Below, piece after piece: positions 1 through 64,000 of a stretch of DNA of 64,000 nt. Both the position numbers and the translations under genes were made by a program. The stretch is from NCBI RefSeq assembly GCF_036226525.1, contig NZ_CP108487.1:5766001-5830000 (forward strand), written 5' to 3'. Each line of letters starts with the position of its first letter. The stretch's first letter is position 1. This DNA is from Kribbella sp. NBC_01245 (GTDB lineage Bacteria; Actinomycetota; Actinomycetes; Propionibacteriales; Kribbellaceae). The notes under the pieces were generated by a model. The model did no database searches, was not told the origin of the DNA, and was given only the letters and a program-made list of their open reading frames with translations.

Positions 1-1
1 C

Positions 2-679
2 CTCGACCCCCAGGGCAACGCGTCGACGGCTCTCGGCATCGACCACTCCGAAGGAACGCCCGGTGTCTACGAGGCGATCATCGAGAACGAGCCGCTGAGC
101 AAACTGACCCAGCCGTGTTCGGAGCACCCGGGCATCTTCGTCGTACCGGCGACCATCGACCTGGCCGGCGCCGAGATCGAACTCGTCAGCATCGTGGCCC
201 GCGAGAGCCGTCTGAAGAAGGCGCTCGACGCGCACCTGGCCGAGACCGAAGCCGCGGGCGAGCCGTACGACTACGTGTTCATCGACTGCCCGCCGTCGCT
301 GGGCCTGCTCACGGTGAACGCGTTGACCGCCGCGCGCGAGGTCCTCGTCCCGATCCAGAGCGAGTACTACGCGCTCGAGGGTCTGTCCCAGCTGCTCCGC
401 CACATCGACATGGTGAAGTCCCACCTCAACCCGGGCCTGGACGTCTCCACGATCCTGCTCACCATGTACGACGCGCGCACCAAGCTGGCCGGCGAGGTCG
501 CGGCCGAGGTGCGCGGCCACTTCCAGGACCGGGTGCTGCGGACCGCCGTACCGCGCTCGGTCCGGATCTCCGAAGCACCGAGCCACGGCCAGACTGTGCT
601 CGCGTACGACCCGGCCTCCGCCGGCGCACTTTCCTACCTGGAAGCATCGCGGGAGATCGCGATGCGGAACAACGCGTGA
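2..679 (+). CDS. parA: ParA chromosome-partitioning ATPase, 5' end cut off by the window
   Basis: ParA is the Walker-type ATPase that binds the nucleoid and moves ParB-parS complexes apart. The frame is open from base 2 and reads [13 protein letters not shown], the conserved stretch after the deviant Walker A loop; the KGGVGKTT loop itself lies off the left edge. Further on are [16 protein letters not shown] (Walker B region) and the conserved [13 protein letters not shown] segment. The stop is at 677-679. parB follows 85 bases downstream on the same strand, the usual actinobacterial parAB order. The identity is very secure; the start is not in the window. Confidence 0.96.
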
Positions 680-764
680 CCCGATCGGCCGACCTCGGCG
701 CGATCCGTGGCACTACCAGCACCGGGCGAGTGAGCACGGGCACCGAACGACAGAGGGAGCGTCG

Positions 765-1709
765 ATGAACACCCGACTCGGACGCGGACTCGGCGCGCTG
801 ATCCCCAGCACGCCGTCTCCGGCCGGAACGCAGACTCTGGGCAGCAAGTCGAACTCGATCCCCGGCGCACCACGCGAGCCCGAGCTCGCCGCCGTTCCGG
901 GTGCGCGCTTCGCCGTCATCCCGGTCGACCAGATCAGCCCGAACCCGAAGCAGCCGCGTACGGTCTTCGACGAGGACGCGATGGCCGAGCTGGTGCACTC
1001 GGTCAAGGAGATCGGCCTGCTGCAGCCGATCGTCGTACGCAAGCTCGACACCGACAAGTTCGAACTGGTGATGGGGGAGCGCCGCTGGCGGGCCACCCAG
1101 GAAGCCGGCCTCGACACCATCCCGGCGATCGTGCGGGAGACCGCCGACGACGTGATGCTGCGCGATGCGCTGTTGGAGAACCTCCACCGCAGCCAGCTGA
1201 ACCCGCTGGAAGAAGCGGCGGCCTACCAGCAGATGCTCGACGACTTCGGCTGCACGCAGGAAGTTCTCGCCAGTCGCATCGGCCGGTCGCGTCCGCAGAT
1301 CTCCAACACCCTGCGCCTCCTGAAGCTCCCGGCATCCGTCCAGCGTCGCGTTGCCGCCGGAGTCCTCTCGGCCGGGCACGCCCGCGCGCTTCTCGGTCTG
1401 CCGAGCGGCGATGCCCAGGAGCGCCTGGCTCAGCGGATCGTCGCTGAAGGTCTGTCCGTACGGTCGGTGGAGGAGATCGTCTCGATGGGCGAAGCGCCCG
1501 GTGCCGACGACGCGACCCCGGCCAAGCGCCGCAACCGCCCAGTCGCCCCGAAGCTGATCGACCTGGCGGACCGCCTGTCCGACCGCTTCGAAACTCGCGT
1601 CAAGGTCGACCTCGGCAAAACCAAGGGCAAGATCACCGTCGAGTTCGCCTCTTTGGACGACCTCGAACGAATCGTCGACCTAATGGACCCAAACAAGCGC
1701 ACTTCCTGA
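765..1709 (+). CDS. parB: ParB chromosome-partitioning protein (parS-binding CTPase)
   Basis: ParB loads at parS, clamps and slides on DNA using CTP, and is moved by ParA. The 314-residue protein opens with [11 protein letters not shown], the conserved N-terminal ParA-interaction segment. The CTP-binding motif GERRWRA is near residue 105, [14 protein letters not shown] follows, and a helix-turn-helix ([20 protein letters not shown]) is near residues 166-190. A C-terminal dimerisation domain ends the protein. The ATG follows the purine-rich AGAGGGAG. A strong hairpin lies 90 bases past the stop. Two parS-like sites lie downstream, at 3827 and 14373. Confidence 0.97.
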
Positions 1710-1801
1710 CCTCGGACGGTTCTCCCAGCGCCCCTGAGAGCCCCGCCCCTCAACAACCAACCCCCACAACCTCCCCCAACGCCCCTCCAAAGGCCACCCA
1801 C

Positions 1802-1837
1802 AGAACGCCCTGCCGGACTTAACCGGCCGGGCGTTCT
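1802..1837 (+). terminator. parAB terminator hairpin
   Basis: AGAACGCCC and GGGCGTTCT form a perfect 9-bp outer stem, with an inner CCGG/CCGG pair around ACTTAA. It sits about 90 bases after the parB stop and is followed by a short T-containing stretch. Confidence 0.8.
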
Positions 1838-1934
1838 GCCTTTCCGAGCGCCTTGCCCCCAGCTGCAAACCCTGCGCACCTCGCCGCGACCCGGCTACCC
1901 GCGCTGACATCTCCAACCCATTGGGAGGGGTGCC

Positions 1935-1997
1935 ATGAAGTCGGTGCCGACCTGGCCCGCGTCACGGCCAGAGCACCCCATGATCGGGTTGGCCTAA
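1935..1997 (+). CDS. Possible 20-residue peptide
   Basis: An ATG preceded at the right distance by GGGAGGGG opens a 20-codon frame, MKSVPTWPASRPEHPMIGLA, ending in TAA. The ribosome binding site is the only support. There is no signal peptide and no homologue that I recognise. In a stretch otherwise without genes this may be chance. Confidence 0.15.
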   Translation: MKSVPTWPASRPEHPMIGLA

Positions 1998-3826
1998 CGG
2001 CTCCAGCCCACGAAGCCGGGAACGAACGGCACCACCCGCGACGCAGCGCCCACGACCAGCCGCCGGACTTCTCGTCGAGCTCCCCAGCCAATGAAGATGT
2101 CGGACCAAACTCGCAACCCCGGGTCGCTGCGACGGGCCCAGCGATCGCACACGGACGAGGTAGCGAGGGGACCTCGGTCGGCATGAGAGCTATGCGCGAG
2201 CCTCAGCACCAGAGTCGACGCGGAGCACCAGACGAACGTGCCGAGGAGAAGATGCCGGGAGGAGATGTGGCGCGACGGAGGTGGCGAGATGGAGGTGCCG
2301 GGATGGAGTGTCCGGACGGAGTGCCGAGAAGGGAGGCGTCGGCGCCATTAGCCGGATAGGCCTGGGAGGGGACGTTCCCGGAAAGGCTTGTCGGGGAATG
2401 GCCAAGGGGCAGGGCCACGAGAAGCCAAGAAGCCGCCCGCAACGAGTGGGCCAACGACCGACAGCGGAGCGCCAAACCTAATGCCACCACCGCCGGCTCC
2501 GATCGTGACGTCGGCGACGTGGTGGGCCCGCGCGGCCGGTAGCAGCAGGGCACGCGCTGGTCAGCGTCGAGACCAGCCCAGAGCGGAAGGCGCGAAGGGA
2601 AGCAGGGACCGAGGAGTGCAGGCCGCAAGCCGAGGTCGGCCGGCTGCTCTGGTGAGCGGGCAGATGTCGGCGATGGCCATGTCCGGCGGAGTTGGCGAGA
2701 CCAGCGCGGCGGGCGTAGACCAGCGTGGGACAACTCGACGCGGCTCGAAGTGGAGCGGCGGCTGGCCACGAAGTCGAAGCGTGCCGAGCCTTTGCCCAGT
2801 TGGGTCCGAACCGACGGCAGATCAGGGGTGGCCGCATTCGCAAACGAGCTACCCGTAAGCGAGGTCGGAGTTGCCGCTTGCTCGGAGATGGCCCGGTGTC
2901 ATCTTCATCCATCCGGCCTTGTGACACGGCAAGGCCCGGGCCCTGGTAGGTGCATCCGGGCCGACCCATTGAGCTACCACGGGCAGAGCTAGTGCCGGCC
3001 TCAGGCGAGGGTCGGACGTCCAGCCGGCGCCGGTATCGCGGGTTCGCTGCCGGGCGACCTCCGCCGCATCATGTTCCTCCGGTCGGGAGATCACTATTGC
3101 TCATCGCGGCCGGGATCGAGGCCGGTCAACCGGGCAAACTCGATTCGGTCGTGTACCTGATCGTCGAGGGCCCGACTAGCAGGTACGTGTGTCGTCGCCT
3201 CCCTTGAACGCACCGCGATTGATTGCCGCAGACGCATGGATCAATGGCAACTGATGGCAGGACTTTCTCGCCGAGCCCAAGCACGATCGCCCGCGGATGT
3301 CCGTTGCTCTGGAGTCCGACTGTTGTCCGCTCCGGGTGGTCTCGCCGGTCGTCGGAGTTGTCGCCCTTGCATCCTCTGCTGCGACCCAGTGCCGCCTGCC
3401 GCTGCGTCCATCCGATCGCTGCGGCAGCCGGATCGCCGCCCGCGAGCCACACTCACTGAGTTATCTCGCACAGGGGGTGGCGGCCCGTTCCGCCACGACG
3501 GATCGTCATGACTTCTCCGCTCGCGGCTGGCCGCCGCCCGCTCGCCCTTCGCCGCCCTCGGTCACCGTTGTTCGGTGAGGAACCGGTTGGTCGAACGAGC
3601 TCATCATGGACGCGTCTTCCAGCGCGTGCTGATCCATTACGACGCCTCAGAGATCAGTTCGACGGGACCTGCCTGTTTCCAGGCCGCTCTCCGCCGTGAC
3701 GAGAATCTGAACTCGCTAGTCCTTCACTCTCGCCAGCTCGCCAGCTCGGCTATCGAGGCAACGGCCCCCTCAAGACCAGGCAGCCGATATGTCGACATAT
3801 CCATCAAGCGGTAGATCGCTCGGGAA

Positions 3827-3842
3827 TGTTTCCCGTGAAACA
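3827..3842. promoter_or_regulatory. parS: parS-like ParB-binding site 1
   Basis: TGTTTCCCGTGAAACA differs at one base from the bacterial parS consensus TGTTTCACGTGAAACA. The flanks extend the palindrome to AATGTTTC/GAAACATT arms (3825-3844). It lies about 2.1 kb downstream of parB in a gene-poor stretch, a usual place for parS in actinobacteria. Confidence 0.85.
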
Positions 3843-4034
3843 TTCCGCCAACACGGCCTCCGATTGCGACTGAGGCGCCGAGCGAGGAGCGCCGACGAGT
3901 GCGGATCGGAGCATCGAGAAGACCTCGCTGCGACTGCGGCCGCCGGGGCAGCCAGAGCGAGGACTGGTGTAAGCCGCGCGACATGGGAGGCGACACGACA
4001 CGGGAGGTGACATGAGGTGCGCCGGGTCGCCAGG

Positions 4035-4175
4035 TCGCAGGTCGGCGGGGTCGGAAGTCGGAAGGTCGGCGGGTCAGAAGGGTCAGAAGGCCAGAAGATC
4101 AGAAGGTCGGAAGGTCGGAAGGACGGCGGGTCCTCAGGAGGGCGGGTCGTCAGGTCGGCAGGAAGGTGGGCGGTG
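4035..4175. repeat. Purine-rich degenerate repeat, unit about 9 bases
   Basis: Imperfect copies of GGTCGGAAG, GGTCAGAAG and GGTCGGCGG run head to tail for about 140 bases on the plus strand. It is non-coding by appearance and lies just downstream of the first parS-like site. Confidence 0.6.
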
Positions 4176-4856
4176 CCACTGTTGACTGGCTCGCGGTGGA
4201 GGCTGCGGTCCGGAGTAACCGGTGGGGATTGCCCGACTACGGCGTGGGGGCAGGCCACGCATCGAGCTGCTGAGCAACGCCGGGCCGATGGTGCACTGCG
4301 ACGACACGTCGCAGTGCCGAGCGATCGTGAAAAGTTGTGACGAGATGCCGGGGGCGGGCGAGCACCGGCCGGCTTGCTGGCTGCGTCAATGGGAGAGGGG
4401 CGATGCAGCATCCGGGGGAGTCGCGTCGGTGGTTTGGGCAAGCGACGATCGAAGTCAAAGGGGGGTCCGCACTGGCGTTCCTTGCACAAAGGTGCCGACA
4501 CGTCGGGAAGACCTGAGTGCTCCCACGCGTGATCGCGTTGGGCAGGGACACCTCGTACAGCCTCGTTCGTGGCGGCCTCAGGAGTTCACCTCCGGACGGG
4601 CCGCGACGCTCGACCGTCCCGCAGTGGGGTGCAGGCAGGGAGGTGCCGCCGTGCGGCAGTGCGGCGGTGGCAGGGAGGCTGCGTCGCGGCGGGCCGGTGG
4701 CGCGGGGTTCCGGTAGCCAAGTGCCGCAGTGGACGGCCGCTCGCTACCGCGGTCGTGCGGTGCCGGGGTCGCGGTGCTGCGGTCGCCCGGTGTTGGAGGC
4801 GCGGTGCGCGGTGCTGGAGTCGGCGTGCGCGTGCGCTCGGTGCGCGGTGCTGGAAG

Positions 4857-5237
4857 TTAGGAGGTGGGGTGGAGTTCGTGGGTGACTTTGCGCTCGGCGT
4901 AGAACGAGAGGAAGGGGATGGTGCCGGCTAGGGCTATCAGGACCAGCTTGCCGAGGGACCAGTGGACGCGGCGGCCTAGGTCGAGGGTTCCCAGTAGGTA
5001 GATCACGTAGAGGAAGCCGTGGAGCGGGCCGATGACGTTCATGGCGGAGGGGTTGTCTGCGGCGTATTTGAGGGGCATCGCCAGGCAGACTAGGAGGAGG
5101 AGCATGACGCCCACGATGTACGCGATGATGCGGTAGCGGGTGAGTGCGCCGGCGACATCGGGTGTGATCGTCGCGGCTGCAGCAGAGCCGGCCGGGGTGG
5201 TGTCAGCGGACTGAGCGGGATCCACGGGAGAGGTCAC
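4857..5237 (-). CDS. DUF3817 family integral membrane protein
   Basis: A 126-residue membrane protein with a low-complexity polar N-terminus and three hydrophobic segments: IIAYIVGVMLLLLVCLAMPL (about 37-56), the segment around NVIGPLHGFLYVIYLLGTL, and LVLIALAGTIPFLSFYAE near the end. The GPLHGFLYVIYL pattern with a following basic loop is typical of the DUF3817 family. Function is unknown. A stretch of about 570 bases without a gene separates it from SURF1. Confidence 0.85.
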   Translation of the reverse strand: MTSPVDPAQSADTTPAGSAAAATITPDVAGALTRYRIIAYIVGVMLLLLVCLAMPLKYAADNPSAMNVIGPLHGFLYVIYLLGTLDLGRRVHWSLGKLVLIALAGTIPFLSFYAERKVTHELHPTS

Positions 5238-5807
5238 GCCGAAACGGTACCGCCTTGCTTCAAAGGCCCGGCGTCCTGGTCCGCATAGTCAGGTCCTGGT
5301 GCTGCCCGAACAGGTCGCCCTGATGGCAAAGCAGGTCGGACACGGCGGCGGGGCGGGTGCTCCGTCTGGGCTGTAGCTGACTGGTCCCTTCGGCGAAGGC
5401 GACCCTTGCGGATGGTGAGCACGCAGTGGAGAAACAGATGGCTGGGTTGCTTTGTGTTGAGCCCGGCGCAGAAAGTGCGCGTCCAGGGTGACGGGCCGCG
5501 CCCTGCCGGTGAAGACGGCCCGGTGGCGTTGAGCCAGGTCGCCGAAGTGGGGGCGACAGGGGTGAGGGCCCGCACATCGCCCGATGAAGCCGGCTCGTGG
5601 ATGGGCCAAGGCCGGCACGCGGGATTGAAGGCGCCCGGCGGGTGCCCGGTCGGGTGCCGGGGGCGTGCGGCAGGTGATGGCGGAAGGACCACCTGTGCGC
5701 GCGGGCAGTCTCGTCGCGGGGGCGGTCGGACTGGGAGCCCGAGGGCGATGCCTGGTGGTGGAGCGCGCGCTGCAAGGCCAAGGAGCCGGGGGTGGGACGG
5801 GCTGCGG
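5238..5807. other. Intergenic stretch without a convincing gene
   Basis: Open frames are present on both strands but translate to Pro/Arg/Gly-rich sequence with no recognisable domain. One minus-strand frame (5234-5692) would overlap the start of the DUF3817 gene by four bases, but its product does not look like a folded protein. I see no clear hairpin or promoter. Confidence 0.55.
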
Positions 5808-6797
5808 TTAGAGCCGCGCCCCGCGGTCGGGCTGGGGTGTGACCGCGGCGCTGTCGGCGTCGGACCTGGCGTGGGCGTCGGACGTGGCGTCCGGAGGTGA
5901 ATCGATGGTTGCGGTCTGAGGGGTGGCTGCGGCCGGCGGTGTGGTTGACGGGCCGGGAGTGGGGCGGGTGGTGCGGTGGGTGTCTATGAGCATGCGGAGC
6001 CACATGAAGAGGGCGAAGGCGGCGAAGATCCACCACTGGACGGCGTAGGCGACGTTGCGTAGGCCGGCGTGGTCGGTGGGTGGTGCGGGTGGCGGGATGG
6101 TGATCGGGCCGTTCGCTACCGGAGGGGTGGCGGATGACTGGACTACGAAGGCGTCGTACAGCTGGTAGTCGACCAGGTGGACCATCGTCGGGATGCGCAG
6201 TGACGGGAGGATTCGGCTGTTGGCGGCGGCGCCTGAGGAGTCCTGGGCTTCGGAGGCGATGACGGAGCCGACCACGTCGACCCGGCCTGAAGGAGGCGCT
6301 GCCGCTGGGTCGGTGGGAGTTGCTACCCAGCCGCGGACGACCAGTACGGCGCCGGAGGCCTTGTCGGCCGCTGGGTTAGTGGGCGGCGTATCGGGCGACT
6401 CGGCGGATTCGGTGGAATCTGGGGAAAGCATCAAGGGGGTGATTACCCAGAAGCCGTCGCGGCCGTCTTGCTGGCGGTCCGCGACGAACATCTGGTCGGC
6501 GGCTGGGCCCCAGGTGCCGCTGACGGAGACGCGGCGGCCGACGGCCTTTGCCGGGAGGCCCTCGTTGACGGCGAACAGCGTTTTCAGCGGAACTGGCGGG
6601 GCAGTCGCCCGTTGAGCGGTAGCCGAGGCGGTTTTCGATTCGTAGACGTCGTACTGCCAGACGCCGAGGGTGATCATCACGCCGGCCACTGCCAGCACCA
6701 CCGCCAGCAGGGAGAGCCAGCGCAGGGTCAGTGCGGTGCGCCACAAGGGATAGGCGCCACCGTCAGCGTCCGGGGTGGGGTCGGCCGATGCGTTCAC
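5808..6797 (-). CDS. SURF1 family membrane protein (cytochrome oxidase assembly)
   Basis: SURF1/Shy1 proteins help assemble haem-copper cytochrome c oxidase. The 329-residue protein has an N-terminal membrane segment (LSLLAVVLAVAGVMITLGVWQYDVYESK), an extracytoplasmic domain with the conserved VSGTW and DGFWVITPL stretches, and a C-terminal membrane segment (VQWWIFAAFALFMWLRMLI), then a disordered Pro/Thr/Ala tail. I chose the GTG at 6797, 22 bases after the upstream stop. The frame opens further upstream but that would sit inside the neighbouring ligase gene. The start is moderately certain, the family good. Confidence 0.88.
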   Translation of the reverse strand: MNASADPTPDADGGAYPLWRTALTLRWLSLLAVVLAVAGVMITLGVWQYDVYESKTASATAQRATAPPVPLKTLFAVNEGLPAKAVGRRVSVSGTWGPAADQMFVADRQQDGRDGFWVITPLMLSPDSTESAESPDTPPTNPAADKASGAVLVVRGWVATPTDPAAAPPSGRVDVVGSVIASEAQDSSGAAANSRILPSLRIPTMVHLVDYQLYDAFVVQSSATPPVANGPITIPPPAPPTDHAGLRNVAYAVQWWIFAAFALFMWLRMLIDTHRTTRPTPGPSTTPPAAATPQTATIDSPPDATSDAHARSDADSAAVTPQPDRGARL

Positions 6798-6819
6798 GAG
6801 AGCACTGCGGTTGGCGGCT

Positions 6820-7767
6820 TCACCGTGCTGCAGCAGCGGCGAGCAGGTCGCGGCAGAGAACGCCGAGCTCAAGGCCGGCGGCCTCGGCGGCCAACGGGAC
6901 AAGGGAAGTCTCGGTCATACCGGGAGCGACGTTGACCTCGAGGAACCACGGCACGCCATCGGCGTCGACCACCAGGTCGGACCGCGAGAGGTCCCGCAGC
7001 TTGAGGGCCTCGTGCGCGGTGATCGCTGCTGCCGCACAGGCGGCCGCGACGGACTCGTCCAGCCTTGCCGGTACGACGAACTGAGTCGCGCCTGCGGTGT
7101 AGCGGGCCTCGTAGTCGTAGAAGCCGGAGTCCGGCCGGATCTCGACGGCGGGCAGCGCGTGCGGGCCGTCGCCGGTGTCGACGACAGTGACGGCGACCTC
7201 GGTGCCTTCGATGTACCGCTCGATGAGGGCGACTGGACCGTAGGCGAAGCAGTTCACCATCGCCGAGGGCAGTTCGCCGACGGAGCGCACGATCGAGGCA
7301 CCCAGGGCGGAGCCACCGCGGGCGGGCTTCACGACCAGCGGCAGACCGATTCGGTCGGTGACCGCCTCCATCAGCGACGTGGCGCCGAGCTCACGGAAGG
7401 TGTCGTGGCCGAGCACCACCGAAGGCGGTGTCCGTAGGCCGGCCGAGGTGACCAGCGTGCTGGCGACCGGCTTGTCGAAAGCCGTGCGGCAAGCCTCCGC
7501 GTCGGCACCGACATAAGGCACGTCGTAGAGGTCGAGGACCTGACGGAGCGCGCCGTCCTCGCCGGTCACACCGTGCAGCACCGGGAAAACGGCGCTGGGC
7601 GGGTCGGACTGCAGCCGCTCCACCAAGGTGCTGTCGACATCGCGCAACTCGACCTCGATGCCCACACTGCGCAGCGCCTCAGTGACGCGGCGGCCCGATC
7701 GCAGCGAGACATCGCGCTCGTGCGACAGTCCGCCTGCCAGGACCAGAACTCGTCCCAGATCACTCAC
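6820..7767 (-). CDS. D-alanine--D-alanine ligase-like ATP-grasp enzyme
   Basis: ATP-grasp ligase of the Ddl family, which makes the D-Ala-D-Ala dipeptide of peptidoglycan precursors. Motifs seen are GGLSHERDVSL near the N-terminus, HGVTGEDG (the Ddl HGxxGEDG loop), LVVKPARGGSALG (ATP binding) and LEVNVAPGMTETSLVP (metal-binding EVN motif). At 315 residues it is a little short for a Ddl. I chose the GTG at 7767, preceded by GGGGAAG at four bases; an in-frame ATG at 7788 lacks such a site. It is followed closely by SURF1. Actinobacteria usually carry a main ddl elsewhere, so this may be a paralogue. Confidence 0.87.
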   Translation of the reverse strand: MSDLGRVLVLAGGLSHERDVSLRSGRRVTEALRSVGIEVELRDVDSTLVERLQSDPPSAVFPVLHGVTGEDGALRQVLDLYDVPYVGADAEACRTAFDKPVASTLVTSAGLRTPPSVVLGHDTFRELGATSLMEAVTDRIGLPLVVKPARGGSALGASIVRSVGELPSAMVNCFAYGPVALIERYIEGTEVAVTVVDTGDGPHALPAVEIRPDSGFYDYEARYTAGATQFVVPARLDESVAAACAAAAITAHEALKLRDLSRSDLVVDADGVPWFLEVNVAPGMTETSLVPLAAEAAGLELGVLCRDLLAAAAAR

Positions 7768-7916
7768 TGAACTTCCCCGATCAATCATGGGCGACTCCGG
7801 CGGGGTTGCCGGTCCCGAGGCCCTTCGAACCGTAACCGGTCCGTCGCGGTGCCACGGTCCGGTGGGCCACCAGTGTGCCCTTCCGGCGCCCGGGTCCGAA
7901 CCCCGGCGCCGAAAAC

Positions 7917-9227
7917 TTAACTGAGCTCCGGCCCCGGGGCGTCGTAATCCCGCCCGGCGCCGGGCGGGAGGGGCCCGAAGGTCTCACGCAGCTCGAGCTC
8001 CTCCTCGATCACCGCGGCAAGACGCGCGACGCCTTCGGTGATACGAGCCGGAGTCGGATGACAGTAGGACAACCGCATGCACTGCGAGCCGAAACCGTCC
8101 GCGAAGAACGCGGTTCCGGGCACGTAGGCGACGCGGTTCGTGACTGCGCGCGGCAGCATGGCCTTCGCGTCGAGGCCGGGGGGCAGCGTCAGCCAGACGT
8201 AGAAACCACCCGTCGGCTTGGTCCAGCTCGCGGCCGCCGGCATCTTCTCGGTCAATGCCGCCAGCATCGCGTCGCGTCGTTCCCGGTACATCTCCTGGAA
8301 CTGCTTCACCTGGCCGAGCCAGTCATGCCGACTCAGGTACGACGAGATGGCGAGCTGGCTGAAGATCGGCGGGCAAAGCGTCGCGGACTCCTGCGCCAGC
8401 ACGAGTTTCTCCCGCACGGCGTGGGGCGCGACGGCCCAGCCGACCCGGAAACCCGGCGCGAAAGTCTTGGAGAACGAGCCGAGGTAGACCACACCTTCGC
8501 CGTCGTCGGCACGCAGCGCGCGCATCGGCTCGTTGTCGAAGCCGAGCAGACCGTAAGGGTTGTCCTCAAGGATCAGCACGTCTTGGCGCTGGCAGATCTC
8601 GAGCACCCGGCTTCGTCGTTCGAGCGAGAGCGAGACACCAGCGGGGTTGTGGAAATTCGGAATCGTGTAGAAGAACTTGACCTTCTTGCCGGCCGCCTTG
8701 ACCGCGGCGATGGCCTGCTCGAGGGCCTCGGGCTGGACACCGTCGTCGTCCATCGCGACGTGCACGACCTCGCACTGGTAGGCGCGAAAGACGCCGAGGG
8801 CCCCGACGTACGACGGGGCCTCGCAGATCACGACGTCGCCGGGATCGCAGAACACCCGGGTGACCAGGTCGACGGCCTGCTGGCTGCCGACGGTGACCAC
8901 GACGTCATCCGGGTGAGCCTCGATACCCTCCAGCCGCATCACGTCGCAGATCTGCTCGCGGAGCGTCGGATCGCCCTGACCCGAGCCGTACTGCATGGCG
9001 ACGGCCCCGTTGTCGAGCACCAGATCACGGACAGCGCCGCTGACCACGTCGAGCGGGAGGCCGGCGATATTCGGCATGCCGCCGGCGAGTGAGACGACCT
9101 CGGGCCGGCTGGCGACCGAGAAGAGTGCTCTGATCTCGGATGCCGTCATACCCTTGGTCCGTGCGGCGTACCGGTCGACATAGCTGTCGAGACGGGTTTG
9201 CCGGACGTCGGGCAGGTCGGGCTTCAC
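7917..9227 (-). CDS. PLP-dependent aminotransferase, class I/II (2-aminoadipate-transaminase/MocR-catalytic type)
   Basis: Fold-type I pyridoxal-phosphate enzyme of 436 residues. YLGSFSKTFAPGFRVGW carries the Schiff-base lysine and its conserved surroundings; PSYVGALGVF and NFHNPAG are further family motifs (the NP pair contacts the cofactor). It lacks the GntR DNA-binding domain of full MocR proteins, so it should be an enzyme rather than a regulator. The GTG start at 9227 follows a clear AAGGAG. Homologues often sit near parB in actinobacteria. The amino-acid substrate cannot be told from sequence. Confidence 0.93.
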   Translation of the reverse strand: MKPDLPDVRQTRLDSYVDRYAARTKGMTASEIRALFSVASRPEVVSLAGGMPNIAGLPLDVVSGAVRDLVLDNGAVAMQYGSGQGDPTLREQICDVMRLEGIEAHPDDVVVTVGSQQAVDLVTRVFCDPGDVVICEAPSYVGALGVFRAYQCEVVHVAMDDDGVQPEALEQAIAAVKAAGKKVKFFYTIPNFHNPAGVSLSLERRSRVLEICQRQDVLILEDNPYGLLGFDNEPMRALRADDGEGVVYLGSFSKTFAPGFRVGWAVAPHAVREKLVLAQESATLCPPIFSQLAISSYLSRHDWLGQVKQFQEMYRERRDAMLAALTEKMPAAASWTKPTGGFYVWLTLPPGLDAKAMLPRAVTNRVAYVPGTAFFADGFGSQCMRLSYCHPTPARITEGVARLAAVIEEELELRETFGPLPPGAGRDYDAPGPELS

Positions 9228-9424
9228 GAAGGCGCTCCTTGAGGCGGGGAAGTCTCAAGGCTACGCCGATCCGTCCAGTAGCGCCCGCGCGCCCGGACTG
9301 CCGATCGCCGCAGCCTCTCACTACCATGCCTTATAGCGGCGGAATGCTCCGGCGGGGACCGGCAGCCGAGACGGTTGCGATCGCCCGGTGGATACGGGCG
9401 CCGCGGAAGGGCGGCAGGAGCGGG

Positions 9425-9601
9425 ATGAGCGTGGTGAAGGTCTTCGGCTGGATACTCGGAGGGCTGGTGCTCGGCGTCTTGACCGGATTCGCCGGCGAGC
9501 TGCTCCGGCGACAGCCCGCGGCCAAGGTCCAGCAACGGTATGTGGCGCCGGAGGCCTCGGAGAGTACCGAGATCCAGACCCCGGCTCCGGCGGCGACGTG
9601 A
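9425..9601 (+). CDS. Small single-pass membrane protein (58 residues), unknown function
   Basis: An ATG preceded by AGGAG at four bases opens a 58-residue frame. Residues about 5-26 (VFGWILGGLVLGVLTGFAGE) form a Gly-rich membrane helix, followed by a basic LLRR and a polar, Pro/Ala/Thr-rich tail that would lie on one side of the membrane. Divergent from the aminotransferase and 16 bases ahead of the GNAT gene. The ribosome binding site and hydrophobic pattern support it; I recognise no family. Confidence 0.65.
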   Translation: MSVVKVFGWILGGLVLGVLTGFAGELLRRQPAAKVQQRYVAPEASESTEIQTPAPAAT

Positions 9602-9617
9602 GCGGTCAGAAGGTCTG

Positions 9618-10274
9618 ATGGCCAGGCGGGTGGCGCCACTGACGCTCGAAACACTCGACGAGCTCCCACTGCCATGCCGTTCGTGCGTTTTCTGGGAGCT
9701 GGACAACGTCGCTGCCCGCGATGCCTCGCGCAACGGCGATACCGCGCTGGAGAAGGAAGCCTGGCTCTCTCAGATCCTCCTGGACTGGGGTAGTGCCGGC
9801 ACCGTCCTGTACGTCGACGACGAACCCGCGGGCTTCGCCATCTATGGCCCGGCCATCTACCTTCCCCGCGTGCAGGCCTTTCCCACCGCTCCGGTCAGCT
9901 CGGATGCCGTCGTACTGGCGACTGGGCGGATCCTGCCGCGGTATATCGGGATGGGGCTCGGCAAGGTTCTCGTCCAAGGGGTGGCGAAGGACGTGCTGAA
10001 GCGCGGGTTCCGTGCGCTGGAGGCCTTCGGCGACTCGCGCTGGTCCCAGCCCAGCTGCGTTTGGCCGACGGACTTCCTGCAGGCGGTCGGTTTCACTGTC
10101 GTACGGGAGCATCCGCGGCACCCACGCCTGCGCCTCGACCTCCGGTCCACACTCACCTGGCGCAGCGACGTGGAGGCCGCGGTCGAACGCCTGATGGGCG
10201 CGATCCGGCCCGAACCCGCGCCGCCGGTTCCCTCCGCCGTCCGGGACGCGCTGCACGCGTCCGAGGCTGAGTAG
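9618..10274 (+). CDS. GNAT family N-acetyltransferase
   Basis: A 218-residue protein. The acetyl-CoA binding core is GRILPRYIGMGLGKVLVQGVAKDV (the R/Q-x-x-G-x-G/A loop near residue 118), then the FRALEAFGDSRW strand. An N-terminal PCRSCVFWELD segment is typical of one actinobacterial GNAT subfamily found near parB. The ATG at 9618 follows AGAAGG. The substrate is unknown. DUF2784 follows after four bases, so the two are probably cotranscribed. Confidence 0.87.
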   Translation: MARRVAPLTLETLDELPLPCRSCVFWELDNVAARDASRNGDTALEKEAWLSQILLDWGSAGTVLYVDDEPAGFAIYGPAIYLPRVQAFPTAPVSSDAVVLATGRILPRYIGMGLGKVLVQGVAKDVLKRGFRALEAFGDSRWSQPSCVWPTDFLQAVGFTVVREHPRHPRLRLDLRSTLTWRSDVEAAVERLMGAIRPEPAPPVPSAVRDALHASEAE

Positions 10275-10278
10275 CGCC

Positions 10279-10665
10279 ATGCTTGCCGAGTTGCTCGCCG
10301 AAGGGGTGATGGTGTTCCACGGCGCCATGCTCGTCTTCTTCGTGATCGGCGGATTCCTGGCCTGGAAATGGCCGAAGCTGATCTGGGCCCACCTCGTGAT
10401 CGGGTTGTGGAACATCACCATCGTGCTGGTGGACTTCCCTTGTCCGGTGACAGCGGTCGAGAAGTCTCTGCGACGTGAGGCCGGGCAAGTGCCGTACGAG
10501 GGTGGCTACATCAGGCACTACGTCGACGGCACGGTGTATCCGGCCGGCTACACCTGGCTGGCGGAGATCATCGGCTTCAGTCTGGTCGTGATCTCCTATC
10601 TCGGCTTCGCCTGGATCATGGTGCGTCGTCGTCAGCGCCGACGTGCGACCGCGCCGCACGCCTGA
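10279..10665 (+). CDS. DUF2784 family membrane protein
   Basis: A 128-residue protein with three to four hydrophobic segments. Family marks are VDFPCPVTAVEKSLRREAG and YEGGYIRHYVDGTVYP, a Cys-Pro-containing loop followed by the GGYIxHY motif of DUF2784. No function is established. It starts four bases after the GNAT gene. A modest hairpin (10681-10722) follows the stop. Confidence 0.9.
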   Translation: MLAELLAEGVMVFHGAMLVFFVIGGFLAWKWPKLIWAHLVIGLWNITIVLVDFPCPVTAVEKSLRREAGQVPYEGGYIRHYVDGTVYPAGYTWLAEIIGFSLVVISYLGFAWIMVRRRQRRRATAPHA

Positions 10666-10680
10666 TCACCGCGCCGCGAG

Positions 10681-10722
10681 CCTGATTTCGCCGTCCACAA
10701 GGGTTTTGCCGGCCGAATCAGG
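10681..10722 (+). terminator. Possible weak terminator after the GNAT-DUF2784 pair
   Basis: CCTGATT and AATCAGG form a 7-bp outer stem with extra imperfect pairing inside and a TTTT in the loop. It is placed between two same-strand genes. Confidence 0.35.
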
Positions 10723-10762
10723 GCAAGGTCAGTGGTTCCCCGGACGGCGACCCCGATCGGGA

Positions 10763-11461
10763 ATGCGCATACTGGTGGACGTGCCCGGAACCGAACTGCG
10801 TGCGCAGGAGCTCGGCAAGACGCCCATCGACGCGTACATCGCGCGTCTGGACGCCGCGCTACCTGGTCCACGGCGCAAGAAGGCCGACCTGCTGACAGAA
10901 GCGCGGGACGGTCTCATCGACGCGACCGAGGCGCTGGAGGCCGACGGGCTGAGCCGGAGCGACGCCGAACGCCAGGCGATCGAGGACTTCGGCGAGATCG
11001 GCGAGATCCTGCCCGACTACCGGGCGGAACTCGGCTACGCCCAGGGCCGGCGGACCGCGATCCTGATGGCCGCGACGATCATGATCCAGCCGATCGTCTG
11101 GCTCGACGACACCTGGCTGTGGAATCGCGATCCTGCTCACGATGCCGATCCGGCGCAGCTCTGGCTCAACGGCTTTGTCGAGAACGCCGGTGCGGTCACC
11201 CTCTGCCTGGCGGTAGTCGTCCTCGTGGCGACCGGCTTCGGCTTGCGCTATCCGGCTGTCCGGGGCGTGGTGACCAAGGTGACGGGTGTGGTGGGTCTGT
11301 TGACCAGCGCTCTCATCGGCAGCACGGCAATCGTCATGGCCCTGCTGGGAAATCCAGGTCTGCTCGGCGCTCTGACCGGAATCATGTGGGTGTCCGTTTT
11401 TGTCCTCGGGCCACTGAGCGCCGTCGTCTTCTCGGCACAACGCTGCCTGCGGCTGGCCTGA
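10763..11461 (+). CDS. Permease-prefix-domain membrane protein
   Basis: Residues about 15-95 form a soluble helical domain (PIDAYIARLDAALPGPRRKKADLLTEARDGLIDATE ... FGEIGEI) of the permease-prefix type often found next to PadR regulators. Four hydrophobic segments follow. 232 residues if the ATG at 10763 is right; a GTG 15 bases later is an alternative. The PadR gene lies convergently 26 bases after the stop. A link to PadR is suggested by habit of the family, not proven here. Confidence 0.75.
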   Translation: MRILVDVPGTELRAQELGKTPIDAYIARLDAALPGPRRKKADLLTEARDGLIDATEALEADGLSRSDAERQAIEDFGEIGEILPDYRAELGYAQGRRTAILMAATIMIQPIVWLDDTWLWNRDPAHDADPAQLWLNGFVENAGAVTLCLAVVVLVATGFGLRYPAVRGVVTKVTGVVGLLTSALIGSTAIVMALLGNPGLLGALTGIMWVSVFVLGPLSAVVFSAQRCLRLA

Positions 11462-11487
11462 CCGACGTCCGCCCAGCGCCGCACGGC

Positions 11488-11814
11488 TCAGGCGTGGCGG
11501 GGGCGGAGGACGCCGTCCATCACCTTGCGGAAGGTCTCCCACTCCGACTTGCCGGCCGCGAGCGACGCGTGGCCGGCCGAGGTCAGCTTGTAGGTCCGGC
11601 GCTTGCGTCCACCCACTGAACTCCACTCGCTGACCAGATAGCCGGCGCGCTCGAGCCTGCGCAGGGCCGGGTACAACGTCCCGGTCGGTAGATCCACCTC
11701 GCCACCGGACCGCTCGATCAGGGCTTCCATGATCGCGTAGCCGTGCAGGGGCTCGTGTTCCACGACCGACAGGATCATCGGGTCCAGGTGTCCACGCAGC
11801 GCATCCGCCTTCAT
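11488..11814 (-). CDS. PadR family transcriptional regulator
   Basis: A 108-residue winged-helix repressor. LHGYAIMEAL, the TGTLYPALRRLERAGYL recognition-helix stretch and GRKRRTYKLTSAG wing are all canonical PadR features; it is the short form with a brief C-terminal helix for dimerisation. Its start codon overlaps one of two ATGTAG-N5-CTAC dyads and the other lies before the divergent MMPL gene. It therefore probably represses itself and the transporter. The inducer is unknown. Confidence 0.93.
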   Translation of the reverse strand: MKADALRGHLDPMILSVVEHEPLHGYAIMEALIERSGGEVDLPTGTLYPALRRLERAGYLVSEWSSVGGRKRRTYKLTSAGHASLAAGKSEWETFRKVMDGVLRPRHA

Positions 11815-11873
11815 GTAGGCAGTCTACCCATGCACCTGTTACCGTCGATAGGCAACATGTAGATGGCCTACAT
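11813..11873. promoter_or_regulatory. Two PadR-type operator dyads between padR and the MMPL gene
   Basis: Dyad 1 is ATGTAG-GCAGT-CTACCC at 11813-11829, overlapping the padR start codon. Dyad 2 is ATGTAG-ATGGC-CTACAT at 11857-11873, a perfect 6-bp-arm dyad 36 bases before the MMPL start. Spacers are both five bases. PadR proteins are known to bind ATGT-N-ACAT dyads, which these match. Confidence 0.75.
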
Positions 11874-11908
11874 GTAGCCAGGACTAAAGACGCCCAGGAG
11901 GAGTACCG

Positions 11909-14116
11909 ATGACGGCCGATACGGCAGTTCGATCGCCAGAACCAGGACGGCCAGGAAGCGGCGGATCCGATCAGCGCGGCCGGGGAGCCGTGCCCGGCGG
12001 TGCGGGGCAGGCGCCCGGGCTGCTGCACCGAATCGCGGGCTGGTCCATGCGTCACGCCGGACTGGCCGTGCTGATCTGGGTGCTGACGCTGGTGGCTGTG
12101 ACCGTCGGCTCGAGCTTGGTCGGCAACGACTACCGCAACGACAACTCGCTGCCGGGCACCGACTCCCAGCGGGTGATCGACGCCTTCCGCGAGCATGCCC
12201 CGGAGGGCTCGCCCGATTCCGTCCAGATCGTCCTGCACGACGAGGGCGGTGTGGCTCGGGCCGAGACCCGCACGGCGGTCAGCTCGATGCTCGCCGAGGT
12301 CCGGAAGCTCGGCCATGTCGCGGCCGTGGCTGATCCGTACGCCGTCCGCGGATCGATCTCCGCCGACGGCCGGACGGCGTACAGCACGGTGCAGTTGAGC
12401 TCGGCGGGGGGAGAGATTCCGGTTGAGGACCTGCGCGCGATCATCGAGACCGCGCAGCGGGCGGCCCAGGACGGTCTCCAGGTCGAGGTAGGTGGCGACC
12501 TGATCCGTGGCGCGATCGAGGGTGAGGGTGGTGCCGCCGAAGGCGCCGGCATTCTGGCCGCGCTGGTGATCCTGGTATTTCTCTTCGGATCGCTGCTGGC
12601 GGCGAGCCTGCCCCTGCTGACCGCGATCTTCGCCGTCGGCAGCACGCTCGGTCTGCTGGTGCTGGCCTCGAACCTGCTCAAGATCCCGGACTACACCGCA
12701 CCGGTGATGATGCTCGTCGGACTGGGCGTCGGAATCGACTACGCCCTGCTGATCTTCTCCCGCTACCGCGGCGAACTGCTGAACGGACAGGAGCGAGCCG
12801 GCGCCGCGCGCACGGCCCTTGATACGGCCGGGCGATCGGTTCTCTTCGCCGGGTGCACCGTGGTGATCGCTCTGCTCGGTCTGCTGGCACTCGGTCTGGG
12901 ATCCCTGCAGGGCCTCGCGCTCGGCGTCACGCTCACCGTCTTGATGACGATGCTCGCGGCGATCACGCTGCTGCCCGCGCTGCTCACCCTCTTCGGCCGG
13001 CGGATCGAGCGCAGCGTCCGGAAGCGGGCCGAGAAGGCGCGGCGCACCCACGGAGATGGCTGGCGCAAGCTGGCCGCCGCCGTCCAGCGCGCGCCCTGGC
13101 TCGCGTTGACCGTTGCCACTGCCGCCTTGGTACTGCTGTCGTTGCCGGCGCTGGGGATGCGTCTCGGCTTCGCCGATGCCGGCACGGATGCGCCGGAGAA
13201 GACCAGCCGCAAGGCCTACGACCTGCTGGCACAGGGATTCGGGCCAGGGTTCAACGGCCCGCTCATTGTTGTTGCCGAGGGCAACGAGCAGGCGGTGGCC
13301 GCGGTCAGTCGCGCATTGCCCGGCACGCCGGGCGTCGCCGCGGTCACGCCACCGCAGGCGTTGCCCGACGGCAAGGTCTCGATGCTGCTCGTGTTCCCGA
13401 CGTCGGCGCCACAGGACGAGGCGACCAGTGAGCTGGTGCAGCGGCTGCGGACGTCGGTGCTTCCCGCGGTCTCGGCGCAGACCGGCGCGACCTATCTCGT
13501 GGGTGGCTCGACGGCCGCCGCGGACGACTTCGCCGGAGCGGTCAGCAGCCGGCTGCCGATCTTCGTCCTGGTCGTGGTCGGGCTCTCGGCGCTGTTGCTG
13601 CTCGCCGTCTTCCGGTCGATTCTGATCCCGTTGAAGGCCGCAGTGCTGAACCTGCTGAGCATCGGCGCCTCGCTGGGCGTGATCACGCTGGTCTTCCAGC
13701 AGGGCTGGTTCGGCGCGCAACCGGGGCCGATCGAGGCCTTCGTGCCGGTGATGATCTTCGCCATCGTCTTCGGCTTGTCGATGGACTACGAGGTCTTCCT
13801 GGTTTCGCGCATCCACGAGGAATGGCGGCGCAGTGGTGATCCGATCCAGTCGGTTCGCGAGGGTCTGGCGAACACCGGCACGGTGATCACGGCGGCAGCG
13901 GCCATCATGATCGTGGTGTTCGGAGCGTTCCTGCTCAGCCCGGACCGGATGCTGCAGCAGTTCGGGCTGGGGCTCGCCGTGGCCGTCCTGCTCGACGCGT
14001 TGGTGATCCGCTGTCTGATCGTGCCCGCGGTGATGCGGGTGTTCGGCAACCGGGCCTGGTGGTTGCCCCGTCGGCTCGACCGCGTCATGCCCCGGATTGC
14101 CCTCGAACGCGACTGA
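11909..14116 (+). CDS. MMPL family (RND-type) membrane transporter
   Basis: A 735-residue exporter related to MmpL and SecDF. A disordered N-terminus is followed by a first membrane segment (AGLAVLIWVLTLVAVTVGSSL), a large external loop, and five clustered helices including GLGVGIDYALLIFSRYR. The arrangement repeats: second external loop, then FGLSMDYEVFLVSRIHEEW. The two Asp-Tyr pairs in the fourth helix of each half are the conserved proton-relay residues. AGGAGGAG precedes the ATG. Divergent from padR, so regulated export of a hydrophobic compound is likely; the cargo is unknown. Confidence 0.93.
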   Translation: MTADTAVRSPEPGRPGSGGSDQRGRGAVPGGAGQAPGLLHRIAGWSMRHAGLAVLIWVLTLVAVTVGSSLVGNDYRNDNSLPGTDSQRVIDAFREHAPEGSPDSVQIVLHDEGGVARAETRTAVSSMLAEVRKLGHVAAVADPYAVRGSISADGRTAYSTVQLSSAGGEIPVEDLRAIIETAQRAAQDGLQVEVGGDLIRGAIEGEGGAAEGAGILAALVILVFLFGSLLAASLPLLTAIFAVGSTLGLLVLASNLLKIPDYTAPVMMLVGLGVGIDYALLIFSRYRGELLNGQERAGAARTALDTAGRSVLFAGCTVVIALLGLLALGLGSLQGLALGVTLTVLMTMLAAITLLPALLTLFGRRIERSVRKRAEKARRTHGDGWRKLAAAVQRAPWLALTVATAALVLLSLPALGMRLGFADAGTDAPEKTSRKAYDLLAQGFGPGFNGPLIVVAEGNEQAVAAVSRALPGTPGVAAVTPPQALPDGKVSMLLVFPTSAPQDEATSELVQRLRTSVLPAVSAQTGATYLVGGSTAAADDFAGAVSSRLPIFVLVVVGLSALLLLAVFRSILIPLKAAVLNLLSIGASLGVITLVFQQGWFGAQPGPIEAFVPVMIFAIVFGLSMDYEVFLVSRIHEEWRRSGDPIQSVREGLANTGTVITAAAAIMIVVFGAFLLSPDRMLQQFGLGLAVAVLLDALVIRCLIVPAVMRVFGNRAWWLPRRLDRVMPRIALERD

Positions 14117-14139
14117 CATCCGTCGCACCCCCTTCGCGG

Positions 14140-14182
14140 TCAGCCCGCCCGTCCTGGACCTGAACCAGGATGGGCGGGCTGA
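14140..14182 (+). terminator. Strong terminator after the MMPL gene
   Basis: An 18-bp stem (TCAGCCCGCCCGTCCTGG against CCAGGATGGGCGGGCTGA) with one G-T pair and a 7-base loop. No T-tract follows, as is usual in high-GC actinobacteria. Confidence 0.85.
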
Positions 14183-14273
14183 CCCAGATCGTCGTACAGG
14201 AAAAGTACGAGCAATCCGCCCTGCCAGAACGACGATCTGAATGCCTGTGGACAACGAGGGCACGGCAAGAACA

Positions 14274-14432
14274 GGACCGGTCAGACCGGTCCCGACGAAA
14301 CGCGGTCAGACCAAAGAGGACCGCCCAAAACAAACCGCCCCGACCAACGGCCGAGACGGTAGAAACACAACCGGTTCCACGTGAAACCGAGCAGAAGACC
14401 GAGCAAAGACAGACCAAAGACGGTCAGACCGT
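14274..14432. repeat. Cluster of GGTC-A-GACC palindromes around the second parS-like site
   Basis: Three copies of GGTCAGACC occur at 14279-14287, 14304-14312 and 14422-14430. The first is the centre of a perfect palindrome, GGACCGGTCAGACCGGTCC (14274-14292). The second begins a GCGGTC...GACCGC hairpin. The third lies in ACGGTCAGACCGT (14420-14432), overlapping the cwlM stop. Some may serve as cwlM terminators. Confidence 0.6.
14373..14388. promoter_or_regulatory. parS: parS-like ParB-binding site 2
   Basis: GGTTCCACGTGAAACC matches the core consensus GTTTCACGTGAAAC at 13 of 14 positions. It is intergenic, between the MMPL terminator and the cwlM stop, about 10.5 kb from site 1. Confidence 0.82.
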
Positions 14433-15557
14433 GAGCTGGCCCAACCGCAGCATCCCGGTCGCGGCGTCCTGCTCCGGCGGCAGGTACACCCGCTGGATCG
14501 CGACCACGATCGCCTCGGCCACCACATCCCGGAAGGCCGGATCGGCCAGTCGCGAGGCGTCGTGGTGGTTGGTCACATACCCGATCTCGAGCCGGACCGC
14601 CGGCATCTTGGTCCGGCGCAACAAGTCCCAGGTCTTCGCGTGCGTACGGCAGTCGGTCAGATCGGTGCGGGCCACGATCTCGCGCTGCACCAGCCCGGCG
14701 AACTGCTCGCCCACACTGGACGACGCGCCCTGCAGATCCGCGCCGTAGTAGTACGTCGCTACGCCCTGCGCCTCCGGATTCATCGAGCCATCCGTATGCA
14801 GGGAGACGCACAGGTTCGCGTCGGTCTCATTCGCGAAAGCGGCCCGCGCCAACTCGTCCGGCCCCTGGTCGCGACCGCGGCTCAGGTAAGCCCGAACGCC
14901 GGTGGCGCCGAGACGACCCTCGATCCGCGAGGCCAGGTCATACGCCACGTCCGACTCGCGCAGGCCGAACCCTTCCCAGCCGTAGTCGAAGCCACCGTGG
15001 CCGGGATCGATGACCACGGTCTTACCGCTCAACCGAGGCCCGGCCGCACGCACGGCCTCCGACGCACGCAGCGCATCCGGCCGACCACCAGTGGCCATCG
15101 GCTTGATCCGCTGCAGCGCCTTGAACGTCGAGGGGCCACAGGTGCCATCGGCGGGCAGACCCATATTGCGCTGGAACTCCATCACCGCGCGCTGGGTGTC
15201 GAGCCCGAAGATGCCGTCCACCCGGGCGACCGCGAAACCGAGCTCCTGCAGCTTGGACTGCAGTGCCAGTACGTCGTCACCGGTCAGCGGGTGCGTGACC
15301 ACATTGGTCAGCAGGCGATCGCCGAGCCGCCAGCGGGCGTCGTCGATGGCCCGGTAGGTCTGCGGGCCGACGACACCGTCGACGCTCAGACCACGTTGTT
15401 GCTGGAAGCCTCGCACGGCGTTCGCGGTCGCCTCGTCGTAATAAGACCGCGGAGTCGGATCCAGCAGACCGAGCCGCTGGAGTTTCCCGATGATCTCGGC
15501 GACAGCCTCTCCGCTGTCGCCGAGCCGGTACACCGTTGCGCCGTGCGAGGCATCCAT
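14424..15557 (-). CDS. cwlM: CwlM-like N-acetylmuramoyl-L-alanine amidase-family protein
   Basis: 377 residues: two peptidoglycan-binding (PG_binding_1) domains at about 10-75 and 88-150, then an amidase_3 domain at about 185-365. Putative zinc ligands are present: His in IDPGHGG, Glu in GLRESDVA and His in SLHTDGS; the catalytic Glu is in RLEIGYVTN. There is no signal peptide, so it is cytoplasmic, as in mycobacterial CwlM, which acts as a phospho-regulated activator of MurA. The ATG at 15557 follows AGGAG at ten bases. Immediately downstream of trxBA, as in Streptomyces and Mycobacterium. Regulatory rather than hydrolytic function is inferred from family knowledge. Confidence 0.9.
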   Translation of the reverse strand: MDASHGATVYRLGDSGEAVAEIIGKLQRLGLLDPTPRSYYDEATANAVRGFQQQRGLSVDGVVGPQTYRAIDDARWRLGDRLLTNVVTHPLTGDDVLALQSKLQELGFAVARVDGIFGLDTQRAVMEFQRNMGLPADGTCGPSTFKALQRIKPMATGGRPDALRASEAVRAAGPRLSGKTVVIDPGHGGFDYGWEGFGLRESDVAYDLASRIEGRLGATGVRAYLSRGRDQGPDELARAAFANETDANLCVSLHTDGSMNPEAQGVATYYYGADLQGASSSVGEQFAGLVQREIVARTDLTDCRTHAKTWDLLRRTKMPAVRLEIGYVTNHHDASRLADPAFRDVVAEAIVVAIQRVYLPPEQDAATGMLRLGQLTV

Positions 15558-15610
15558 CAAGTCAATGCTCCTGCCGTGCTGAAAGGCGGAAAAGAGCGGA
15601 ATTGAGCAGA

Positions 15611-15940
15611 TCAGGAGGTGAAGTCTGCCAGTTCCTTGAGCAGGGCCGCCTTCGGCTTGGCGCCGACGATGGACTTGGCCAGCTCACCGTTCACGTAGAC
15701 ATTGATAGTAGGGATACCGGTGACGCGGTAGTTGCTCGGGGTGACCGGGTTCTCGTCGACGTTCATCTTCAGGAAGGTCATCTTGTCGCCGTGCTCGCCG
15801 GCCAGCTCCTCCAGGATCGGCGAGACCTGACGGCACGGGCCACACCACTCGGCCCAGAAGTCCACCAGCACCGGCTTGTCGCTCTTCAGCACGGTAGCGG
15901 CGAATTCCTCGTCGGTCACGGCGTTCATCTTGTCGCCCAC
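15611..15940 (-). CDS. trxA: Thioredoxin
   Basis: Disulfide reductase protein of 109 residues. The active site is FWAEWCGPCRQVSP, with the canonical WCGPC, and the cis-proline loop is TGIPT. I chose the GTG at 15940, which follows AAGGAG at six bases; an ATG four codons later (15928) lacks its own site. It lies 43 bases after trxB, whose product should reduce it, and 53 bases before cwlM. Probably transcribed from the SigR-type promoter upstream of trxB. Confidence 0.96.
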   Translation of the reverse strand: MGDKMNAVTDEEFAATVLKSDKPVLVDFWAEWCGPCRQVSPILEELAGEHGDKMTFLKMNVDENPVTPSNYRVTGIPTINVYVNGELAKSIVGAKPKAALLKELADFTS

Positions 15941-15983
15941 GGCGATCTCCTTCAGTTCGGCTAAATCAGTGAGGTGAGAAAAG

Positions 15984-16958
15984 TCAGACGGAGACGGCGA
16001 CCGAGGCGGTGGCCTCGGCGTGCTCCAGCGCGGCGATGAACCGCTCGGCGTCCAGCGCGGCGGAACAGCCCGTGCCGGCCGCGGTGATCGCCTGCCGGTA
16101 GGTGTGGTCGACCAGGTCGCCGGACGCGAAGACGCCGGGCAGGTTGGTCCGGGTGCTGCCGGTCTCGACGAGCACGTAGCCCTCGTCGTCCAGGTCCACC
16201 TGGCCCTTGACCAGCTCGGAGCGCGGGTCGTGACCGATCGCGATGAACAGGCCCGTGGCCGGCAACTCGCGCTCGGCACCAGTGACGGTGTCGCGCAGGG
16301 TCAGACCGGTCAGCTTGTCGTCGCCGTGGATCTTGGCGACCTCGGAGTTCCAGGCGAACTCGATCTTCTCGTTGGCGAAGGCGCGCTCGGCCATGATCTT
16401 CGAGGCGCGCAGCTCGTCGCGGCGGTGCACCAGCACGACCTTCTTCGCGAACCGGGTCAGGAAGGTGGCCTCCTCGATGGCGGTGTCACCACCACCAACG
16501 ACCACGATCTCCTGGTCGCGGAAGAAGAACCCGTCACACGTCGCACACCAGGACACGCCATGGCCCGACAGCCGCTCCTCGTCGGGCAGGCCCAGCTTGC
16601 GGTAGCCCGAGCCCATCGCCAGGACCACGGTCTTGGCGAAGTGCTCTTTGCCGGCAGAGTCCTTGGCGATCTTCACGTCGCCGGTCAGGTCGACCTCGAC
16701 GATGTCGTCCGGGATCAGCTCGGCGCCGAAGCGCTCGGCCTGCGACCGCATCTCGTCCATCAGGGCCGGGCCCATGATGCCCGCGGAGAAGCCGGGATAG
16801 TTCTCCACCTCGGTCGTGGTCATCAGCGCGCCGCCGGCTGTGACCGACCCCTCGAACACCAGGGGGTTCAGCTGGGCGCGCGCGGCGTAGACGGCGGCCG
16901 TGTAGCCGGCCGGGCCGGAGCCGATGATGATGACGTTGCGAACGATGGCCTCGCTCAT
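15984..16958 (-). CDS. trxB: Thioredoxin-disulfide reductase
   Basis: NADPH-dependent flavoenzyme of 324 residues that reduces thioredoxin. [10 protein letters not shown] near the N-terminus binds FAD, WCATCDG carries the redox-active Cxx[11 protein letters not shown] binds NADPH, and [12 protein letters not shown] closes the FAD site. The ATG at 16958 follows TGAGGAAA; an upstream extension to 17000 would begin inside the promoter and is unlikely. A GGAAT-N18-GTT promoter sits 41 bases upstream, as for trxBA in Streptomyces. Confidence 0.97.
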
Positions 16959-16998
16959 GCGGGATTTCCTCAGGTTGTCGAGACGGTACGTCGTACTC

Positions 16999-17024
16999 AA
17001 CGGATCCTAGAGGCCGACCATTCC
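16999..17024 (-). promoter_or_regulatory. SigR/SigH-type promoter of trxBA
   Basis: On the minus strand GGAAT (17020-17024) and GTT (16999-17001) are separated by exactly 18 bases. This is the known thiol-stress sigma factor consensus (SigR in Streptomyces, SigH in Mycobacterium), whose classic target is trxBA. Confidence 0.8.
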
Positions 17025-17063
17025 CACGGTACCCACCCGTGCGTCACGGCACGCGGAGGCGTC

Positions 17064-17828
17064 TCAGCGGTTCCGGAGCGTGACGGTCGTCTCGGTCAGG
17101 ATGCCGCTTGCCTTGGTGCCGGAATCACAGCCCGTGATCACGAAAACCCGGATGTCGCGAGGTGACGCGGCCTGCAGGCCGATCATCGTCGCGCGGGTCC
17201 CCTCGTAGCGGACCGGCTGGATCAGCTCGACGTTGGTCATCTGCTGGCCCTTGGCGAAATCGCGGGCGCACTCGACCTCCGTGGGCGTCCCGTGGATCAT
17301 CGGTGCCGAAGCGCCCTCGAGCCACTTCTTCGCGGTCGTGGACAGCTCACGCGAGCTGAGCACCGGCTGACTCGTCGGCAACGTCGAGGGATCGGTGATC
17401 CCCGCAGCGCCCTCCTGAGACTGATCCGCAGTCTTCACCGCGACGTAGATCCCCCCGCCGAGAACGGCGACGGTGGCCGCGGCGGCGAGGAGGACCTTCG
17501 GCAGGTGCCGGTGCGGCTGCTCCCGAAACTGGGCGAGCGAATGCACACCGACGGTCGAGGCGCGCAGCACCGACTCTGAGACCAGCACGGCGTCGAGGTG
17601 CTCGGCGACGTGCGTGGGCATCGGGATATCGGTGCGGCCCTCTTCGGCCAGATCTTCGCTGAGCTCCACCAACGCGTCGTACAGCTGCTGGCAGTCCGGA
17701 CACGCCTTGACGTGTTCGCGGGCCAGGTGCGCCTCGTTGGCGGGCAGCAGGTTCTCGATCAGGTCGGCGATGGTGTCCGTGTCCAGATGCTCGAGGTGCT
17801 CACTGGTGGGCAGACCGGAATCGGTCAT
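17064..17828 (-). CDS. Zinc-finger anti-sigma factor, cognate of SigM
   Basis: A 254-residue single-pass membrane protein. The N-terminal cytoplasmic part has the ZAS motif HVKACPDC (H-x3-C-x2-C) near residues 39-46, which binds ECF sigma factors. A membrane helix (VLLAAAATVAVLGGGIYVAV) lies near 112-131, followed by an extracytoplasmic domain of about 120 residues. GAGGAGG precedes the ATG. It lies 109 bases downstream of sigM. By analogy it holds SigM inactive until an envelope or osmotic signal is sensed. Confidence 0.88.
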   Translation of the reverse strand: MTDSGLPTSEHLEHLDTDTIADLIENLLPANEAHLAREHVKACPDCQQLYDALVELSEDLAEEGRTDIPMPTHVAEHLDAVLVSESVLRASTVGVHSLAQFREQPHRHLPKVLLAAAATVAVLGGGIYVAVKTADQSQEGAAGITDPSTLPTSQPVLSSRELSTTAKKWLEGASAPMIHGTPTEVECARDFAKGQQMTNVELIQPVRYEGTRATMIGLQAASPRDIRVFVITGCDSGTKASGILTETTVTLRNR

Positions 17829-17937
17829 CGGAAACTCGCCTCCTCACGGGAGGTACGGCTGGTGATCATTGATGGGTGGCTCCGGTCGGCGCGGCAGATG
17901 TCACGGTTCTGCGACTCTGCTACGACGGGCGGCGCGC

Positions 17938-18612
17938 TCATTCGGTTCCCGCCCCTTCGCCAACAGAATCCACAGCGCCGACTGTCTTTTCAACCGATTT
18001 GGCGCCGTTCTTCTCGGCTTGCCAGTGCTTCAGCAGCGGTAGCAGTTTGGCCCGGCCGCGGGCGCATCGGCTCTTCACCGTGCCCGGTGCGCAGTCCAGG
18101 ATCGCCGCCGCCTCCTCGATCGAGTAGCCCTCCATGTCGACGAGGACCAGGGCGCTGCGCTGGTCGACGTTGATCTGCTTCAGCGCGTTCAGCACGTCGA
18201 GGCGGCGCTCGCGGACCTCGGCGGCGTCCTCCTCGACCGGTCCGGCCAGCTCGGCGGCGCGGTCCTCGTCCTCCGGCAGCGGGTCGGCCGCGCGCACCTG
18301 GCGGCGGCGGATCCGGTCCAGGCAGGCGTTCACGACGATGCGGTGCAGCCAGGTGGTGACCTTCGCGTCACCGCGGAACGAGTCGGCCCGGCGGAACGCC
18401 GAGATGAACGCGTCCTGCAGGGCGTCGGCCGCCTCCTCGGGCTCGCCGAGGGTACGGATCGCGACCGCCCACATCCGGTCCCGGTGCCGCCGCACGATGT
18501 AGCCGAAGGCGTCCGGATCCCCGGCCACATGCAGGCGGAGTAGTTCGTGGTCCTCGCGGGCCTCGTAGCCGACGGGAGTATCCGCGTCGGTGCCCGTCAT
18601 CTCCGAGGTCAT
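17938..18612 (-). CDS. sigM: ECF sigma factor, SigM type
   Basis: 224 residues with sigma region 2 (DPDAFGYIVRRHRDRMW ... DALQDAFISAFRRADSFRG ... VTTWLHRIVVNACLDRIRRR) and region 4 (YSIEEAAAILDCAPGTVKSRCARGR). Its start overlaps the stop of the pseudokinase gene as ATGA, so it is translationally coupled. A 30-residue tail rich in charged residues follows. The neighbours (pseudokinase, murJ, trxBA, cwlM) are those of sigM in Streptomyces and Mycobacterium. A second ATG five codons in is an alternative start. Confidence 0.92.
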   Translation of the reverse strand: MTSEMTGTDADTPVGYEAREDHELLRLHVAGDPDAFGYIVRRHRDRMWAVAIRTLGEPEEAADALQDAFISAFRRADSFRGDAKVTTWLHRIVVNACLDRIRRRQVRAADPLPEDEDRAAELAGPVEEDAAEVRERRLDVLNALKQINVDQRSALVLVDMEGYSIEEAAAILDCAPGTVKSRCARGRAKLLPLLKHWQAEKNGAKSVEKTVGAVDSVGEGAGTE

Positions 18613-20276
18613 CGCTGAATCGTGACCTCCGCGATCTCGCCCCTGTACTTGCCGCCCTTGACCTCGGGCAGGCTGGTCAGCCAGACCAGCACGTACCGCG
18701 TCTTCGTACCGGGGTCCAGCTTCACCGAGGCGGTCTCACCGACCTTCTCGACACCGCCGACCTTCTTCCAGCCACTCGGCTTTGTGGCCGGAGTCGCCGG
18801 ATCGTCGGCGGGGATCCGGATCTCCAAGCTGGTGTCCTCGCCGACCAGCGAGAGGTTGACCTGGCTGACGTCCTGGACCGATCCGAGGTCGTAGTAGATG
18901 CCCACGCCGTCCTTGGTTCCGCCCAGATCCGCACGTCGTTCGTACGACATGGTGTCCCAGGTGGTGTCGACATCGCCGTCATACGTGTTCGGGACGTCCT
19001 TCGGGTGTTCGTCACCACTGCCTTCGGGCAACGGGTCGAAGTCCTTCGCCGCGACGATCTTGATCTTCTGCGTGGGCGGCGGCTGACTCACACTCGGCTT
19101 GGGCGTGTTGGTGCCGCTGCCCTTGTCGTCCGTGAACGCGCTCTTGGCCAGGAACTGCGCCATCGCGATCACGGACAGCAGCGCCAGGATGGCCAGCAGG
19201 ATCAGGATCCGGCCGCCCCAACCGCCCTTGGCCTTCTCCTCCGGCGCCCTGCGACGGCCACCACCGTTGCCGGTCGGCGCGCCGTTCTCGGTCGGCGGCG
19301 CCTGCCGGCGGCGGACCGGCCGCGCGTCCGGAGAGGGCTCGTACGGCGCGCGCGGGGCGCCGTTCATCGAGTGCTGCTGGGGGTAGACCGGGTCGGGCTC
19401 GAGCGCGGGCGCGGTGACGTTCGGCACCATCACGGTGGCGGCGTCGTCGACGCTGCCGTTCTGCTGGGCGATCGCGACGGTCTCGTCACTGAGCTGGCTC
19501 GGCGGTTCGTGGGAGCTACCGATGACGCCGGACAGCGCGGCGGACAGGCCGGCGGCACTCGTGATCGGCGCCGCGTGGTGCCGGGGCGGATCGCCGAGCA
19601 GCCGGTCGGAGATGTCGTCGAGGGAGCGCGGCACACCAGCACGGACCTGGCGCGGGCTGAGCAGCCGGCCGTGCTCGACCGGAGCGGGTTGCAGGCCCCA
19701 GGCGGGTGCCGGGCCGGGCCAGCGACCGGTCAGCGAGGCGAACAGCACCTGGCCGAGCGCGCGCACGTCGTCCTCGGGGGAGCCGGGACCGGCCGAACGC
19801 AGCGCGGACTCGGTGGCGATACCGACGACCTTGATCGCGCCGGCGTCGGTGACGACCACGGTCGCGGGGCTGATCGCGCCATGCTGCAGACCGGCGCGGT
19901 GCAGGTGCTCCAGGGCCTCGGCCACCTCACGGGCCAGCCAGCCGGCCTGCTGACCGGTGAGCGGTCCGGCGCCGAGCATCCGCTCCAGCGGGCGACCGCC
20001 GGCCCACTCGCGCACGCAGTAGGTGGTGCCGTCGTGGATATCGCAGTCGAGCACGCGCAGGAAGCGGGGGTCGTTGGCCGCGGCGGCACGGCGGGCGGCG
20101 TCGAACAGCGGACCGGTCCGCTCGTCCTCCGCGGACAGCACGTCCACCACCACCGGCCGGCTGAGCACCTCGTCCACTGCTCGCCAGACCCGGGCACCGT
20201 CGATCTCCGCCAGCAATTCGGCGATCCGGTACCGGCCGGCGAGCAGAGTGCCGGGGCTGATCGTCTGGTTCGACAC
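18609..20276 (-). CDS. Membrane-anchored pseudokinase partner of MurJ
   Basis: 555 residues. Residues about 10-260 have a protein-kinase-like fold, but the catalytic residues are missing: the ATP-binding Lys is replaced in VVVDVLS, the HRDxKxxN loop reads HGAISPATV, and DFG reads VGI. A Pro-rich linker, a membrane helix (ILILLAILALLSVIAMAQFL, near 355) and an external beta-rich domain follow. In M. tuberculosis the same modules are fused to MurJ (Rv3910), where the phosphorylated pseudokinase recruits FhaA. Here it is a separate gene just after murJ. GTG start with GAGGAGGG upstream. Confidence 0.87.
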   Translation of the reverse strand: MSNQTISPGTLLAGRYRIAELLAEIDGARVWRAVDEVLSRPVVVDVLSAEDERTGPLFDAARRAAAANDPRFLRVLDCDIHDGTTYCVREWAGGRPLERMLGAGPLTGQQAGWLAREVAEALEHLHRAGLQHGAISPATVVVTDAGAIKVVGIATESALRSAGPGSPEDDVRALGQVLFASLTGRWPGPAPAWGLQPAPVEHGRLLSPRQVRAGVPRSLDDISDRLLGDPPRHHAAPITSAAGLSAALSGVIGSSHEPPSQLSDETVAIAQQNGSVDDAATVMVPNVTAPALEPDPVYPQQHSMNGAPRAPYEPSPDARPVRRRQAPPTENGAPTGNGGGRRRAPEEKAKGGWGGRILILLAILALLSVIAMAQFLAKSAFTDDKGSGTNTPKPSVSQPPPTQKIKIVAAKDFDPLPEGSGDEHPKDVPNTYDGDVDTTWDTMSYERRADLGGTKDGVGIYYDLGSVQDVSQVNLSLVGEDTSLEIRIPADDPATPATKPSGWKKVGGVEKVGETASVKLDPGTKTRYVLVWLTSLPEVKGGKYRGEIAEVTIQR

Positions 20277-20386
20277 CCTGTACCTCGCCCTCCTCGATGC
20301 ACTGGTCGGAACTCACCGGACTGCGCGCACAGACCCGGTGCGAAAGGCTGGCGGCCCTGTCGCAGCCCCCATGCTAGTGCCCAGCG

Positions 20387-20407
20387 CGTTCCCGTCTGGT
20401 GGGAACG
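20387..20407 (-). terminator. Small hairpin between murJ and the pseudokinase gene
   Basis: CGTTCCC and GGGAACG form a 7-bp stem with a 7-base loop, in the 160-base gap after the murJ stop. It could be a partial terminator or attenuator for the downstream genes. Confidence 0.4.
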
Positions 20408-20436
20408 GGAGACGACCCGCCTGTATCGACCGCGGT

Positions 20437-22080
20437 TCAGCGACGGCGAAGGCGCGAGGTGACCATCGTCACCAGGTCCGTCACCTCGTGAATCCGCAGC
20501 ACCCGCGCCACTGCGACGTACACCGGCAGCATCAGCAGACCGGCGATCGCCAGCTCGAGCGCGGACGTCAGGGGACCACTCCAGTCGGTCACCATACCCA
20601 GCAGGCGCAATCCGGCCCAGCCCACGGCCGCACCAGTTGCCGCCGCGATGATCATGGCCAGCATCGGCAGCGCGAAACCGGCGCCGTGCACGCTCGGTAC
20701 CCGGCGGCTCAGCGCGGCCCGGGACAGCAGCACCCCGACCAGGTACGTCAGGGACCAGGCGGCGCCCAGGGCGACACCGCTGTACCGCAGGTCGCTCAGG
20801 ATGACCCGGACGCCGATGAGCGCGCCACTGATGTTCAGGGCGGCGATCCCGCACTGGATGAAGAACGGCGTCCGCGTGTCCTCCAATGAGTAGAACGTGC
20901 GGAGCTGGAAGTACTGGACGGTGAAGGGCACGAGGCCCAGCGCCAGCGCCATCAACGTGAAGCCCATGAGCTCGGTCTTGCCGCGTGCGGCGCCGTACTC
21001 GGCGATGACCGACGTGATCGGTCCCGCGAAGGCGAACATCGCCGCGGCCGCCGGTACGACGACTGCCAGGGTCTGCCGGATGGAGCGGGCCGAGACTCTC
21101 GCGACTTCGGCCATGTCCTGGTCGGCCGCCAGCGAGGACATCTGCGGTAGCGCCGCCGTGGCGAGTGAGACGGTCACGATGCCGTGCGGGACCAGGATGA
21201 TCAGCATCGCCGTGGTGTAGGCGAACAGACCGGCCTGAGCCGCATCGTCAGCGTCGGCGCCGGCAGTACCGGCGAGGGCCAGCTTGGTGACTACTACGAG
21301 CGTGACCTGGTTGACGGCGACGAAGAGCAGGGTCCAGACGCCAAGCTTGGCAGTCCGTCCGAGGCCGGTGTTCCGCAGACCGAACTTCGGCCGGTAAGGG
21401 TGGCCAGTGGCGTTCAGGTACGGCAGGAGGACCAGAAGCTGTACGGCGATGCCCAGCGTGTGACCGAGGCCGAGCAGCAACTGCTCGTCAGTGGTGTAGG
21501 TCGCGGGCTCCCCGCCGACGCCGTAGATCAGCATGAAGCCGACGATCGACAGGCACGCCACGATGTTGTTGGCGATCGGGGCCCACATCATCGGGCCGAA
21601 CCGGCGGTTCGCGTTCAGCACTTGGCCGACCAGGACGAAGGCGCCATAGAAGAAGATCTGCGGCAGGCACAGCTGGACGAAGAACAGCACGTCCGCACGC
21701 TCTGCGGCCATCGCCGGGCTCTGCAGCTCCTCCGGCATGTAGAGGTTCGCGATGAAGGGTGCGAGCAGCACGCAGGCGGTGGTGAGCACGGCCAGGATGA
21801 CGAAGCCAGCGGTCAGCAGACGGTTCGTGAAGTCCTTGCCGCCGTCTTCGTGCTCCTTGATGGCCCGAACCAGCTGAGGCACCAAGACGGTGTTGAAGAC
21901 GCCACCCGCCAGCAGGATGTAGAGGCTGTTCGGGATCGTGTTGGCGACAGTGAAGATGTCGGCCCGCAGGCTGACGCCGATCGCGGCCGCGAGCAGGGAG
22001 ATCCGGACGAAGCCGAGCAGGCGGGACAGCACCGTGCCAGCTGCCATCACCGCCGCGGACTGCAGGGTGCGGTCAGCCAT
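20437..22080 (-). CDS. murJ: Lipid II flippase MurJ (MviN)
   Basis: MOP-superfamily flippase that moves lipid II across the membrane for peptidoglycan synthesis. 547 residues, about 14 hydrophobic segments, starting MADRTLQSAAVMAAGTVLSRLLGFVR with the conserved first-helix arginines, then GGVFNTVLVPQLVRA in the second-helix region. The ATG at 22080 overlaps the end of the DUF6049 gene (ATGGCTGA), so the two are coupled. It lacks the C-terminal pseudokinase of mycobacterial MurJ, which is a separate gene here. Confidence 0.94.
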   Translation of the reverse strand: MADRTLQSAAVMAAGTVLSRLLGFVRISLLAAAIGVSLRADIFTVANTIPNSLYILLAGGVFNTVLVPQLVRAIKEHEDGGKDFTNRLLTAGFVILAVLTTACVLLAPFIANLYMPEELQSPAMAAERADVLFFVQLCLPQIFFYGAFVLVGQVLNANRRFGPMMWAPIANNIVACLSIVGFMLIYGVGGEPATYTTDEQLLLGLGHTLGIAVQLLVLLPYLNATGHPYRPKFGLRNTGLGRTAKLGVWTLLFVAVNQVTLVVVTKLALAGTAGADADDAAQAGLFAYTTAMLIILVPHGIVTVSLATAALPQMSSLAADQDMAEVARVSARSIRQTLAVVVPAAAAMFAFAGPITSVIAEYGAARGKTELMGFTLMALALGLVPFTVQYFQLRTFYSLEDTRTPFFIQCGIAALNISGALIGVRVILSDLRYSGVALGAAWSLTYLVGVLLSRAALSRRVPSVHGAGFALPMLAMIIAAATGAAVGWAGLRLLGMVTDWSGPLTSALELAIAGLLMLPVYVAVARVLRIHEVTDLVTMVTSRLRRR

Positions 22081-24307
22081 CCGTTCTACCGACTCCTTCT
22101 CGCACCGTCGCCGGTGCCTCACTGTCTGCTGGTACGCCGTTGGGGTGGGCCTCGGCGGGTATGTCGTTCAGTGCGGGTGCCGCGTCCGGTGCGGGCGTGG
22201 GCTCGGCTTCCGCGGCGGGGGAGTCGCCGGGGTTGCGCCGTTCCTTGCGGATGCGCCGGTAGATGCGGATCAGCGAAACCCCGAACAGCAGGGCCACGGC
22301 GGCACCGACCAGGATCCAGCCGACATTGCCGTACTGGGCGGCCTCGATCACGATGCCCTGCTCGGGTCCGACCGGTTCGCCGCCGGCGGTGACGACCTGC
22401 ACCTTCGCCTGGATGAACCCGTTCTGCTGGGCGGTCGCCTCGATCTGGAAGGTGCCCTTGCCCTTCGGGGGCAGCGTGATCATGGTCGACGGCGCGATCT
22501 GGAGGTCGGACCGATTCACCGCGAAGACCCGCACGTTGACCCGGACCGACTGGTTCAGCTCGTTCACCACCGAGAGCGGGAACGTGCCCTTGCTACCGGA
22601 CAGGGTGACCTTGATCTGCTTCGCCTTCGGTGGCCGGACCAGATGCACCCGGCCGACCTGGCTGTTCACCGTGCTGAGCTGGAACGACAAGAAGCGTTGT
22701 GCGTCGACGAGCCGGCCGCGCCAACCGGTCGAGCCCGCGCGCAGCAGCTGGAACCGGAGCGGTTCGACGGCCGGCGCCGGGTTGGTGACCAGACCGCCGT
22801 ACACGCCGAGCTGCTGCTTGAACTGCTTGATCTGCCGGATCTGGCTCTCGTTCAGCCCGGGCGTGGTCCGCGGCATCGTCGGCGGCTCGACCGCACGCGG
22901 CTGGCCGGTGGTGATCTGATCGAGCGTGACCGCGTTCACCCACGGCAGGTCGAGCCCCTGCAACAGCACCTGGGTGGTCCGGCCGTCGGAGTCGAAGCTG
23001 CGAGCGGGCAGGGCCACCGCGCTGACCGGACCCTTGGGGGCAGTGAGGGACAGCAGGGCCGTCTCGGCCGCGAAGCGCTGTCGCGTCTGTACGGGCGTAC
23101 TGGCCGTCGTCGTGTCCGGTCCACCCGCCACCAGCGCGGAGTCGGTGACGACCGTGCGTGCCGACTTACTCGGGCCCGACGGCGTGGACACGTTGAAGAA
23201 GGGCTTGGGCGTCAGAACCGGCCGATCCTTCACCGGCCAGGACCAGCTCGGTACGAACGCGATATCCGTCTGGTGGGTCTCGAAGCCGGTAGAGGCCGCC
23301 GCGAGGTTGCGGTCGTTGGCCGAGCCGGTTTCGAGCCAGAGGCCCGAGCGAGGTGCCGGGCCGCCGGCGAACTCGAAGGAGGACGTCTTCTGGCGGGAGT
23401 CCTTGACGAGCTGCTTGAGGTCGTTCCCGACCAGGCTGGCCACATCGGGATCGCCGTACGGAAGTAGTACGACGGGATCCTGCTTGCGGGCCTCGTCGAA
23501 CTTCTTCAGCCAGTCCGTCGCGTGCTGCGGGTCAGGGCCGGGCGAGAGCTTGTTGTCGGGCGTGCGTACTTGGTAGCCGGTGGAGATGCGCTTCGCGTCG
23601 TCGAGCAGACCCGGGTCTGCCAGCCAGGTGACGGGCTTGGACATCCCTGCCCGCAACTGGCGGCCGAGCCTGCCCTCCGGGCCGAGAGCTGCCGCGAGAT
23701 CTCCACTGGCGAACTGGTCGCCACCGAGCTGGGTAGGCCGGTAACGAAGCGGCAGCACCACGGCCGTGTCGACCTTGCGCATCGTGGCTGCAGCCGGCAT
23801 GACGGGCATGAAGGTCCGGACCCGGCCGTAGGTGTCCCGCCCACCTTCCGGGTTGGTTGCCCGGAAGTACGCGCCTACGACGTACACGCCGGGCTCATCA
23901 GTCACGTGCCAGCTATCCCACGGCACTGTCAGCGTGAACCGCGCAGTTGCCTGCGGCGCGAGTGGTGTGTCGAGTTCCTGGTAGGCGATCGGTACGTCCC
24001 TGCCTTCGCAGGACTCGGCCTTAGCGGGCACGGCTGCGAGCTCGGCCCGGGTCGTCCGCCGCACGGGATCGAGACACGCGTGCGTCTGTGGCTTGCTCAG
24101 GGCAACGGTGCCGGTGTTGGTCACCGTGCCACTGATCTTGACGGTGTCGCCGGGTTTCGGCGCGACCGGCAGGAAGGAGTCGATCGTCATCCGCACCGCG
24201 GGCTCGTCGGCATCCGGCGCGGCCGTCGCCTGCGGGACCGCCGTCCACGCGGCGATCAGGAGGCCGGCGCCCACCCCTGTGAGGAGCCTCGGTACCCGTC
24301 TGAACAC
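22073..24307 (-). CDS. DUF6049 family secreted membrane-anchored glycoprotein-like protein
   Basis: 744 residues from the GTG at 24307. A signal peptide (MFRRVPRLLTGVGAGLLIAAWTAVPQATAA) is followed by an N-terminal Ig-like domain (DTVKISGTVTNTGT), a large central domain with polysaccharide-deacetylase-like spacing, a second Ig-like domain, and a C-terminal membrane helix (GWILVGAAVALLFGVSLIRI) with a basic tail. The gene always sits between pcnB and murJ in actinobacteria, so a role in envelope growth is likely but unproven. Divergent from pcnB with 24 bases between starts. Confidence 0.87.
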   Translation of the reverse strand: MFRRVPRLLTGVGAGLLIAAWTAVPQATAAPDADEPAVRMTIDSFLPVAPKPGDTVKISGTVTNTGTVALSKPQTHACLDPVRRTTRAELAAVPAKAESCEGRDVPIAYQELDTPLAPQATARFTLTVPWDSWHVTDEPGVYVVGAYFRATNPEGGRDTYGRVRTFMPVMPAAATMRKVDTAVVLPLRYRPTQLGGDQFASGDLAAALGPEGRLGRQLRAGMSKPVTWLADPGLLDDAKRISTGYQVRTPDNKLSPGPDPQHATDWLKKFDEARKQDPVVLLPYGDPDVASLVGNDLKQLVKDSRQKTSSFEFAGGPAPRSGLWLETGSANDRNLAAASTGFETHQTDIAFVPSWSWPVKDRPVLTPKPFFNVSTPSGPSKSARTVVTDSALVAGGPDTTTASTPVQTRQRFAAETALLSLTAPKGPVSAVALPARSFDSDGRTTQVLLQGLDLPWVNAVTLDQITTGQPRAVEPPTMPRTTPGLNESQIRQIKQFKQQLGVYGGLVTNPAPAVEPLRFQLLRAGSTGWRGRLVDAQRFLSFQLSTVNSQVGRVHLVRPPKAKQIKVTLSGSKGTFPLSVVNELNQSVRVNVRVFAVNRSDLQIAPSTMITLPPKGKGTFQIEATAQQNGFIQAKVQVVTAGGEPVGPEQGIVIEAAQYGNVGWILVGAAVALLFGVSLIRIYRRIRKERRNPGDSPAAEAEPTPAPDAAPALNDIPAEAHPNGVPADSEAPATVREGVGRTDG

Positions 24308-24331
24308 GCGGTCACCGTAACCTAGACTCCC

Positions 24332-25792
24332 GTGTCTCCCACTGCCGACCGCTCGCCCTCCGCCGGATCGCTCTCCGCTGTACAGCGGCAAGGCGTCCAG
24401 TCGCTACTGCGGATCGCGCCGGTGGTCGACGAACTCGGCGCGCGATTCGTCGCCGCCGGGCATGAAATCGCCCTTGTCGGCGGGTCCGTCCGGGACGCGT
24501 TGCTCGATCGCCTGAGCAACGACCTGGACTTCGCGACCTCCGCCCGGCCCGAGGCGGTGCTGAAGCTACTGGCCGGCTGGGCCGACCATGTCTGGGATAT
24601 CGGCAAGGCCTTCGGCACCATCGGCTGCCGCAAGGGCGACTGGGTCTTGGAGATCACCACCTACCGCTCCGAGTCGTACGACCCGGACTCGCGCAAGCCC
24701 GCGGTGGCGTACGGCGACACGCTCGAGGGTGACCTGCACCGCCGGGACTTCGCCTTGAACGCGATGGCCGTACAGCTGCCGAGTCGCGAATTCGTGGACC
24801 CCTTCGGTGGGCTCGAGGATCTCGCGGCCAAGGTGTTGCGGACGCCGGGCACGGCCGAGGAGTCGTTCTCGGATGACCCGCTGCGGATGATGCGGGCCGC
24901 GCGTTTCGCCGCGCAGTTGGCGTTCACCCCGGATCCGTCCGTGGTCACCGCGATGACGACGATGGCCGAGCGGATCACGATCATCTCGGCCGAGCGCGTC
25001 CGCGATGAGCTGGTCAAACTCGTCTGCGCGCCGTACCCGCGGATCGGCCTGGACCTGCTGGTCGAGACGGGTATCGCCGAGCACGTGCTGCCCGAACTGC
25101 CCGCGCTCCGGCTCGAGTTGGACGAGCACCACCGGCACAAGGACGTCTACCAGCACTCGCTGACCGTGCTCGACCAGGCGATCGAGCTGGAACCGCGCCT
25201 CGGTCTCGATGGCCCGGACTTCGTCACCCGGTTCGCGGCGCTGGTGCACGACATCGGCAAGCCGAAGACCCGGCAGTTCGCGGGCGGGGGCAAGGTGACT
25301 TTCCACCACCACGACGTGGTCGGCGCGAAGCTCACCAAGAAGCGGATGAGGGCGCTGCGGTTCAGCAACGACCAGATCGACCAGGTCGGCAAACTGGTCG
25401 AGTTGCATCTGCGCTTCCACGGGTACGGCACGGGCGAGTGGACCGATTCCGCCGTACGGCGTTATGTCCGGGACGCGGGCGACCTGCTCAGCCGGCTGCA
25501 CGTGCTGACTCGGGCGGACTGTACGACGCGGAACCGGCGCAAGGCGGACGCGTTGCGAGCGGCGTATGACGATCTGGAGAAGCGGATCGAGCAGCTGCAG
25601 AAGCAGGAGCAGCTCGACGCCATCCGGCCCGACCTGGACGGCAACCAGATCATGGCGATTCTGGAGATCGGCCCGGGGCGTGAGGTGGGCGAGGCGTACA
25701 AGTACTTGATGGAGCTGCGCCTCGACCAAGGCCCGCTCGGCGAGGAGCGCGCCCGCGAGGAACTGCTCGCCTGGTGGGCTTCGCGGTCCTGA
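24332..25792 (+). CDS. pcnB: CCA tRNA nucleotidyltransferase
   Basis: Adds or repairs the 3' CCA of tRNAs. Class II nucleotidyltransferase: LVGGSVRDALLDRLSNDLDF carries the GGSVRD loop and the DLD metal-binding aspartates. The tRNA-binding domain follows. A C-terminal HD domain is present (HHRHKDVYQHSL, AALVHDIGKPKTR), as in actinobacterial PcnB. 486 residues, normal length. GTG start at 24332 without a ribosome binding site; a TAACCT hexamer ends eight bases upstream, which suggests a leaderless message. Confidence 0.95.
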   Translation: MSPTADRSPSAGSLSAVQRQGVQSLLRIAPVVDELGARFVAAGHEIALVGGSVRDALLDRLSNDLDFATSARPEAVLKLLAGWADHVWDIGKAFGTIGCRKGDWVLEITTYRSESYDPDSRKPAVAYGDTLEGDLHRRDFALNAMAVQLPSREFVDPFGGLEDLAAKVLRTPGTAEESFSDDPLRMMRAARFAAQLAFTPDPSVVTAMTTMAERITIISAERVRDELVKLVCAPYPRIGLDLLVETGIAEHVLPELPALRLELDEHHRHKDVYQHSLTVLDQAIELEPRLGLDGPDFVTRFAALVHDIGKPKTRQFAGGGKVTFHHHDVVGAKLTKKRMRALRFSNDQIDQVGKLVELHLRFHGYGTGEWTDSAVRRYVRDAGDLLSRLHVLTRADCTTRNRRKADALRAAYDDLEKRIEQLQKQEQLDAIRPDLDGNQIMAILEIGPGREVGEAYKYLMELRLDQGPLGEERAREELLAWWASRS

Positions 25793-25817
25793 AGTCGTTC
25801 GACCTTAAACTGGCCGG

Positions 25818-26468
25818 GTGGGTACGGAACCGATCCAGACCCGGAGCCGGCAACGGCGTGACGCGCTGCTCGACGCCGCGATCGAGTTGCTCGCCGAGGG
25901 CGGCGGCAAATCCGTCACCCACCGGGCGGTCGCGATCCGGGCCGGGCTGCCACCGTCCACCGCGACGTACTTCTTCGCCTCGATCCAGGAGCTGACCGAG
26001 CAAGCCCTGGCCCGGCACCTGCAGGCCCGGGTGACCGAGATCGAGGCCGCGATGGAGGCGTTGTTCAGCCAGAGCCATTCCCTGGAGGACGTGGCCGATC
26101 TCTTCGCCGCCTTCTTTCTGGCCCAGCCCAGGGAAGCGGCGATCTCGCACCACGAGGTCTACCTGGAGGCCTCCCGCAATCCGTCCCTGCGGGCAGCCGT
26201 AGCGGACGCGCTGCAGGGTTTCGAACGGCTCGCCACCTCGGTCCTCACCACTCTGCACGTGGCTGAACCGGAACGCGCCTCGGTCGCCTTCCTGGCCGCC
26301 GTCGACGGCTTCATCCTCCGCCAACTGGCCGACCCGCGCCCGCACGCGGAAGCCGTCCGCCAGCTCTCCGAAACGCTCCGCCACCTCTTCATCGCCTTCA
26401 CCCTCGACCCACCCGAACGCGCCGCCGCCCAAGCCCGCTTGGCCACCCCACAGACCTTCACACCTTAG
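25818..26468 (+). CDS. TetR family transcriptional regulator
   Basis: 216 residues. The N-terminal DNA-binding domain reads RRDALLDAAIELLAEGGGKSVTHRAVAIRAGLPPSTATYFF, typical TetR (the recognition helix near 38-50). The ligand-binding part has no recognisable subclass motif. GTG start, no ribosome binding site; TAAACT ends exactly six bases upstream, indicating a leaderless message. The SRPBCC gene follows after two operator-like dyads. Target unknown. Confidence 0.9.
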   Translation: MGTEPIQTRSRQRRDALLDAAIELLAEGGGKSVTHRAVAIRAGLPPSTATYFFASIQELTEQALARHLQARVTEIEAAMEALFSQSHSLEDVADLFAAFFLAQPREAAISHHEVYLEASRNPSLRAAVADALQGFERLATSVLTTLHVAEPERASVAFLAAVDGFILRQLADPRPHAEAVRQLSETLRHLFIAFTLDPPERAAAQARLATPQTFTP

Positions 26469-26521
26469 GTGCAACTTGCGGGTTGCGCCTGGAGAATTGA
26501 TGTGCAACTCTGGGGTTGCAC
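26469..26521. promoter_or_regulatory. Tandem operator-like dyads before the SRPBCC-ArsR pair
   Basis: Box 1 is GTGCAAC-N6-GTTGCGC (26469-26488), box 2 is GTGCAAC-N6-GTTGCAC (26502-26521, perfect arms). The boxes start 33 bases apart, about three helical turns. They lie 30 bases before the SRPBCC start, so the ArsR protein encoded next is the likely ligand; the TetR protein upstream is the alternative. Confidence 0.65.
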
Positions 26522-26550
26522 CCAAACGATGGCGATGAAGGAGTTTTCTG

Positions 26551-26997
26551 ATGAGCGAAGACCGGATCGAGCGCGAAACCCTGATCGCGGCATCCCTGGA
26601 CCGGGTCTGGTCGCTGGTGACCCAACCCGGGTTCTGGGTGGCCGACAAGGCGAGCCTGCCCGGCACGATGGCCGAGGAAGGCGAGACGATGCTCGCCAAG
26701 AACCCCGAGTACGGCGACTTCCCGGTGCGGGTGGAAAAGGTTCAGCCGCAGACGTACGTGGCGTACCGCTGGGCCAGCGCCTTCCCCGGCGAAGAGCTGC
26801 GCGCGGACAACAGCACGCTGGTGGAGTTCACGTTGAGCACCGAAGGCGACAAGACGCGGCTCACCGTGGTGGAGAGCGGGTTCGCGGCGCTGGCCGGATC
26901 CGAGGAACTGCGTAGCCGGGCGGTGAAGGACAACACCGGCGGCTGGCCCGAGGAGCTGACCGCGCTCAAGGCGCGTGCCGAGCAAACCCCCGTGTGA
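26551..26997 (+). CDS. SRPBCC/AHSA1-type START-fold protein
   Basis: 148 residues with the Activator-of-Hsp90-ATPase-like layout: IERETLIAASLDRVWSLVTQPGFW at the start, VEFTLSTEGDKTRLTVVESGF in the middle and GGWPEELTALKA at the end. Such proteins bind small hydrophobic ligands and are commonly paired with an ArsR regulator. AAGGAG precedes the ATG. The stop overlaps the ArsR start as GTGTGA, so the pair is translationally coupled. Ligand unknown. Confidence 0.9.
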   Translation: MSEDRIERETLIAASLDRVWSLVTQPGFWVADKASLPGTMAEEGETMLAKNPEYGDFPVRVEKVQPQTYVAYRWASAFPGEELRADNSTLVEFTLSTEGDKTRLTVVESGFAALAGSEELRSRAVKDNTGGWPEELTALKARAEQTPV

Positions 26998-27365
26998 CGG
27001 ACGATATCCGTGTGACGGACGAACGGAGCAGCGCGGTCGACAGCGTTCTGGTCGCGCTGGCCGACCCGACCCGGCGGCAGCTACTCGAGCTGCTCGCCGC
27101 CCAGGGCGAGGCCACCGCGACGACGCTCGCCGAACGGCTGCCCGTCTCGCGGCAGGCGGTGGTCAAGCACCTCACCGTCCTGGATGCCGCCGGGCTGGTG
27201 TCCGGCGGCCGGGTCGGACGTGAGGTGCGGTACGCCGTACGGCCTGCCGCGCTCGACACCACCGCACGGTGGATGTCCGCGCTCGCGGCCGACTGGGATC
27301 AACGGCTGGCAGCCATCAAGCGCGTCGCAGAAGCAGCGGAAGCCGCAGAAGAAGCGGACCGCTAG
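26994..27365 (+). CDS. ArsR family regulator (SdpR-like)
   Basis: 123 residues. LADPTRRQLLELLAAQGEATATTLAERLPVSRQAVVKHLTVLDAAGLV is a canonical ArsR winged helix. No metal-binding cysteines are present, so this is the non-metal, SRPBCC-associated subclass. GTG start overlapping the upstream stop. A C-terminal helix rich in Ala and Glu follows. It probably binds the GTGCAAC-N6-GTTGCAC dyads ahead of its operon. Confidence 0.92.
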   Translation: MTDDIRVTDERSSAVDSVLVALADPTRRQLLELLAAQGEATATTLAERLPVSRQAVVKHLTVLDAAGLVSGGRVGREVRYAVRPAALDTTARWMSALAADWDQRLAAIKRVAEAAEAAEEADR

Positions 27366-27407
27366 CCAGTGGCGGAAGCGCGGTCGGCGAGGCCTTAATC
27401 TCACTAC

Positions 27408-28025
27408 GTGGACATCTTGAGCGTTATCGGGTGGGGTGGGTCGGCGCTGGTCGTCGTCTCGCTGCTGCAGACCCGGATCCTGCGATTGCGGGCGTTGAAC
27501 CTGGTCGGTTGTGTGGTCCTGATCGGGTTCAACGCCGCGATCCCGGTCTGGCCGATGGTCGGGATGAACGCGGTGCTCGCGGTCATCAACGTCGTACACC
27601 TGTGGCGGTTGCTCCGGCATCGCCATGACGTCGAGGAGTACGCCGTACTCGAGGTCGACGGAGCGGACACCTATCTCGGGCATGTGCTGCGCACGCACGG
27701 CAAGGACATCAGCAAGTTCAACCCGGGTTTCCGGACGACCGACAGCCCGTACGCGTTCCTGGTCCAGCAAGGTGAACGGACCGTTGGCGTGGTGCTCGCG
27801 CACGACGCCGGTGAAGGGCGTGCGCAGATCGATCTGGATTACGTGTTGCCGAAGTACCGCGACTTCACGCCGGGCGAGTTCGTCTATCGGCGCAGCGATG
27901 CCTTTACCGATCACGGGTTCCGGCAGGTGCTGGCGCCGCCGCGGATGCGGGACTCCGCGGGCTACCTGCGCAAGGTCGGGTTCCACCCCGAGGGCGATCG
28001 CCTGGTGCTGGACCTGCCTGCCTGA
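27408..28025 (+). CDS. YgjV-like membrane domain fused to an acyltransferase-like domain
   Basis: 205 residues. Residues about 1-75 have three hydrophobic segments (VIGWGGSALVVVSLLQTRI, LNLVGCVVLIGFNAAI, VGMNAVLAVINVVHLWRLL) typical of YgjV. Residues about 85-205 read like a GNAT-type fold (GVVLAHDAGEGRAQIDLDYVLPKYRDFTPGEFVYR ... GYLRKVGF). GTG start without a ribosome binding site; TAATCT ends six bases upstream, so the message is probably leaderless. Function unknown. Confidence 0.75.
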   Translation: MDILSVIGWGGSALVVVSLLQTRILRLRALNLVGCVVLIGFNAAIPVWPMVGMNAVLAVINVVHLWRLLRHRHDVEEYAVLEVDGADTYLGHVLRTHGKDISKFNPGFRTTDSPYAFLVQQGERTVGVVLAHDAGEGRAQIDLDYVLPKYRDFTPGEFVYRRSDAFTDHGFRQVLAPPRMRDSAGYLRKVGFHPEGDRLVLDLPA

Positions 28026-28100
28026 CCCCGTCACGGTTTGTGGCCGGTTGGTCGCGCTGAGGTCTTCCGTTGTTCATGAAAATCTTTCATTATTTGCGGC

Positions 28101-29663
28101 ATGGCTGAGCTGAGGCGCAGGACCGTGCTCGGGGCGCTTGGCGCCGCCGGAGCGACCGCGGTGGTTCCGATCGGGTCGGCCAGTGGCGCCCCGATGTTGC
28201 GTACGGCGGCCGATGCGTCGGCCACCTTGGTACGGGGCGCGACGTTTCCCGAGGGCGTGATGGCGGGTGTGCCGCGGACGGATGGCGCGACGTTGTGGAC
28301 GCGGGTGCCGCGCGGGCTGTTCGACGGCGATGCCGAGCTGGCGATCGTGGTGTCGAAGCAGCGCGACCTGTCCGCGCCGGTGATCGTCCAGACGGTCATC
28401 GCGAAGAAGCAGTGGGACGGTTGCGTCCACTTTCAGGCGGTAGGCCTCGATGCGGGTGGCGAGTACTTCTACCAGTTCCGCGGCCAGGACGCGGTGTCGC
28501 CGGTCGGCCGGTTCCAGACGCTTCGGCCGGCTGACTCGAACCAGCCCGTGCGGATCGGGTTCTTCACCTGCCAAGGCTTTACCGAGGGCTACTACGCCAC
28601 CCACCGGCACCTCGCGCAGGAGGACCTCGACCTCGTCGTGTGCCTCGGGGACTACGTGTACGAGGCAACAGTCCCTGGTGTGCGGGGGATCGATCTCAAC
28701 CTTTATCCGCAGGCACTACCGGCCATGCGGGCGAAGTACACGTCGTACCGGTCTGACGCGAACCTGCGAGCCATGCACCAGCAGCACGCGTTCCTGCCGC
28801 TCTGGGACGACCACGAGTTCAGGAACAACTACACCCTGGACAACTGGACCTTGCCGGAGTTGTTCTTCAAGGAGAAGCGCAGCGCTGCCTGGCATGCCTG
28901 GTTCGAGCGGATGCCGGTGCCGCGGTACTACCCGGATGACATGACGCGTATCTACCGATCCCTGAAGCTCGGTCGGACCGTAGAGCTCTTCGCGATCGAC
29001 AGCCGCCAGTACAAGGACGACCAGCCCTGTAACGACGGTGGCGGCATCGTCTGCGCAGAAGCAGATACGCCCGGCCGTACCTTGCTCGGCGCCTCCCAGA
29101 AGTCCTGGCTCAAGGAAGGCCTTCGGACGTCCGGTGCACGTTGGAAGGTGCTGGCGAATCCCACGATGCTTATGGGCATGGTCACAGGTGATGCCGGCGA
29201 GCGGGCGTCCATGGACACGTGGGACGGCTACGGCGCCGAGAGGACCGAGCTGCTCTCACTGGCGGCCGAACGGGTCTCCGACTTCGTAGTCGTGACCGGC
29301 GATGACCACGACACCTATGCGGGCGAGCTTTGGAACACCGGCTTCGCCCCCGGTACGCCGGGCAACCCGGCCGGGACCAGAAGAGCCGGGGTCGAGTTCG
29401 TCGTACCGTCCGTCTCGTCGACGAACACCGGAGATCTCAAAGGCTCGGGTGGCGCGCGTACGGAGGAGCAGAACCGGCTGGGGCACAACCCGCACGTGAA
29501 GCTGGCCGACCTGCGCCAGCACGGGTACGGCGTACTCGAGGTCTCCCAGGAGGAGGCGGTGCTCAACTATCGGAAGGTCGACAAGTTGACCCCCAGTGCG
29601 GCTGTGAGCACCAGCTATCGGGTGAAGACCGTGCGAGGGTCGTCGACCTTGGAAACCCTCTGA
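28101..29663 (+). CDS. PhoD-family alkaline phosphatase, Tat-exported
   Basis: 520 residues. The Tat signal reads RRRTVLGALGAAGATAV. A Fn3-like N-terminal domain (FPEGVMAGVPRTDGATLWTRV) precedes the metallophosphatase domain. PhoD marks are GFFTCQGF (Cys ligand of Fe), CLGDYVYE, LWDDHEFRNNY and VVTGDDHDTY. It should hydrolyse phosphodiesters or phosphomonoesters outside the cell with Fe3+/Ca2+. No Shine-Dalgarno sequence; a CATTAT hexamer lies seven bases before the ATG. I see no Pho box. A long inverted repeat lies 136 bases after the stop. Confidence 0.93.
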   Translation: MAELRRRTVLGALGAAGATAVVPIGSASGAPMLRTAADASATLVRGATFPEGVMAGVPRTDGATLWTRVPRGLFDGDAELAIVVSKQRDLSAPVIVQTVIAKKQWDGCVHFQAVGLDAGGEYFYQFRGQDAVSPVGRFQTLRPADSNQPVRIGFFTCQGFTEGYYATHRHLAQEDLDLVVCLGDYVYEATVPGVRGIDLNLYPQALPAMRAKYTSYRSDANLRAMHQQHAFLPLWDDHEFRNNYTLDNWTLPELFFKEKRSAAWHAWFERMPVPRYYPDDMTRIYRSLKLGRTVELFAIDSRQYKDDQPCNDGGGIVCAEADTPGRTLLGASQKSWLKEGLRTSGARWKVLANPTMLMGMVTGDAGERASMDTWDGYGAERTELLSLAAERVSDFVVVTGDDHDTYAGELWNTGFAPGTPGNPAGTRRAGVEFVVPSVSSTNTGDLKGSGGARTEEQNRLGHNPHVKLADLRQHGYGVLEVSQEEAVLNYRKVDKLTPSAAVSTSYRVKTVRGSSTLETL

Positions 29664-29920
29664 AACCTGCTCACCCATGAGCGGGATAACGAAACTCTGA
29701 ACGGCTCTGCGCCCTTGCCGAAGACAGCGCCGCGAGCCGGAGCCGTGGAACAGTCTCGCTGGGTAGTCTCACCAGTGCCGCCTGTGCGGACAAGACGTGA
29801 GTGCCGAGTGTTCGATGTTGCTTGGCGCTTGCGGCGCCCAGGCACCGCGATGCACGCACCTGAACACCGCAATCACTCAAGCAACATCGAACACTCGGCA
29901 CTACAGGGCACCGGAGGCGA
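29664..29920. other. Leader of the SARP-type gene containing a 103-base palindromic element
   Basis: No gene is seen. The stretch contains the family A inverted repeat (29800-29902), which ends 18 bases before the downstream ATG, and a GGAGG ribosome binding site at about 29910. Confidence 0.6.
29800..29902. repeat. Family A long inverted repeat, copy 1
   Basis: Perfect 25-bp arms at 29800-29824 and 29878-29902, starting AGTGCCGAGTGTTCG, with a 53-base spacer. Inside are further nested pairs: TTGCGG (29829-29834) with CCGCAA (29867-29872) and CAGG (29839-29842) with CCTG (29859-29862). The whole folds as one long hairpin. The internal GCGGCGCCCAGGC is shared with the element at 45206-45371. 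Confidence 0.8.
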
Positions 29921-32770
29921 ATGCAGTACGCAGTGCTCGGACCGGTCGAGGTCGAGGGTGACGCTGGGCGGATACCGCTCGGCGGGAAGCAGCATGTCGT
30001 CACGGCGGCGCTGCTCTGCCGGCCGAACCAGGCCGTCTCGACCGACGTCCTGATCGACCTGCTCTGGCCGGACGATCCACCGGCCACTGCCCGCAACAGC
30101 CTCCAGGTCTACGTCTACCGGCTGCGCAAAGCCCTGGGCAGCGACAGCCTCGTCAGCCACACGGCCGCCGGATACACCCTGCTGGTGCAACCGGGCGAGC
30201 TGGACGTCTACCGATTCGAAGAGGCCGCCGCGGCTGGGCGGCAGGCCATGGCCGACGGGATGACCGAGGACGCCGCGAAGCTCTGGCAGGAGGCGCTGGA
30301 CCTCTGGAGAGGCGAGGCGTTTGCCGGGACCAACGAGCTCACGCCAATCCGGGAAGAGGCGGCGCGGCTGGAAGAGCTGCGGCTGGCGACTCTCGAGCAC
30401 CGGTTCGAGGCGGAGTTGGCGCTCGGGCGGCATACGCGTTCGATCCCGGAGCTGACGGCCTTGTCCGCCAGGCATCCTCTGCGCGATCGCTTCCGGTACC
30501 AGTTGATGCTGGCGCTCTACCGCTCTGGACGTCGGGCCGACGCCCTGCAGGTCTATCGCGAAGGACGCGAGCTCGTCCGCGCGGAGCTCGGTCTGGAGCC
30601 CGGGCACGACCTACGCCGTTTGGAGCTCGACATACTCCGCGGTGACGCCGCCTTGGATCTACCTTCACAACGGTCCGCCCTACAGGCTCCGCCAGTTCTT
30701 CCGGCCGCAAGAGAGCCGCGGCCGGCCGAACTGCCTGCGGGTATCCCGACGTTCGTCGGCCGCCATGCCGAGCTCACCCGGATCTCGAACCTCCTGCGGG
30801 CAAGCCGGGATGGAGATCGTCTGACGGTCATCGCGATCAATGGCGTCGGTGGCATCGGCAAGTCGTCGCTGGCCGTAGAGGTGGCCAGAGGCGTCGCCGA
30901 GGAATTCCCCGACGGCCAGCTGTACGTCAATCTGCACGGCGCTACACCGGGCGTGACGCCTCTCAACCCTGACGAGGTGCTGGACCGACTCCTGCGGGCA
31001 GTAGGCGACAGAGGCGCGGGGCTCCCGACTGGTACCGAGGAGGCGACAGCCCGGTTCCGAACGCTAACCGCCGGCCGCCGACTCCTGATCGTGCTGGACG
31101 ACGCCGTCGACGCGGCGCAGGTCAGACCGTTACTGCCGGGCGGTCCGGGCTGTGCCGTCCTCATCACGAGTCGGGACGTACTGACCGCACTGGACGGCGC
31201 CACCCACGTCAGGCTCAACGCCCTGGGTGAAGCCGAAGGCGTCGACCTGCTGAGCCGACTGGCCGGAGTGGAACGCGTAGGGATCGACACGGCCGCATCC
31301 CTCGACATCGTCCGCCTTTGCGGGTGCCTGCCACTGGCGATCAGCATCGCCGGAGCCCGTCTAGCGGCGAGGGACGACTGGACGCCGGCACTGTTCGCGA
31401 AACGCCTCGGCAGAGCCCACAGACGTCTAGACGAACTAGAACACGCTGACCTCGCCGTACGCGCCAGCTTCACCCTCAGCCTCGACCAACTCCGCCGAGA
31501 CGTACGACGCGGAGGCCGTTCCGCTGCGGCGTTGTTCCCGCTCCTAGGTCTACTGGAGACGCCCAGCCTCAGTGTTGCCGTAGTGGCAGCACTGGCGGAT
31601 CGGCCCGAGGAAGAGGTCGAGGACGACCTAGACGTACTAGTGGGCGCTCAACTGCTCCAAGCCCTCGGGCCCGACCGGTTCGAGATCCACGACCTCGTCC
31701 GGCTCTACGCGCGCGAACTCGCCTGGGAAGAACTCCCCGAGGCCGACCGCGCAGCCGCCGTACGACGCGCGCTCCACCACTACCTGGCCACCATCCGGAT
31801 CGCGACGGGCGCACTCGTGTACGACGGAGCCAGTCGCCGCCGTGCGGGTCTGGCCCAGGAGAAGGTGACGCGATCCGGCACAGAGCTCACCGGCCGCCCC
31901 GAGGCCTCGGCCTGGCTCGGCGCAGAGGTCGGCAACCTGCTGGCCATCACCCGGCAGGCGGCGGCCGCGCCCGACGACGGCCCGGAGATCGCGATCGGCC
32001 TGGCTGCCGCGCTCAACGGTCTCGGCAACGTCCGGCACTTCTGGCGCGAACTGGTGCCGATCAATCAGCTCATCCTCGAAGTGGCGCGGACCGACGGGCG
32101 TACCCCGGTGATCGCGCTCGCCCACGCCGACCTTGGCCGGTCGTACCGGCTGACCGGACAACTCGACGACGCCGTCGCGAACTTCGAGGCGGCGCTGGAC
32201 CGTTGGCGCCGGGTCGGCGATCGGACCCAGCAGGGGCACATGCTGTTCGGCCTCGGCGCCACCGCGGCGATGCGCGGTCGGCTCGACGAGGCGGTCGCGT
32301 TCCACCGGGAGGCGCTGGAGATCCGGCGCGAACAGGGTGACCCGTTCGGCGAGGCGCACATGCTGCACGTGATCGCGGTGGTGCTGACCGAGCAGCAGGC
32401 GTTCGAGGAGGCGCTCGGCAACCAGCGTCAGTCGCTCGCGCTCTTCCATAGCCTCGGTGATGCCGAGAACGAGGGCATGGTGCTGGCGAGCATCGCCGAA
32501 CTGCATCATCGCCGCGGTGACGCCGCCCGCGCGGTACCGCTGTTCGAGCGCGCGCTCAGGCTGATCCGCTCCGCGTCCGACCAGATGGCCGAAGCGGGCT
32601 GTCTGTGGCGCCTCGGCACGGCCCTGATCAGCCTCGGCAGACCCGGCCGGGACCGGCAACGCGAGGCGCTGGCGATCCTTCAGGACCTGCGGGCGCTCAC
32701 CGCGGACGAGGTGCGCGCCATCCTGCGGGATCCCCAACCGGGAATCCCGCGCCCCCTGAAGTGGCTCTGA
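29921..32770 (+). CDS. SARP/AfsR-type regulator: BTAD, NB-ARC ATPase and TPR domains
   Basis: 949 residues. The N-terminus is an OmpR-like DNA-binding domain (GGKQHVVTAALLCRPNQAVSTDVLIDLLW ... LQVYVYRLRKALG), then a bacterial transcriptional activation domain to about 245. The NB-ARC ATPase has Walker A GVGGIGKSS near 309, Walker B LLIVLDDAVD and GCLPLAI. TPR repeats fill about 690-900 (each about 40 residues, e.g. LGRSYRLTGQLDDAVANFEAAL). GGAGG precedes the ATG. AfsR-like proteins activate secondary metabolism, but no biosynthetic cluster is near. Its leader carries the family A inverted repeat. Confidence 0.92.
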   Translation: MQYAVLGPVEVEGDAGRIPLGGKQHVVTAALLCRPNQAVSTDVLIDLLWPDDPPATARNSLQVYVYRLRKALGSDSLVSHTAAGYTLLVQPGELDVYRFEEAAAAGRQAMADGMTEDAAKLWQEALDLWRGEAFAGTNELTPIREEAARLEELRLATLEHRFEAELALGRHTRSIPELTALSARHPLRDRFRYQLMLALYRSGRRADALQVYREGRELVRAELGLEPGHDLRRLELDILRGDAALDLPSQRSALQAPPVLPAAREPRPAELPAGIPTFVGRHAELTRISNLLRASRDGDRLTVIAINGVGGIGKSSLAVEVARGVAEEFPDGQLYVNLHGATPGVTPLNPDEVLDRLLRAVGDRGAGLPTGTEEATARFRTLTAGRRLLIVLDDAVDAAQVRPLLPGGPGCAVLITSRDVLTALDGATHVRLNALGEAEGVDLLSRLAGVERVGIDTAASLDIVRLCGCLPLAISIAGARLAARDDWTPALFAKRLGRAHRRLDELEHADLAVRASFTLSLDQLRRDVRRGGRSAAALFPLLGLLETPSLSVAVVAALADRPEEEVEDDLDVLVGAQLLQALGPDRFEIHDLVRLYARELAWEELPEADRAAAVRRALHHYLATIRIATGALVYDGASRRRAGLAQEKVTRSGTELTGRPEASAWLGAEVGNLLAITRQAAAAPDDGPEIAIGLAAALNGLGNVRHFWRELVPINQLILEVARTDGRTPVIALAHADLGRSYRLTGQLDDAVANFEAALDRWRRVGDRTQQGHMLFGLGATAAMRGRLDEAVAFHREALEIRREQGDPFGEAHMLHVIAVVLTEQQAFEEALGNQRQSLALFHSLGDAENEGMVLASIAELHHRRGDAARAVPLFERALRLIRSASDQMAEAGCLWRLGTALISLGRPGRDRQREALAILQDLRALTADEVRAILRDPQPGIPRPLKWL

Positions 32771-32910
32771 CTACCACCCCACCACGACGACGACCGGCTC
32801 TTCGTTATCTCCCCGAGTACGCATGCGATTCCCCCTAGTGGTCTCAGCTTGCCCACCCACCATGCCCCCGCCGCCTGACGAACCGCTGGCACTTCACTGA
32901 ACGCCCGCTT

Positions 32911-33012
32911 CCTTCTTGTTCACGAGTGGTCGCATCTGACCGCCGGACCGTGGGCGGTCAGGTGACAGGCCGCCTGAAGGCGGTCAGATGCGACCACTCG
33001 TGAACAAGAAGG
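32911..33012. terminator. Family B long inverted repeat, copy 1, between convergent genes
   Basis: Perfect 34-bp arms at 32911-32944 and 32979-33012 with a 34-base spacer. The arm begins CCTTCTTGTTCACGAGTGGT. It lies between the convergent SARP gene (stop 32770) and the TetR gene (stop 33014-33016), so it can end transcription from both sides. The arm core resembles that of 49973-50094. The 140 bases before it (32771-32910) hold nothing else that I can see. Confidence 0.8.
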
Positions 33013-33013
33013 G

Positions 33014-33601
33014 TTAGAGGCCGAGCAGGGCGTGCAGCGTGGTGACGGCGTGGGTGACGAGGTCTTCGGCGGTGCCGGGGCGGTCGGCGGGGGGTAGGCC
33101 TGACCATTCGATGAAGAGGTCTTCGACGTAGGCGAGCCAGGCGTGTACCCGCAGCCGCACGGCAGGGCTCGCCTCGGGAGAACCGAGGAGACCGAGGACG
33201 CGATCGGTCAGGGCGGCGCGGGTTTCGTCGTACACCTCGACCACGTAGACGTCGCCGCCCGCGGCACCACGGACGAACGAGATGTACGACGCCCGCCGCC
33301 GATGCACGAACGCCGCATAGGCCGTCAGCATCTGCACCAACTGCTCGTCGGCCGGCAACGACGGATCAGGCGCCGTAACCCGCAGGAGACGCCGGCCGGC
33401 AGCGCTGATCACCGCCACGTAGAAGTCGCGCTTGCTCGGGAAGTAGTGGAACAGCAGCGTCCGCGAGATGCCGGCCTCTTCCGCCACCGCGTCCACCGAG
33501 AGCTCGTGGATCGGGCGCGTTCGCAGCATCTGCAGGCCGATGCCCACGAGTTGTTTGCGCCGGTCTTCGGCTGTCAGTCGCTGCCGCACGCTATTGAGCA
33601 T
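33014..33601 (-). CDS. TetR family regulator of the adjacent acyl-CoA operon
   Basis: 195 residues. RKQLVGIGLQMLRTRPIHELSVDAVAEEAGISRTLLFHYFPSKRDFYVAV is a standard TetR DNA-binding domain, followed by an all-helical ligand domain with a C-terminal extension seen in lipid-related TetR proteins. Divergent from the acyl-CoA dehydrogenase operon, 61 bases between starts. A palindrome TTGAGC-N3-GCTCAA overlaps its start codon, so it most likely represses itself and the operon and is released by an acyl-CoA. A GTG four codons in is an alternative start. Confidence 0.88.
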   Translation of the reverse strand: MLNSVRQRLTAEDRRKQLVGIGLQMLRTRPIHELSVDAVAEEAGISRTLLFHYFPSKRDFYVAVISAAGRRLLRVTAPDPSLPADEQLVQMLTAYAAFVHRRRASYISFVRGAAGGDVYVVEVYDETRAALTDRVLGLLGSPEASPAVRLRVHAWLAYVEDLFIEWSGLPPADRPGTAEDLVTHAVTTLHALLGL

Positions 33602-33608
33602 TGCTCAA
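33594..33608. promoter_or_regulatory. TetR operator candidate
   Basis: TTGAGCATTGCTCAA is a 15-base palindrome with perfect 6-bp arms in the divergent interval, overlapping the tetR start codon and 55 bases before the acyl-CoA dehydrogenase start. Confidence 0.6.
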
Positions 33609-33662
33609 CAAGCCGCTACCGTCAACAGCAGCTGCACGAGCCAAAAGCTGAGGAGTAGAGGC

Positions 33663-34895
33663 ATGGGTTTCGAACCGTCCGCGCGGGCCCAGGAGCTGAT
33701 CGGCAAGGTCGACGAGTTCATCCGGACCGAGATCGAGCCGGTCGAGGCCGCGATGCACGAGGCGATCAGCAAAGCCGACGACCCGTGGCAGCCCCAGCCG
33801 CTGATGGCCGAGTTGCAGGCCAAAGCCCGCAAGCAAGGCCTGTGGAACCTCTTCCTGCCCAAGGCCGAAGAGGGCAACGAGCAGTACGGCGAGGGCTTCG
33901 CGAACCTCGACTACGCCCCGATCGCCGAGCTGACCGGCCGCTCGTTCATCGCGCCGTACGTCTTCAACTGCAACGCGCCCGATACCGGCAACATGGAAGT
34001 GCTGCTCCGGTACGGCAGCGCCGAGCAGAAGGCGCAATGGCTCGAGCCGCTGCTCGACGGCACGATCCGCTCGGCGTTCTGCATGACCGAGCCGGGTGTC
34101 GCCTCCTCCGACGCCACCAACATGGCCGCCACCGCGATCGTCGAGGGTGACGAGGTGGTGATCAACGGCCGCAAGTGGTGGAGCACCGGCGTTGGCAATC
34201 CGGACTGCAAGCTCCTCATCTTCATGGGCCTGACCGACCCCGAGGCGCACCGCTACGCGCGCCACACGATGGTGCTCGTCCCGCGCGACACCCCCGGCGT
34301 AACGGTCGAGCGACTCCTCCCGGCGATGAGCCGGTACGACGAGCCGTACGGCCATGGCGAGGTCAACTTCGACAACGTGCGCGTGCCCGTCACGAACATC
34401 CTGGCCGGCCCGGGTCGTGCCTTCGAGATCGCGCAGGGCCGGCTCGGCCCCGGCCGGGTCCACCACTGCATGCGCCTGATCGGTCTCGCGGAGAAGTCCC
34501 TGGAGCTCGCCCTCGAGCGCGGCACCAGCCGGACGGCGTTCGGGAAACCGCTGGTCAATCTCGGCGGCAACCGCGAGCGGATTGCCGACGCCCGGATCGC
34601 GATCAACCAGGCCCGGCTGCTGGTGCTGCAAACGGCGTACCTGCTCGACACCCAAGGTCTGCAGGGCGCGTTGAGCGAGGTCAGCCAGATCAAGGTGGCC
34701 GTGCCGCGGATGGCGCAGGACGTGATCGACATGGCGATCCAGTTGCACGGAGGCGGCGGCTTGTCCGACGACTTCCCGTTGGCGGCCGCGTGGACCGCCG
34801 CCCGGGCCCTCCGGCTGGCGGACGGGCCCGATGAGGTGCACCGTGGGGTTATCGCCAAGCTCGAACTCGCCAACTACTCGCGGGAGGCACAGTGA
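33663..34895 (+). CDS. Acyl-CoA dehydrogenase family protein (ACAD10/11, LvaC-like)
   Basis: FAD enzyme of 410 residues, first gene of a seven-gene operon. SAFCMTEPGVASSDATN is the conserved FAD/acyl-CoA loop, NGRKWWSTG follows, and IQLHGGGGLSDDFPL near the C-terminus is the second FAD motif. ARTxFGKPL is near 290. The ATG at 33663 follows GAGGAG. Long acyl-CoA dehydrogenases of this kind with an APH-like kinase in the same operon (or fused, as in human ACAD10/11) act on 4-hydroxyacyl-CoA via a phosphorylated intermediate. That role is inferred from context. Confidence 0.92.
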   Translation: MGFEPSARAQELIGKVDEFIRTEIEPVEAAMHEAISKADDPWQPQPLMAELQAKARKQGLWNLFLPKAEEGNEQYGEGFANLDYAPIAELTGRSFIAPYVFNCNAPDTGNMEVLLRYGSAEQKAQWLEPLLDGTIRSAFCMTEPGVASSDATNMAATAIVEGDEVVINGRKWWSTGVGNPDCKLLIFMGLTDPEAHRYARHTMVLVPRDTPGVTVERLLPAMSRYDEPYGHGEVNFDNVRVPVTNILAGPGRAFEIAQGRLGPGRVHHCMRLIGLAEKSLELALERGTSRTAFGKPLVNLGGNRERIADARIAINQARLLVLQTAYLLDTQGLQGALSEVSQIKVAVPRMAQDVIDMAIQLHGGGGLSDDFPLAAAWTAARALRLADGPDEVHRGVIAKLELANYSREAQ

Positions 34896-35671
34896 ACCGC
34901 GTTCTCGTCACCGGTGGTTCGTCGGGATTGGGCGATGCCCTGGTCCGCCAACTCGTTGCCTCCGGCCACCAAGTGCTGCGCACCGACATCGCCGCGGAAG
35001 GCCCGGACGATACGCCGTACCTGCAGCTCGACGTGCGGAACGCCGACGACTGGGACAAGGCCATCGCGTGGTGTGCTGAGCATTGGGGTGGCCTCGATCT
35101 GCTGATCAACAACGCGGGGATCGCCACCGGCGGCCGGATCGACGTCGAGTCGCTGGCCACCTGGGACCGGGTCGTCGACATCAACCTGATGGGCGTGGTC
35201 CGGGGCTGCCGCGCGTTCGCCCCGATGTTCAAGAACCAGCGCTCGGGCCACATCGTCAACACCGCGTCGGCCGCCGGCCTGGTGCATCCGCCGATGATGT
35301 CGTCGTACAACACGGTCAAGGCCGGCGTGGTCGCGCTCAGCGAGACGCTCTCGCACGAGCTGCATCCGTACGGCGTGACCGTGTCCGTGGTCTGCCCGTC
35401 GTTCTTCAAGACCAACCTGGCCGACTCGATCCAGGGTGACGACGCCGAGATGAACAGTGTCGCCCGGCGCCTGATCGAGAAGTCCCCGCGGACGGCGGAC
35501 GACATCGCCAAGGTCGTGCTCGATGGCATCCAGAAGCGCCAGTTCCTGATCATCCCGGACCGGCCCGCGTTGATGTCCTGGCGGACCAAGCGCTTCGCCC
35601 GCCCGTTGTACGACCGGCAAATGCGCAAGATCGCCCGCCGGGCCAGGGAACGGTCCGAAGGCCAGGGATGA
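34892..35671 (+). CDS. SDR family oxidoreductase
   Basis: Short-chain dehydrogenase, 259 residues. VTGGSSGLGDAL is the nucleotide-binding TGxxxGxG motif, LLINNAGIAT the NNAG motif, NTASAAGLVHPPMMSSYNTVKA the Ser-Tyr-Lys catalytic site. It starts as GTGA over the acyl-CoA dehydrogenase stop and its own stop overlaps the kinase start as ATGA, so the three are translationally coupled. It may oxidise or reduce a hydroxy/keto acyl-CoA. The substrate is not deducible. Confidence 0.92.
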   Translation: MNRVLVTGGSSGLGDALVRQLVASGHQVLRTDIAAEGPDDTPYLQLDVRNADDWDKAIAWCAEHWGGLDLLINNAGIATGGRIDVESLATWDRVVDINLMGVVRGCRAFAPMFKNQRSGHIVNTASAAGLVHPPMMSSYNTVKAGVVALSETLSHELHPYGVTVSVVCPSFFKTNLADSIQGDDAEMNSVARRLIEKSPRTADDIAKVVLDGIQKRQFLIIPDRPALMSWRTKRFARPLYDRQMRKIARRARERSEGQG

Positions 35672-36702
35672 GCGTTCGTACCGAGGACGCGTTCGACGTC
35701 GCGGCCGTGGACGGTTGGCTCCGCGGCCATACCGAACTACCCGAGGGACTGCCGGAGCTCGACCAGTTCCACGGGGGCGCGTCCAACCTGACGTACCGGC
35801 TGGGCTATCCCGGTCGCGAGCTGATCCTGCGCCGGCCGCCGAGCGGGACCAAGGCCAAAGGCGCGCACGACATGGGCCGGGAGTTCCGGATCCAGCAGGC
35901 CCTGGCGCCGGTCTATCCGTACGTCCCCGGCATGGTCGCGTACTGCCCGGACGAGACGTTGATCGGCTCCGAGTTCTACGTGATGGAGCGCATCGCCGGC
36001 ACCATCCCGCGCTCCGAGCTGGGCGTCGACCTGACCCCGGCGGAAACGCGCAGGCTCTGCCAGACGGTCATCGACACGTTGATCGAGCTGCATCAGGTCG
36101 ACCCGGAGAAGGCGGGTCTGACCGATCTCGGCCGCGGCGAGGGGTACGTCGAACGCCAGGTCGCGGGCTGGACCGGCCGCTATCGCAAGGCGAAGACGTG
36201 GAACGTGCCGAGCTTCGAAAAGGTGATGGCCTGGCTCGAGGCGAACCGGCCCGACGACGTCCGGATCTGCGTGATCCACAACGACTTCCGCTTCGACAAC
36301 GTCGTACTCGCACCGGACGATCCGGCCAAGGTGGTCGGGGTGCTCGACTGGGAGTTGGCCACCCTCGGCGATCCGCTGATGGATCTCGGTAGTTCGCTCG
36401 CCTATTGGGTCCAGGCCGACGACGATTGGGCCTTCCGGAGGTTCCGCCGGCAGCCCACGCACCTGCCCGGGATGATGACTCGCGCCGAGGTGATCGACTA
36501 CTACTGCGAGCGGACCGGCCTGACCGCCGAGCACCGCACGTTCTACGAGGTGTTCGGCCTGTTCCGGTTGGCGGTGATCGCCCAGCAGATCTATTACCGT
36601 TACCACCACAAGCAGACCCGGAATCCACGGTTCAAAAGCCTTTGGTTCCCGGTCAACTACCTCGAACGGCGCTGCCGCCGTTTAATCGCCAAAGGCAACT
36701 AA
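35668..36702 (+). CDS. APH-like phosphotransferase (ACAD10/11 and LvaA kinase type)
   Basis: 344 residues. The aminoglycoside-phosphotransferase fold shows the catalytic loop VIHNDFRFDNVVL (H-x-D-x4-N) and the metal-binding LDWELATLGDPLMDLG. FHGGASNLTYRLGYPG is the glycine-rich ATP loop. In Pseudomonas putida the homologue LvaA phosphorylates 4-hydroxyacyl-CoA; in animals the domain is fused to ACAD11. With the acyl-CoA dehydrogenase two genes upstream, that pathway is the best hypothesis. Start overlaps the SDR stop. Confidence 0.9.
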   Translation: MSVRTEDAFDVAAVDGWLRGHTELPEGLPELDQFHGGASNLTYRLGYPGRELILRRPPSGTKAKGAHDMGREFRIQQALAPVYPYVPGMVAYCPDETLIGSEFYVMERIAGTIPRSELGVDLTPAETRRLCQTVIDTLIELHQVDPEKAGLTDLGRGEGYVERQVAGWTGRYRKAKTWNVPSFEKVMAWLEANRPDDVRICVIHNDFRFDNVVLAPDDPAKVVGVLDWELATLGDPLMDLGSSLAYWVQADDDWAFRRFRRQPTHLPGMMTRAEVIDYYCERTGLTAEHRTFYEVFGLFRLAVIAQQIYYRYHHKQTRNPRFKSLWFPVNYLERRCRRLIAKGN

Positions 36703-37386
36703 GTGAGCGTTCTGTACCTCGTCCGGCACGCGCAGGCGTCGTTCGGTCGGAGCGACTATGACCGGTTGTCACCCCAGGGTGAGCGACAGGCCGAACGGCT
36801 GGGCGAGGCTCTGGCCGCGCGTGGCATCAAACCGGACCTGGTCGTCTCCGGCGCGATGCAACGCCATGCCAAGACCGCGCGGATCGCGCTCGCGGCCGCG
36901 GGGATCGACACCGCGGTCACGGTGGACGAGGGGTTCAACGAGTTCGACCACGACCAGGTCATCGTCGCGCACAAACCGGCGTACAAGCGCCGTGCGGTGC
37001 TGCTCGCGGATCTGGCCCGCACGCTCGAACCGGCCCGGGCCTTCCAGGAGATGTTCACCGAGGCCACGGCCCGTTGGGTGAACAGCCCGGGCGAGGAGTA
37101 CGCCGAACCGTTCAAGGCCTTCTGCGAACGGACCGAGGCGGCAGTACGTCGTACCGCGGCCGCCCTCGAGAAGGGGCAGACGGCGCTCGTCGTCACCTCG
37201 GGCGGACCGATCGCGGCGGTGGTCGGCCGGTTGTTCGCGGGTACCGACGACCTCTGGCTGACGCTCAACCCGGTCACGGTCAACACGGGGATCACGAAAC
37301 TCGTCGACGGCCGGCGAGGTCTCACCGCCGTCAGCTTCAACGATCACGGGCACCTGGACGGCACCGATCTACTGAGCTACCGATAG
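36703..37386 (+). CDS. Histidine phosphatase family protein, second His replaced
   Basis: 227 residues of the phosphoglycerate-mutase-like fold. LVRHAQAS carries the phospho-accepting His (RHA instead of the usual RHG); SGAMQRHAKTA follows. The second catalytic His of the usual VTHGG segment is Ser here (VVTSGGPIAAV), so activity may be altered. It starts directly after the kinase stop. In this operon it could act on a phosphorylated acyl intermediate, but that is a guess from position. Confidence 0.88.
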   Translation: MSVLYLVRHAQASFGRSDYDRLSPQGERQAERLGEALAARGIKPDLVVSGAMQRHAKTARIALAAAGIDTAVTVDEGFNEFDHDQVIVAHKPAYKRRAVLLADLARTLEPARAFQEMFTEATARWVNSPGEEYAEPFKAFCERTEAAVRRTAAALEKGQTALVVTSGGPIAAVVGRLFAGTDDLWLTLNPVTVNTGITKLVDGRRGLTAVSFNDHGHLDGTDLLSYR

Positions 37387-37395
37387 GGAGTACGC

Positions 37396-38145
37396 ATGCG
37401 TCGCCGCAACATCCTGATCACCGGAGCCAGTTCGGGGCTGGGCGAGGAGATGGCCCGGCAGTTCGCGGCCAAAGGGCACAACCTCGCGCTGACGGCACGT
37501 CGTACGGACCGGCTCGAGCTGTTGCGCGACGAGCTGGTCAAGGCCTATCCCGCGATCACGGCGGTGTTGCGCACGCTCGACGTGAACGATCACGACCAGG
37601 TGTTCGAGGTGTTCCGCTCACTCGACAAGGAGCTGGACGGCCTCGACCGGGTGATCGTGAACGCGGGGATCGGCAAGGGCGCGCCGCTCGGCACCGGCCG
37701 GTTCGACGCGAACCGCGACACCCTGCTGACGAACCTGGTCGCCGCGACGGCGCAATGCGAGGCGGCGCTCGAGCTGTTCCGCGCTCGGAATGCGGGCCAC
37801 TTGGTGGTTATCAGCTCGATGTCCGCGATGCGTGGCATGCCGAAGACCATCACGGCGTACGCCGCGAGCAAGGCGGGTCTCGCCGCACTCGCGGAAGGGC
37901 TGCGGCTGGAGTTCGTCGGCAAACCGATCAAGGTCAGCGCGATCTATCCCGGGTACATCGCGTCGGAGATGAACGACCAGGTGGCCAAGACGCCGATGAT
38001 GGTCGACACGGTGACGGGGGTTCGGTCGATGGTGGACGCGATCGACAAGGAGAAGGGCAAGGCCTACGTACCGGCCTGGCCGTGGGTGCCGATGTCTTAC
38101 CTGATGCGGTTCATGCCGCTGCCGATCTTGAAGAGGATGCTCTGA
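37396..38145 (+). CDS. SDR family oxidoreductase
   Basis: 249 residues. ITGASSGLGEEM is the cofactor motif, VIVNAGIGKG the NAG motif, and VVISSMSAMRGMPKTITAYAASKAG the catalytic Ser-Tyr-Lys stretch. AGGGAG precedes the ATG. Different enough from the SDR two genes upstream to be a separate family, with a C-terminal membrane-associated segment (WPWVPMSYLMRFMPLPIL). The LLM oxidoreductase starts one base after its stop. Confidence 0.91.
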   Translation: MRRRNILITGASSGLGEEMARQFAAKGHNLALTARRTDRLELLRDELVKAYPAITAVLRTLDVNDHDQVFEVFRSLDKELDGLDRVIVNAGIGKGAPLGTGRFDANRDTLLTNLVAATAQCEAALELFRARNAGHLVVISSMSAMRGMPKTITAYAASKAGLAALAEGLRLEFVGKPIKVSAIYPGYIASEMNDQVAKTPMMVDTVTGVRSMVDAIDKEKGKAYVPAWPWVPMSYLMRFMPLPILKRML

Positions 38146-38146
38146 C

Positions 38147-39091
38147 ATGGCCTGGGGTCTGACCGTTCCGCTCACCGGTGTGCCGATCCGGCAGCACCGT
38201 TCGCTGATCAGCGAGTTGGCTTCGCTCGGGTTCACCGATCTTTGGTCTGCCGAAGTGGCGGGCGCGGACGCGTTCACGCCGCTGGTGCTCGCGTCCGAGT
38301 GGGACGACCGGTTGCGCCTGGGTACGGCGGTCGTGCCCGTGCATACGCGGGGGCCGGCTGCGCTGGCGATGAGCGCGGCTGCGTTGGCAGACCTCGCGCC
38401 TGGGCGGTTCGTGCTCGGGATCGGCGCCAGCTCGGAGACGATCGTGACCGGGTGGAACGGCATCGCGTACGACCCGCCTTACGCCCGGACTCGCGACGTG
38501 CTGCGCTTTTTGCGGTCGGCGTTCGCGGGGGAGAAGGTGGACGGGGAGTTCGACTCGTTCACGATCCGGCGGTTCCGGTTGGAGAAGGCGCCGGATGTGC
38601 CGCCGCCGATCATGCTCGCGGCGTTGCGTCCGCAGATGCTGCACCTGGCCGCGCGGGAAGCCGATGGCGCGATCACGAACTGGCTGTCCGCGGACGACGT
38701 ACGCAAGGTGCGGGCGGAGTTGGGGCCGGACAAGGAACTGGCCGCACGGATTTTCGTGTGCGTCACCGAGGACGCGGAGATGGCTCGCAATATCGGCCGG
38801 TTCCTGATCGCGACGTACCTGACCGTGCCGGGGTATTCGGCCTTCCACGACTGGCTCGGGCGTGGTGAGGCGATGAAGCCGATGCGGGACGCGTGGGCCG
38901 CCGGCGACAAGAACGCCGCCATGGCCGCGGTGCCCGTTGAGGTGATCGACGACTTGATCGTGCACGGGTCGCCGGAAGAGTGCCGCGCGCAGATCGGGCG
39001 ATATGTGGCGAACGGGTTGGATACGCCGATCATCGCGGCTCTGCCTACGGGGACGGACCTGCTGACCACGGCTCGGTCGCTCGCGTTATGA
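38147..39091 (+). CDS. LLM class F420-dependent oxidoreductase
   Basis: TIM-barrel luciferase-like monooxygenase/F420 oxidoreductase, 314 residues. LASLGFTDLWSAE, LGTAVVPVHTRGPAALA, LAPGRFVLGIGAS and the ending DDLIVHGSPEECRAQIGRYV are typical of the F420-dependent group with mycobacterial and nocardioid members. F420 rather than FMN is inferred from the family. Translationally coupled to the following gene by ATGA. Confidence 0.9.
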   Translation: MAWGLTVPLTGVPIRQHRSLISELASLGFTDLWSAEVAGADAFTPLVLASEWDDRLRLGTAVVPVHTRGPAALAMSAAALADLAPGRFVLGIGASSETIVTGWNGIAYDPPYARTRDVLRFLRSAFAGEKVDGEFDSFTIRRFRLEKAPDVPPPIMLAALRPQMLHLAAREADGAITNWLSADDVRKVRAELGPDKELAARIFVCVTEDAEMARNIGRFLIATYLTVPGYSAFHDWLGRGEAMKPMRDAWAAGDKNAAMAAVPVEVIDDLIVHGSPEECRAQIGRYVANGLDTPIIAALPTGTDLLTTARSLAL

Positions 39092-40074
39092 AGATCTGCG
39101 TGTACGGCGCCGGCGGGATCGGGTGCTACGTCGGCGGCCGGCTGGCAGCTGCCGGTAGTGACGTCACGTTTGTCGGCCGCCCTCGCATGGCCGCCTCGGT
39201 GGCGTCGGGCGGCTTGCGGTTGACCGACTATCGAGGTGCGGACCTGCGGGTCTCGGCCGTTCGCTTTGAGGTTGTCCCAGAGGCGGCCGCTGATGCCGAT
39301 CTGGTTTTGGTGACGGTGAAATCGGCCGGAACAGCGACCGCTGGTGCCGAACTGGCGAAGGTGCTCAAGCCGGGCGCGGTCGTGGTGAGCTTCCAGAACG
39401 GCCTGCGCAACGCGCCTCTGTTGCGCGAGGCGTTGCCCGGGCATCAAGTGGTGACCGGAATGGTCCCCTTCAACGTGCTCAACCGTGGTGGCGGCGCCTT
39501 CCACCAGGGGACCGAGGGTTTCCTGGACGTCGAGCCCGGGCTGTCGTCCTTCGCCCCAGCCTTCGCGGCCGCCGGTCTGCCCCTCACCGAGCATGCCGAC
39601 ATGCTGCCGGTCCAATGGGCGAAACTCCTGCTCAACCTGAACAACCCCATCAACGCTTTGTCGGACTTGCCGCTCCGCGACGAGCTATCCCAACGCGGCT
39701 ACCGGTTGTGCCTGGCCGCAGTCCAATCGGAAGCGCTCGCAGTACTCAATTTCGCCGGCATCAAACCGGCCCAGCTAACCGCCGTCCCCGCCCACCGCAT
39801 GCCCACGATCCTCCGCCTCCCCGACTTCCTCTTCCGCCGCCTAGCCGCCCGCATGCTCGCCATCGACCCGCTAGCCCGCTCCTCCATGTGGGAAGACCTC
39901 CAAGCCGGCCGCCCCACCGAAATCGCCTACCTGAACGGCGAAATCACCACCCTTGGCTCGGACCTCGGCATCCCCACCCCCATCAACACCCGCATCACCG
40001 AGCTCATCCACCGGGCCGAACAAACCCCCACCCACTACACCGCCCCCGCCCTCCAATCCGCCCTACCCCTCTAG
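39088..40074 (+). CDS. Ketopantoate reductase-like 2-dehydropantoate 2-reductase family protein
   Basis: 328 residues. The Rossmann start is ICVYGAGGIGCYVGGRLAAAGSDVTFVGR; VTVKSAGTATAGAEL and SFQNGLRNAPLL are PanE/ApbA marks; KLLLNLNNPINAL contains the conserved Lys-Asn-Asn of the active site. The C-terminal domain is helical. Last gene of the operon. It may reduce a 2- or 3-keto acid other than ketopantoate, because pantothenate genes are not nearby. Confidence 0.88.
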   Translation: MKICVYGAGGIGCYVGGRLAAAGSDVTFVGRPRMAASVASGGLRLTDYRGADLRVSAVRFEVVPEAAADADLVLVTVKSAGTATAGAELAKVLKPGAVVVSFQNGLRNAPLLREALPGHQVVTGMVPFNVLNRGGGAFHQGTEGFLDVEPGLSSFAPAFAAAGLPLTEHADMLPVQWAKLLLNLNNPINALSDLPLRDELSQRGYRLCLAAVQSEALAVLNFAGIKPAQLTAVPAHRMPTILRLPDFLFRRLAARMLAIDPLARSSMWEDLQAGRPTEIAYLNGEITTLGSDLGIPTPINTRITELIHRAEQTPTHYTAPALQSALPL

Positions 40075-40499
40075 CCGATCACCCCCGACACGCGCGCCCG
40101 CCGGTGTATTCCGTTCATGGGACGCTTGTGACGCGGCGTGTCGCCCATCATCGGACCCGTGTGACCACGAAACCGCCCGCCGTTCATCGGTCCCTTCTGA
40201 CCAGCGCGTGTCGACAATCCGTGAGTGGACGGGTAATGCGTGACGACTCGCGGGAATTGACTGGGAACGGTCGGAGAAATTGCAGCTAGTTGCAACTGGC
40301 AATTGCAGGTTGATGCACACTTGGCGCGGATTCATTGACGGCCCCGCGGAGCTCCCTGAAGACTCATCGGCGATCGGCCATATCGCTGCGCTTTCCGTGC
40401 ATGAGCTGAGGAATCTTGAATGCAACTCTCCAACGCCAATGGTCACGATCGATGCTCCGATTCATGGCTGATGCCAACCGAGTAGAAGGGAGCACTCCT
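40075..40499. other. Intergenic stretch with tandem repeats and TTGCA motifs
   Basis: No firm gene. It holds three imperfect 33-36 base tandem repeats (40111-40213) and three close TTGCA copies (40280, 40290, 40303) ahead of the small secreted-protein gene. A minus-strand frame (40071-40295) would encode GPMNG-type 12-residue repeats; coding status is uncertain. Confidence 0.5.
40111..40213. repeat. Three imperfect tandem repeats, period 33-36 bases
   Basis: Units start at 40111, 40144 and 40180 with the shared pattern CC-(G/C)-T-TCATcGG-(A/T)-CC-C-T-TGAC. Each unit is related to the next at about 60-70% by eye. Lengths are multiples of three, so a repeat peptide could be encoded on the minus strand. 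Confidence 0.55.
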
Positions 40500-40811
40500 A
40501 TGAAGAGAATTCTTTCCATCGCCGGTGCAGCAGTCCTCGCAGGTGGCGCATTGACAGCCGTCGCCGGGCCGGCCTCCGCCACCGCGAACGTTCCACTGTG
40601 TGTGCAATATTATGCGGTCGGGGCTCCGCACCCCGGTGGAACGGTGCGCTGCGACCCAGGCTATGTCTATCAAGCGCTCGTCGTTTGCAAGGATTCTTGG
40701 GGCGCCAAGAAGACCTACCATGGCTCATGGGAACAGTTCCCGGAATGGTCGAACGCCTATTGCACAGGCGCCTATCCGTATCGCGTATCAATTGGTTATG
40801 AAGTGAACTAG
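40500..40811 (+). CDS. Small secreted protein with four cysteines
   Basis: 103 residues. A Sec signal peptide (MKRILSIAGAAVLAGGALTAVAGPASA) is followed by about 76 mature residues with four Cys (PLC, RCDPG, VCKD, YCTG), enough for two disulfides, and many aromatic residues. AGGGAG precedes the ATG at seven bases. Codon third positions are visibly richer in A/T than in neighbouring genes, which hints at recent acquisition. I recognise no family. Confidence 0.8.
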   Translation: MKRILSIAGAAVLAGGALTAVAGPASATANVPLCVQYYAVGAPHPGGTVRCDPGYVYQALVVCKDSWGAKKTYHGSWEQFPEWSNAYCTGAYPYRVSIGYEVN

Positions 40812-40876
40812 CCGCGGTCATTCGACAGTTGGTTGCACTAATCGGCAATCGGCCGGCGCTGAAACTCAACTGAAGG

Positions 40877-40911
40877 CGAAGGCCCTTCCCGATGACGCGG
40901 AAGGGCCTTCG
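40877..40911. terminator. Terminator after the small secreted-protein gene
   Basis: CGAAGGCCCTTCC and GGAAGGGCCTTCG form a perfect 13-bp stem with a 9-base loop. Confidence 0.85.
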
Positions 40912-40974
40912 TCGGCGCCGCATGATTACCGGCAGACCGGGCACTGGCCGGGGAACGACCTGAAGGGAGCCGCG

Positions 40975-41322
40975 ATGAGTATCACCAAGACCCTGGCCGT
41001 CGTACCGGTGGAGGATTTCGAGGTGGCGCTCGAGTGGTACGGGCGGCTCTTCGGACGCCCCGCGGACGCGCAGCCGATGGCCGGGTTGGCGGACTGGCAT
41101 CTGAGCGACAGCGCGTGGGTTCAGCTGCACCAGAACAGCGACTCGGCAGGGAAGAGCTTTCTCAATTTCGCGGTCGACGACCTTCAGAAGCACACGGACG
41201 AGCTCGCGGGCCGGGAGATCGCGCTTGGTGAGGTCATCACGACCGACAAGGGCGCGAAGCTTGCTCCGGTAAACGATCCGGATGGCAACACGATCACGTT
41301 CATCGAGAACCCGTCTGTCTGA
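40975..41322 (+). CDS. VOC family (glyoxalase-like) protein
   Basis: 115 residues, one vicinal-oxygen-chelate domain. TLAVVPVEDFEVALEWYGRLFGRP is the N-terminal beta-alpha unit; LAPVNDPDGNTITFIENP is the usual C-terminal signature with the metal-binding Glu region. AAGGGAG precedes the ATG. Typical uses are ring cleavage, lactoylglutathione chemistry or antibiotic sequestration; none can be assigned here. Convergent with the decayed cupin gene. Confidence 0.88.
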   Translation: MSITKTLAVVPVEDFEVALEWYGRLFGRPADAQPMAGLADWHLSDSAWVQLHQNSDSAGKSFLNFAVDDLQKHTDELAGREIALGEVITTDKGAKLAPVNDPDGNTITFIENPSV

Positions 41323-41335
41323 ACCAGTGCCGGCT

Positions 41336-41782
41336 TCAGACCGGGATCGAGTCGTACCGGGCTGAGATCGCCGTACGGGCGGCTCGGTCGCGAATCGCGT
41401 TCTGTGGCAGTTCGCCGAGCTCGAAGAACATCTCCTCCAGCCCGCCCGGCACCATCAAGGTCAGGAACCGGCCGCCGCCCTCGGCCGCGGTGATGGTGTG
41501 CGCCGTTTCCCGCGGTACCAGGATGTAGGTCCCCGGATCCGCCACGATCGCCTCATCCCCGACGGTGAACGTGAACCGGCCGTCCAGAACGAAGAACGAC
41601 TCCTCGAATTCGCGATGCAGGTGCGGCACCGTTCAGGCGCCCTCGCTGCTACCCCAGAACTCCGTCAACGCGAAGGCGTCCGTGCTGTCGGCACCGGCCC
41701 GCAGCCGCATCTTCGCCACCCCGAGATCCACGGTCCGCCCTTGCCCCGGCGTCACGACGTGCGCCTTACCCGGCACGATCAT
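41336..41782 (-). pseudogene. Cupin-domain protein interrupted by an in-frame TGA
   Basis: The frame from the ATG at 41782 (MIVPGKAHVVTPGQGRTV) runs to SSEGA, meets TGA at 41633-41635, then continues in the same frame as TVPHLHREFEESFFVLDGRFTF to 41336. The two parts make one complete cupin: HLHREFEES holds the metal ligands, and VPRETAHT is motif 2. In related cupins the residue before TVPH is usually Trp, so TGG to TGA is the simplest explanation. A start at GTG 41629 could still yield the distal 97 residues. A sequencing error cannot be excluded. Confidence 0.8.
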
Positions 41783-41914
41783 CCGACCCACCCCATTTCT
41801 CCGAAGGGGCCGGTGGAACCCCGACCCGCTGCTCTCAACGCCCCGCCGATTCCGCGGCCGGGCAATATCAAAATCTGAAGTTGCCATCCGGCGCCGCCGG
41901 GGTGACGCTGGCAG

Positions 41915-42606
41915 GTGCGGAATTACGGTCAGTTCTGCCCGATCGCCAGGAGCTCCGAGCTACTGGCGGAGCGCTGGACGCCGATCATCGTCCGCAACCT
42001 GCTCATCGGCTGTCGCACCTTCAACGAGATCAGGCAGGGAGCGCCAGGCATCTCGACCGCCTGCTGGCCCAGCGGCTCGACACCTTGGAGCGGCACGGAG
42101 TCCTCGTGCGTACGGTGAAACCATCCGGCCATGGCGTGACCTACGAGCCGACCGAGATGGGCCTGGCTCTTCGGGCGGTCCTCGACGCAATGGGCCAGTG
42201 GGGCGCCCAGTGGCTGGAAATCGAACCAGTTCACCGCGACCCGGCGTACGTACTCTGGGCCACGCTCAAGCTCATCGACGTCGACCAGATCCCCGCACAG
42301 ACCACCGTGATCCGGTTCCAGTTGAGCGACCGTCCGGCGGACGCCTACTGGCTGATCCTGCGCCGCCCGTAGCCGGAACTCTGTACCCGCCCCAGCGGGT
42401 ATCCGGAGGACATCGTCTGCCGCACCGACTCGACCACCATCATCGACCTGCACCTGAAGCGGATCGGCTACCTCGCCGCGATCCGCGCCAACCGCCTCGA
42501 GCTGATCGGCCCGCCCCACCTCACCCGTCAGTTCCGAAGCTGGTTCCGCACCAGCCCCTTCGCCGCCTTCATCCCGCCTGTCCGGGATAGGGGAGTTCCA
42601 GAGTGA
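41915..42606 (+). pseudogene. HxlR-family regulator broken by a frameshift and an amber codon
   Basis: From the GTG at 41915 the frame reads MRNYGQFCPIARSSELLAERWTPIIVRNLLIG, a clear HxlR winged helix. Near 42054-42058 one base is missing, and the protein continues in another frame as LLAQRLDTLERHGVLVRTVKPSGHGVTYEPTEMG. That frame meets TAG at 42370, after which the C-terminal domain goes on in frame (PELCTRPSGYPEDIVCRTDS ... LIGPPHLTRQFRSWF) to about 42606. Two independent lesions argue for a genuine pseudogene. It is divergent from the decayed cupin. Confidence 0.82.
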
Positions 42607-44455
42607 AGGTGGAGCCGGTGTTGGGGGTGCTGGTTACGCCGATGCGGCCGTGGTGGGCTTCGATGAGGTGTTTGGTGATGGCCAGGCCGAGGCCGCTGCC
42701 GCCGGTTTCGCGGCTGCGGGATTCGTCGACGCGGTAGAAGCGGTCGAAGAGGCGTGGGAGATGCTCGGGCGCGATGCCCGTACCGGTGTCGGTGACGTCG
42801 ATGGTGGCACGGCCTCCAGACGTACGCACGGAGACGGTGACGCGACCACCCGCCGGGGTGAACCGGAGTGCGTTGGAGACGAGGTTGCCGATCGCTTGCC
42901 GAATGCGAGCGCCGTCGACCGTCGCGAAGACCGGTCCCTCGGCCGAGGCGGTGAGCACCACCTCGGCGGCTTCGGCCTTCGGGCGGTGAGCGGCGACGAC
43001 CTGCTGGGCGAGATCCGCGAGGTCGCGCCGTTCGCGATGGAGCCGGAGCATGCCCGCGTCGGCGAGGGCCAGATCCTGCAGGTCGACCACCAACCGCTCG
43101 AGCAGGTCGGCCTCCTCCAGCAGCGAGCCGACCAACGCCCCGTCGAGTGGGACGACCCCGTCTTCCGAGGCAACGAGATAGCCCTTGATGTTGGCGAGCG
43201 GCGTGCGCAACTCATGCGCGACATCGCTGACCATGGCCTTGCGCTGATGGTCGTGCTGCTCGATCGACGCTGCCATCGCGTTGAAGGCGTGCCCGAGCCG
43301 CGCCACTTCGTCGGTACCGCTGACCGGGACGCGGGCGCCGCGATGCCCCGAGGCCATCTGCTGGGCGGCGCCGGTCAGGGCCACGATCGGGCGGACAAGT
43401 CGGCGGCCGGCGAAGACCATCACCAGGCTCGCGATCAGCAGTACGCCGAGCGCCGTCGCCGTCGTACGCAACAGACCTTCGCCGGAGAAGACGTTGAACC
43501 GGTTGGCCTCGCCGAGGAACAACTGCGCCCGCGGTGCGACGTACGGCTTGTAGGTCGTGGCGCGCGCCTCCGACGTACAGGCCTGGAAGCCTTCGCTCAC
43601 CTTGCTCGCGGACGGATCCTCCGACTGCGGCGGCACGAGCTCGGTCAGGCCGGTCGGATTGGGGACCTGGTCGTACCGCTCGTTTCTCGCCTGCAAGCAC
43701 GCCGTGGCCCGGGCGACCTCTTCGGTGTTCAGCGTGAGGGCAGCCGCGGAGGCCGCGCTCAGCTCCTGCGGCACGCACGCGGCGAATTGCGGATCGCCAC
43801 CACCGACATAGGTGAATTCGGAGCTGGTCTCGTTGACCGGCGTACGGACGCCGACCTCGGGGACTCCGCTCGGCCCCTCGATCAGTTCCGCGTCGTGGCT
43901 GTTCGCCCGCAGACAGCCGACCGCGGCCGTGCCGATGGCCTTGCGGTGCTGCCGCTCGGCCTCGGTCATCCGCCAGTACGGCGATCCGATCGTGCTGCCG
44001 GCGCTGAAGATGACGCTGCCGTTCGCGCCGACCGCCGGTACCGCTCGTCGCATGATGCTGCCACCGGCCGCCGCGGAGACCGTGAGCTGAGGCTGTTCCA
44101 GGATGTCGAGCGCCGCCGCCGGCCGGCTGGGCAGTTCGGGGGCGGTGCCGAGGGTCCTGGCCGAATCCGCGATGACCTTGCCGTCGGCGGTGGTCACGGC
44201 GATCCGGCGGCCGGTCTCGTTCGCGAGTTGGCCGACCAGGGTGCCGACGGATGACCAGTCGGAGTGGTCCGCGGCGTACGCCAGCAGGTCGCCGTAGATC
44301 CGGCCGTCTGCGTCGAGCTGGGTGCCGGACTGGTCGATCTCGCCCTGCAGCTTCTCGGACGTGCTGTACGTCGCGATCAGGGCTGTCGCGATCACGGCGC
44401 CGAGCGCGACGGCCAGGGACAACGTGAGGAATCGCAGCAGCACACTACGGCGCAT
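42569..44455 (-). CDS. Sensor histidine kinase
   Basis: 628 residues from the ATG at 44455. TM1 is LLRFLTLSLAVALGAVIATALIATY, an extracytoplasmic sensor domain of about 310 residues with several Cys follows, TM2 is ALGVLLIASLVMVFAG, then HAMP, HisKA (DVAHELRTPLANIKGYL, phospho-His) and HATPase (DTGTGIAPEHLPRLFDRFYR, GGSGLGLAI). Its start overlaps the response regulator end by 11 bases. Divergent from the lipoprotein/ABC operon, which it probably controls. The end lies inside the HxlR pseudogene remnant. Confidence 0.92.
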   Translation of the reverse strand: MRRSVLLRFLTLSLAVALGAVIATALIATYSTSEKLQGEIDQSGTQLDADGRIYGDLLAYAADHSDWSSVGTLVGQLANETGRRIAVTTADGKVIADSARTLGTAPELPSRPAAALDILEQPQLTVSAAAGGSIMRRAVPAVGANGSVIFSAGSTIGSPYWRMTEAERQHRKAIGTAAVGCLRANSHDAELIEGPSGVPEVGVRTPVNETSSEFTYVGGGDPQFAACVPQELSAASAAALTLNTEEVARATACLQARNERYDQVPNPTGLTELVPPQSEDPSASKVSEGFQACTSEARATTYKPYVAPRAQLFLGEANRFNVFSGEGLLRTTATALGVLLIASLVMVFAGRRLVRPIVALTGAAQQMASGHRGARVPVSGTDEVARLGHAFNAMAASIEQHDHQRKAMVSDVAHELRTPLANIKGYLVASEDGVVPLDGALVGSLLEEADLLERLVVDLQDLALADAGMLRLHRERRDLADLAQQVVAAHRPKAEAAEVVLTASAEGPVFATVDGARIRQAIGNLVSNALRFTPAGGRVTVSVRTSGGRATIDVTDTGTGIAPEHLPRLFDRFYRVDESRSRETGGSGLGLAITKHLIEAHHGRIGVTSTPNTGSTFTLELPYPGQAG

Positions 44456-45155
44456 CGGCCCGGGCCTTTCCCGCAATGGCATCGGTCAACTTGTAGCCGA
44501 CGCCGTACACGGTCAACAGGTACGTCGGCCGGGCCGGCGCCGCCTCGAGCTTCTTGCGCAGGTTCATCACGTGTACGTCGATCGTCCGGTCGAAGACGTA
44601 GTGCTCGAACCCGAACGCGTGCTCCAGCAACTGCTGCCGGGTGAACGCGCGCCCGGGTGATGCCGCCAGGCAGGCCAGGATCTTGAACTCGGCCGGCGTC
44701 ACCTCGATCAGACGCCCGCCGAGTGACACCTCATGCCGGATCGGGTCGATCACCAGCTCGCCCACTTGGTAGACCTTCGCCGCGTCCGCCGTACCGGCCC
44801 GGCGCAGCACGGTGCGGACCCGCGCGACGAGTTCACGCGGGTTGTACGGCTTGGTCAGGTAGTCGTCCGCGCCGAGGTCCAGCCCGAGCAGCAGGTCGTC
44901 CTCGGTGGAACGGGCGGTCAGCATGATGATCGGAATGTTGCCGTCGGCCCGTAATACCCGGGTCACGTCCAGGCCGTCGACCTTGGGCATCATCACGTCC
45001 AGCACCAGCAGGTCGGGCGCACGCCGCCGGGCCTCCTCGATCGCCGCGCGCCCGTCGTGCACGACCACGGTCGAATGCCCGTCGCGCTCGAGGTAGCGGC
45101 GGATCAGCTCGGCCTGTTTGAGATCGTCTTCGGCGACGAGAATCCTGGCTGCCAC
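44445..45155 (-). CDS. OmpR/PhoB-type response regulator
   Basis: 236 residues. The receiver domain is ILVAEDDLKQAELIRRYL ... LLVLDVMMPKVDGLDV (phospho-Asp) ... IIMLTARS ... GADDYLTKPYNPRELVARV; the C-terminal winged helix is EVTPAEFKILACLAASPGRAFTRQQLLEHAFG ... VHVMNLRKKLE. I chose the GTG at 45155; the frame stays open upstream to 45386 but that part lies in the family A inverted repeat and is not protein-like. Paired with the downstream histidine kinase. Confidence 0.92.
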   Translation of the reverse strand: MAARILVAEDDLKQAELIRRYLERDGHSTVVVHDGRAAIEEARRRAPDLLVLDVMMPKVDGLDVTRVLRADGNIPIIMLTARSTEDDLLLGLDLGADDYLTKPYNPRELVARVRTVLRRAGTADAAKVYQVGELVIDPIRHEVSLGGRLIEVTPAEFKILACLAASPGRAFTRQQLLEHAFGFEHYVFDRTIDVHVMNLRKKLEAAPARPTYLLTVYGVGYKLTDAIAGKARADAP

Positions 45156-45205
45156 GTTTTGGAGTGTCGCAGCAGAACGTGAGGATTCTATGAAGGTCAG
45201 CTGAG

Positions 45206-45371
45206 AAGTGGTCGGCGTCGGAGGTTCGTCGGCGTCTGCGGCGCCCAGGCGGGCACATCGCGGCGTTGGAGAAGAAGCCACGATGGAAAAGCATCGAGGC
45301 TCCTTCTCCGCCTTGCGCTGCACCCACCTGGACCCCGCAGCCACTCGACGACCCTCCGACGCCGACCACTT
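45206..45371. repeat. Family A long inverted repeat, copy 2
   Basis: Arms of 26 bases at 45206-45231 and 45346-45371 with one mismatch, starting AAGTGGTCGGCGTCGGAGG. Nested inside: TGCGG (45237-45241) with CCGCA (45335-45339), CCAGGCGGG (45245-45253) with CCCACCTGG (45323-45331), and GGAGAAG (45268-45274) with CTTCTCC (45303-45309). It lies between the divergent response regulator and lipoprotein genes; 45156-45205 and 45372-45443 hold no gene. Confidence 0.75.
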
Positions 45372-45443
45372 GGCCGACAAAAGCACGGGAGATCAACAGC
45401 TCCTTCACAGGTTCTTCACAGCCCCGGCGCCAGGCTGCAGCCC

Positions 45444-46538
45444 ATGAACAGATCACGGAAGCCGGTGGCCCTCGCCGTACTCACCTTGCTGGCGGTTGCC
45501 GGCTGTGGAAGCGGCCCGGCCGATACCGGGAAAGACACGGCAGCAGGCGACGGTAAGAGCCCGCTGGCGCAATACATGGGCGAAATGTTCAGCGGCGGAA
45601 ACGGCGGCGTGATGATGCGGGCGACCCGCGTCGGCGGCTCGGGCCAGCCGACTGAGCAGGAGCTGGCGAAACAGCGCAAGGTCAGCGAGCTGACCGCGGC
45701 GTGCATGAAGAAAGAGGGTTTCGAGTACGTCGTCACCCAGCCGGAGACCGAGCAGAAGAAGTCGAAGTTCGATGAGGCGTTCGACCTGCCGCCGGACAAG
45801 TTCGCCTCGCAGTACGGGTACGGCATCAGCACGATCGACTTCGCCGCGATGGCGACCGGTGACACGGACGACCCGAACCAGAAGCTCCGCAGCAAGCTGT
45901 CCCCGACGGCGCAGAAGGCGTACGACAAGGCGCTCGACGGCGACATGGCCGGCGGCCAGGGTGGCGTCGTGATCAGCAAGCCCGGCAGCGGCCCGACGAA
46001 CTCGAACGCGCAGAACTCGGGCTGCCGGGGCAAGGCGTTCGAGGAGACGTACGGCAAACCCGGCGAGCAGGGTCCGGACCTGAACAAGTTCGACAGCCTC
46101 TTCAAGGACCTCGAGACGTTGCGGAAGCGGATCGAGTCCGATCCCCGCGTGACCGAGGCGGCGCAGAAGTGGTCGGACTGTATGGCCGACGCCGGGCACA
46201 GCGGTCTGCGCAAGGTCGAAGACGGCCGGATGAAGATCAATCAGCGGATGGACGCCCTCACAGGCGGTGGCATGCCGCCTTCGGCCAAGCCTGGTACGGC
46301 GATCAAGATCCCGACGCTGAAGGACGTCGACCCGGCCAAGGCGGCCGCGTTGCGCAAGGACGAGATCGCGATGGCCATTCAGGACCTCAAGTGCCGCCAG
46401 GCCGGATACGACGACGCGTACAAGAAGGTCCAGTACGAGTTGGAGGCCGAGTTCGTCAAGGACAACAAGGCACAGCTCGAGCAGTACAAGGAGAGCACCT
46501 CGAACGAGAACGCTCCGGACGACAAGGGCGGCAAGTGA
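45444..46538 (+). CDS. Lipoprotein of an ABC export operon, unknown function
   Basis: 364 residues. The signal peptide ends in the lipobox LAVAGC, so the mature Cys is lipidated. The mature part is hydrophilic and helical, with Cys pairs (AACMKKEGF, SGCRGKAF, SDCMADAG, LKCRQAGY) that could make disulfides. First gene of the operon with adaptor, ATPase and permease; overlap with the next gene is GTGA. Divergent from the two-component system. Confidence 0.85.
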   Translation: MNRSRKPVALAVLTLLAVAGCGSGPADTGKDTAAGDGKSPLAQYMGEMFSGGNGGVMMRATRVGGSGQPTEQELAKQRKVSELTAACMKKEGFEYVVTQPETEQKKSKFDEAFDLPPDKFASQYGYGISTIDFAAMATGDTDDPNQKLRSKLSPTAQKAYDKALDGDMAGGQGGVVISKPGSGPTNSNAQNSGCRGKAFEETYGKPGEQGPDLNKFDSLFKDLETLRKRIESDPRVTEAAQKWSDCMADAGHSGLRKVEDGRMKINQRMDALTGGGMPPSAKPGTAIKIPTLKDVDPAKAAALRKDEIAMAIQDLKCRQAGYDDAYKKVQYELEAEFVKDNKAQLEQYKESTSNENAPDDKGGK

Positions 46539-47971
46539 CTCCATCACCCCGCTCCCGCCGCCGGGTGCTGGTGAGCGTCTCCTCGATCGCGGTCGCGGCC
46601 CTGGGCGTGGGCGTTCTGGCGGGCAGCCGGATCGCCTCGCCCGAGGACGCCGCCGCCCGGACGGCACCGCCGAAGGCCTCGCAGATCACCGTGCCGGTGG
46701 AGAAGCGGGCGTTGTCCAGCAAGGTCGTCGCCCGGGGTGACGCGTCGTTCGACGGCGCGGTCAACCTGCGGGTGGAGACGGCCGGGTTGGGAACGCCTGC
46801 GGTCGTCACCGGCAAGGTGCCGGCTGTCGGCGCGTACGTCAACGAGGGCAAGGCTGTTCTCGAGATCACCGGCCGGCCAGTGATCGCGCTGGCCGGCGCA
46901 CTACCGATGTACCGCGCGCTTCGGCCGGGGTCGCGCGGGCCCGACGTACTCCAGTTGGAGCAGGTGCTGCGCCGGCTGAAGTTCGACCCGGGCGCGGTAG
47001 ACGGTGTCTACACCTCGGATACCGGTCAGGCCGTCGCGCGGTTGTTCCGCGCGGCGGGGTACGAGGCGCCCGAGGTCGACCAGCAGTACAAGAACGCCGT
47101 GGACCAGGCCAAGCAGCAGGTGAAGTCGGCCCAGGACGGCGTCCGGAACGCGAAGCGCACGCTCAAGCAGGCGCAGGCCGGCCCGACCGAAGCGCAGTTG
47201 GTCCAGGCGAACAACGAGGTCGAGGCCGCCGAACGTGAACTCAACGCCGCCCGCGGCAACGCGAAGGCGTACGCCGCGGCGAAGGACCGGCTCGAACTCG
47301 CCAAGGCCCAGCGCCGGGATCTGCTGAAGGACAAGGACATCTCGATCGAGAAGTCCGCCCTCGCCGATGCCCAGGAGCGTTTGACCGACGCGAACGACGC
47401 ACTGGTGAAAGCCCAGGCCGAGGCCGGTACGCCGCTGCCGGTGTCCGAGGTGGTCTACGTGAAGAGCCTGCCGCGCCGGGTGGACAAGGTGAACGTGAGC
47501 CGAGGTGCGGTGGTCAATGGCGACGTGATGTCGGTCAGCGGCGCGTCCCTGGTAGTGACGCTCAAGGTCGACGCTGCCACCAAGGAACTGCTCAAGGGCG
47601 GTATGGCCGCCAGTCTCGACCTCGGCGACGGCAAGCTCATCCCAGCCCGCGTGACCCGGATTACCCGGTCAGACGACGGCTGGAACGTGGTGATCAGTCC
47701 GAAGAGCCTGACCGGCCAGCAGCTCGAACGGCTGCGATCGGCCAACGTACGCGTCACCATCCCCGTCAAGAGCACCCAGGGCAAGGTGCTCGCCGTACCC
47801 ACCTCTGCGCTCTCTGCCGGGCCTGACGGGGAGTCGCGGGTAGAGGTTCTCCGTAACGGCAAGGTCGAGTTGGTACGGGTAGAGGTCGGTCTGTCGGCTG
47901 ACGGCTTCGCAGAGATCAAGCCCGTCGGTGGACAGCTGGCCGAGGGCGACCAGGTTGTGGTGGGCAAATGA
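46535..47971 (+). CDS. Membrane-fusion adaptor with peptidoglycan-binding domain
   Basis: 478 residues from the GTG at 46535. An N-terminal membrane anchor (VLVSVSSIAVAALGVGVLAG) is followed by a barrel-sandwich strand region, a PG_binding_1 domain (RPGSRGPDVLQLEQVLRRLKFDPGAVDGVY, about 125-175), a long coiled coil rich in Ala/Gln/Lys (about 185-300), and C-terminal beta domains. This is the MacA/HlyD-like partner of MacB-type ABC exporters. The peptidoglycan-binding insert is typical of Gram-positive versions. Confidence 0.88.
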   Translation: MTPSPRSRRRVLVSVSSIAVAALGVGVLAGSRIASPEDAAARTAPPKASQITVPVEKRALSSKVVARGDASFDGAVNLRVETAGLGTPAVVTGKVPAVGAYVNEGKAVLEITGRPVIALAGALPMYRALRPGSRGPDVLQLEQVLRRLKFDPGAVDGVYTSDTGQAVARLFRAAGYEAPEVDQQYKNAVDQAKQQVKSAQDGVRNAKRTLKQAQAGPTEAQLVQANNEVEAAERELNAARGNAKAYAAAKDRLELAKAQRRDLLKDKDISIEKSALADAQERLTDANDALVKAQAEAGTPLPVSEVVYVKSLPRRVDKVNVSRGAVVNGDVMSVSGASLVVTLKVDAATKELLKGGMAASLDLGDGKLIPARVTRITRSDDGWNVVISPKSLTGQQLERLRSANVRVTIPVKSTQGKVLAVPTSALSAGPDGESRVEVLRNGKVELVRVEVGLSADGFAEIKPVGGQLAEGDQVVVGK

Positions 47972-48639
47972 CCGCACCGGTGGTGGAGATGGTCGGAGTC
48001 CGCAGAGTCTTCCGCGGACCGCCTGAGGTGCAGGCGATCCGTGAGGTGGACCTGACCATCAAGGAAGGGGAGTACCTGTCGATAGTCGGGCCATCCGGCT
48101 CAGGCAAGTCCACCTTGCTGCACTTGCTCGGACTGCTCGACAAACCCAGTGACGGGATCTACCGCCTGGACGGCGTTGACACTTCAAGCCTGCACGACCG
48201 GCGCCGCGCCGTACTGCGTGGTGAACGGATCGGCTTCGTCTTCCAGTCGTTCCACTTGCTCGACCATCGCACCGTGCTGGAGAACGTCGCCCTGTCGATG
48301 GTGTACGTCGGAGTGCCGCGCCGCCAGCGAATGGCCAGAGCGCGCGTGGCACTCGAACGAGTCGGCCTCGGTCATCGGATGGACTTCGCGCCGACGACCC
48401 TGTCGGGTGGTGAGCGGCAGCGGGTCGCGATCGCGCGTGCCTTGGTCGCCGAACCGTCCCTGCTGTTGGCGGACGAGCCGACGGGAAACCTCGACACGGG
48501 TAATGCCGAGGCGATCCTGGAGCTGTTCGACGAGCTGCACCAGGAAGGGATGACGCTGGCCGTCATCACCCACGACGACCACGTCAGCCATCGCGCCGAA
48601 CGTCGGGTCCGCATCGTCGACGGGACTCTCCGATGGTGA
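47968..48639 (+). CDS. MacB/LolD-type ABC transporter ATP-binding protein
   Basis: 223 residues. Walker A GPSGSGKST (near 43), signature LSGGERQRVAIARAL, Walker B LLLADEPTGNLD and the H-loop ITHDD are all intact. Length and the EPTGNLD form are those of the MacB/LolD/FtsE group. Starts as ATGA over the adaptor stop and its end overlaps the permease start, so the four genes are coupled. Confidence 0.95.
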   Translation: MTAPVVEMVGVRRVFRGPPEVQAIREVDLTIKEGEYLSIVGPSGSGKSTLLHLLGLLDKPSDGIYRLDGVDTSSLHDRRRAVLRGERIGFVFQSFHLLDHRTVLENVALSMVYVGVPRRQRMARARVALERVGLGHRMDFAPTTLSGGERQRVAIARALVAEPSLLLADEPTGNLDTGNAEAILELFDELHQEGMTLAVITHDDHVSHRAERRVRIVDGTLRW

Positions 48640-49916
48640 GGCCTTTGCGTATCAAGGGCAGACGGGTTTTCAAGGGCAAGCGTCTTAGGCCCGAGCGCGT
48701 GCCCGAGCCGGGCGTACGGCGTGGGCCTGCGGTCCGCGACCTGCTGGACGAGGCGCTCGCGGGTGTCGCGGCCCGGCCGACCCGGCTGATCCTCACCACC
48801 CTCGGCACTGTGCTCGGTATCGCCGCACTCGTCGGCACGATCGGCCTCGGGCAAACGGCCGCCGGCCAGATCACCCAGCGGTTCGACCTCGCCGCGGCCA
48901 CCCGGGTCGTGGTCTCACCCGGCGATCGCGCTGACGAACAGGCCGCCACCGAACTCCCTTGGGACGCGCCCGAACGGATCAAGCGGCTCAACGGCGTCGA
49001 CGCCGCCGGGACGTTCAGCACCCTGCAAGTCGGCGACGACCTGGTTCGCAGCGTGGCCGGCCTCAGCGGTCAGAAGGACGGGCACCAGCTGCCGATTCTC
49101 GCGGGATCGCCAGGCCTGTTCGACGCCGTCCGGGCAGCGCTGCGGACCGGCCGGTACTTCGACGCCGGACACGACAAACGCGCCGACAAGGTCGTTGTGC
49201 TCGGCAAGCATGCCGCTGAGCGCCTCGGCATCAACCGGGTCGACTCGCAGCCCGCGATCTTCGTCGGCGACCAGGCGTACACGGTGATCGGCATTCTCGA
49301 CTCGGTCAGCGGCCGGGCCGAACTGCTCGACGCGGTGATCATGCCGAACGGTACGGCGAAGCTCGCGTACTCGCTGAAATCCCCCGATGCCCTGGAGATC
49401 CGGACTCAGGTGGGCGCCGCCCAGCTGATCTCCCGGCAGGCACCGGTGGCGATTGACCCGAACCAGCCCGAGTCGCTACAGGTCGACGCACCGCCGGCAC
49501 AGGGCCAGGTACGCCGTGGTGTCGAGACCGATCTGAACGCGTTGTTCCTGCTGCTCGGCGCCGTCGCCCTGCTCGTTGGCGGTCTCGGCATTGCCAACGT
49601 CACCCTGCTCTCGGTCCTCGAACGCGTCTCCGAGATCGGTCTGCGCCGGGCCCTTGGAGCCGCGCGACGACACGTGGCCGGCCAGTTCCTGGTGGAGAGC
49701 GTCATCGTCGGCTTCCTCGGCGGCCTCCTCGGCACAGCCGTCGGAGTCCTTCTGACAGTCATCGTCTCCGCCATCAACGAGTGGACGCCACTCCTGGACC
49801 CCCGCCTGGCGATCGGCTCCCCCTTCCTGGGCGCGGTAATCGGCCTAATCGCCGGCACCTACCCCGCCTGGAAAGCCTCCGCCATCGAACCCATCACCGC
49901 CCTCCGCGGCACCTAA
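48633..49916 (+). CDS. MacB-type FtsX-like ABC transporter permease
   Basis: 427 residues. An N-terminal helix (PTRLILTTLGTVLGIAALVGTIG) is followed by a periplasmic MacB core domain and three C-terminal helices (LFLLLGAVALLVGGLGIANVTLLS; VESVIVGFLGGLLGTAVGVLL; LAIGSPFLGAVIGLIAGTYPAWKA), the FtsX fold. The conserved ERVSEIGLRRALGAARRHV loop contacts the ATPase. With adaptor and ATPase it should use mechanotransmission to expel a periplasmic or membrane substrate. Confidence 0.94.
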   Translation: MVRPLRIKGRRVFKGKRLRPERVPEPGVRRGPAVRDLLDEALAGVAARPTRLILTTLGTVLGIAALVGTIGLGQTAAGQITQRFDLAAATRVVVSPGDRADEQAATELPWDAPERIKRLNGVDAAGTFSTLQVGDDLVRSVAGLSGQKDGHQLPILAGSPGLFDAVRAALRTGRYFDAGHDKRADKVVVLGKHAAERLGINRVDSQPAIFVGDQAYTVIGILDSVSGRAELLDAVIMPNGTAKLAYSLKSPDALEIRTQVGAAQLISRQAPVAIDPNQPESLQVDAPPAQGQVRRGVETDLNALFLLLGAVALLVGGLGIANVTLLSVLERVSEIGLRRALGAARRHVAGQFLVESVIVGFLGGLLGTAVGVLLTVIVSAINEWTPLLDPRLAIGSPFLGAVIGLIAGTYPAWKASAIEPITALRGT

Positions 49917-49920
49917 ACCC

Positions 49921-49954
49921 GACGCTCGCCTGGTTGAGGGGCCGGGCGAGCGTC
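49921..49954 (+). terminator. Terminator after the ABC export operon
   Basis: GACGCTCGCC pairs with GGCGAGCGTC around a short loop, starting four bases after the permease stop. Confidence 0.75.
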
Positions 49955-49972
49955 GTCTGTGTTTGTTGGCCA

Positions 49973-50094
49973 GCGGGCGGCCCCCTTTACTTTTTGTCCG
50001 CGAGTGGTCAGATCTGGTCCGGGGATGCGGGTGCCTGGATGGTCGCCGTGCGGACCAGATCTGACCACTCGCGGACAAAAAGGGGGCCGCCCGC
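49973..50094. terminator. Family B long inverted repeat, copy 2, between convergent genes
   Basis: A 31-bp perfect core (49991-50021 and 50051-50081, starting TTTTTGTCCGCGAGTGGTCA) is extended by a 13-bp outer stem (GCGGGCGGCCCCC at 49973-49985, its complement at 50082-50094) with a 5-base bulge on the left arm only. Spacer 29 bases. It lies between the convergent ABC permease and MFS genes. The core resembles the arm at 32911-32944. Confidence 0.8.
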
Positions 50095-50106
50095 GGCAAA
50101 AGAAGG

Positions 50107-51378
50107 TCAGACGGCCACGCGCGTGCGGGATGCGCGGGAGTAGGCGAAAGCGGTGAGGGCGAAGCCGAGGACGATTAGGGCGAGGACCGGGTAGGACTTG
50201 CCGGCGTCGGGGAGGACGACGGCGCCTAGGGCGGCGGCTGATACCTGGGCGACGTTGAAGATCATGTCGTACAAGGAGAAGACGCGGCCGCGGTAGACGT
50301 CGTCCACGCCCGTCTGGACCAACGTGTCGACGCTGATCTTGACGCCTTGGGCGCAGAAGCCGGTGAGGAATCCCGCGATCAGTAGGGCCGGTTGGGTGTA
50401 GAGACCGCCAGGGAATGCCGTCACCACCGCGGCTGCCACGAACAGCCAGGTGATCCACTGGCGCAACGACATCACGCGGGTCGCCCACGGCGTGACCAGG
50501 GCCGCGACGAAGAGCCCTGCGCCGACCATCGCGGTGGCGAGGGCCAGGGCGCCGAAGGCCTGATCGAGTTGGCCCGGACCGTAGAAGTGGTTCCGGTAGA
50601 GCAGGATCATCCCGACGGTCACGAGCCCGAAGAAGAACCGCAGCGACCCGATGGCGGCCAGACCGAGCGCGGCCTGGCGGCGTTCGCGCAGATGGCGGCC
50701 GCCGTCGACGAGGCCCGTGGCGATACTGCGGACGGCCTCGACGAAACCGGGTTCATCCCCGTTCAGGTCAGGCCCGAGCTGGCGCCGTCCGAGTCGCAGC
50801 GCCAGGAAGGCGGCCGCCACGTAAACCGCGGACGTCGTACCGAGCACGATCAGATCGGCATCGGTGACCAGCTTGATCAACGCGCCGAGCCCACCGCCGA
50901 TCATGAACGAAGCCGTGCCGGACGTCGGGGTGACCGCGTTGGCCATCACGAGTTCGTCCGGATCGACCACGTGCGGCAGCCCGGCGGACAGACCCGACAG
51001 CAGGAACCGGTTCACCCCGAGCGTGAGCAGAACGGCCAGGTAGAAGGGCACTCCGGCGTTGCCCACCGCCACGATCCCCGCGACCACGAGCACCAACGCG
51101 GCCCGGGTCAGGTTGGCGCCGAAGAGGATCTGGCGTCGCGACCATCGATCCAGCAGTACGCCGGTGAACGGGCCGAGGATCGAGTACGGCAGCAGGGCCA
51201 CCGCGAACAACCCCGCGATCGCGGCCGCGTCGGGCGCGCGTTCGGGCGAGAACAGCACGTACGACGCGAGGGCGACCTGGAAGACGCCGTCGCCGAGTTG
51301 AGAGGTCAGCCGGACGGCGAAGAGACGGCGGAAATCCGGCCGCTTGAGCAACCTGGTGAGGTCGCGAGTGAACTGCAC
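50107..51378 (-). CDS. MFS transporter
   Basis: 423 residues, 12 predicted helices. LLDRWSRRQILFGANLTRA is the conserved A-like loop between helices 2 and 3, and RVFSLYDMIFNVAQVSAA lies in the second half. Members of this group are drug or lysophospholipid exporters, but the substrate is unknown. GTG start without a ribosome binding site; TAGAGT ends six bases upstream on its strand, consistent with a leaderless message. Confidence 0.9.
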   Translation of the reverse strand: MQFTRDLTRLLKRPDFRRLFAVRLTSQLGDGVFQVALASYVLFSPERAPDAAAIAGLFAVALLPYSILGPFTGVLLDRWSRRQILFGANLTRAALVLVVAGIVAVGNAGVPFYLAVLLTLGVNRFLLSGLSAGLPHVVDPDELVMANAVTPTSGTASFMIGGGLGALIKLVTDADLIVLGTTSAVYVAAAFLALRLGRRQLGPDLNGDEPGFVEAVRSIATGLVDGGRHLRERRQAALGLAAIGSLRFFFGLVTVGMILLYRNHFYGPGQLDQAFGALALATAMVGAGLFVAALVTPWATRVMSLRQWITWLFVAAAVVTAFPGGLYTQPALLIAGFLTGFCAQGVKISVDTLVQTGVDDVYRGRVFSLYDMIFNVAQVSAAALGAVVLPDAGKSYPVLALIVLGFALTAFAYSRASRTRVAV

Positions 51379-51409
51379 ACCGCGACTCTACTCAGGCCCT
51401 GGGAGCGAG

Positions 51410-52339
51410 TCAGTTGGCGCGGGCGGCCTGACGTTCGCGGAGCTTGGCACGCTGCTCGACGAATCGGCTGGCCTGTGCGTCCAGCGCGGTCATGAACTCG
51501 CCCAGCTCGTCGCGCGCCTTGGCTCCGTCACCGCTGAGGTCCTCGCGCTCGAACACCTTCCACTTGCGCAGAATCGGCGCCACCACCTCGTCGTGATGCA
51601 GCCGCAGATCGTAGATCCCGGCCTTCGCGATGGTCACCGAGTTCCGGATGAAGCCGTCCATCGTCGCGCCCGGCATGGAGAAGTCGGCCACCTCGTTGGT
51701 AACCGCGCGCATCGTCTCGTTCGGCGCGAGCTCGAACGCGGCGCTGACCAGGTTCCGGTAGAAGATCATGTGCAGGTTCTCGTCGGTGGCGATCCGCGCG
51801 AGCAGCTGGTCCGCGATCGGGCAGCCGGTGGCCTTGCCGGTGTTGCGGTGCGAGACGCGGGTCGCGAGCTCCTGGAAGCTGACGTACGCGATGGCCTCGA
51901 GCATGTTCTTGTCGACCTGGTGCCCGGCGGTCATATGGGCCATCCGGGCGGTCTCGAGCTCGACCGGGTCCACGCCACGGGTGACCACCAGGTAGTCGCG
52001 CAAGGCGATCCCGTGCCGGCCCTCCTCGGCGGTCCAGCGGCCGACCCAGGTGCCCCACGGTCCGTCGAGGCCGAACTGCACCGCGATCTCCCGGTGGTAC
52101 GACGGGAGGTTGTCCTCGGTCAGCAGGTTCGTGATCATCGCGATCTTGGCGACCGGGTCGAGCCGGGACTGCTCCGGCGCCCAGTCCTCACCACCGAGGA
52201 ACGCGAAGTCGCGGCCCTCACTCCACGGCACGTAGTCGTGCGGGTTCCAGTTCTTGGTGATGGCCAGATGCCGGTTGAGATTGTCCTCGACCACTGGCTC
52301 CAGCTCGTGCAGCAGATTAGACACCAGCTTGTCGGTCAT
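51410..52339 (-). CDS. Acyl-ACP desaturase (DesA type)
   Basis: Diiron enzyme of 309 residues that introduces a double bond into acyl chains on ACP. Metal-ligand motifs are EEGRHGIALRDY (E-E-x-x-H) and DENLHMIFYR (D-E-x-x-H); an earlier Glu is in LLTEDNLPSYH. GAGGAGG precedes the ATG at 52339; an upstream extension would run through the operator. A 29-bp palindrome lies 38 bases before the start and should be its operator. Electron donor genes are not nearby. Confidence 0.92.
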   Translation of the reverse strand: MTDKLVSNLLHELEPVVEDNLNRHLAITKNWNPHDYVPWSEGRDFAFLGGEDWAPEQSRLDPVAKIAMITNLLTEDNLPSYHREIAVQFGLDGPWGTWVGRWTAEEGRHGIALRDYLVVTRGVDPVELETARMAHMTAGHQVDKNMLEAIAYVSFQELATRVSHRNTGKATGCPIADQLLARIATDENLHMIFYRNLVSAAFELAPNETMRAVTNEVADFSMPGATMDGFIRNSVTIAKAGIYDLRLHHDEVVAPILRKWKVFEREDLSGDGAKARDELGEFMTALDAQASRFVEQRAKLRERQAARAN

Positions 52340-52376
52340 CGGGTCCTCCTCGGCGCGACGGGCGATCGCCTCCACC

Positions 52377-52405
52377 CTACGGCACCGTAAGTTACGGTCC
52401 CGTAG
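52377..52405. promoter_or_regulatory. 29-base near-perfect palindrome, probable operator of the desaturase
   Basis: The half-site CTACGG-N-ACCGTAA is mirrored as TTACGGT-N-CCGTAG around one central base. Mismatches are only at the two N positions. It overlaps the hydrolase stop (52392-52394) and lies 38 bases before the desaturase ATG. TetR-family lipid regulators bind such TACGG/CCGTA dyads; none is encoded next to it. Confidence 0.75.
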
Positions 52406-53039
52406 GTTCAGCGCGCAGGTAACTCTCCAACAAGTCGGCCAGTAGTACGGGATGTCCGAGCATCGGGAAATGGGCTCCCGGCATCTCGTCCGCCACCAGC
52501 CCGAGCCGCTCCAGCGTCACCCGGCGCAGGAACTCCGCCGGGAAGAACCGGTCCTCCCGCCCGATCACCGCCCGGGTGGGTACGGCGGGGAAACGCTCGA
52601 GCGGCCAGGGGTCGGCCATGCCGCCGCCGCTCACCTCGACCAGCTGCCGCCGCCCTTCCGCCGCCAACTCGGTTGGCAGGTCGTGGAAGAACGTGTCGCC
52701 CGGCCCGGGATCGACGTACCCGGTGTTGGTCCACCAGTCGCCGACGGTCTCACCCGGCCGCGGGGTCATCCCGGCGAGGAAGACCAGCAGCCGGACCGGG
52801 AGGCGTTCGCAGACCAGGGGAGCGGTGATGCCGCCCAGCGAGTGCCCGACCACAGTCAGGTCGGTTCGATCGCCGACGGCCTCGACCACCGCGTCGACGT
52901 ACTGCGTTAGTCCGGCCTCTGGGTCCTGCCACGGGATGGTGACCGGTACGACGTCGTGGCCGCGTCTGGTCAGCTCTGCCGTCAGTGGGCGCCAGTGCCA
53001 CGGGGTGCAGCCCGCGCCGGGAATGAGTACGAAGGTCAC
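52392..53039 (-). CDS. Alpha/beta hydrolase
   Basis: 215 residues. VVGHSLGGITAPL holds the nucleophile Ser in GHSLGG, VLIPGAGCTPWHW forms the oxyanion-hole loop, DRFFP the acid and GAHFPML the catalytic His. Esterase or lipase class, substrate unknown. GTG start without a ribosome binding site; TAAGGT ends seven bases upstream. Divergent from the thioesterase gene with 23 bases between starts. Confidence 0.9.
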   Translation of the reverse strand: MTFVLIPGAGCTPWHWRPLTAELTRRGHDVVPVTIPWQDPEAGLTQYVDAVVEAVGDRTDLTVVGHSLGGITAPLVCERLPVRLLVFLAGMTPRPGETVGDWWTNTGYVDPGPGDTFFHDLPTELAAEGRRQLVEVSGGGMADPWPLERFPAVPTRAVIGREDRFFPAEFLRRVTLERLGLVADEMPGAHFPMLGHPVLLADLLESYLRAEPTGP

Positions 53040-53062
53040 CTGTACGACCTTATGGTGACTGG

Positions 53063-53476
53063 ATGGATCGGTCCGAGTTCCCGCACTTTCTGGCGATCGG
53101 TACGCGCTGGAAGGACAACGACGTCTACGGCCACGTGAACAACGTCGAGTACTACAGCTTCTTCGACACCGTCATCAACGACTTCCTGATTCGGCAGGGC
53201 GGTCTGGACATCCACAGCGGTACGGCGATCGGGTTGTGCGTCGAGTCGCAGTGCACGTTCAAGCAGTCCCTGGCCTTCCCGGGCTCAGTGGACGCCGGAC
53301 TGCGCGTGGCGAAGCTCGGCAACTCCAGCGTCACCTACGAGATCGGGCTCTTCCCGGCGGGCTCCGCAGACCTTGCCGCGCTCGGCCGGTTCGTACACGT
53401 CTTCGTCGCCAGGACTGACCGACGACCAGTACCAATTCCCAAGAGCATCCGTACGGCCCTGGAAGGTCTGTCGTGA
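53063..53476 (+). CDS. Hotdog-fold acyl-CoA thioesterase (4HBT type)
   Basis: 137 residues. [17 protein letters not shown] carries the catalytic Asp and the GHVNN loop of 4-hydroxybenzoyl-CoA-thioesterase-like enzymes. The rest is the short beta sheet, ending in a PVPIPKSIR loop. TATGGT ends six bases before the ATG (leaderless). Its stop overlaps the alcohol dehydrogenase start as GTGA, so both are in one transcript. Confidence 0.9.
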
Positions 53477-54582
53477 AGGTCAGAGGCGCAGTACTCCGGG
53501 AGATGGGCCTGCCAGCGCCGTACGCCGAGTCCCGGCCGCTGCAAATCGAAGAGGTCGACCTGGCGCCTCCGGGACCTGGTGAACTCCTAGTGCGCGTACA
53601 AGCCGCCGGACTCTGCCACTCCGACCTATCGGTGATTGACGGCTCCCGACCGCGCGTGATGCCGATGCTGCTCGGCCACGAGGCTACGGGCGTCGTCGTC
53701 ACCTGTGAGGCCGAGGGGTACGAGCCGGGCGACACGGTTGCCTTCGCCTTCGTACCGGCCTGCGGCGCCTGCGGCCCTTGTGCCGAAGGCCGTGCCGCCC
53801 TCTGCGAACCAGGAGCCGCCGCGAACCTTGCAGGCACCCTGCTCTCCGGCGTACGACGCTTGGGCGACGGGATCAACCATCACCTGGGAGTGTCGGGATT
53901 CGCCGACCACGCCGTCGTATCGGCTCGTTCCGCGGTGAAGATCGACCCGGGCCTACCGCCGGAGATCGCGGCCCTGTTCGGTTGCGCGGTCCTGACCGGG
54001 GTGGGCGCGGTAGTGAACACCGCCAGACTTCAGGCCGGCCAGAGCGCGGTGGTGTTCGGACTGGGAGGCGTCGGGCTCTCTGCCCTGCTAGGCGCGCGCC
54101 TAGTCGGTGCGCATCCACTAGTGGCGGTTGACGTCGTACCTAGCAAGCTCTCGTTGGCGCAGGACCTTGGAGCCACTCACGTCGTGGACGCCTCGTCTGG
54201 CGACGTGGTCGAGGCTGTGCGCGAGATAACCGGTGGCGGCGCCGACTACGCGTTCGAGACGGTGGGGAGTGGCGCCGTACTGGGACAGGCCTACGCGGCC
54301 ACTGCCCGGGGCGGAACCACAGTGACGGTAGGCCTGCCGCATCCCTCGCAGAACTTCACGATCCCCGCAGTAAGCCTCGTGGCCGAGGAACGCACGGTTA
54401 AGGGCTGCTACCTGGGTTCGGCAGTTCCTAGCCGGGACATCCCGCGCTACATCGCGTTGTACCAGGCGGGCCGCCTACCGGTCGACCGCCTGCTGACGAA
54501 CACATTGGCGCTGGAAGATCTCAACGACGGTTTCGATCGGCTTGCCGCCGGCACCGCCGTACGGCAGGTAGTGCTGTTCTAG
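53473..54582 (+). CDS. Zinc-dependent alcohol dehydrogenase
   Basis: Medium-chain dehydrogenase, 369 residues. Catalytic zinc ligands are in GLCHSDL and GHEATG; ACGACGPCAEGRAALC holds the structural zinc Cys cluster; VFGLGGVGLSAL is the NAD motif. The pattern is that of class III/mycothiol-dependent formaldehyde dehydrogenase relatives. Thioesterase plus dehydrogenase in one message suggests acyl-CoA to aldehyde or alcohol conversions, though this is inference. Confidence 0.9.
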   Translation: MKVRGAVLREMGLPAPYAESRPLQIEEVDLAPPGPGELLVRVQAAGLCHSDLSVIDGSRPRVMPMLLGHEATGVVVTCEAEGYEPGDTVAFAFVPACGACGPCAEGRAALCEPGAAANLAGTLLSGVRRLGDGINHHLGVSGFADHAVVSARSAVKIDPGLPPEIAALFGCAVLTGVGAVVNTARLQAGQSAVVFGLGGVGLSALLGARLVGAHPLVAVDVVPSKLSLAQDLGATHVVDASSGDVVEAVREITGGGADYAFETVGSGAVLGQAYAATARGGTTVTVGLPHPSQNFTIPAVSLVAEERTVKGCYLGSAVPSRDIPRYIALYQAGRLPVDRLLTNTLALEDLNDGFDRLAAGTAVRQVVLF

Positions 54583-54585
54583 CTG

Positions 54586-55797
54586 TTAGAAGATCTCGAT
54601 GCTGACTGGAGCGACTGGCCAACCGAAGGCGGCGGTGGCCAAGGCGCCGGGGGTGTGCTCGACTACACGGCCGGTTGCGGCGAATTCGGCCAATGATCGG
54701 CCGCCGAGGTAGGCCCCACCCAGCGCCGTCACCGACAGCGAGATATCCGGGCCGGACTCGGTCCGCTCGCACGACGCGCGCTCGGTGTCAGCGGTCAACC
54801 GGAACCGCCCGTTGTTCTGCGGCAGGAGGTCGTCGGTCACCTCGATCACCAGGTCCACCGCGGTGGCATAGCGGCGTTGCGCGAGGGCCCTGGCGACGTC
54901 GGTGAGCCGGACCCAGAGCGACTCGGTCAGCCGTCGGTTGAGGGCGACCGGGTTTGTCACGAGCTGTGCCAGTGGCTCGTCCAGCGCGGCGTGGCCGAAC
55001 TCGAGCTTCGCGGCGAGATCGATGGTCAGCAGGTGATACCAGAGGGCGTGATAGGCCAGCGGGGTCACGGCGACCAGTTCCTCGAGCGTCACCTCGTTCG
55101 CCGGGCCGCCGGAATTCCAGCTCAGCTTGCCGCGCCAGAGTGCGTACCCGTCCAGGGCGCCGGTGCTGTCGCGATGGACCAGGATCTGCCGGGCGGTCTT
55201 GCCGCCACGGTCCTCGGGCTTGTCCAGCAGGCGCCTGCGCCAGGTCGGCTCCGATCGTCCGGACACGCCCGGACGGGACGCCTGTAACCCGCGAAGCAGC
55301 GGCGCCAACTGAGTGAGCGCGTCGTCTGCGGACAACTCCTCGAGCCGCCCGGACGTCGCCGCCGGCGGCCGCGGTCCGACCCGGCGCAGGTCGACCTCGT
55401 ACGAGACGCCCCAAGCCGCCGGCGCGTAGCCGAACCGGCCGTAGATCCCGGGCTCGCTCGCCCACAACACCGCCAGCGCCTCCGGTACCTCACGAAGCTG
55501 CCTGGCCATCAGACCGGCCAAGATCCCGCGCCGCCGATGAGTTGCGCGCACTCCGACCGCGGTGACGTGCGCCGCCGGCACCACCGCACCTGGCACGGAC
55601 AGGTCCCAACTCATCGCCTTGGTGGTCCCGACCAGCTGATCTCCGTCGACAGCCACCAGCGCCCGCTCCGGCTCGAACAGCTCCCGATCCAGCTCGCTCG
55701 GCGAACTCTCGAACATCATCGCCGAAGCGAACAGGCTGCTAAACCGATCGTGTTCCGCGGCGGTCGCCGGCCGCACCAGATATTCGGGGTTCGTCAT
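54586..55797 (-). CDS. Eis-like GNAT acetyltransferase
   Basis: 403 residues from the ATG at 55797. The N-terminal GNAT domain has VTAVGVRATHRRRGILAGLMARQL (acetyl-CoA loop), a central GNAT-like domain follows, and the C-terminal SCP2-like domain ends in SIEIF, the terminal carboxylate being used in catalysis in Eis proteins. Mycobacterial Eis acetylates aminoglycosides and proteins; activity on either is unproven here. It is convergent with the alcohol dehydrogenase gene, four bases apart. Confidence 0.9.
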   Translation of the reverse strand: MTNPEYLVRPATAAEHDRFSSLFASAMMFESSPSELDRELFEPERALVAVDGDQLVGTTKAMSWDLSVPGAVVPAAHVTAVGVRATHRRRGILAGLMARQLREVPEALAVLWASEPGIYGRFGYAPAAWGVSYEVDLRRVGPRPPAATSGRLEELSADDALTQLAPLLRGLQASRPGVSGRSEPTWRRRLLDKPEDRGGKTARQILVHRDSTGALDGYALWRGKLSWNSGGPANEVTLEELVAVTPLAYHALWYHLLTIDLAAKLEFGHAALDEPLAQLVTNPVALNRRLTESLWVRLTDVARALAQRRYATAVDLVIEVTDDLLPQNNGRFRLTADTERASCERTESGPDISLSVTALGGAYLGGRSLAEFAATGRVVEHTPGALATAAFGWPVAPVSIEIF

Positions 55798-56038
55798 ACC
55801 AGCATCGTCACATCGCTGGGGGCGACGGCCTGCCGCGGGAAAGCCCTTGTGTCTGTCGGAATGGGTGAGATTTCCGGGCAAAAGTGTTCACATCACAGCT
55901 TGATTGCGGCACTCTACGCAGAGTGCGCAGTTGCGTACGACACGTGAGGCATTGGTCCGCCCCAGACCTGCCGTGCGATTTCGCCCCTTTCGCATGGACC
56001 CCTGTGGCTGGCCAACAGGAGTCCTTGAGGAGGGTTCC

Positions 56039-57481
56039 ATGCACAGCAGGTTCCGCCGTACCGGTGCTTTGGTCGCCACCGGTGCCGCCCTGTTCACCGC
56101 CCTTGCCGTCCAGGCCGGTGGTTCCGCAGGCGCGCAAACCATTCTCGACCGTGATCCGGTCGACCAGATCCTTGGTCAGGCCACCCAGGGCAAGTCCGCC
56201 CTGGCCACCGTCAAGCCGCGACTGGCCGAACTGGCCAGGCGCAACGGCCTCGCCGAGCAGAAGCTGCTCGGCATTCTCGCCACCGACAAGTCCGCCTGGC
56301 TCGACAAGGACGGCCGGCTCTTCTATCAGGAGCCTGCCGCCACCAAGGCCGAGCAGGCCGACGAGCCCGCGCCACGCTGGGCCAAGAAGGCCGTAGCGGC
56401 TGCGGACGGCCCGGCCTTCCAGCTGCACAGCAAGCCCGGTTCTAACCGGGTGATCTACCTGGACTTCGACGGCCACACCATCACCAACACGGCGTGGAAT
56501 ACCAACGGCAAGCCCGCCACGGTGAACGTCACGCCGTACGACACCAATGGCAGCCCGAGCGTCTTCAGCACCGCGGAGCAGGATGTGGTTCGCGCGGTCT
56601 GGCAACGCGTTGCCGAGGACTACGCGCCGTTCGACGTGGATGTGACGACGCAGGCGCCTGCGGAGTCCGCGATCACTCGTAGCGGTTCGTCCGACTTGCA
56701 GTACGGGACGCGCGTACTGATCGACCCGACCACTTGGTACCAGTCCGGCTGCGGTTGTGGCGGTGTGGCCTACGTGGGCGTCTACGACAACACCAGCAAC
56801 CACTCGTACTACCAGCCCGCTCTGGTCTTCACGAAGGGCGTCGGCACTGGTGCGAAGAACATCGCCGAGGCCGCCTCACACGAGGCCGGGCACAACGTAG
56901 GCCTCAGCCACGACGGCACCTCGTCAGTGGGCTACTACACCGGTCACGGCGCCTGGGCCCCGATCATGGGCGTCGGCTACTCCAAGGCGATCAGCCAGTG
57001 GAGCAACGGCGAGTACGCGAACGCGAACAACAAGCAGGACGACTACGCGGTCGTCGGCTCCAACGGTCTCGCGCTGCGTGCGGACGACCACGGCGACGGT
57101 ACGTCGAACGCGACGGCCCTGATCCTCGGCACCACCACCAACGGCGTGTACGCGACTGGTCCGGACGTGGACGTGTTCCGGATCGACGTATCCGCCGGCA
57201 CCTTCACCTTCGCGGCGAACTCCGCACCGGTGGGCGGCAACCTCGACATCAAGCTCGAGCTGCTGAACTCCTCCGGCGCGGTCATCGCGACGGCAGACCC
57301 GGCCTCGGGTCAGTCCGACTCGGGTACGCCGACCGGTCTGAGCGCGAGCATCAGCCGGCAGGTCGCGGCCGGCCGCTACTACCTGCGGGTCGACAACACC
57401 GGTTACGGCAACCCGCTGAACACCGGCTACTCCACCTACGGCAGCCGCGGCGCCTACTCGGTCCGCGTCACCGCCGGCTGA
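56039..57481 (+). CDS. Secreted metzincin-type zinc metalloprotease with a C-terminal beta domain (copy 1)
   Basis: 480 residues. Signal peptide MHSRFRRTGALVATGAALFTALAVQA, a propeptide to about 130, then the protease domain. HEAGHNVGLSHDG (H281) is the zinc motif HExxHxxGxxH, and WAPIMGVGY contains the Met-turn. The C-terminal part (about 375-480) is a PPC-like domain (DVDVFRIDVSAG ... RYYLRVDNTGYG). The TGCGCGG stretch before the catalytic domain may form a disulfide. AGGAGGG precedes the ATG. Followed by its own terminator. Confidence 0.91.
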   Translation: MHSRFRRTGALVATGAALFTALAVQAGGSAGAQTILDRDPVDQILGQATQGKSALATVKPRLAELARRNGLAEQKLLGILATDKSAWLDKDGRLFYQEPAATKAEQADEPAPRWAKKAVAAADGPAFQLHSKPGSNRVIYLDFDGHTITNTAWNTNGKPATVNVTPYDTNGSPSVFSTAEQDVVRAVWQRVAEDYAPFDVDVTTQAPAESAITRSGSSDLQYGTRVLIDPTTWYQSGCGCGGVAYVGVYDNTSNHSYYQPALVFTKGVGTGAKNIAEAASHEAGHNVGLSHDGTSSVGYYTGHGAWAPIMGVGYSKAISQWSNGEYANANNKQDDYAVVGSNGLALRADDHGDGTSNATALILGTTTNGVYATGPDVDVFRIDVSAGTFTFAANSAPVGGNLDIKLELLNSSGAVIATADPASGQSDSGTPTGLSASISRQVAAGRYYLRVDNTGYGNPLNTGYSTYGSRGAYSVRVTAG

Positions 57482-57492
57482 TTTGTTTCTCG

Positions 57493-57524
57493 ACGGGCCG
57501 GGCCTCTTCCGAGGTCCGGCCCGT
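57493..57524 (+). terminator. Terminator between the metzincin genes
   Basis: ACGGGCCGGGCCT pairs with AGGTCCGGCCCGT (one G-T pair), 13-bp stem with a 6-base loop. Confidence 0.85.
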
Positions 57525-57562
57525 TCTCTGGGGGGAATCCTTCCTACGAAAGGGATTCCGAT

Positions 57563-58984
57563 ATGCGCAACACGACTTTCCGCCGTACCGGTTGCCTCAT
57601 GGGAGCCGGTGCTTTGCTCTTCGGGGCACTAGCCGTCAACGCGGGCGCTGCTCCGATTCCGATCCCGGACGACCGGGTGCTCGACCAACCGACGCAGGGC
57701 AAGGCCGCGTTGGGCCGGATCTCCGTGGCAGATGTTGCCTCGCGCAACGGCCTGGGCTATCAGAAGTTGCTCGACATTCTCGCGACCGACAAGACAGCCT
57801 GGCTCGATGCCGATGGCCGGTTGTTCTTCCGCGAACCGACGGCGCCGGCGAATACCCGGGACGAGGTCTCGCCGCGCTGGGCCAAGAAGGCCGTCGCCGC
57901 TGCCGAGGGTCCGGCGTTCGAGCTGCACAGCAAACCGGGCGCGAATCGGGTGATCTACCTCGACTTCGACGGTCACACCATTACCGGTACGGCGTGGAAC
58001 ACGTCCAAGGGCATCGACCCGGTCAACGTTTCGTCGTACGACACCGATGGCAATCCGGCGACTTTCAGCACCGCGGAGCAAGACGTCGTACGGGATGTGT
58101 GGGCGCGGGTGGCGGAGGACTACGCGCCGTTCGACGTGGACGTCACGACGCAGGCGCCGCCGCAGACCGCGATCGACCGGACCGACGCGAACGACCAGCA
58201 GTTCGGCACGCGCGTACTGATCGACCCGGACACCTGGTACCAGAGTGGTTGCGGGTGTGGCGGTGTGGCGTACATCGGCGTGTACGACCGCGCGGGCGAT
58301 CACGACAACTACCAGCCCGCCTTGGTCTTCACGCGCGGCGTCGGTACGGGCGCGAAGAACCTCGCCGAAGCCGCCTCGCATGAAGCCGGCCACAACGTCG
58401 GCCTCGGCCACGACGGCACCGCGTCCGTCGGGTACTACGAAGGCCATGGCGCGTGGGCCCCGATCATGGGCGTCGGCTACTACCGCGGGATCAGCCAGTG
58501 GAGCAAGGGCGAGTACGCGAACGCCAACAACACCGAGGACGACTTCGCGGTAGCCACCTCCCACGGCCTGCCGATCCGCACCGACGACCACGGCAACGGT
58601 ACGTCGAACGCGACGGCCCTGACGGTCGGTACGCCGGTAACCGGGGTGAACGCGGCGACCGATGACGTGGACGTCTTCCGCGCGGACATCGGCACGGCCG
58701 GCAACTACACCGCGAACGCCACCGCAGCCGCCGCCGGCGCCAACCTCGACATCAAGCTCGAACTCCTCAACTCGGCCGGCACCGTCGTCGCCACAAACGA
58801 CCCAGCCGCCGGCCAATCCGACGCCGGCACCCCCACCGGCCTCAGCGCCTCGCTAACCCAAACCCTCCAGCCCGGCACGTACTACCTCCGCGTGGACAAC
58901 ACCGGCTACGCCGACCCCCTCACCACCGGCTACACCACCTACGGCAGCCGCGGCACCTACACCCTCACCCTCACCCAGCCCTAA
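57563..58984 (+). CDS. Secreted metzincin-type zinc metalloprotease with a C-terminal beta domain (copy 2)
   Basis: 473 residues. Tandem paralogue of the preceding gene: the same order of signal peptide, propeptide, zinc domain (HEAGHNVGLGHDG, H273; WAPIMGVGYY) and PPC-like domain. Many stretches are identical (for example ASHEAGHNVGL, YYLRVDNTGYA against YYLRVDNTGYG), so a duplication is clear, with divergence mostly in the propeptide and the terminal domain. AAAGG precedes the ATG. The start lies 38 bases after the preceding terminator. Confidence 0.91.
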   Translation: MRNTTFRRTGCLMGAGALLFGALAVNAGAAPIPIPDDRVLDQPTQGKAALGRISVADVASRNGLGYQKLLDILATDKTAWLDADGRLFFREPTAPANTRDEVSPRWAKKAVAAAEGPAFELHSKPGANRVIYLDFDGHTITGTAWNTSKGIDPVNVSSYDTDGNPATFSTAEQDVVRDVWARVAEDYAPFDVDVTTQAPPQTAIDRTDANDQQFGTRVLIDPDTWYQSGCGCGGVAYIGVYDRAGDHDNYQPALVFTRGVGTGAKNLAEAASHEAGHNVGLGHDGTASVGYYEGHGAWAPIMGVGYYRGISQWSKGEYANANNTEDDFAVATSHGLPIRTDDHGNGTSNATALTVGTPVTGVNAATDDVDVFRADIGTAGNYTANATAAAAGANLDIKLELLNSAGTVVATNDPAAGQSDAGTPTGLSASLTQTLQPGTYYLRVDNTGYADPLTTGYTTYGSRGTYTLTLTQP

Positions 58985-59050
58985 CCCCCACCACCTCCCC
59001 ACCCACTCGCGCAGACCATCCACAAGTTGGCGCGTAGGCCTTGAAAGGAG

Positions 59051-59093
59051 GCCGTACGGCGTATCCCTGGGGCGGAGGGGTACGCCGTACGGC
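59051..59093. terminator. Bidirectional terminator between metzincin and ABC operons
   Basis: GCCGTACGGCGTA pairs with TACGCCGTACGGC, 13-bp stem and 17-base loop, between convergent genes. Confidence 0.85.
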
Positions 59094-59101
59094 TGGGTGG
59101 G

Positions 59102-60035
59102 TCAGCCTTTGAGGCCGACGCTGGCCATTCCTTCGACGAAGCGCTTTTGGGCGAAGACGAACATGACGATCATCGGGAGGGTCGCCAGCGCGGTGCCGGC
59201 CATCAAGTACGGCCACTGCACTTCGGCCGGGTTCTGGGCGAAGATCGCGAGGCCCAGTTGCAAAGGCCTGAGCGAGTCCGATGTGGTGATCATCAGAGGC
59301 CAGAGGAAGCCGTTCCACGCCGCCTCGATTTGGAAGACGCCGATGGTGATCAAGGCCGGCTTCACCAAGGGCGTCATGATGCGGGCGAAGATGCCGAACT
59401 CGCCGAGCCCGTCGACGCGAGCCGCCTGAGCGAGCTCGTCCGGCAGCGATACGTAGAACTGCCGCGCGAGGAAGGTGAAGAGTGGTGCGGCGCCCAGCGG
59501 GATGATGAGGCCCCACCAGGAGTTCAGCCAGCCGATACCGCCTTGGCCGAGGATGTTGTTGCCGCCGAACAGCGGGATCGACTTCACCACCAGAAACAGC
59601 GGTACCAGGATGATCTGGAACGGCACCAACAGCAGCAGGATGAAGTAGTTCAGCAGCGCCTTCGACCCGCGGATCGGCAGCTTGGCCAACGCATACCCGG
59701 CCGTGGTGCAAACCGCCAACGTGAAGGCGGTTTCGCCAACAGCGATGAGCAGGCTGTTGCGGAAGTACTGCAGGAACGGCGCCGTCTGCATGGCTTCGAC
59801 GAAGTTCCGCCAGCGCAGCTCGCCGGGCAACCAGCTGAACGAGGCGATCTCCAGATCGTTCTTGAACGCGGTCAGCACCATCCAGGCGAACGGCGCGATC
59901 ATCAGGACCGCACCGAAGCTCAGGAAGACGTACAACAACACCCGGCCCAAGCGGCCGGACGGCGGCCTCGAACCACTGCCACTGACGGTGTCAGTGCTGA
60001 CGACGGCGGCCGTCGGCTCTGTGGACAACGTGGCG

Positions 60036-60043
<8 letters not shown>
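59102..60043 (-). CDS. Carbohydrate ABC transporter permease, MalG type
   Basis: 313 residues, six helices. The EAA loop is DELAQAARVDGLGEFGIFARIMTPLVKPA. It is the second permease of the importer. Its start overlaps the end of the MalF-type gene by eight bases. An ATPase gene is absent from the visible operon; actinobacteria often share one MsiK ATPase among many sugar importers. Confidence 0.94.
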
Positions 60044-60934
<891 letters not shown>

Positions 60935-60938
<4 letters not shown>

Positions 60939-62212
60939 CGGGACTGCCCTGCCAGATTCGCCAGCACCTTGGCCGGGTCCTTTTGACCGAGTACGGCCTG
61001 GGTCAGCTGGGCGTCGAAGTTCGCGCGCATCTCCAGCCAGTTGGCCGAACCGCCTTCGTACACGGCGAGTTCGAGCCCACCCGCGACGAACTTGCTGAGC
61101 GGATTCGACTTCGCCTGTGGGGAGTTGGCGGCGTCCTTGTAGGCCGGGATCTTGCGGTTCAGCTTGGCGATCGCGTCGATCGAGCTCGGTTTGGACAGCG
61201 CCTGGATGAACGCCCAGGCGGCCTTCTTGTGCTTGCTGCGCGAGCCGATCGAGGCCAGGTCGCCACCGACGAACTCGACCTCCTTGCCGTTGTTGAACCG
61301 GAAGAACTTCAGGTCGTCGCAGTTCTTCTGGCCGATACCCTTGTCCGAGCAGTCGACCGCGCCACCGACGATGCCCATCGCGGCCTCACCAGTGAGCACG
61401 AGGGGCTGTTGCGCGGCGTTCTGCTGACCGAAGACCTGGACGTTACCGATCATCGACTTGATCCATTCCAGCGTCTCCAGACCCTTCGCGTTGTTGTAGT
61501 TCGGCTGGCCGTTGACGTACAGCGGGGTGCCGGTCGACGCCAGGAACGTGGTGTACGACTGCCGGAAGCCGGTCGGCGACGCCATGTCGAAACCGGTGCG
61601 GGTGATGGTCCCGTTGGCGTCGCGCTTGGTCAGCTTCTCCGCGGCGGCCTTCAATTCGGCCATCGTGGTCGGCGGTTTGTCCGGATCGAGGCCGGCCTCC
61701 TTGAAGGCGCTGATCCGCAACGCGACCGCTCGGGCGTCCGCGACCAGCGGATACGCGAAGAGCTTGCCGTCGTACGTCGCCGTCGGGATCATCGCCGCGG
61801 TGCTCTGCTCTTTGATCAGCTCCGGCGTCACCCCATAGGCGCCCAGGTCGGCGAAGATGCGTTTCGAGGCGAACGGCTGGATCCAGCCGACACCGGTGAC
61901 CATCACGTCGTAGGGGATACCTGCCGCGATGGAGGTCGAGATCTTCTCGTTCAGATTGCCGTAGGTCGCGTAGTTCGGCTCGACCTTCATCTTCGGATAG
62001 ACCTTCTTGAAGTCGGCCGCGACCGCTTCGAAAGCCTCTTTGCCCTTATTGCTGGCGGGGAACGAGGGGATCAGCACCCGCAGTGTGCCGGTGGCCTCCG
62101 CGGGTGGGATTCCGTCGGTGTCCTTGTCGATCACCCCGTTGCCGCAGCCCGCACCGGCGATACCGGTGACGAGGCTTGTTGCCAGCACTAGCGCTAGCCG
62201 TCCACGTTTCAC
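60935..62212 (-). CDS. Extracellular sugar-binding lipoprotein of the ABC importer
   Basis: 425 residues. Lipobox GIAGAGC with acylated Cys near residue 23; family 1 extracellular solute-binding fold: TLRVLIPSFPASNKGKEAFEAVAADFKKVYPKMKVE, WIQPFASKRIFADLGAYG and GEAAMGIVGG are typical. GTG start with AGGAG upstream. Delivers substrate to the two permeases encoded downstream. The regulator gene ends 84 bases upstream, so its operator-like repeats may control this promoter. Confidence 0.92.
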
Positions 62213-62292
62213 AGGGGAGCTCCTTCGTGCGCCTCATCCAGGTGCACCGAAGGTAGGGGAAAGGGTTTTCCGGGTCAACAGGCGAAGCTCGA

Positions 62293-62315
62293 ACGATCAA
62301 TATCGATCACGAATC
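62293..62315. promoter_or_regulatory. ACGATCA-type repeats before the solute-binding protein gene
   Basis: ACGATCA (62293-62299) and CGATCACG (62304-62311) are close together and share the 7-base half-site with the regulator's own operator at 63398. They overlap the regulator stop codon. Confidence 0.5.
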
Positions 62316-63367
62316 AACGCCCCGCAGGATTCCCGGATGCGCAATTCCGGCAACAGGCTCAGGTGTTGCGTCGGCAGTCGCTCGTCCGCGGTGAGCCGGC
62401 GCAGCAGCAGCTCGCAGGCGATCCGTCCGATCTCCAGCTTGGGCGGGCTGACCGCGGTCATCGGCACCAACGCCAGCGCGGCGGTCTCGTCGTTGTACGC
62501 CACCAGCGCGAGATCCTGCGGGATTCGCAGACCGCGCTCCATCGCCCGCTCGGCCAGCCGGGCCGCGTCCTCGTCCGTGTGCACGAGGATCGCCTTGGCG
62601 CCGAAGTCCGCGCACTCGTCCAGCACGGCGTCGAGGCGGGCGATGCTGTCGGCGTCCTCGTTCTCGCGGGGCAGCATGACCGACGAGGTGTAGGTCTCGA
62701 CGCCGAGCGGACCGGCCGCTTGGTCGATGCCGACGCGCAGCCAGTACGCCGTGACGCTGGGGCTCAGGCTGACCCCGATCCGGCGATGCCCGAGCGAGGC
62801 CAGATGGCGCAGCGCCACCATCGCGCCGTACGCGTGGTCGGTGCGGACGTGGTCCAGCTCGCGGGTGACGTGCGGGAAACCGAAGCTGCGCTCCATCAGC
62901 ACCACCGGTACGGCGATGTTCTCGAGCCGGTCGCCCATCTCGTCGGCCCGGCTGTCCCCGAGGGCTGTGCTGAGCAGGATGCCGGTCACGCCGAGGTCCA
63001 GCAGTTTGCCGATTCGCTCGGCCTCGGCGGTCTGGTCGTAGCCGCTGTCGCCGAGCACCAGGCGGGCGCCGTACCGCTCGGCGACGCGCTCGGCACCGCG
63101 GATCGCGTCGGTGTAGTAGTACGTCGAGTTCGGTACGACGATGCCGATCGTGCGCTGGCCGCCCGCCGGAACGCCGGCCGCCTCCGGGCCGAGGCCGACC
63201 GCGCCACCATGCACGCGGCGGAGCCGGCCGAGCGCGTCGAGCTCGCCCAGGTCGCGGCGAATGGTGATGACCGAGACGCCGAGCTCCTCGGCGAGTTCGC
63301 CGACCCGCAACCGGCCGTGCCGTCTCAGGTTGGCCAGGATCAGGTCGTGTCGTTCCTGCGCAAGCAT
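62297..63367 (-). CDS. Hybrid regulator: DeoR-type HTH with LacI-type sugar-binding domain
   Basis: 356 residues. The N-terminus is DeoR-like (MLAQERHDLILANLRRHGRLRVGELAEELGVSVITIRRDLGELDALGRLRRVHGGAV), whereas the rest is a LacI/PBP1-type effector domain (TIGIVVPNSTYYYTDAIRGAERVAERYGARLVLGDS ... GHRRIGVSLSPSV ... DLALVAYNDETAAL). DeoR proteins normally carry an isomerase-like sugar-phosphate domain, so this is a swapped architecture. Probably represses the sugar importer and itself, with free sugar as effector. Confidence 0.9.
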   Translation of the reverse strand: MLAQERHDLILANLRRHGRLRVGELAEELGVSVITIRRDLGELDALGRLRRVHGGAVGLGPEAAGVPAGGQRTIGIVVPNSTYYYTDAIRGAERVAERYGARLVLGDSGYDQTAEAERIGKLLDLGVTGILLSTALGDSRADEMGDRLENIAVPVVLMERSFGFPHVTRELDHVRTDHAYGAMVALRHLASLGHRRIGVSLSPSVTAYWLRVGIDQAAGPLGVETYTSSVMLPRENEDADSIARLDAVLDECADFGAKAILVHTDEDAARLAERAMERGLRIPQDLALVAYNDETAALALVPMTAVSPPKLEIGRIACELLLRRLTADERLPTQHLSLLPELRIRESCGALIRDRY

Positions 63368-63397
63368 CCGTTTCCCCCGTGGCGGTTCCCAGCCGGT

Positions 63398-63421
63398 TGA
63401 TCGTCTGTGATCATACGATCA
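63398..63421. promoter_or_regulatory. Operator candidate between the hybrid regulator and the DUF624 gene
   Basis: TGATCGT-N10-ACGATCA has perfect 7-bp arms in the divergent interval. The half-site reappears before the solute-binding protein gene. Confidence 0.6.
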
Positions 63422-63499
63422 TCGATGGTCCAGCCCGTTCCGTCGAGTCCTTATCGCGCTGAGCACCCTGAGCACCTGATTGTCTGGAGGCCGGACAAC

Positions 63500-64000
63500 G
63501 TGGCAGAACCTCGTTCCAACGCCGGAACGCCCGCTCGCAGGGGCGAGACCGCGTTCTCGGTGCTGTCCACCGTTGGGGATGTGCTGTTGCTGCAGGTGTT
63601 GTTCCTGCTCACCAGCGTCGGTGTCATCACGATCATCCCGGGGGCGATCGCCGTACAGCGGGCATTGCCGGAGGCGCTCGGGCAGGAGCATCCCGCGATC
63701 GCCCGGCTCTACTGGCGACACCTGCGCTGGGCCGTCCGGAGGTTCTGGCTATTCGGTCTCGGCGTTTGCGTGTTCACGGTGATGCTGGTGATCGGCTTGC
63801 TCTTCTGGGCGTCGGCCGGCGATCCGATGCGGCTCATCGGGCTCGGAGTGCTGGTGCCGGTGGCGGGCCTGCTGGTCGCGCTCTACCTGGGCTTTCTGGC
63901 CGTGGCGATGACGAGTGCCGAGGAGACCGGGCCGCGGCGGGTCGGCCGGGAGGCCTGGCTGCTGGTGCAGCGCAGGCCCCTGCCCGCCGCGGCCGGCATC
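63500..64000 (+). CDS. DUF624 (YesL-like) membrane protein, 3' end cut off by the window
   Basis: The frame is open from a GTG at 63500 (GGAGG at nine bases upstream) to the window edge, 167 codons. Hydrophobic segments are VLLLQVLFLLTSVGVITIIPGAIAV, FWLFGLGVCVFTVMLVIGLLFW, and LGVLVPVAGLLVALYLGFLAVA. The early helix with a following RLYWRH segment and placement beside a sugar ABC importer fit the DUF624/YesL family. Function unknown. Confidence 0.82.
   Translation, partial: MAEPRSNAGTPARRGETAFSVLSTVGDVLLLQVLFLLTSVGVITIIPGAIAVQRALPEALGQEHPAIARLYWRHLRWAVRRFWLFGLGVCVFTVMLVIGLLFWASAGDPMRLIGLGVLVPVAGLLVALYLGFLAVAMTSAEETGPRRVGREAWLLVQRRPLPAAAGI

Follow-up and report, generated by a model that had tools for sequence, protein, structure and literature searches.

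A fork-oriented, MITE-like palindromic repeat of Kribbella that may move as a folded single strand

The window analysed here, 64,000 nucleotides of Kribbella sp. NBC_01245 (contig NZ_CP108487.1, positions 5,766,001 to 5,830,000), contains two long palindromes with different arms and a common interior, which raises the question of whether they are leader RNA structures of the adjacent genes or small mobile palindromes. Both palindromes noted in the preliminary description, at 29800-29902 (25-base arms, perfect) and 45206-45371 (26-base arms, one mismatch), were confirmed. They belong to a repeat family, here called family A, and have the following features (genome coordinates carry the prefix G000):

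29800..29902, + strand: family A copy 1, 103 bp (covariance-model match of 100 bits, G000:5795800-5795902)
29800..29824, + strand: left outer arm of copy 1, starting with AGTG, a perfect arm of 25 bp
29830..29843, + strand: conserved core TGCGGCGCCCAGGC of copy 1
29852..29861, + strand: GCACGCACCT box of copy 1; the second direct copy of full-length elements is deleted here
29878..29902, + strand: right outer arm of copy 1, ending with CACT, 25 nt, 100% complementary
45207..45370, + strand: family A copy 2, 164 bp, full length, GTCGG subfamily (covariance-model match of 164 bits, G000:5811207-5811370)
45206..45231, + strand: left outer arm of copy 2 with one flanking base
45237..45250, + strand: conserved core TGCGGCGCCCAGGC of copy 2
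45346..45371, + strand: right outer arm of copy 2 with one flanking base, 26 nt, 96% complementary
45207..45370, - strand: near-continuous, wobble-rich hairpin strand of copy 2 (-138 kcal/mol vs. -115 for the + strand)

Copy 1 is internally deleted, with about 61 bp of the tip missing (alignment gap). Both copies carry ACCTG..CCGCA on the right side, and both fold far better than shuffled sequence (z of -10.7 for the copy at 29800 and -11.5 for that at 45207; none of 200 shuffles was as good). Their placement in gene leaders, as first described, holds loosely: copy 1 closely precedes the ribosome-binding site of a SARP-like gene that starts at 29921, and copy 2 is flanked by a divergent response-regulator gene and by a lipoprotein-like gene with its start at 45444 (gene names by inspection).

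The shared interior is not a chance resemblance. The 14-mer TGCGGCGCCCAGGC has 16 exact matches in the 8,679,014-base genome, 15 of them within complete elements that share one arrangement (AGTG-arm, core, inner hairpin, CACCTG..CCGCA, arm-CACT). The boundaries of the family are AGTG...CACT, and a typical copy measures 164 bp. A covariance model was built from these 15 full elements of one genome, so that distant subfamilies score lower; it revealed about 37 elements in Kribbella sp. NBC_01245, and matches were found in each of the 36 other Kribbella genomes in the first sample and, in small number, in other genera of the order. Such a search had been proposed with the preliminary description, and it returned many copies with compensatory changes in this genome and in all relatives. 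A scan of named genomes also detected the family in Microlunatus speluncae, Actinomadura rubrisoli and a Propionibacteriaceae MAG, several other single matches in that scan being due to chance. Genome G041 carries copies as well; none was found in G043, G046, G048 and G056 of the same genus. Of 146 copies, 138 contain the GCACGCACCT box, and 130 contain it twice. Short derivatives, e.g., CTAGTGTCCCGTTAACGGGACACTAG, persist in the genome, as would be expected of hairpin-mediated internal deletion. Chance palindromes were ruled out by the copy number. Family A shares with MITEs a short length, the absence of genes, terminal inverted repeats and many dispersed copies. A search of phages, plasmids and IMG/VR yielded no copies, and a literature search of partial coverage yielded no published description. 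Two further arrangements were also observed: two adjoining elements in opposite orientation (G028:C1:1065444-1065711), and a solitary left arm, AGTGTCCCGTCAACGATGTGGCTC, at a CTAG (G000 189397, - strand; L279/L288), for which no second arm was found within the surrounding 8 kb.

Three copies (3866923, 4249322 and 4336635) have the same sequence and unrelated flanks, with nothing in common but a CT before and an AG after the element; the consensus of the 150 copies with flanks is YT before the element and AG after it. When the joined flanks were compared with 38 Kribbella genomes, alignments spanned the junction, and the empty site often read CTAG at the insertion point. As CTAG is palindromic, no duplication, a TA duplication and a CTAG duplication look alike at these sites. 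In the relatives G001 and G004, the two genes that flank the element at 45206 have no such element between them. Dispersed copies, empty sites in relatives and identical copies at unrelated CTAG sequences together indicate a small non-autonomous mobile element rather than a conserved gene leader. Family A is thus a non-autonomous mobile repeat inserting at CTAG-like targets, and of the two original suggestions that of small mobile palindromes is borne out, with dispersed copies in all Kribbella sampled and orthologous sites empty in relatives.

The arms had been described as different between the two copies; their sequences do differ, and across the family they proved hypervariable yet self-complementary. 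Variation is greatest in the outer arms, and the interior is the conserved part. Almost no arm position is constant, and most show all four pair types, yet complementarity is kept: in the outermost 18 pairs of 147 distinct copies (2646 cells), 2538 pairs are Watson-Crick, 65 are A.C, 11 are G.T and 32 are other. The conserved "mismatches" of the interior are mostly C.A on the TGCGGCGCCCAGGC strand. The complement of this strand folds into an almost uninterrupted hairpin, in which about ten of some 75 pairs are G.U, and it pairs far better because a C.A on the described strand is a G.U there. It was the more stable strand in 66/66 copies (mean of about -137 vs. -103 kcal/mol; -77 vs. -59 with DNA parameters) and in 150 of 151 in a larger set, in which the one exception, L138:491, was apparently set in the wrong orientation by the motif rule. 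Inferred pair-breaking changes of the arms, read on the TGCGGCGCCCAGGC strand, comprise 20 G>A, 15 T>C, 4 C>T and 4 A>G (35 vs. 8). The excess of G>A and T>C, i.e., of changes that make a wobble on the other strand, points to the complement as the strand whose pairing is kept; this is the pattern expected if wobble were tolerated on the strand opposite TGCGGCGCCCAGGC. A mutation bias between the strands is an unlikely source of the A.C excess, since the excess concerns G>A as well as T>C. Retention of the GCACGCACCT box in one and the same orientation on both arms may account for part of the interior wobble pattern. In L064/L141 and L097, all of them perfect or nearly perfect palindromes, the left arm is the complement of the right, which suggests that arms can be copied onto each other. 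The pairing asymmetry allows the acting strand to be suggested from sequence alone.

The dnaA gene is located at 5,757,986, 8 kb to the left of the window, and the core strand runs with the direction of the fork in 36 of the 37 copies of the genome. With the origin taken from dnaA and the terminus as its antipode (a symmetric terminus is assumed), the same orientation was found in 221 of 228 copies of eleven complete Kribbella genomes, switching at dnaA; copies shared by descent are not independent in this count, although the tested sites were mostly empty in relatives and identical copies occurred at different places. Three of the seven exceptions are near the antipode in G028 and may merely reflect a shifted terminus. 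In the same 221 copies the better-pairing strand is the leading-strand template.

A conserved structure with free arm sequence, a favored strand, fork orientation and a short target fit the movement of a folded single strand. We therefore lean toward the view that family A is a MITE-like, non-autonomous mobile palindromic repeat of Kribbella and a few other actinobacteria which travels at replication forks as a folded single strand. The working form would be the folded complement of the TGCGGCGCCCAGGC strand, i.e., the leading-strand template. A putative enzyme would recognize the hairpin with its conserved GCACGCACCT boxes and join the folded strand into the genome at forks, thereby setting the polarity. 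The outer arms would need complementarity only, so that they could drift in pairs and sometimes be re-copied from one another. Such movement, attC-like in behavior, appears the most likely mode in our analysis. As a more tentative proposal, which we regard as possible, family A could owe its identity to DNA (or RNA) structure and not to the sequence of its arms. At forks it would then travel as a folded single strand, handled by an enzyme class that includes neither Y1 transposases nor reverse transcriptases, and its outer arms would be rewritten in pairs by self-templated copying.

It is rather unlikely, in our judgment, that family A is an ordinary MITE mobilized as a duplex by the cut-and-paste DDE transposase of a resident CTAG- or TA-targeting IS, oriented by contact with the sliding clamp, and with the hairpin as a by-product of long terminal inverted repeats. 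The CTAG-like target and the terminal inverted repeats agree with this, and replication-correlated orientation via the beta clamp has been reported for several IS families (PMC5371812). However, the terminal repeats should then be the conserved part of the element, which is the opposite of the distribution seen; moreover, the arms are symmetric, so that polarity would have to be read from the interior, and no longer element sharing the arms at CTAGTGNYCNG ends was found in the Kribbella sp. NBC_01245 genome.

We consider unlikely an origin of the polarity in random insertion followed by the loss, through selection or instability, of copies with the strongly folding strand in the exposed lagging-strand template. 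The location of the better-folding strand on the leading-strand template is as this predicts, and chromosomal integrons show the same preference for the folding attC strand (PMC11023631); yet both strands form very stable hairpins, which makes a near-absolute filter hard to explain. Wrong-way copies should also be more frequent among the youngest, whereas all 67 copies above 135 bits have the usual orientation (hand count); the score is a rough proxy for age, and this mildly favors a bias at insertion.

A functional non-coding RNA, or a leader or processing hairpin, made from the wobble-rich strand and kept for a regulatory role is highly improbable: one strand tolerates G.U pairs, as is typical of RNA, and RNase III binding and cleavage are among the observations reported for Correia elements (PMC2649163), but the sites are not conserved between species, flanking genes are of all arrangements (51 with the described strand, 27 against it, 25 divergent and 22 convergent, by simple codon-based gene calls), and Rfam gave nothing above the gathering threshold, the sub-threshold matches being to miRNA-precursor families. 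The leader RNA of the preliminary description was rejected on account of this mixed gene context and of the empty sites, including that of the 45206 element in two relatives; the better-pairing strand, in addition, runs antisense to both window genes.

A folded single strand moving at the fork would need an enzyme, for which candidates were sought in several ways. For the Y1 transposase (PF01797), the Kribbella sp. NBC_01245 genome and 24 others were tested; 11 of the 12 Kribbella lacked it, and the exception was one degenerate IS605-like copy in Kribbella sp. NBC_01245. The locus concerned (L226, G000 about 1477000-1479000) has a TnpB-like gene in one long open frame with a broken tnpA adjoining, and lies near the expected terminus; no second Y1-type element was detected in this genome. 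The reverse transcriptase domain (PF00078), sought in the same set of genomes, was absent from 11 of 12 Kribbella, Kribbella sp. NBC_01245 included, with one degenerate copy in G028. At Pfam sensitivity, copy-rich Kribbella genomes thus contain neither a functional Y1 gene nor PF00078, and mobilization of the IS200/REP type and retro-mobility of the group II intron or retron type were both rejected. Among 108 left-core matches in public genomes no autonomous partner was found; apart from a few chance ones, inspection showed them to be complete or almost complete elements. ORF clusters near 183 loci, judged by eye, contained no recurrent gene of obvious transposase type.

ERIC, Correia (CREE, NEMIS) and RUP elements are imperfect palindromes of 100-170 bp, intergenic, gene-less and present in many copies, with a short palindromic target of TA type. 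Family A resembles these MITEs in being short, palindromic, intergenic, gene-less and abundant, with a short palindromic target, and differs from them in its fork polarity of about 97%, its hypervariable arms with paired changes, its conserved interior and its consistent wobble strand. With REP/BIME/REPIN sequences, which are thought to move as single strands, it shares the dispersed, palindromic and non-autonomous character, but these come with a Y1 enzyme (RAYT), which copy-rich Kribbella lack, and are pairs of short REPs rather than one long hairpin. The fork-following orientation (221/228) is as in REP/REPIN or in IS200/IS605 derivatives (PMC5371812); unlike the latter, family A is one overall palindrome without separate end hairpins and is accompanied by no functional Y1 gene. 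IS200/IS605, Tn7-TnsE and the clamp-binding IS families provide precedents for fork-set orientation, and some insertion sequences moved as double strands can also be oriented by the replisome (PMC5371812). As in integron attC sites, structure outweighs arm sequence and the folding strand is on the leading-strand template, where chromosomal integrons keep the recombining attC strand (PMC11023631). In contrast to attC, the element ends at the foot of the hairpin, between CT and AG, with the boundaries AGTG...CACT; inspection revealed neither the GTTRRRY/RYYYAAC boxes next to cassettes nor a cassette array.

Near-absolute fork polarity has so far been tied mainly to single-strand transposition of the IS200/IS605 type and to Tn7 or clamp targeting. 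A gene-less, fork-polarized repeat without a detectable Y1 transposase or reverse transcriptase would point to an unrecognized fork-coupled route of insertion or a strong filter on hairpin orientation. In practical terms, copies of family A mark the direction of replication and the origin in Kribbella assemblies, and their annotation as leader RNAs or terminators should be avoided.

Other palindromes were also encountered in the genome. A second family (CTTyTTGTyCrCGAGTGGTC...) has copies in the window at 32911-33012 and 49990-50082, with perfect arms of 34 and 32 bp and loops of 34 and 29 nt, and the two copies show paired differences. A third, abundant family, TTTGCGTTCATTCGTCGGAATCCGCCCTC, has arms of 26-32 bp, with five copies in the 400 kb sampled:

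G000 441020 (L101), 1748885 (L105), 3475783 (L109), 4345951 and 4358892 (L111): copies of the third family

Two copies of this family, 13 kb apart, are apparently opposite to one another by their loops, and in this very small sample the family seems not to be fork-polarized. Further long palindromes are located at G000 3488876 and 3489458 (L109), 7812937 (L119), 1506915 (L104) and 2623129 (L107); they include GACGAGTGGACGCGTTTTGCGCCC and GACGATTGGGCGCATCTCGCGCCC, which again show paired differences from each other, and CCTGAGCGGACTGGACGTTTTC.
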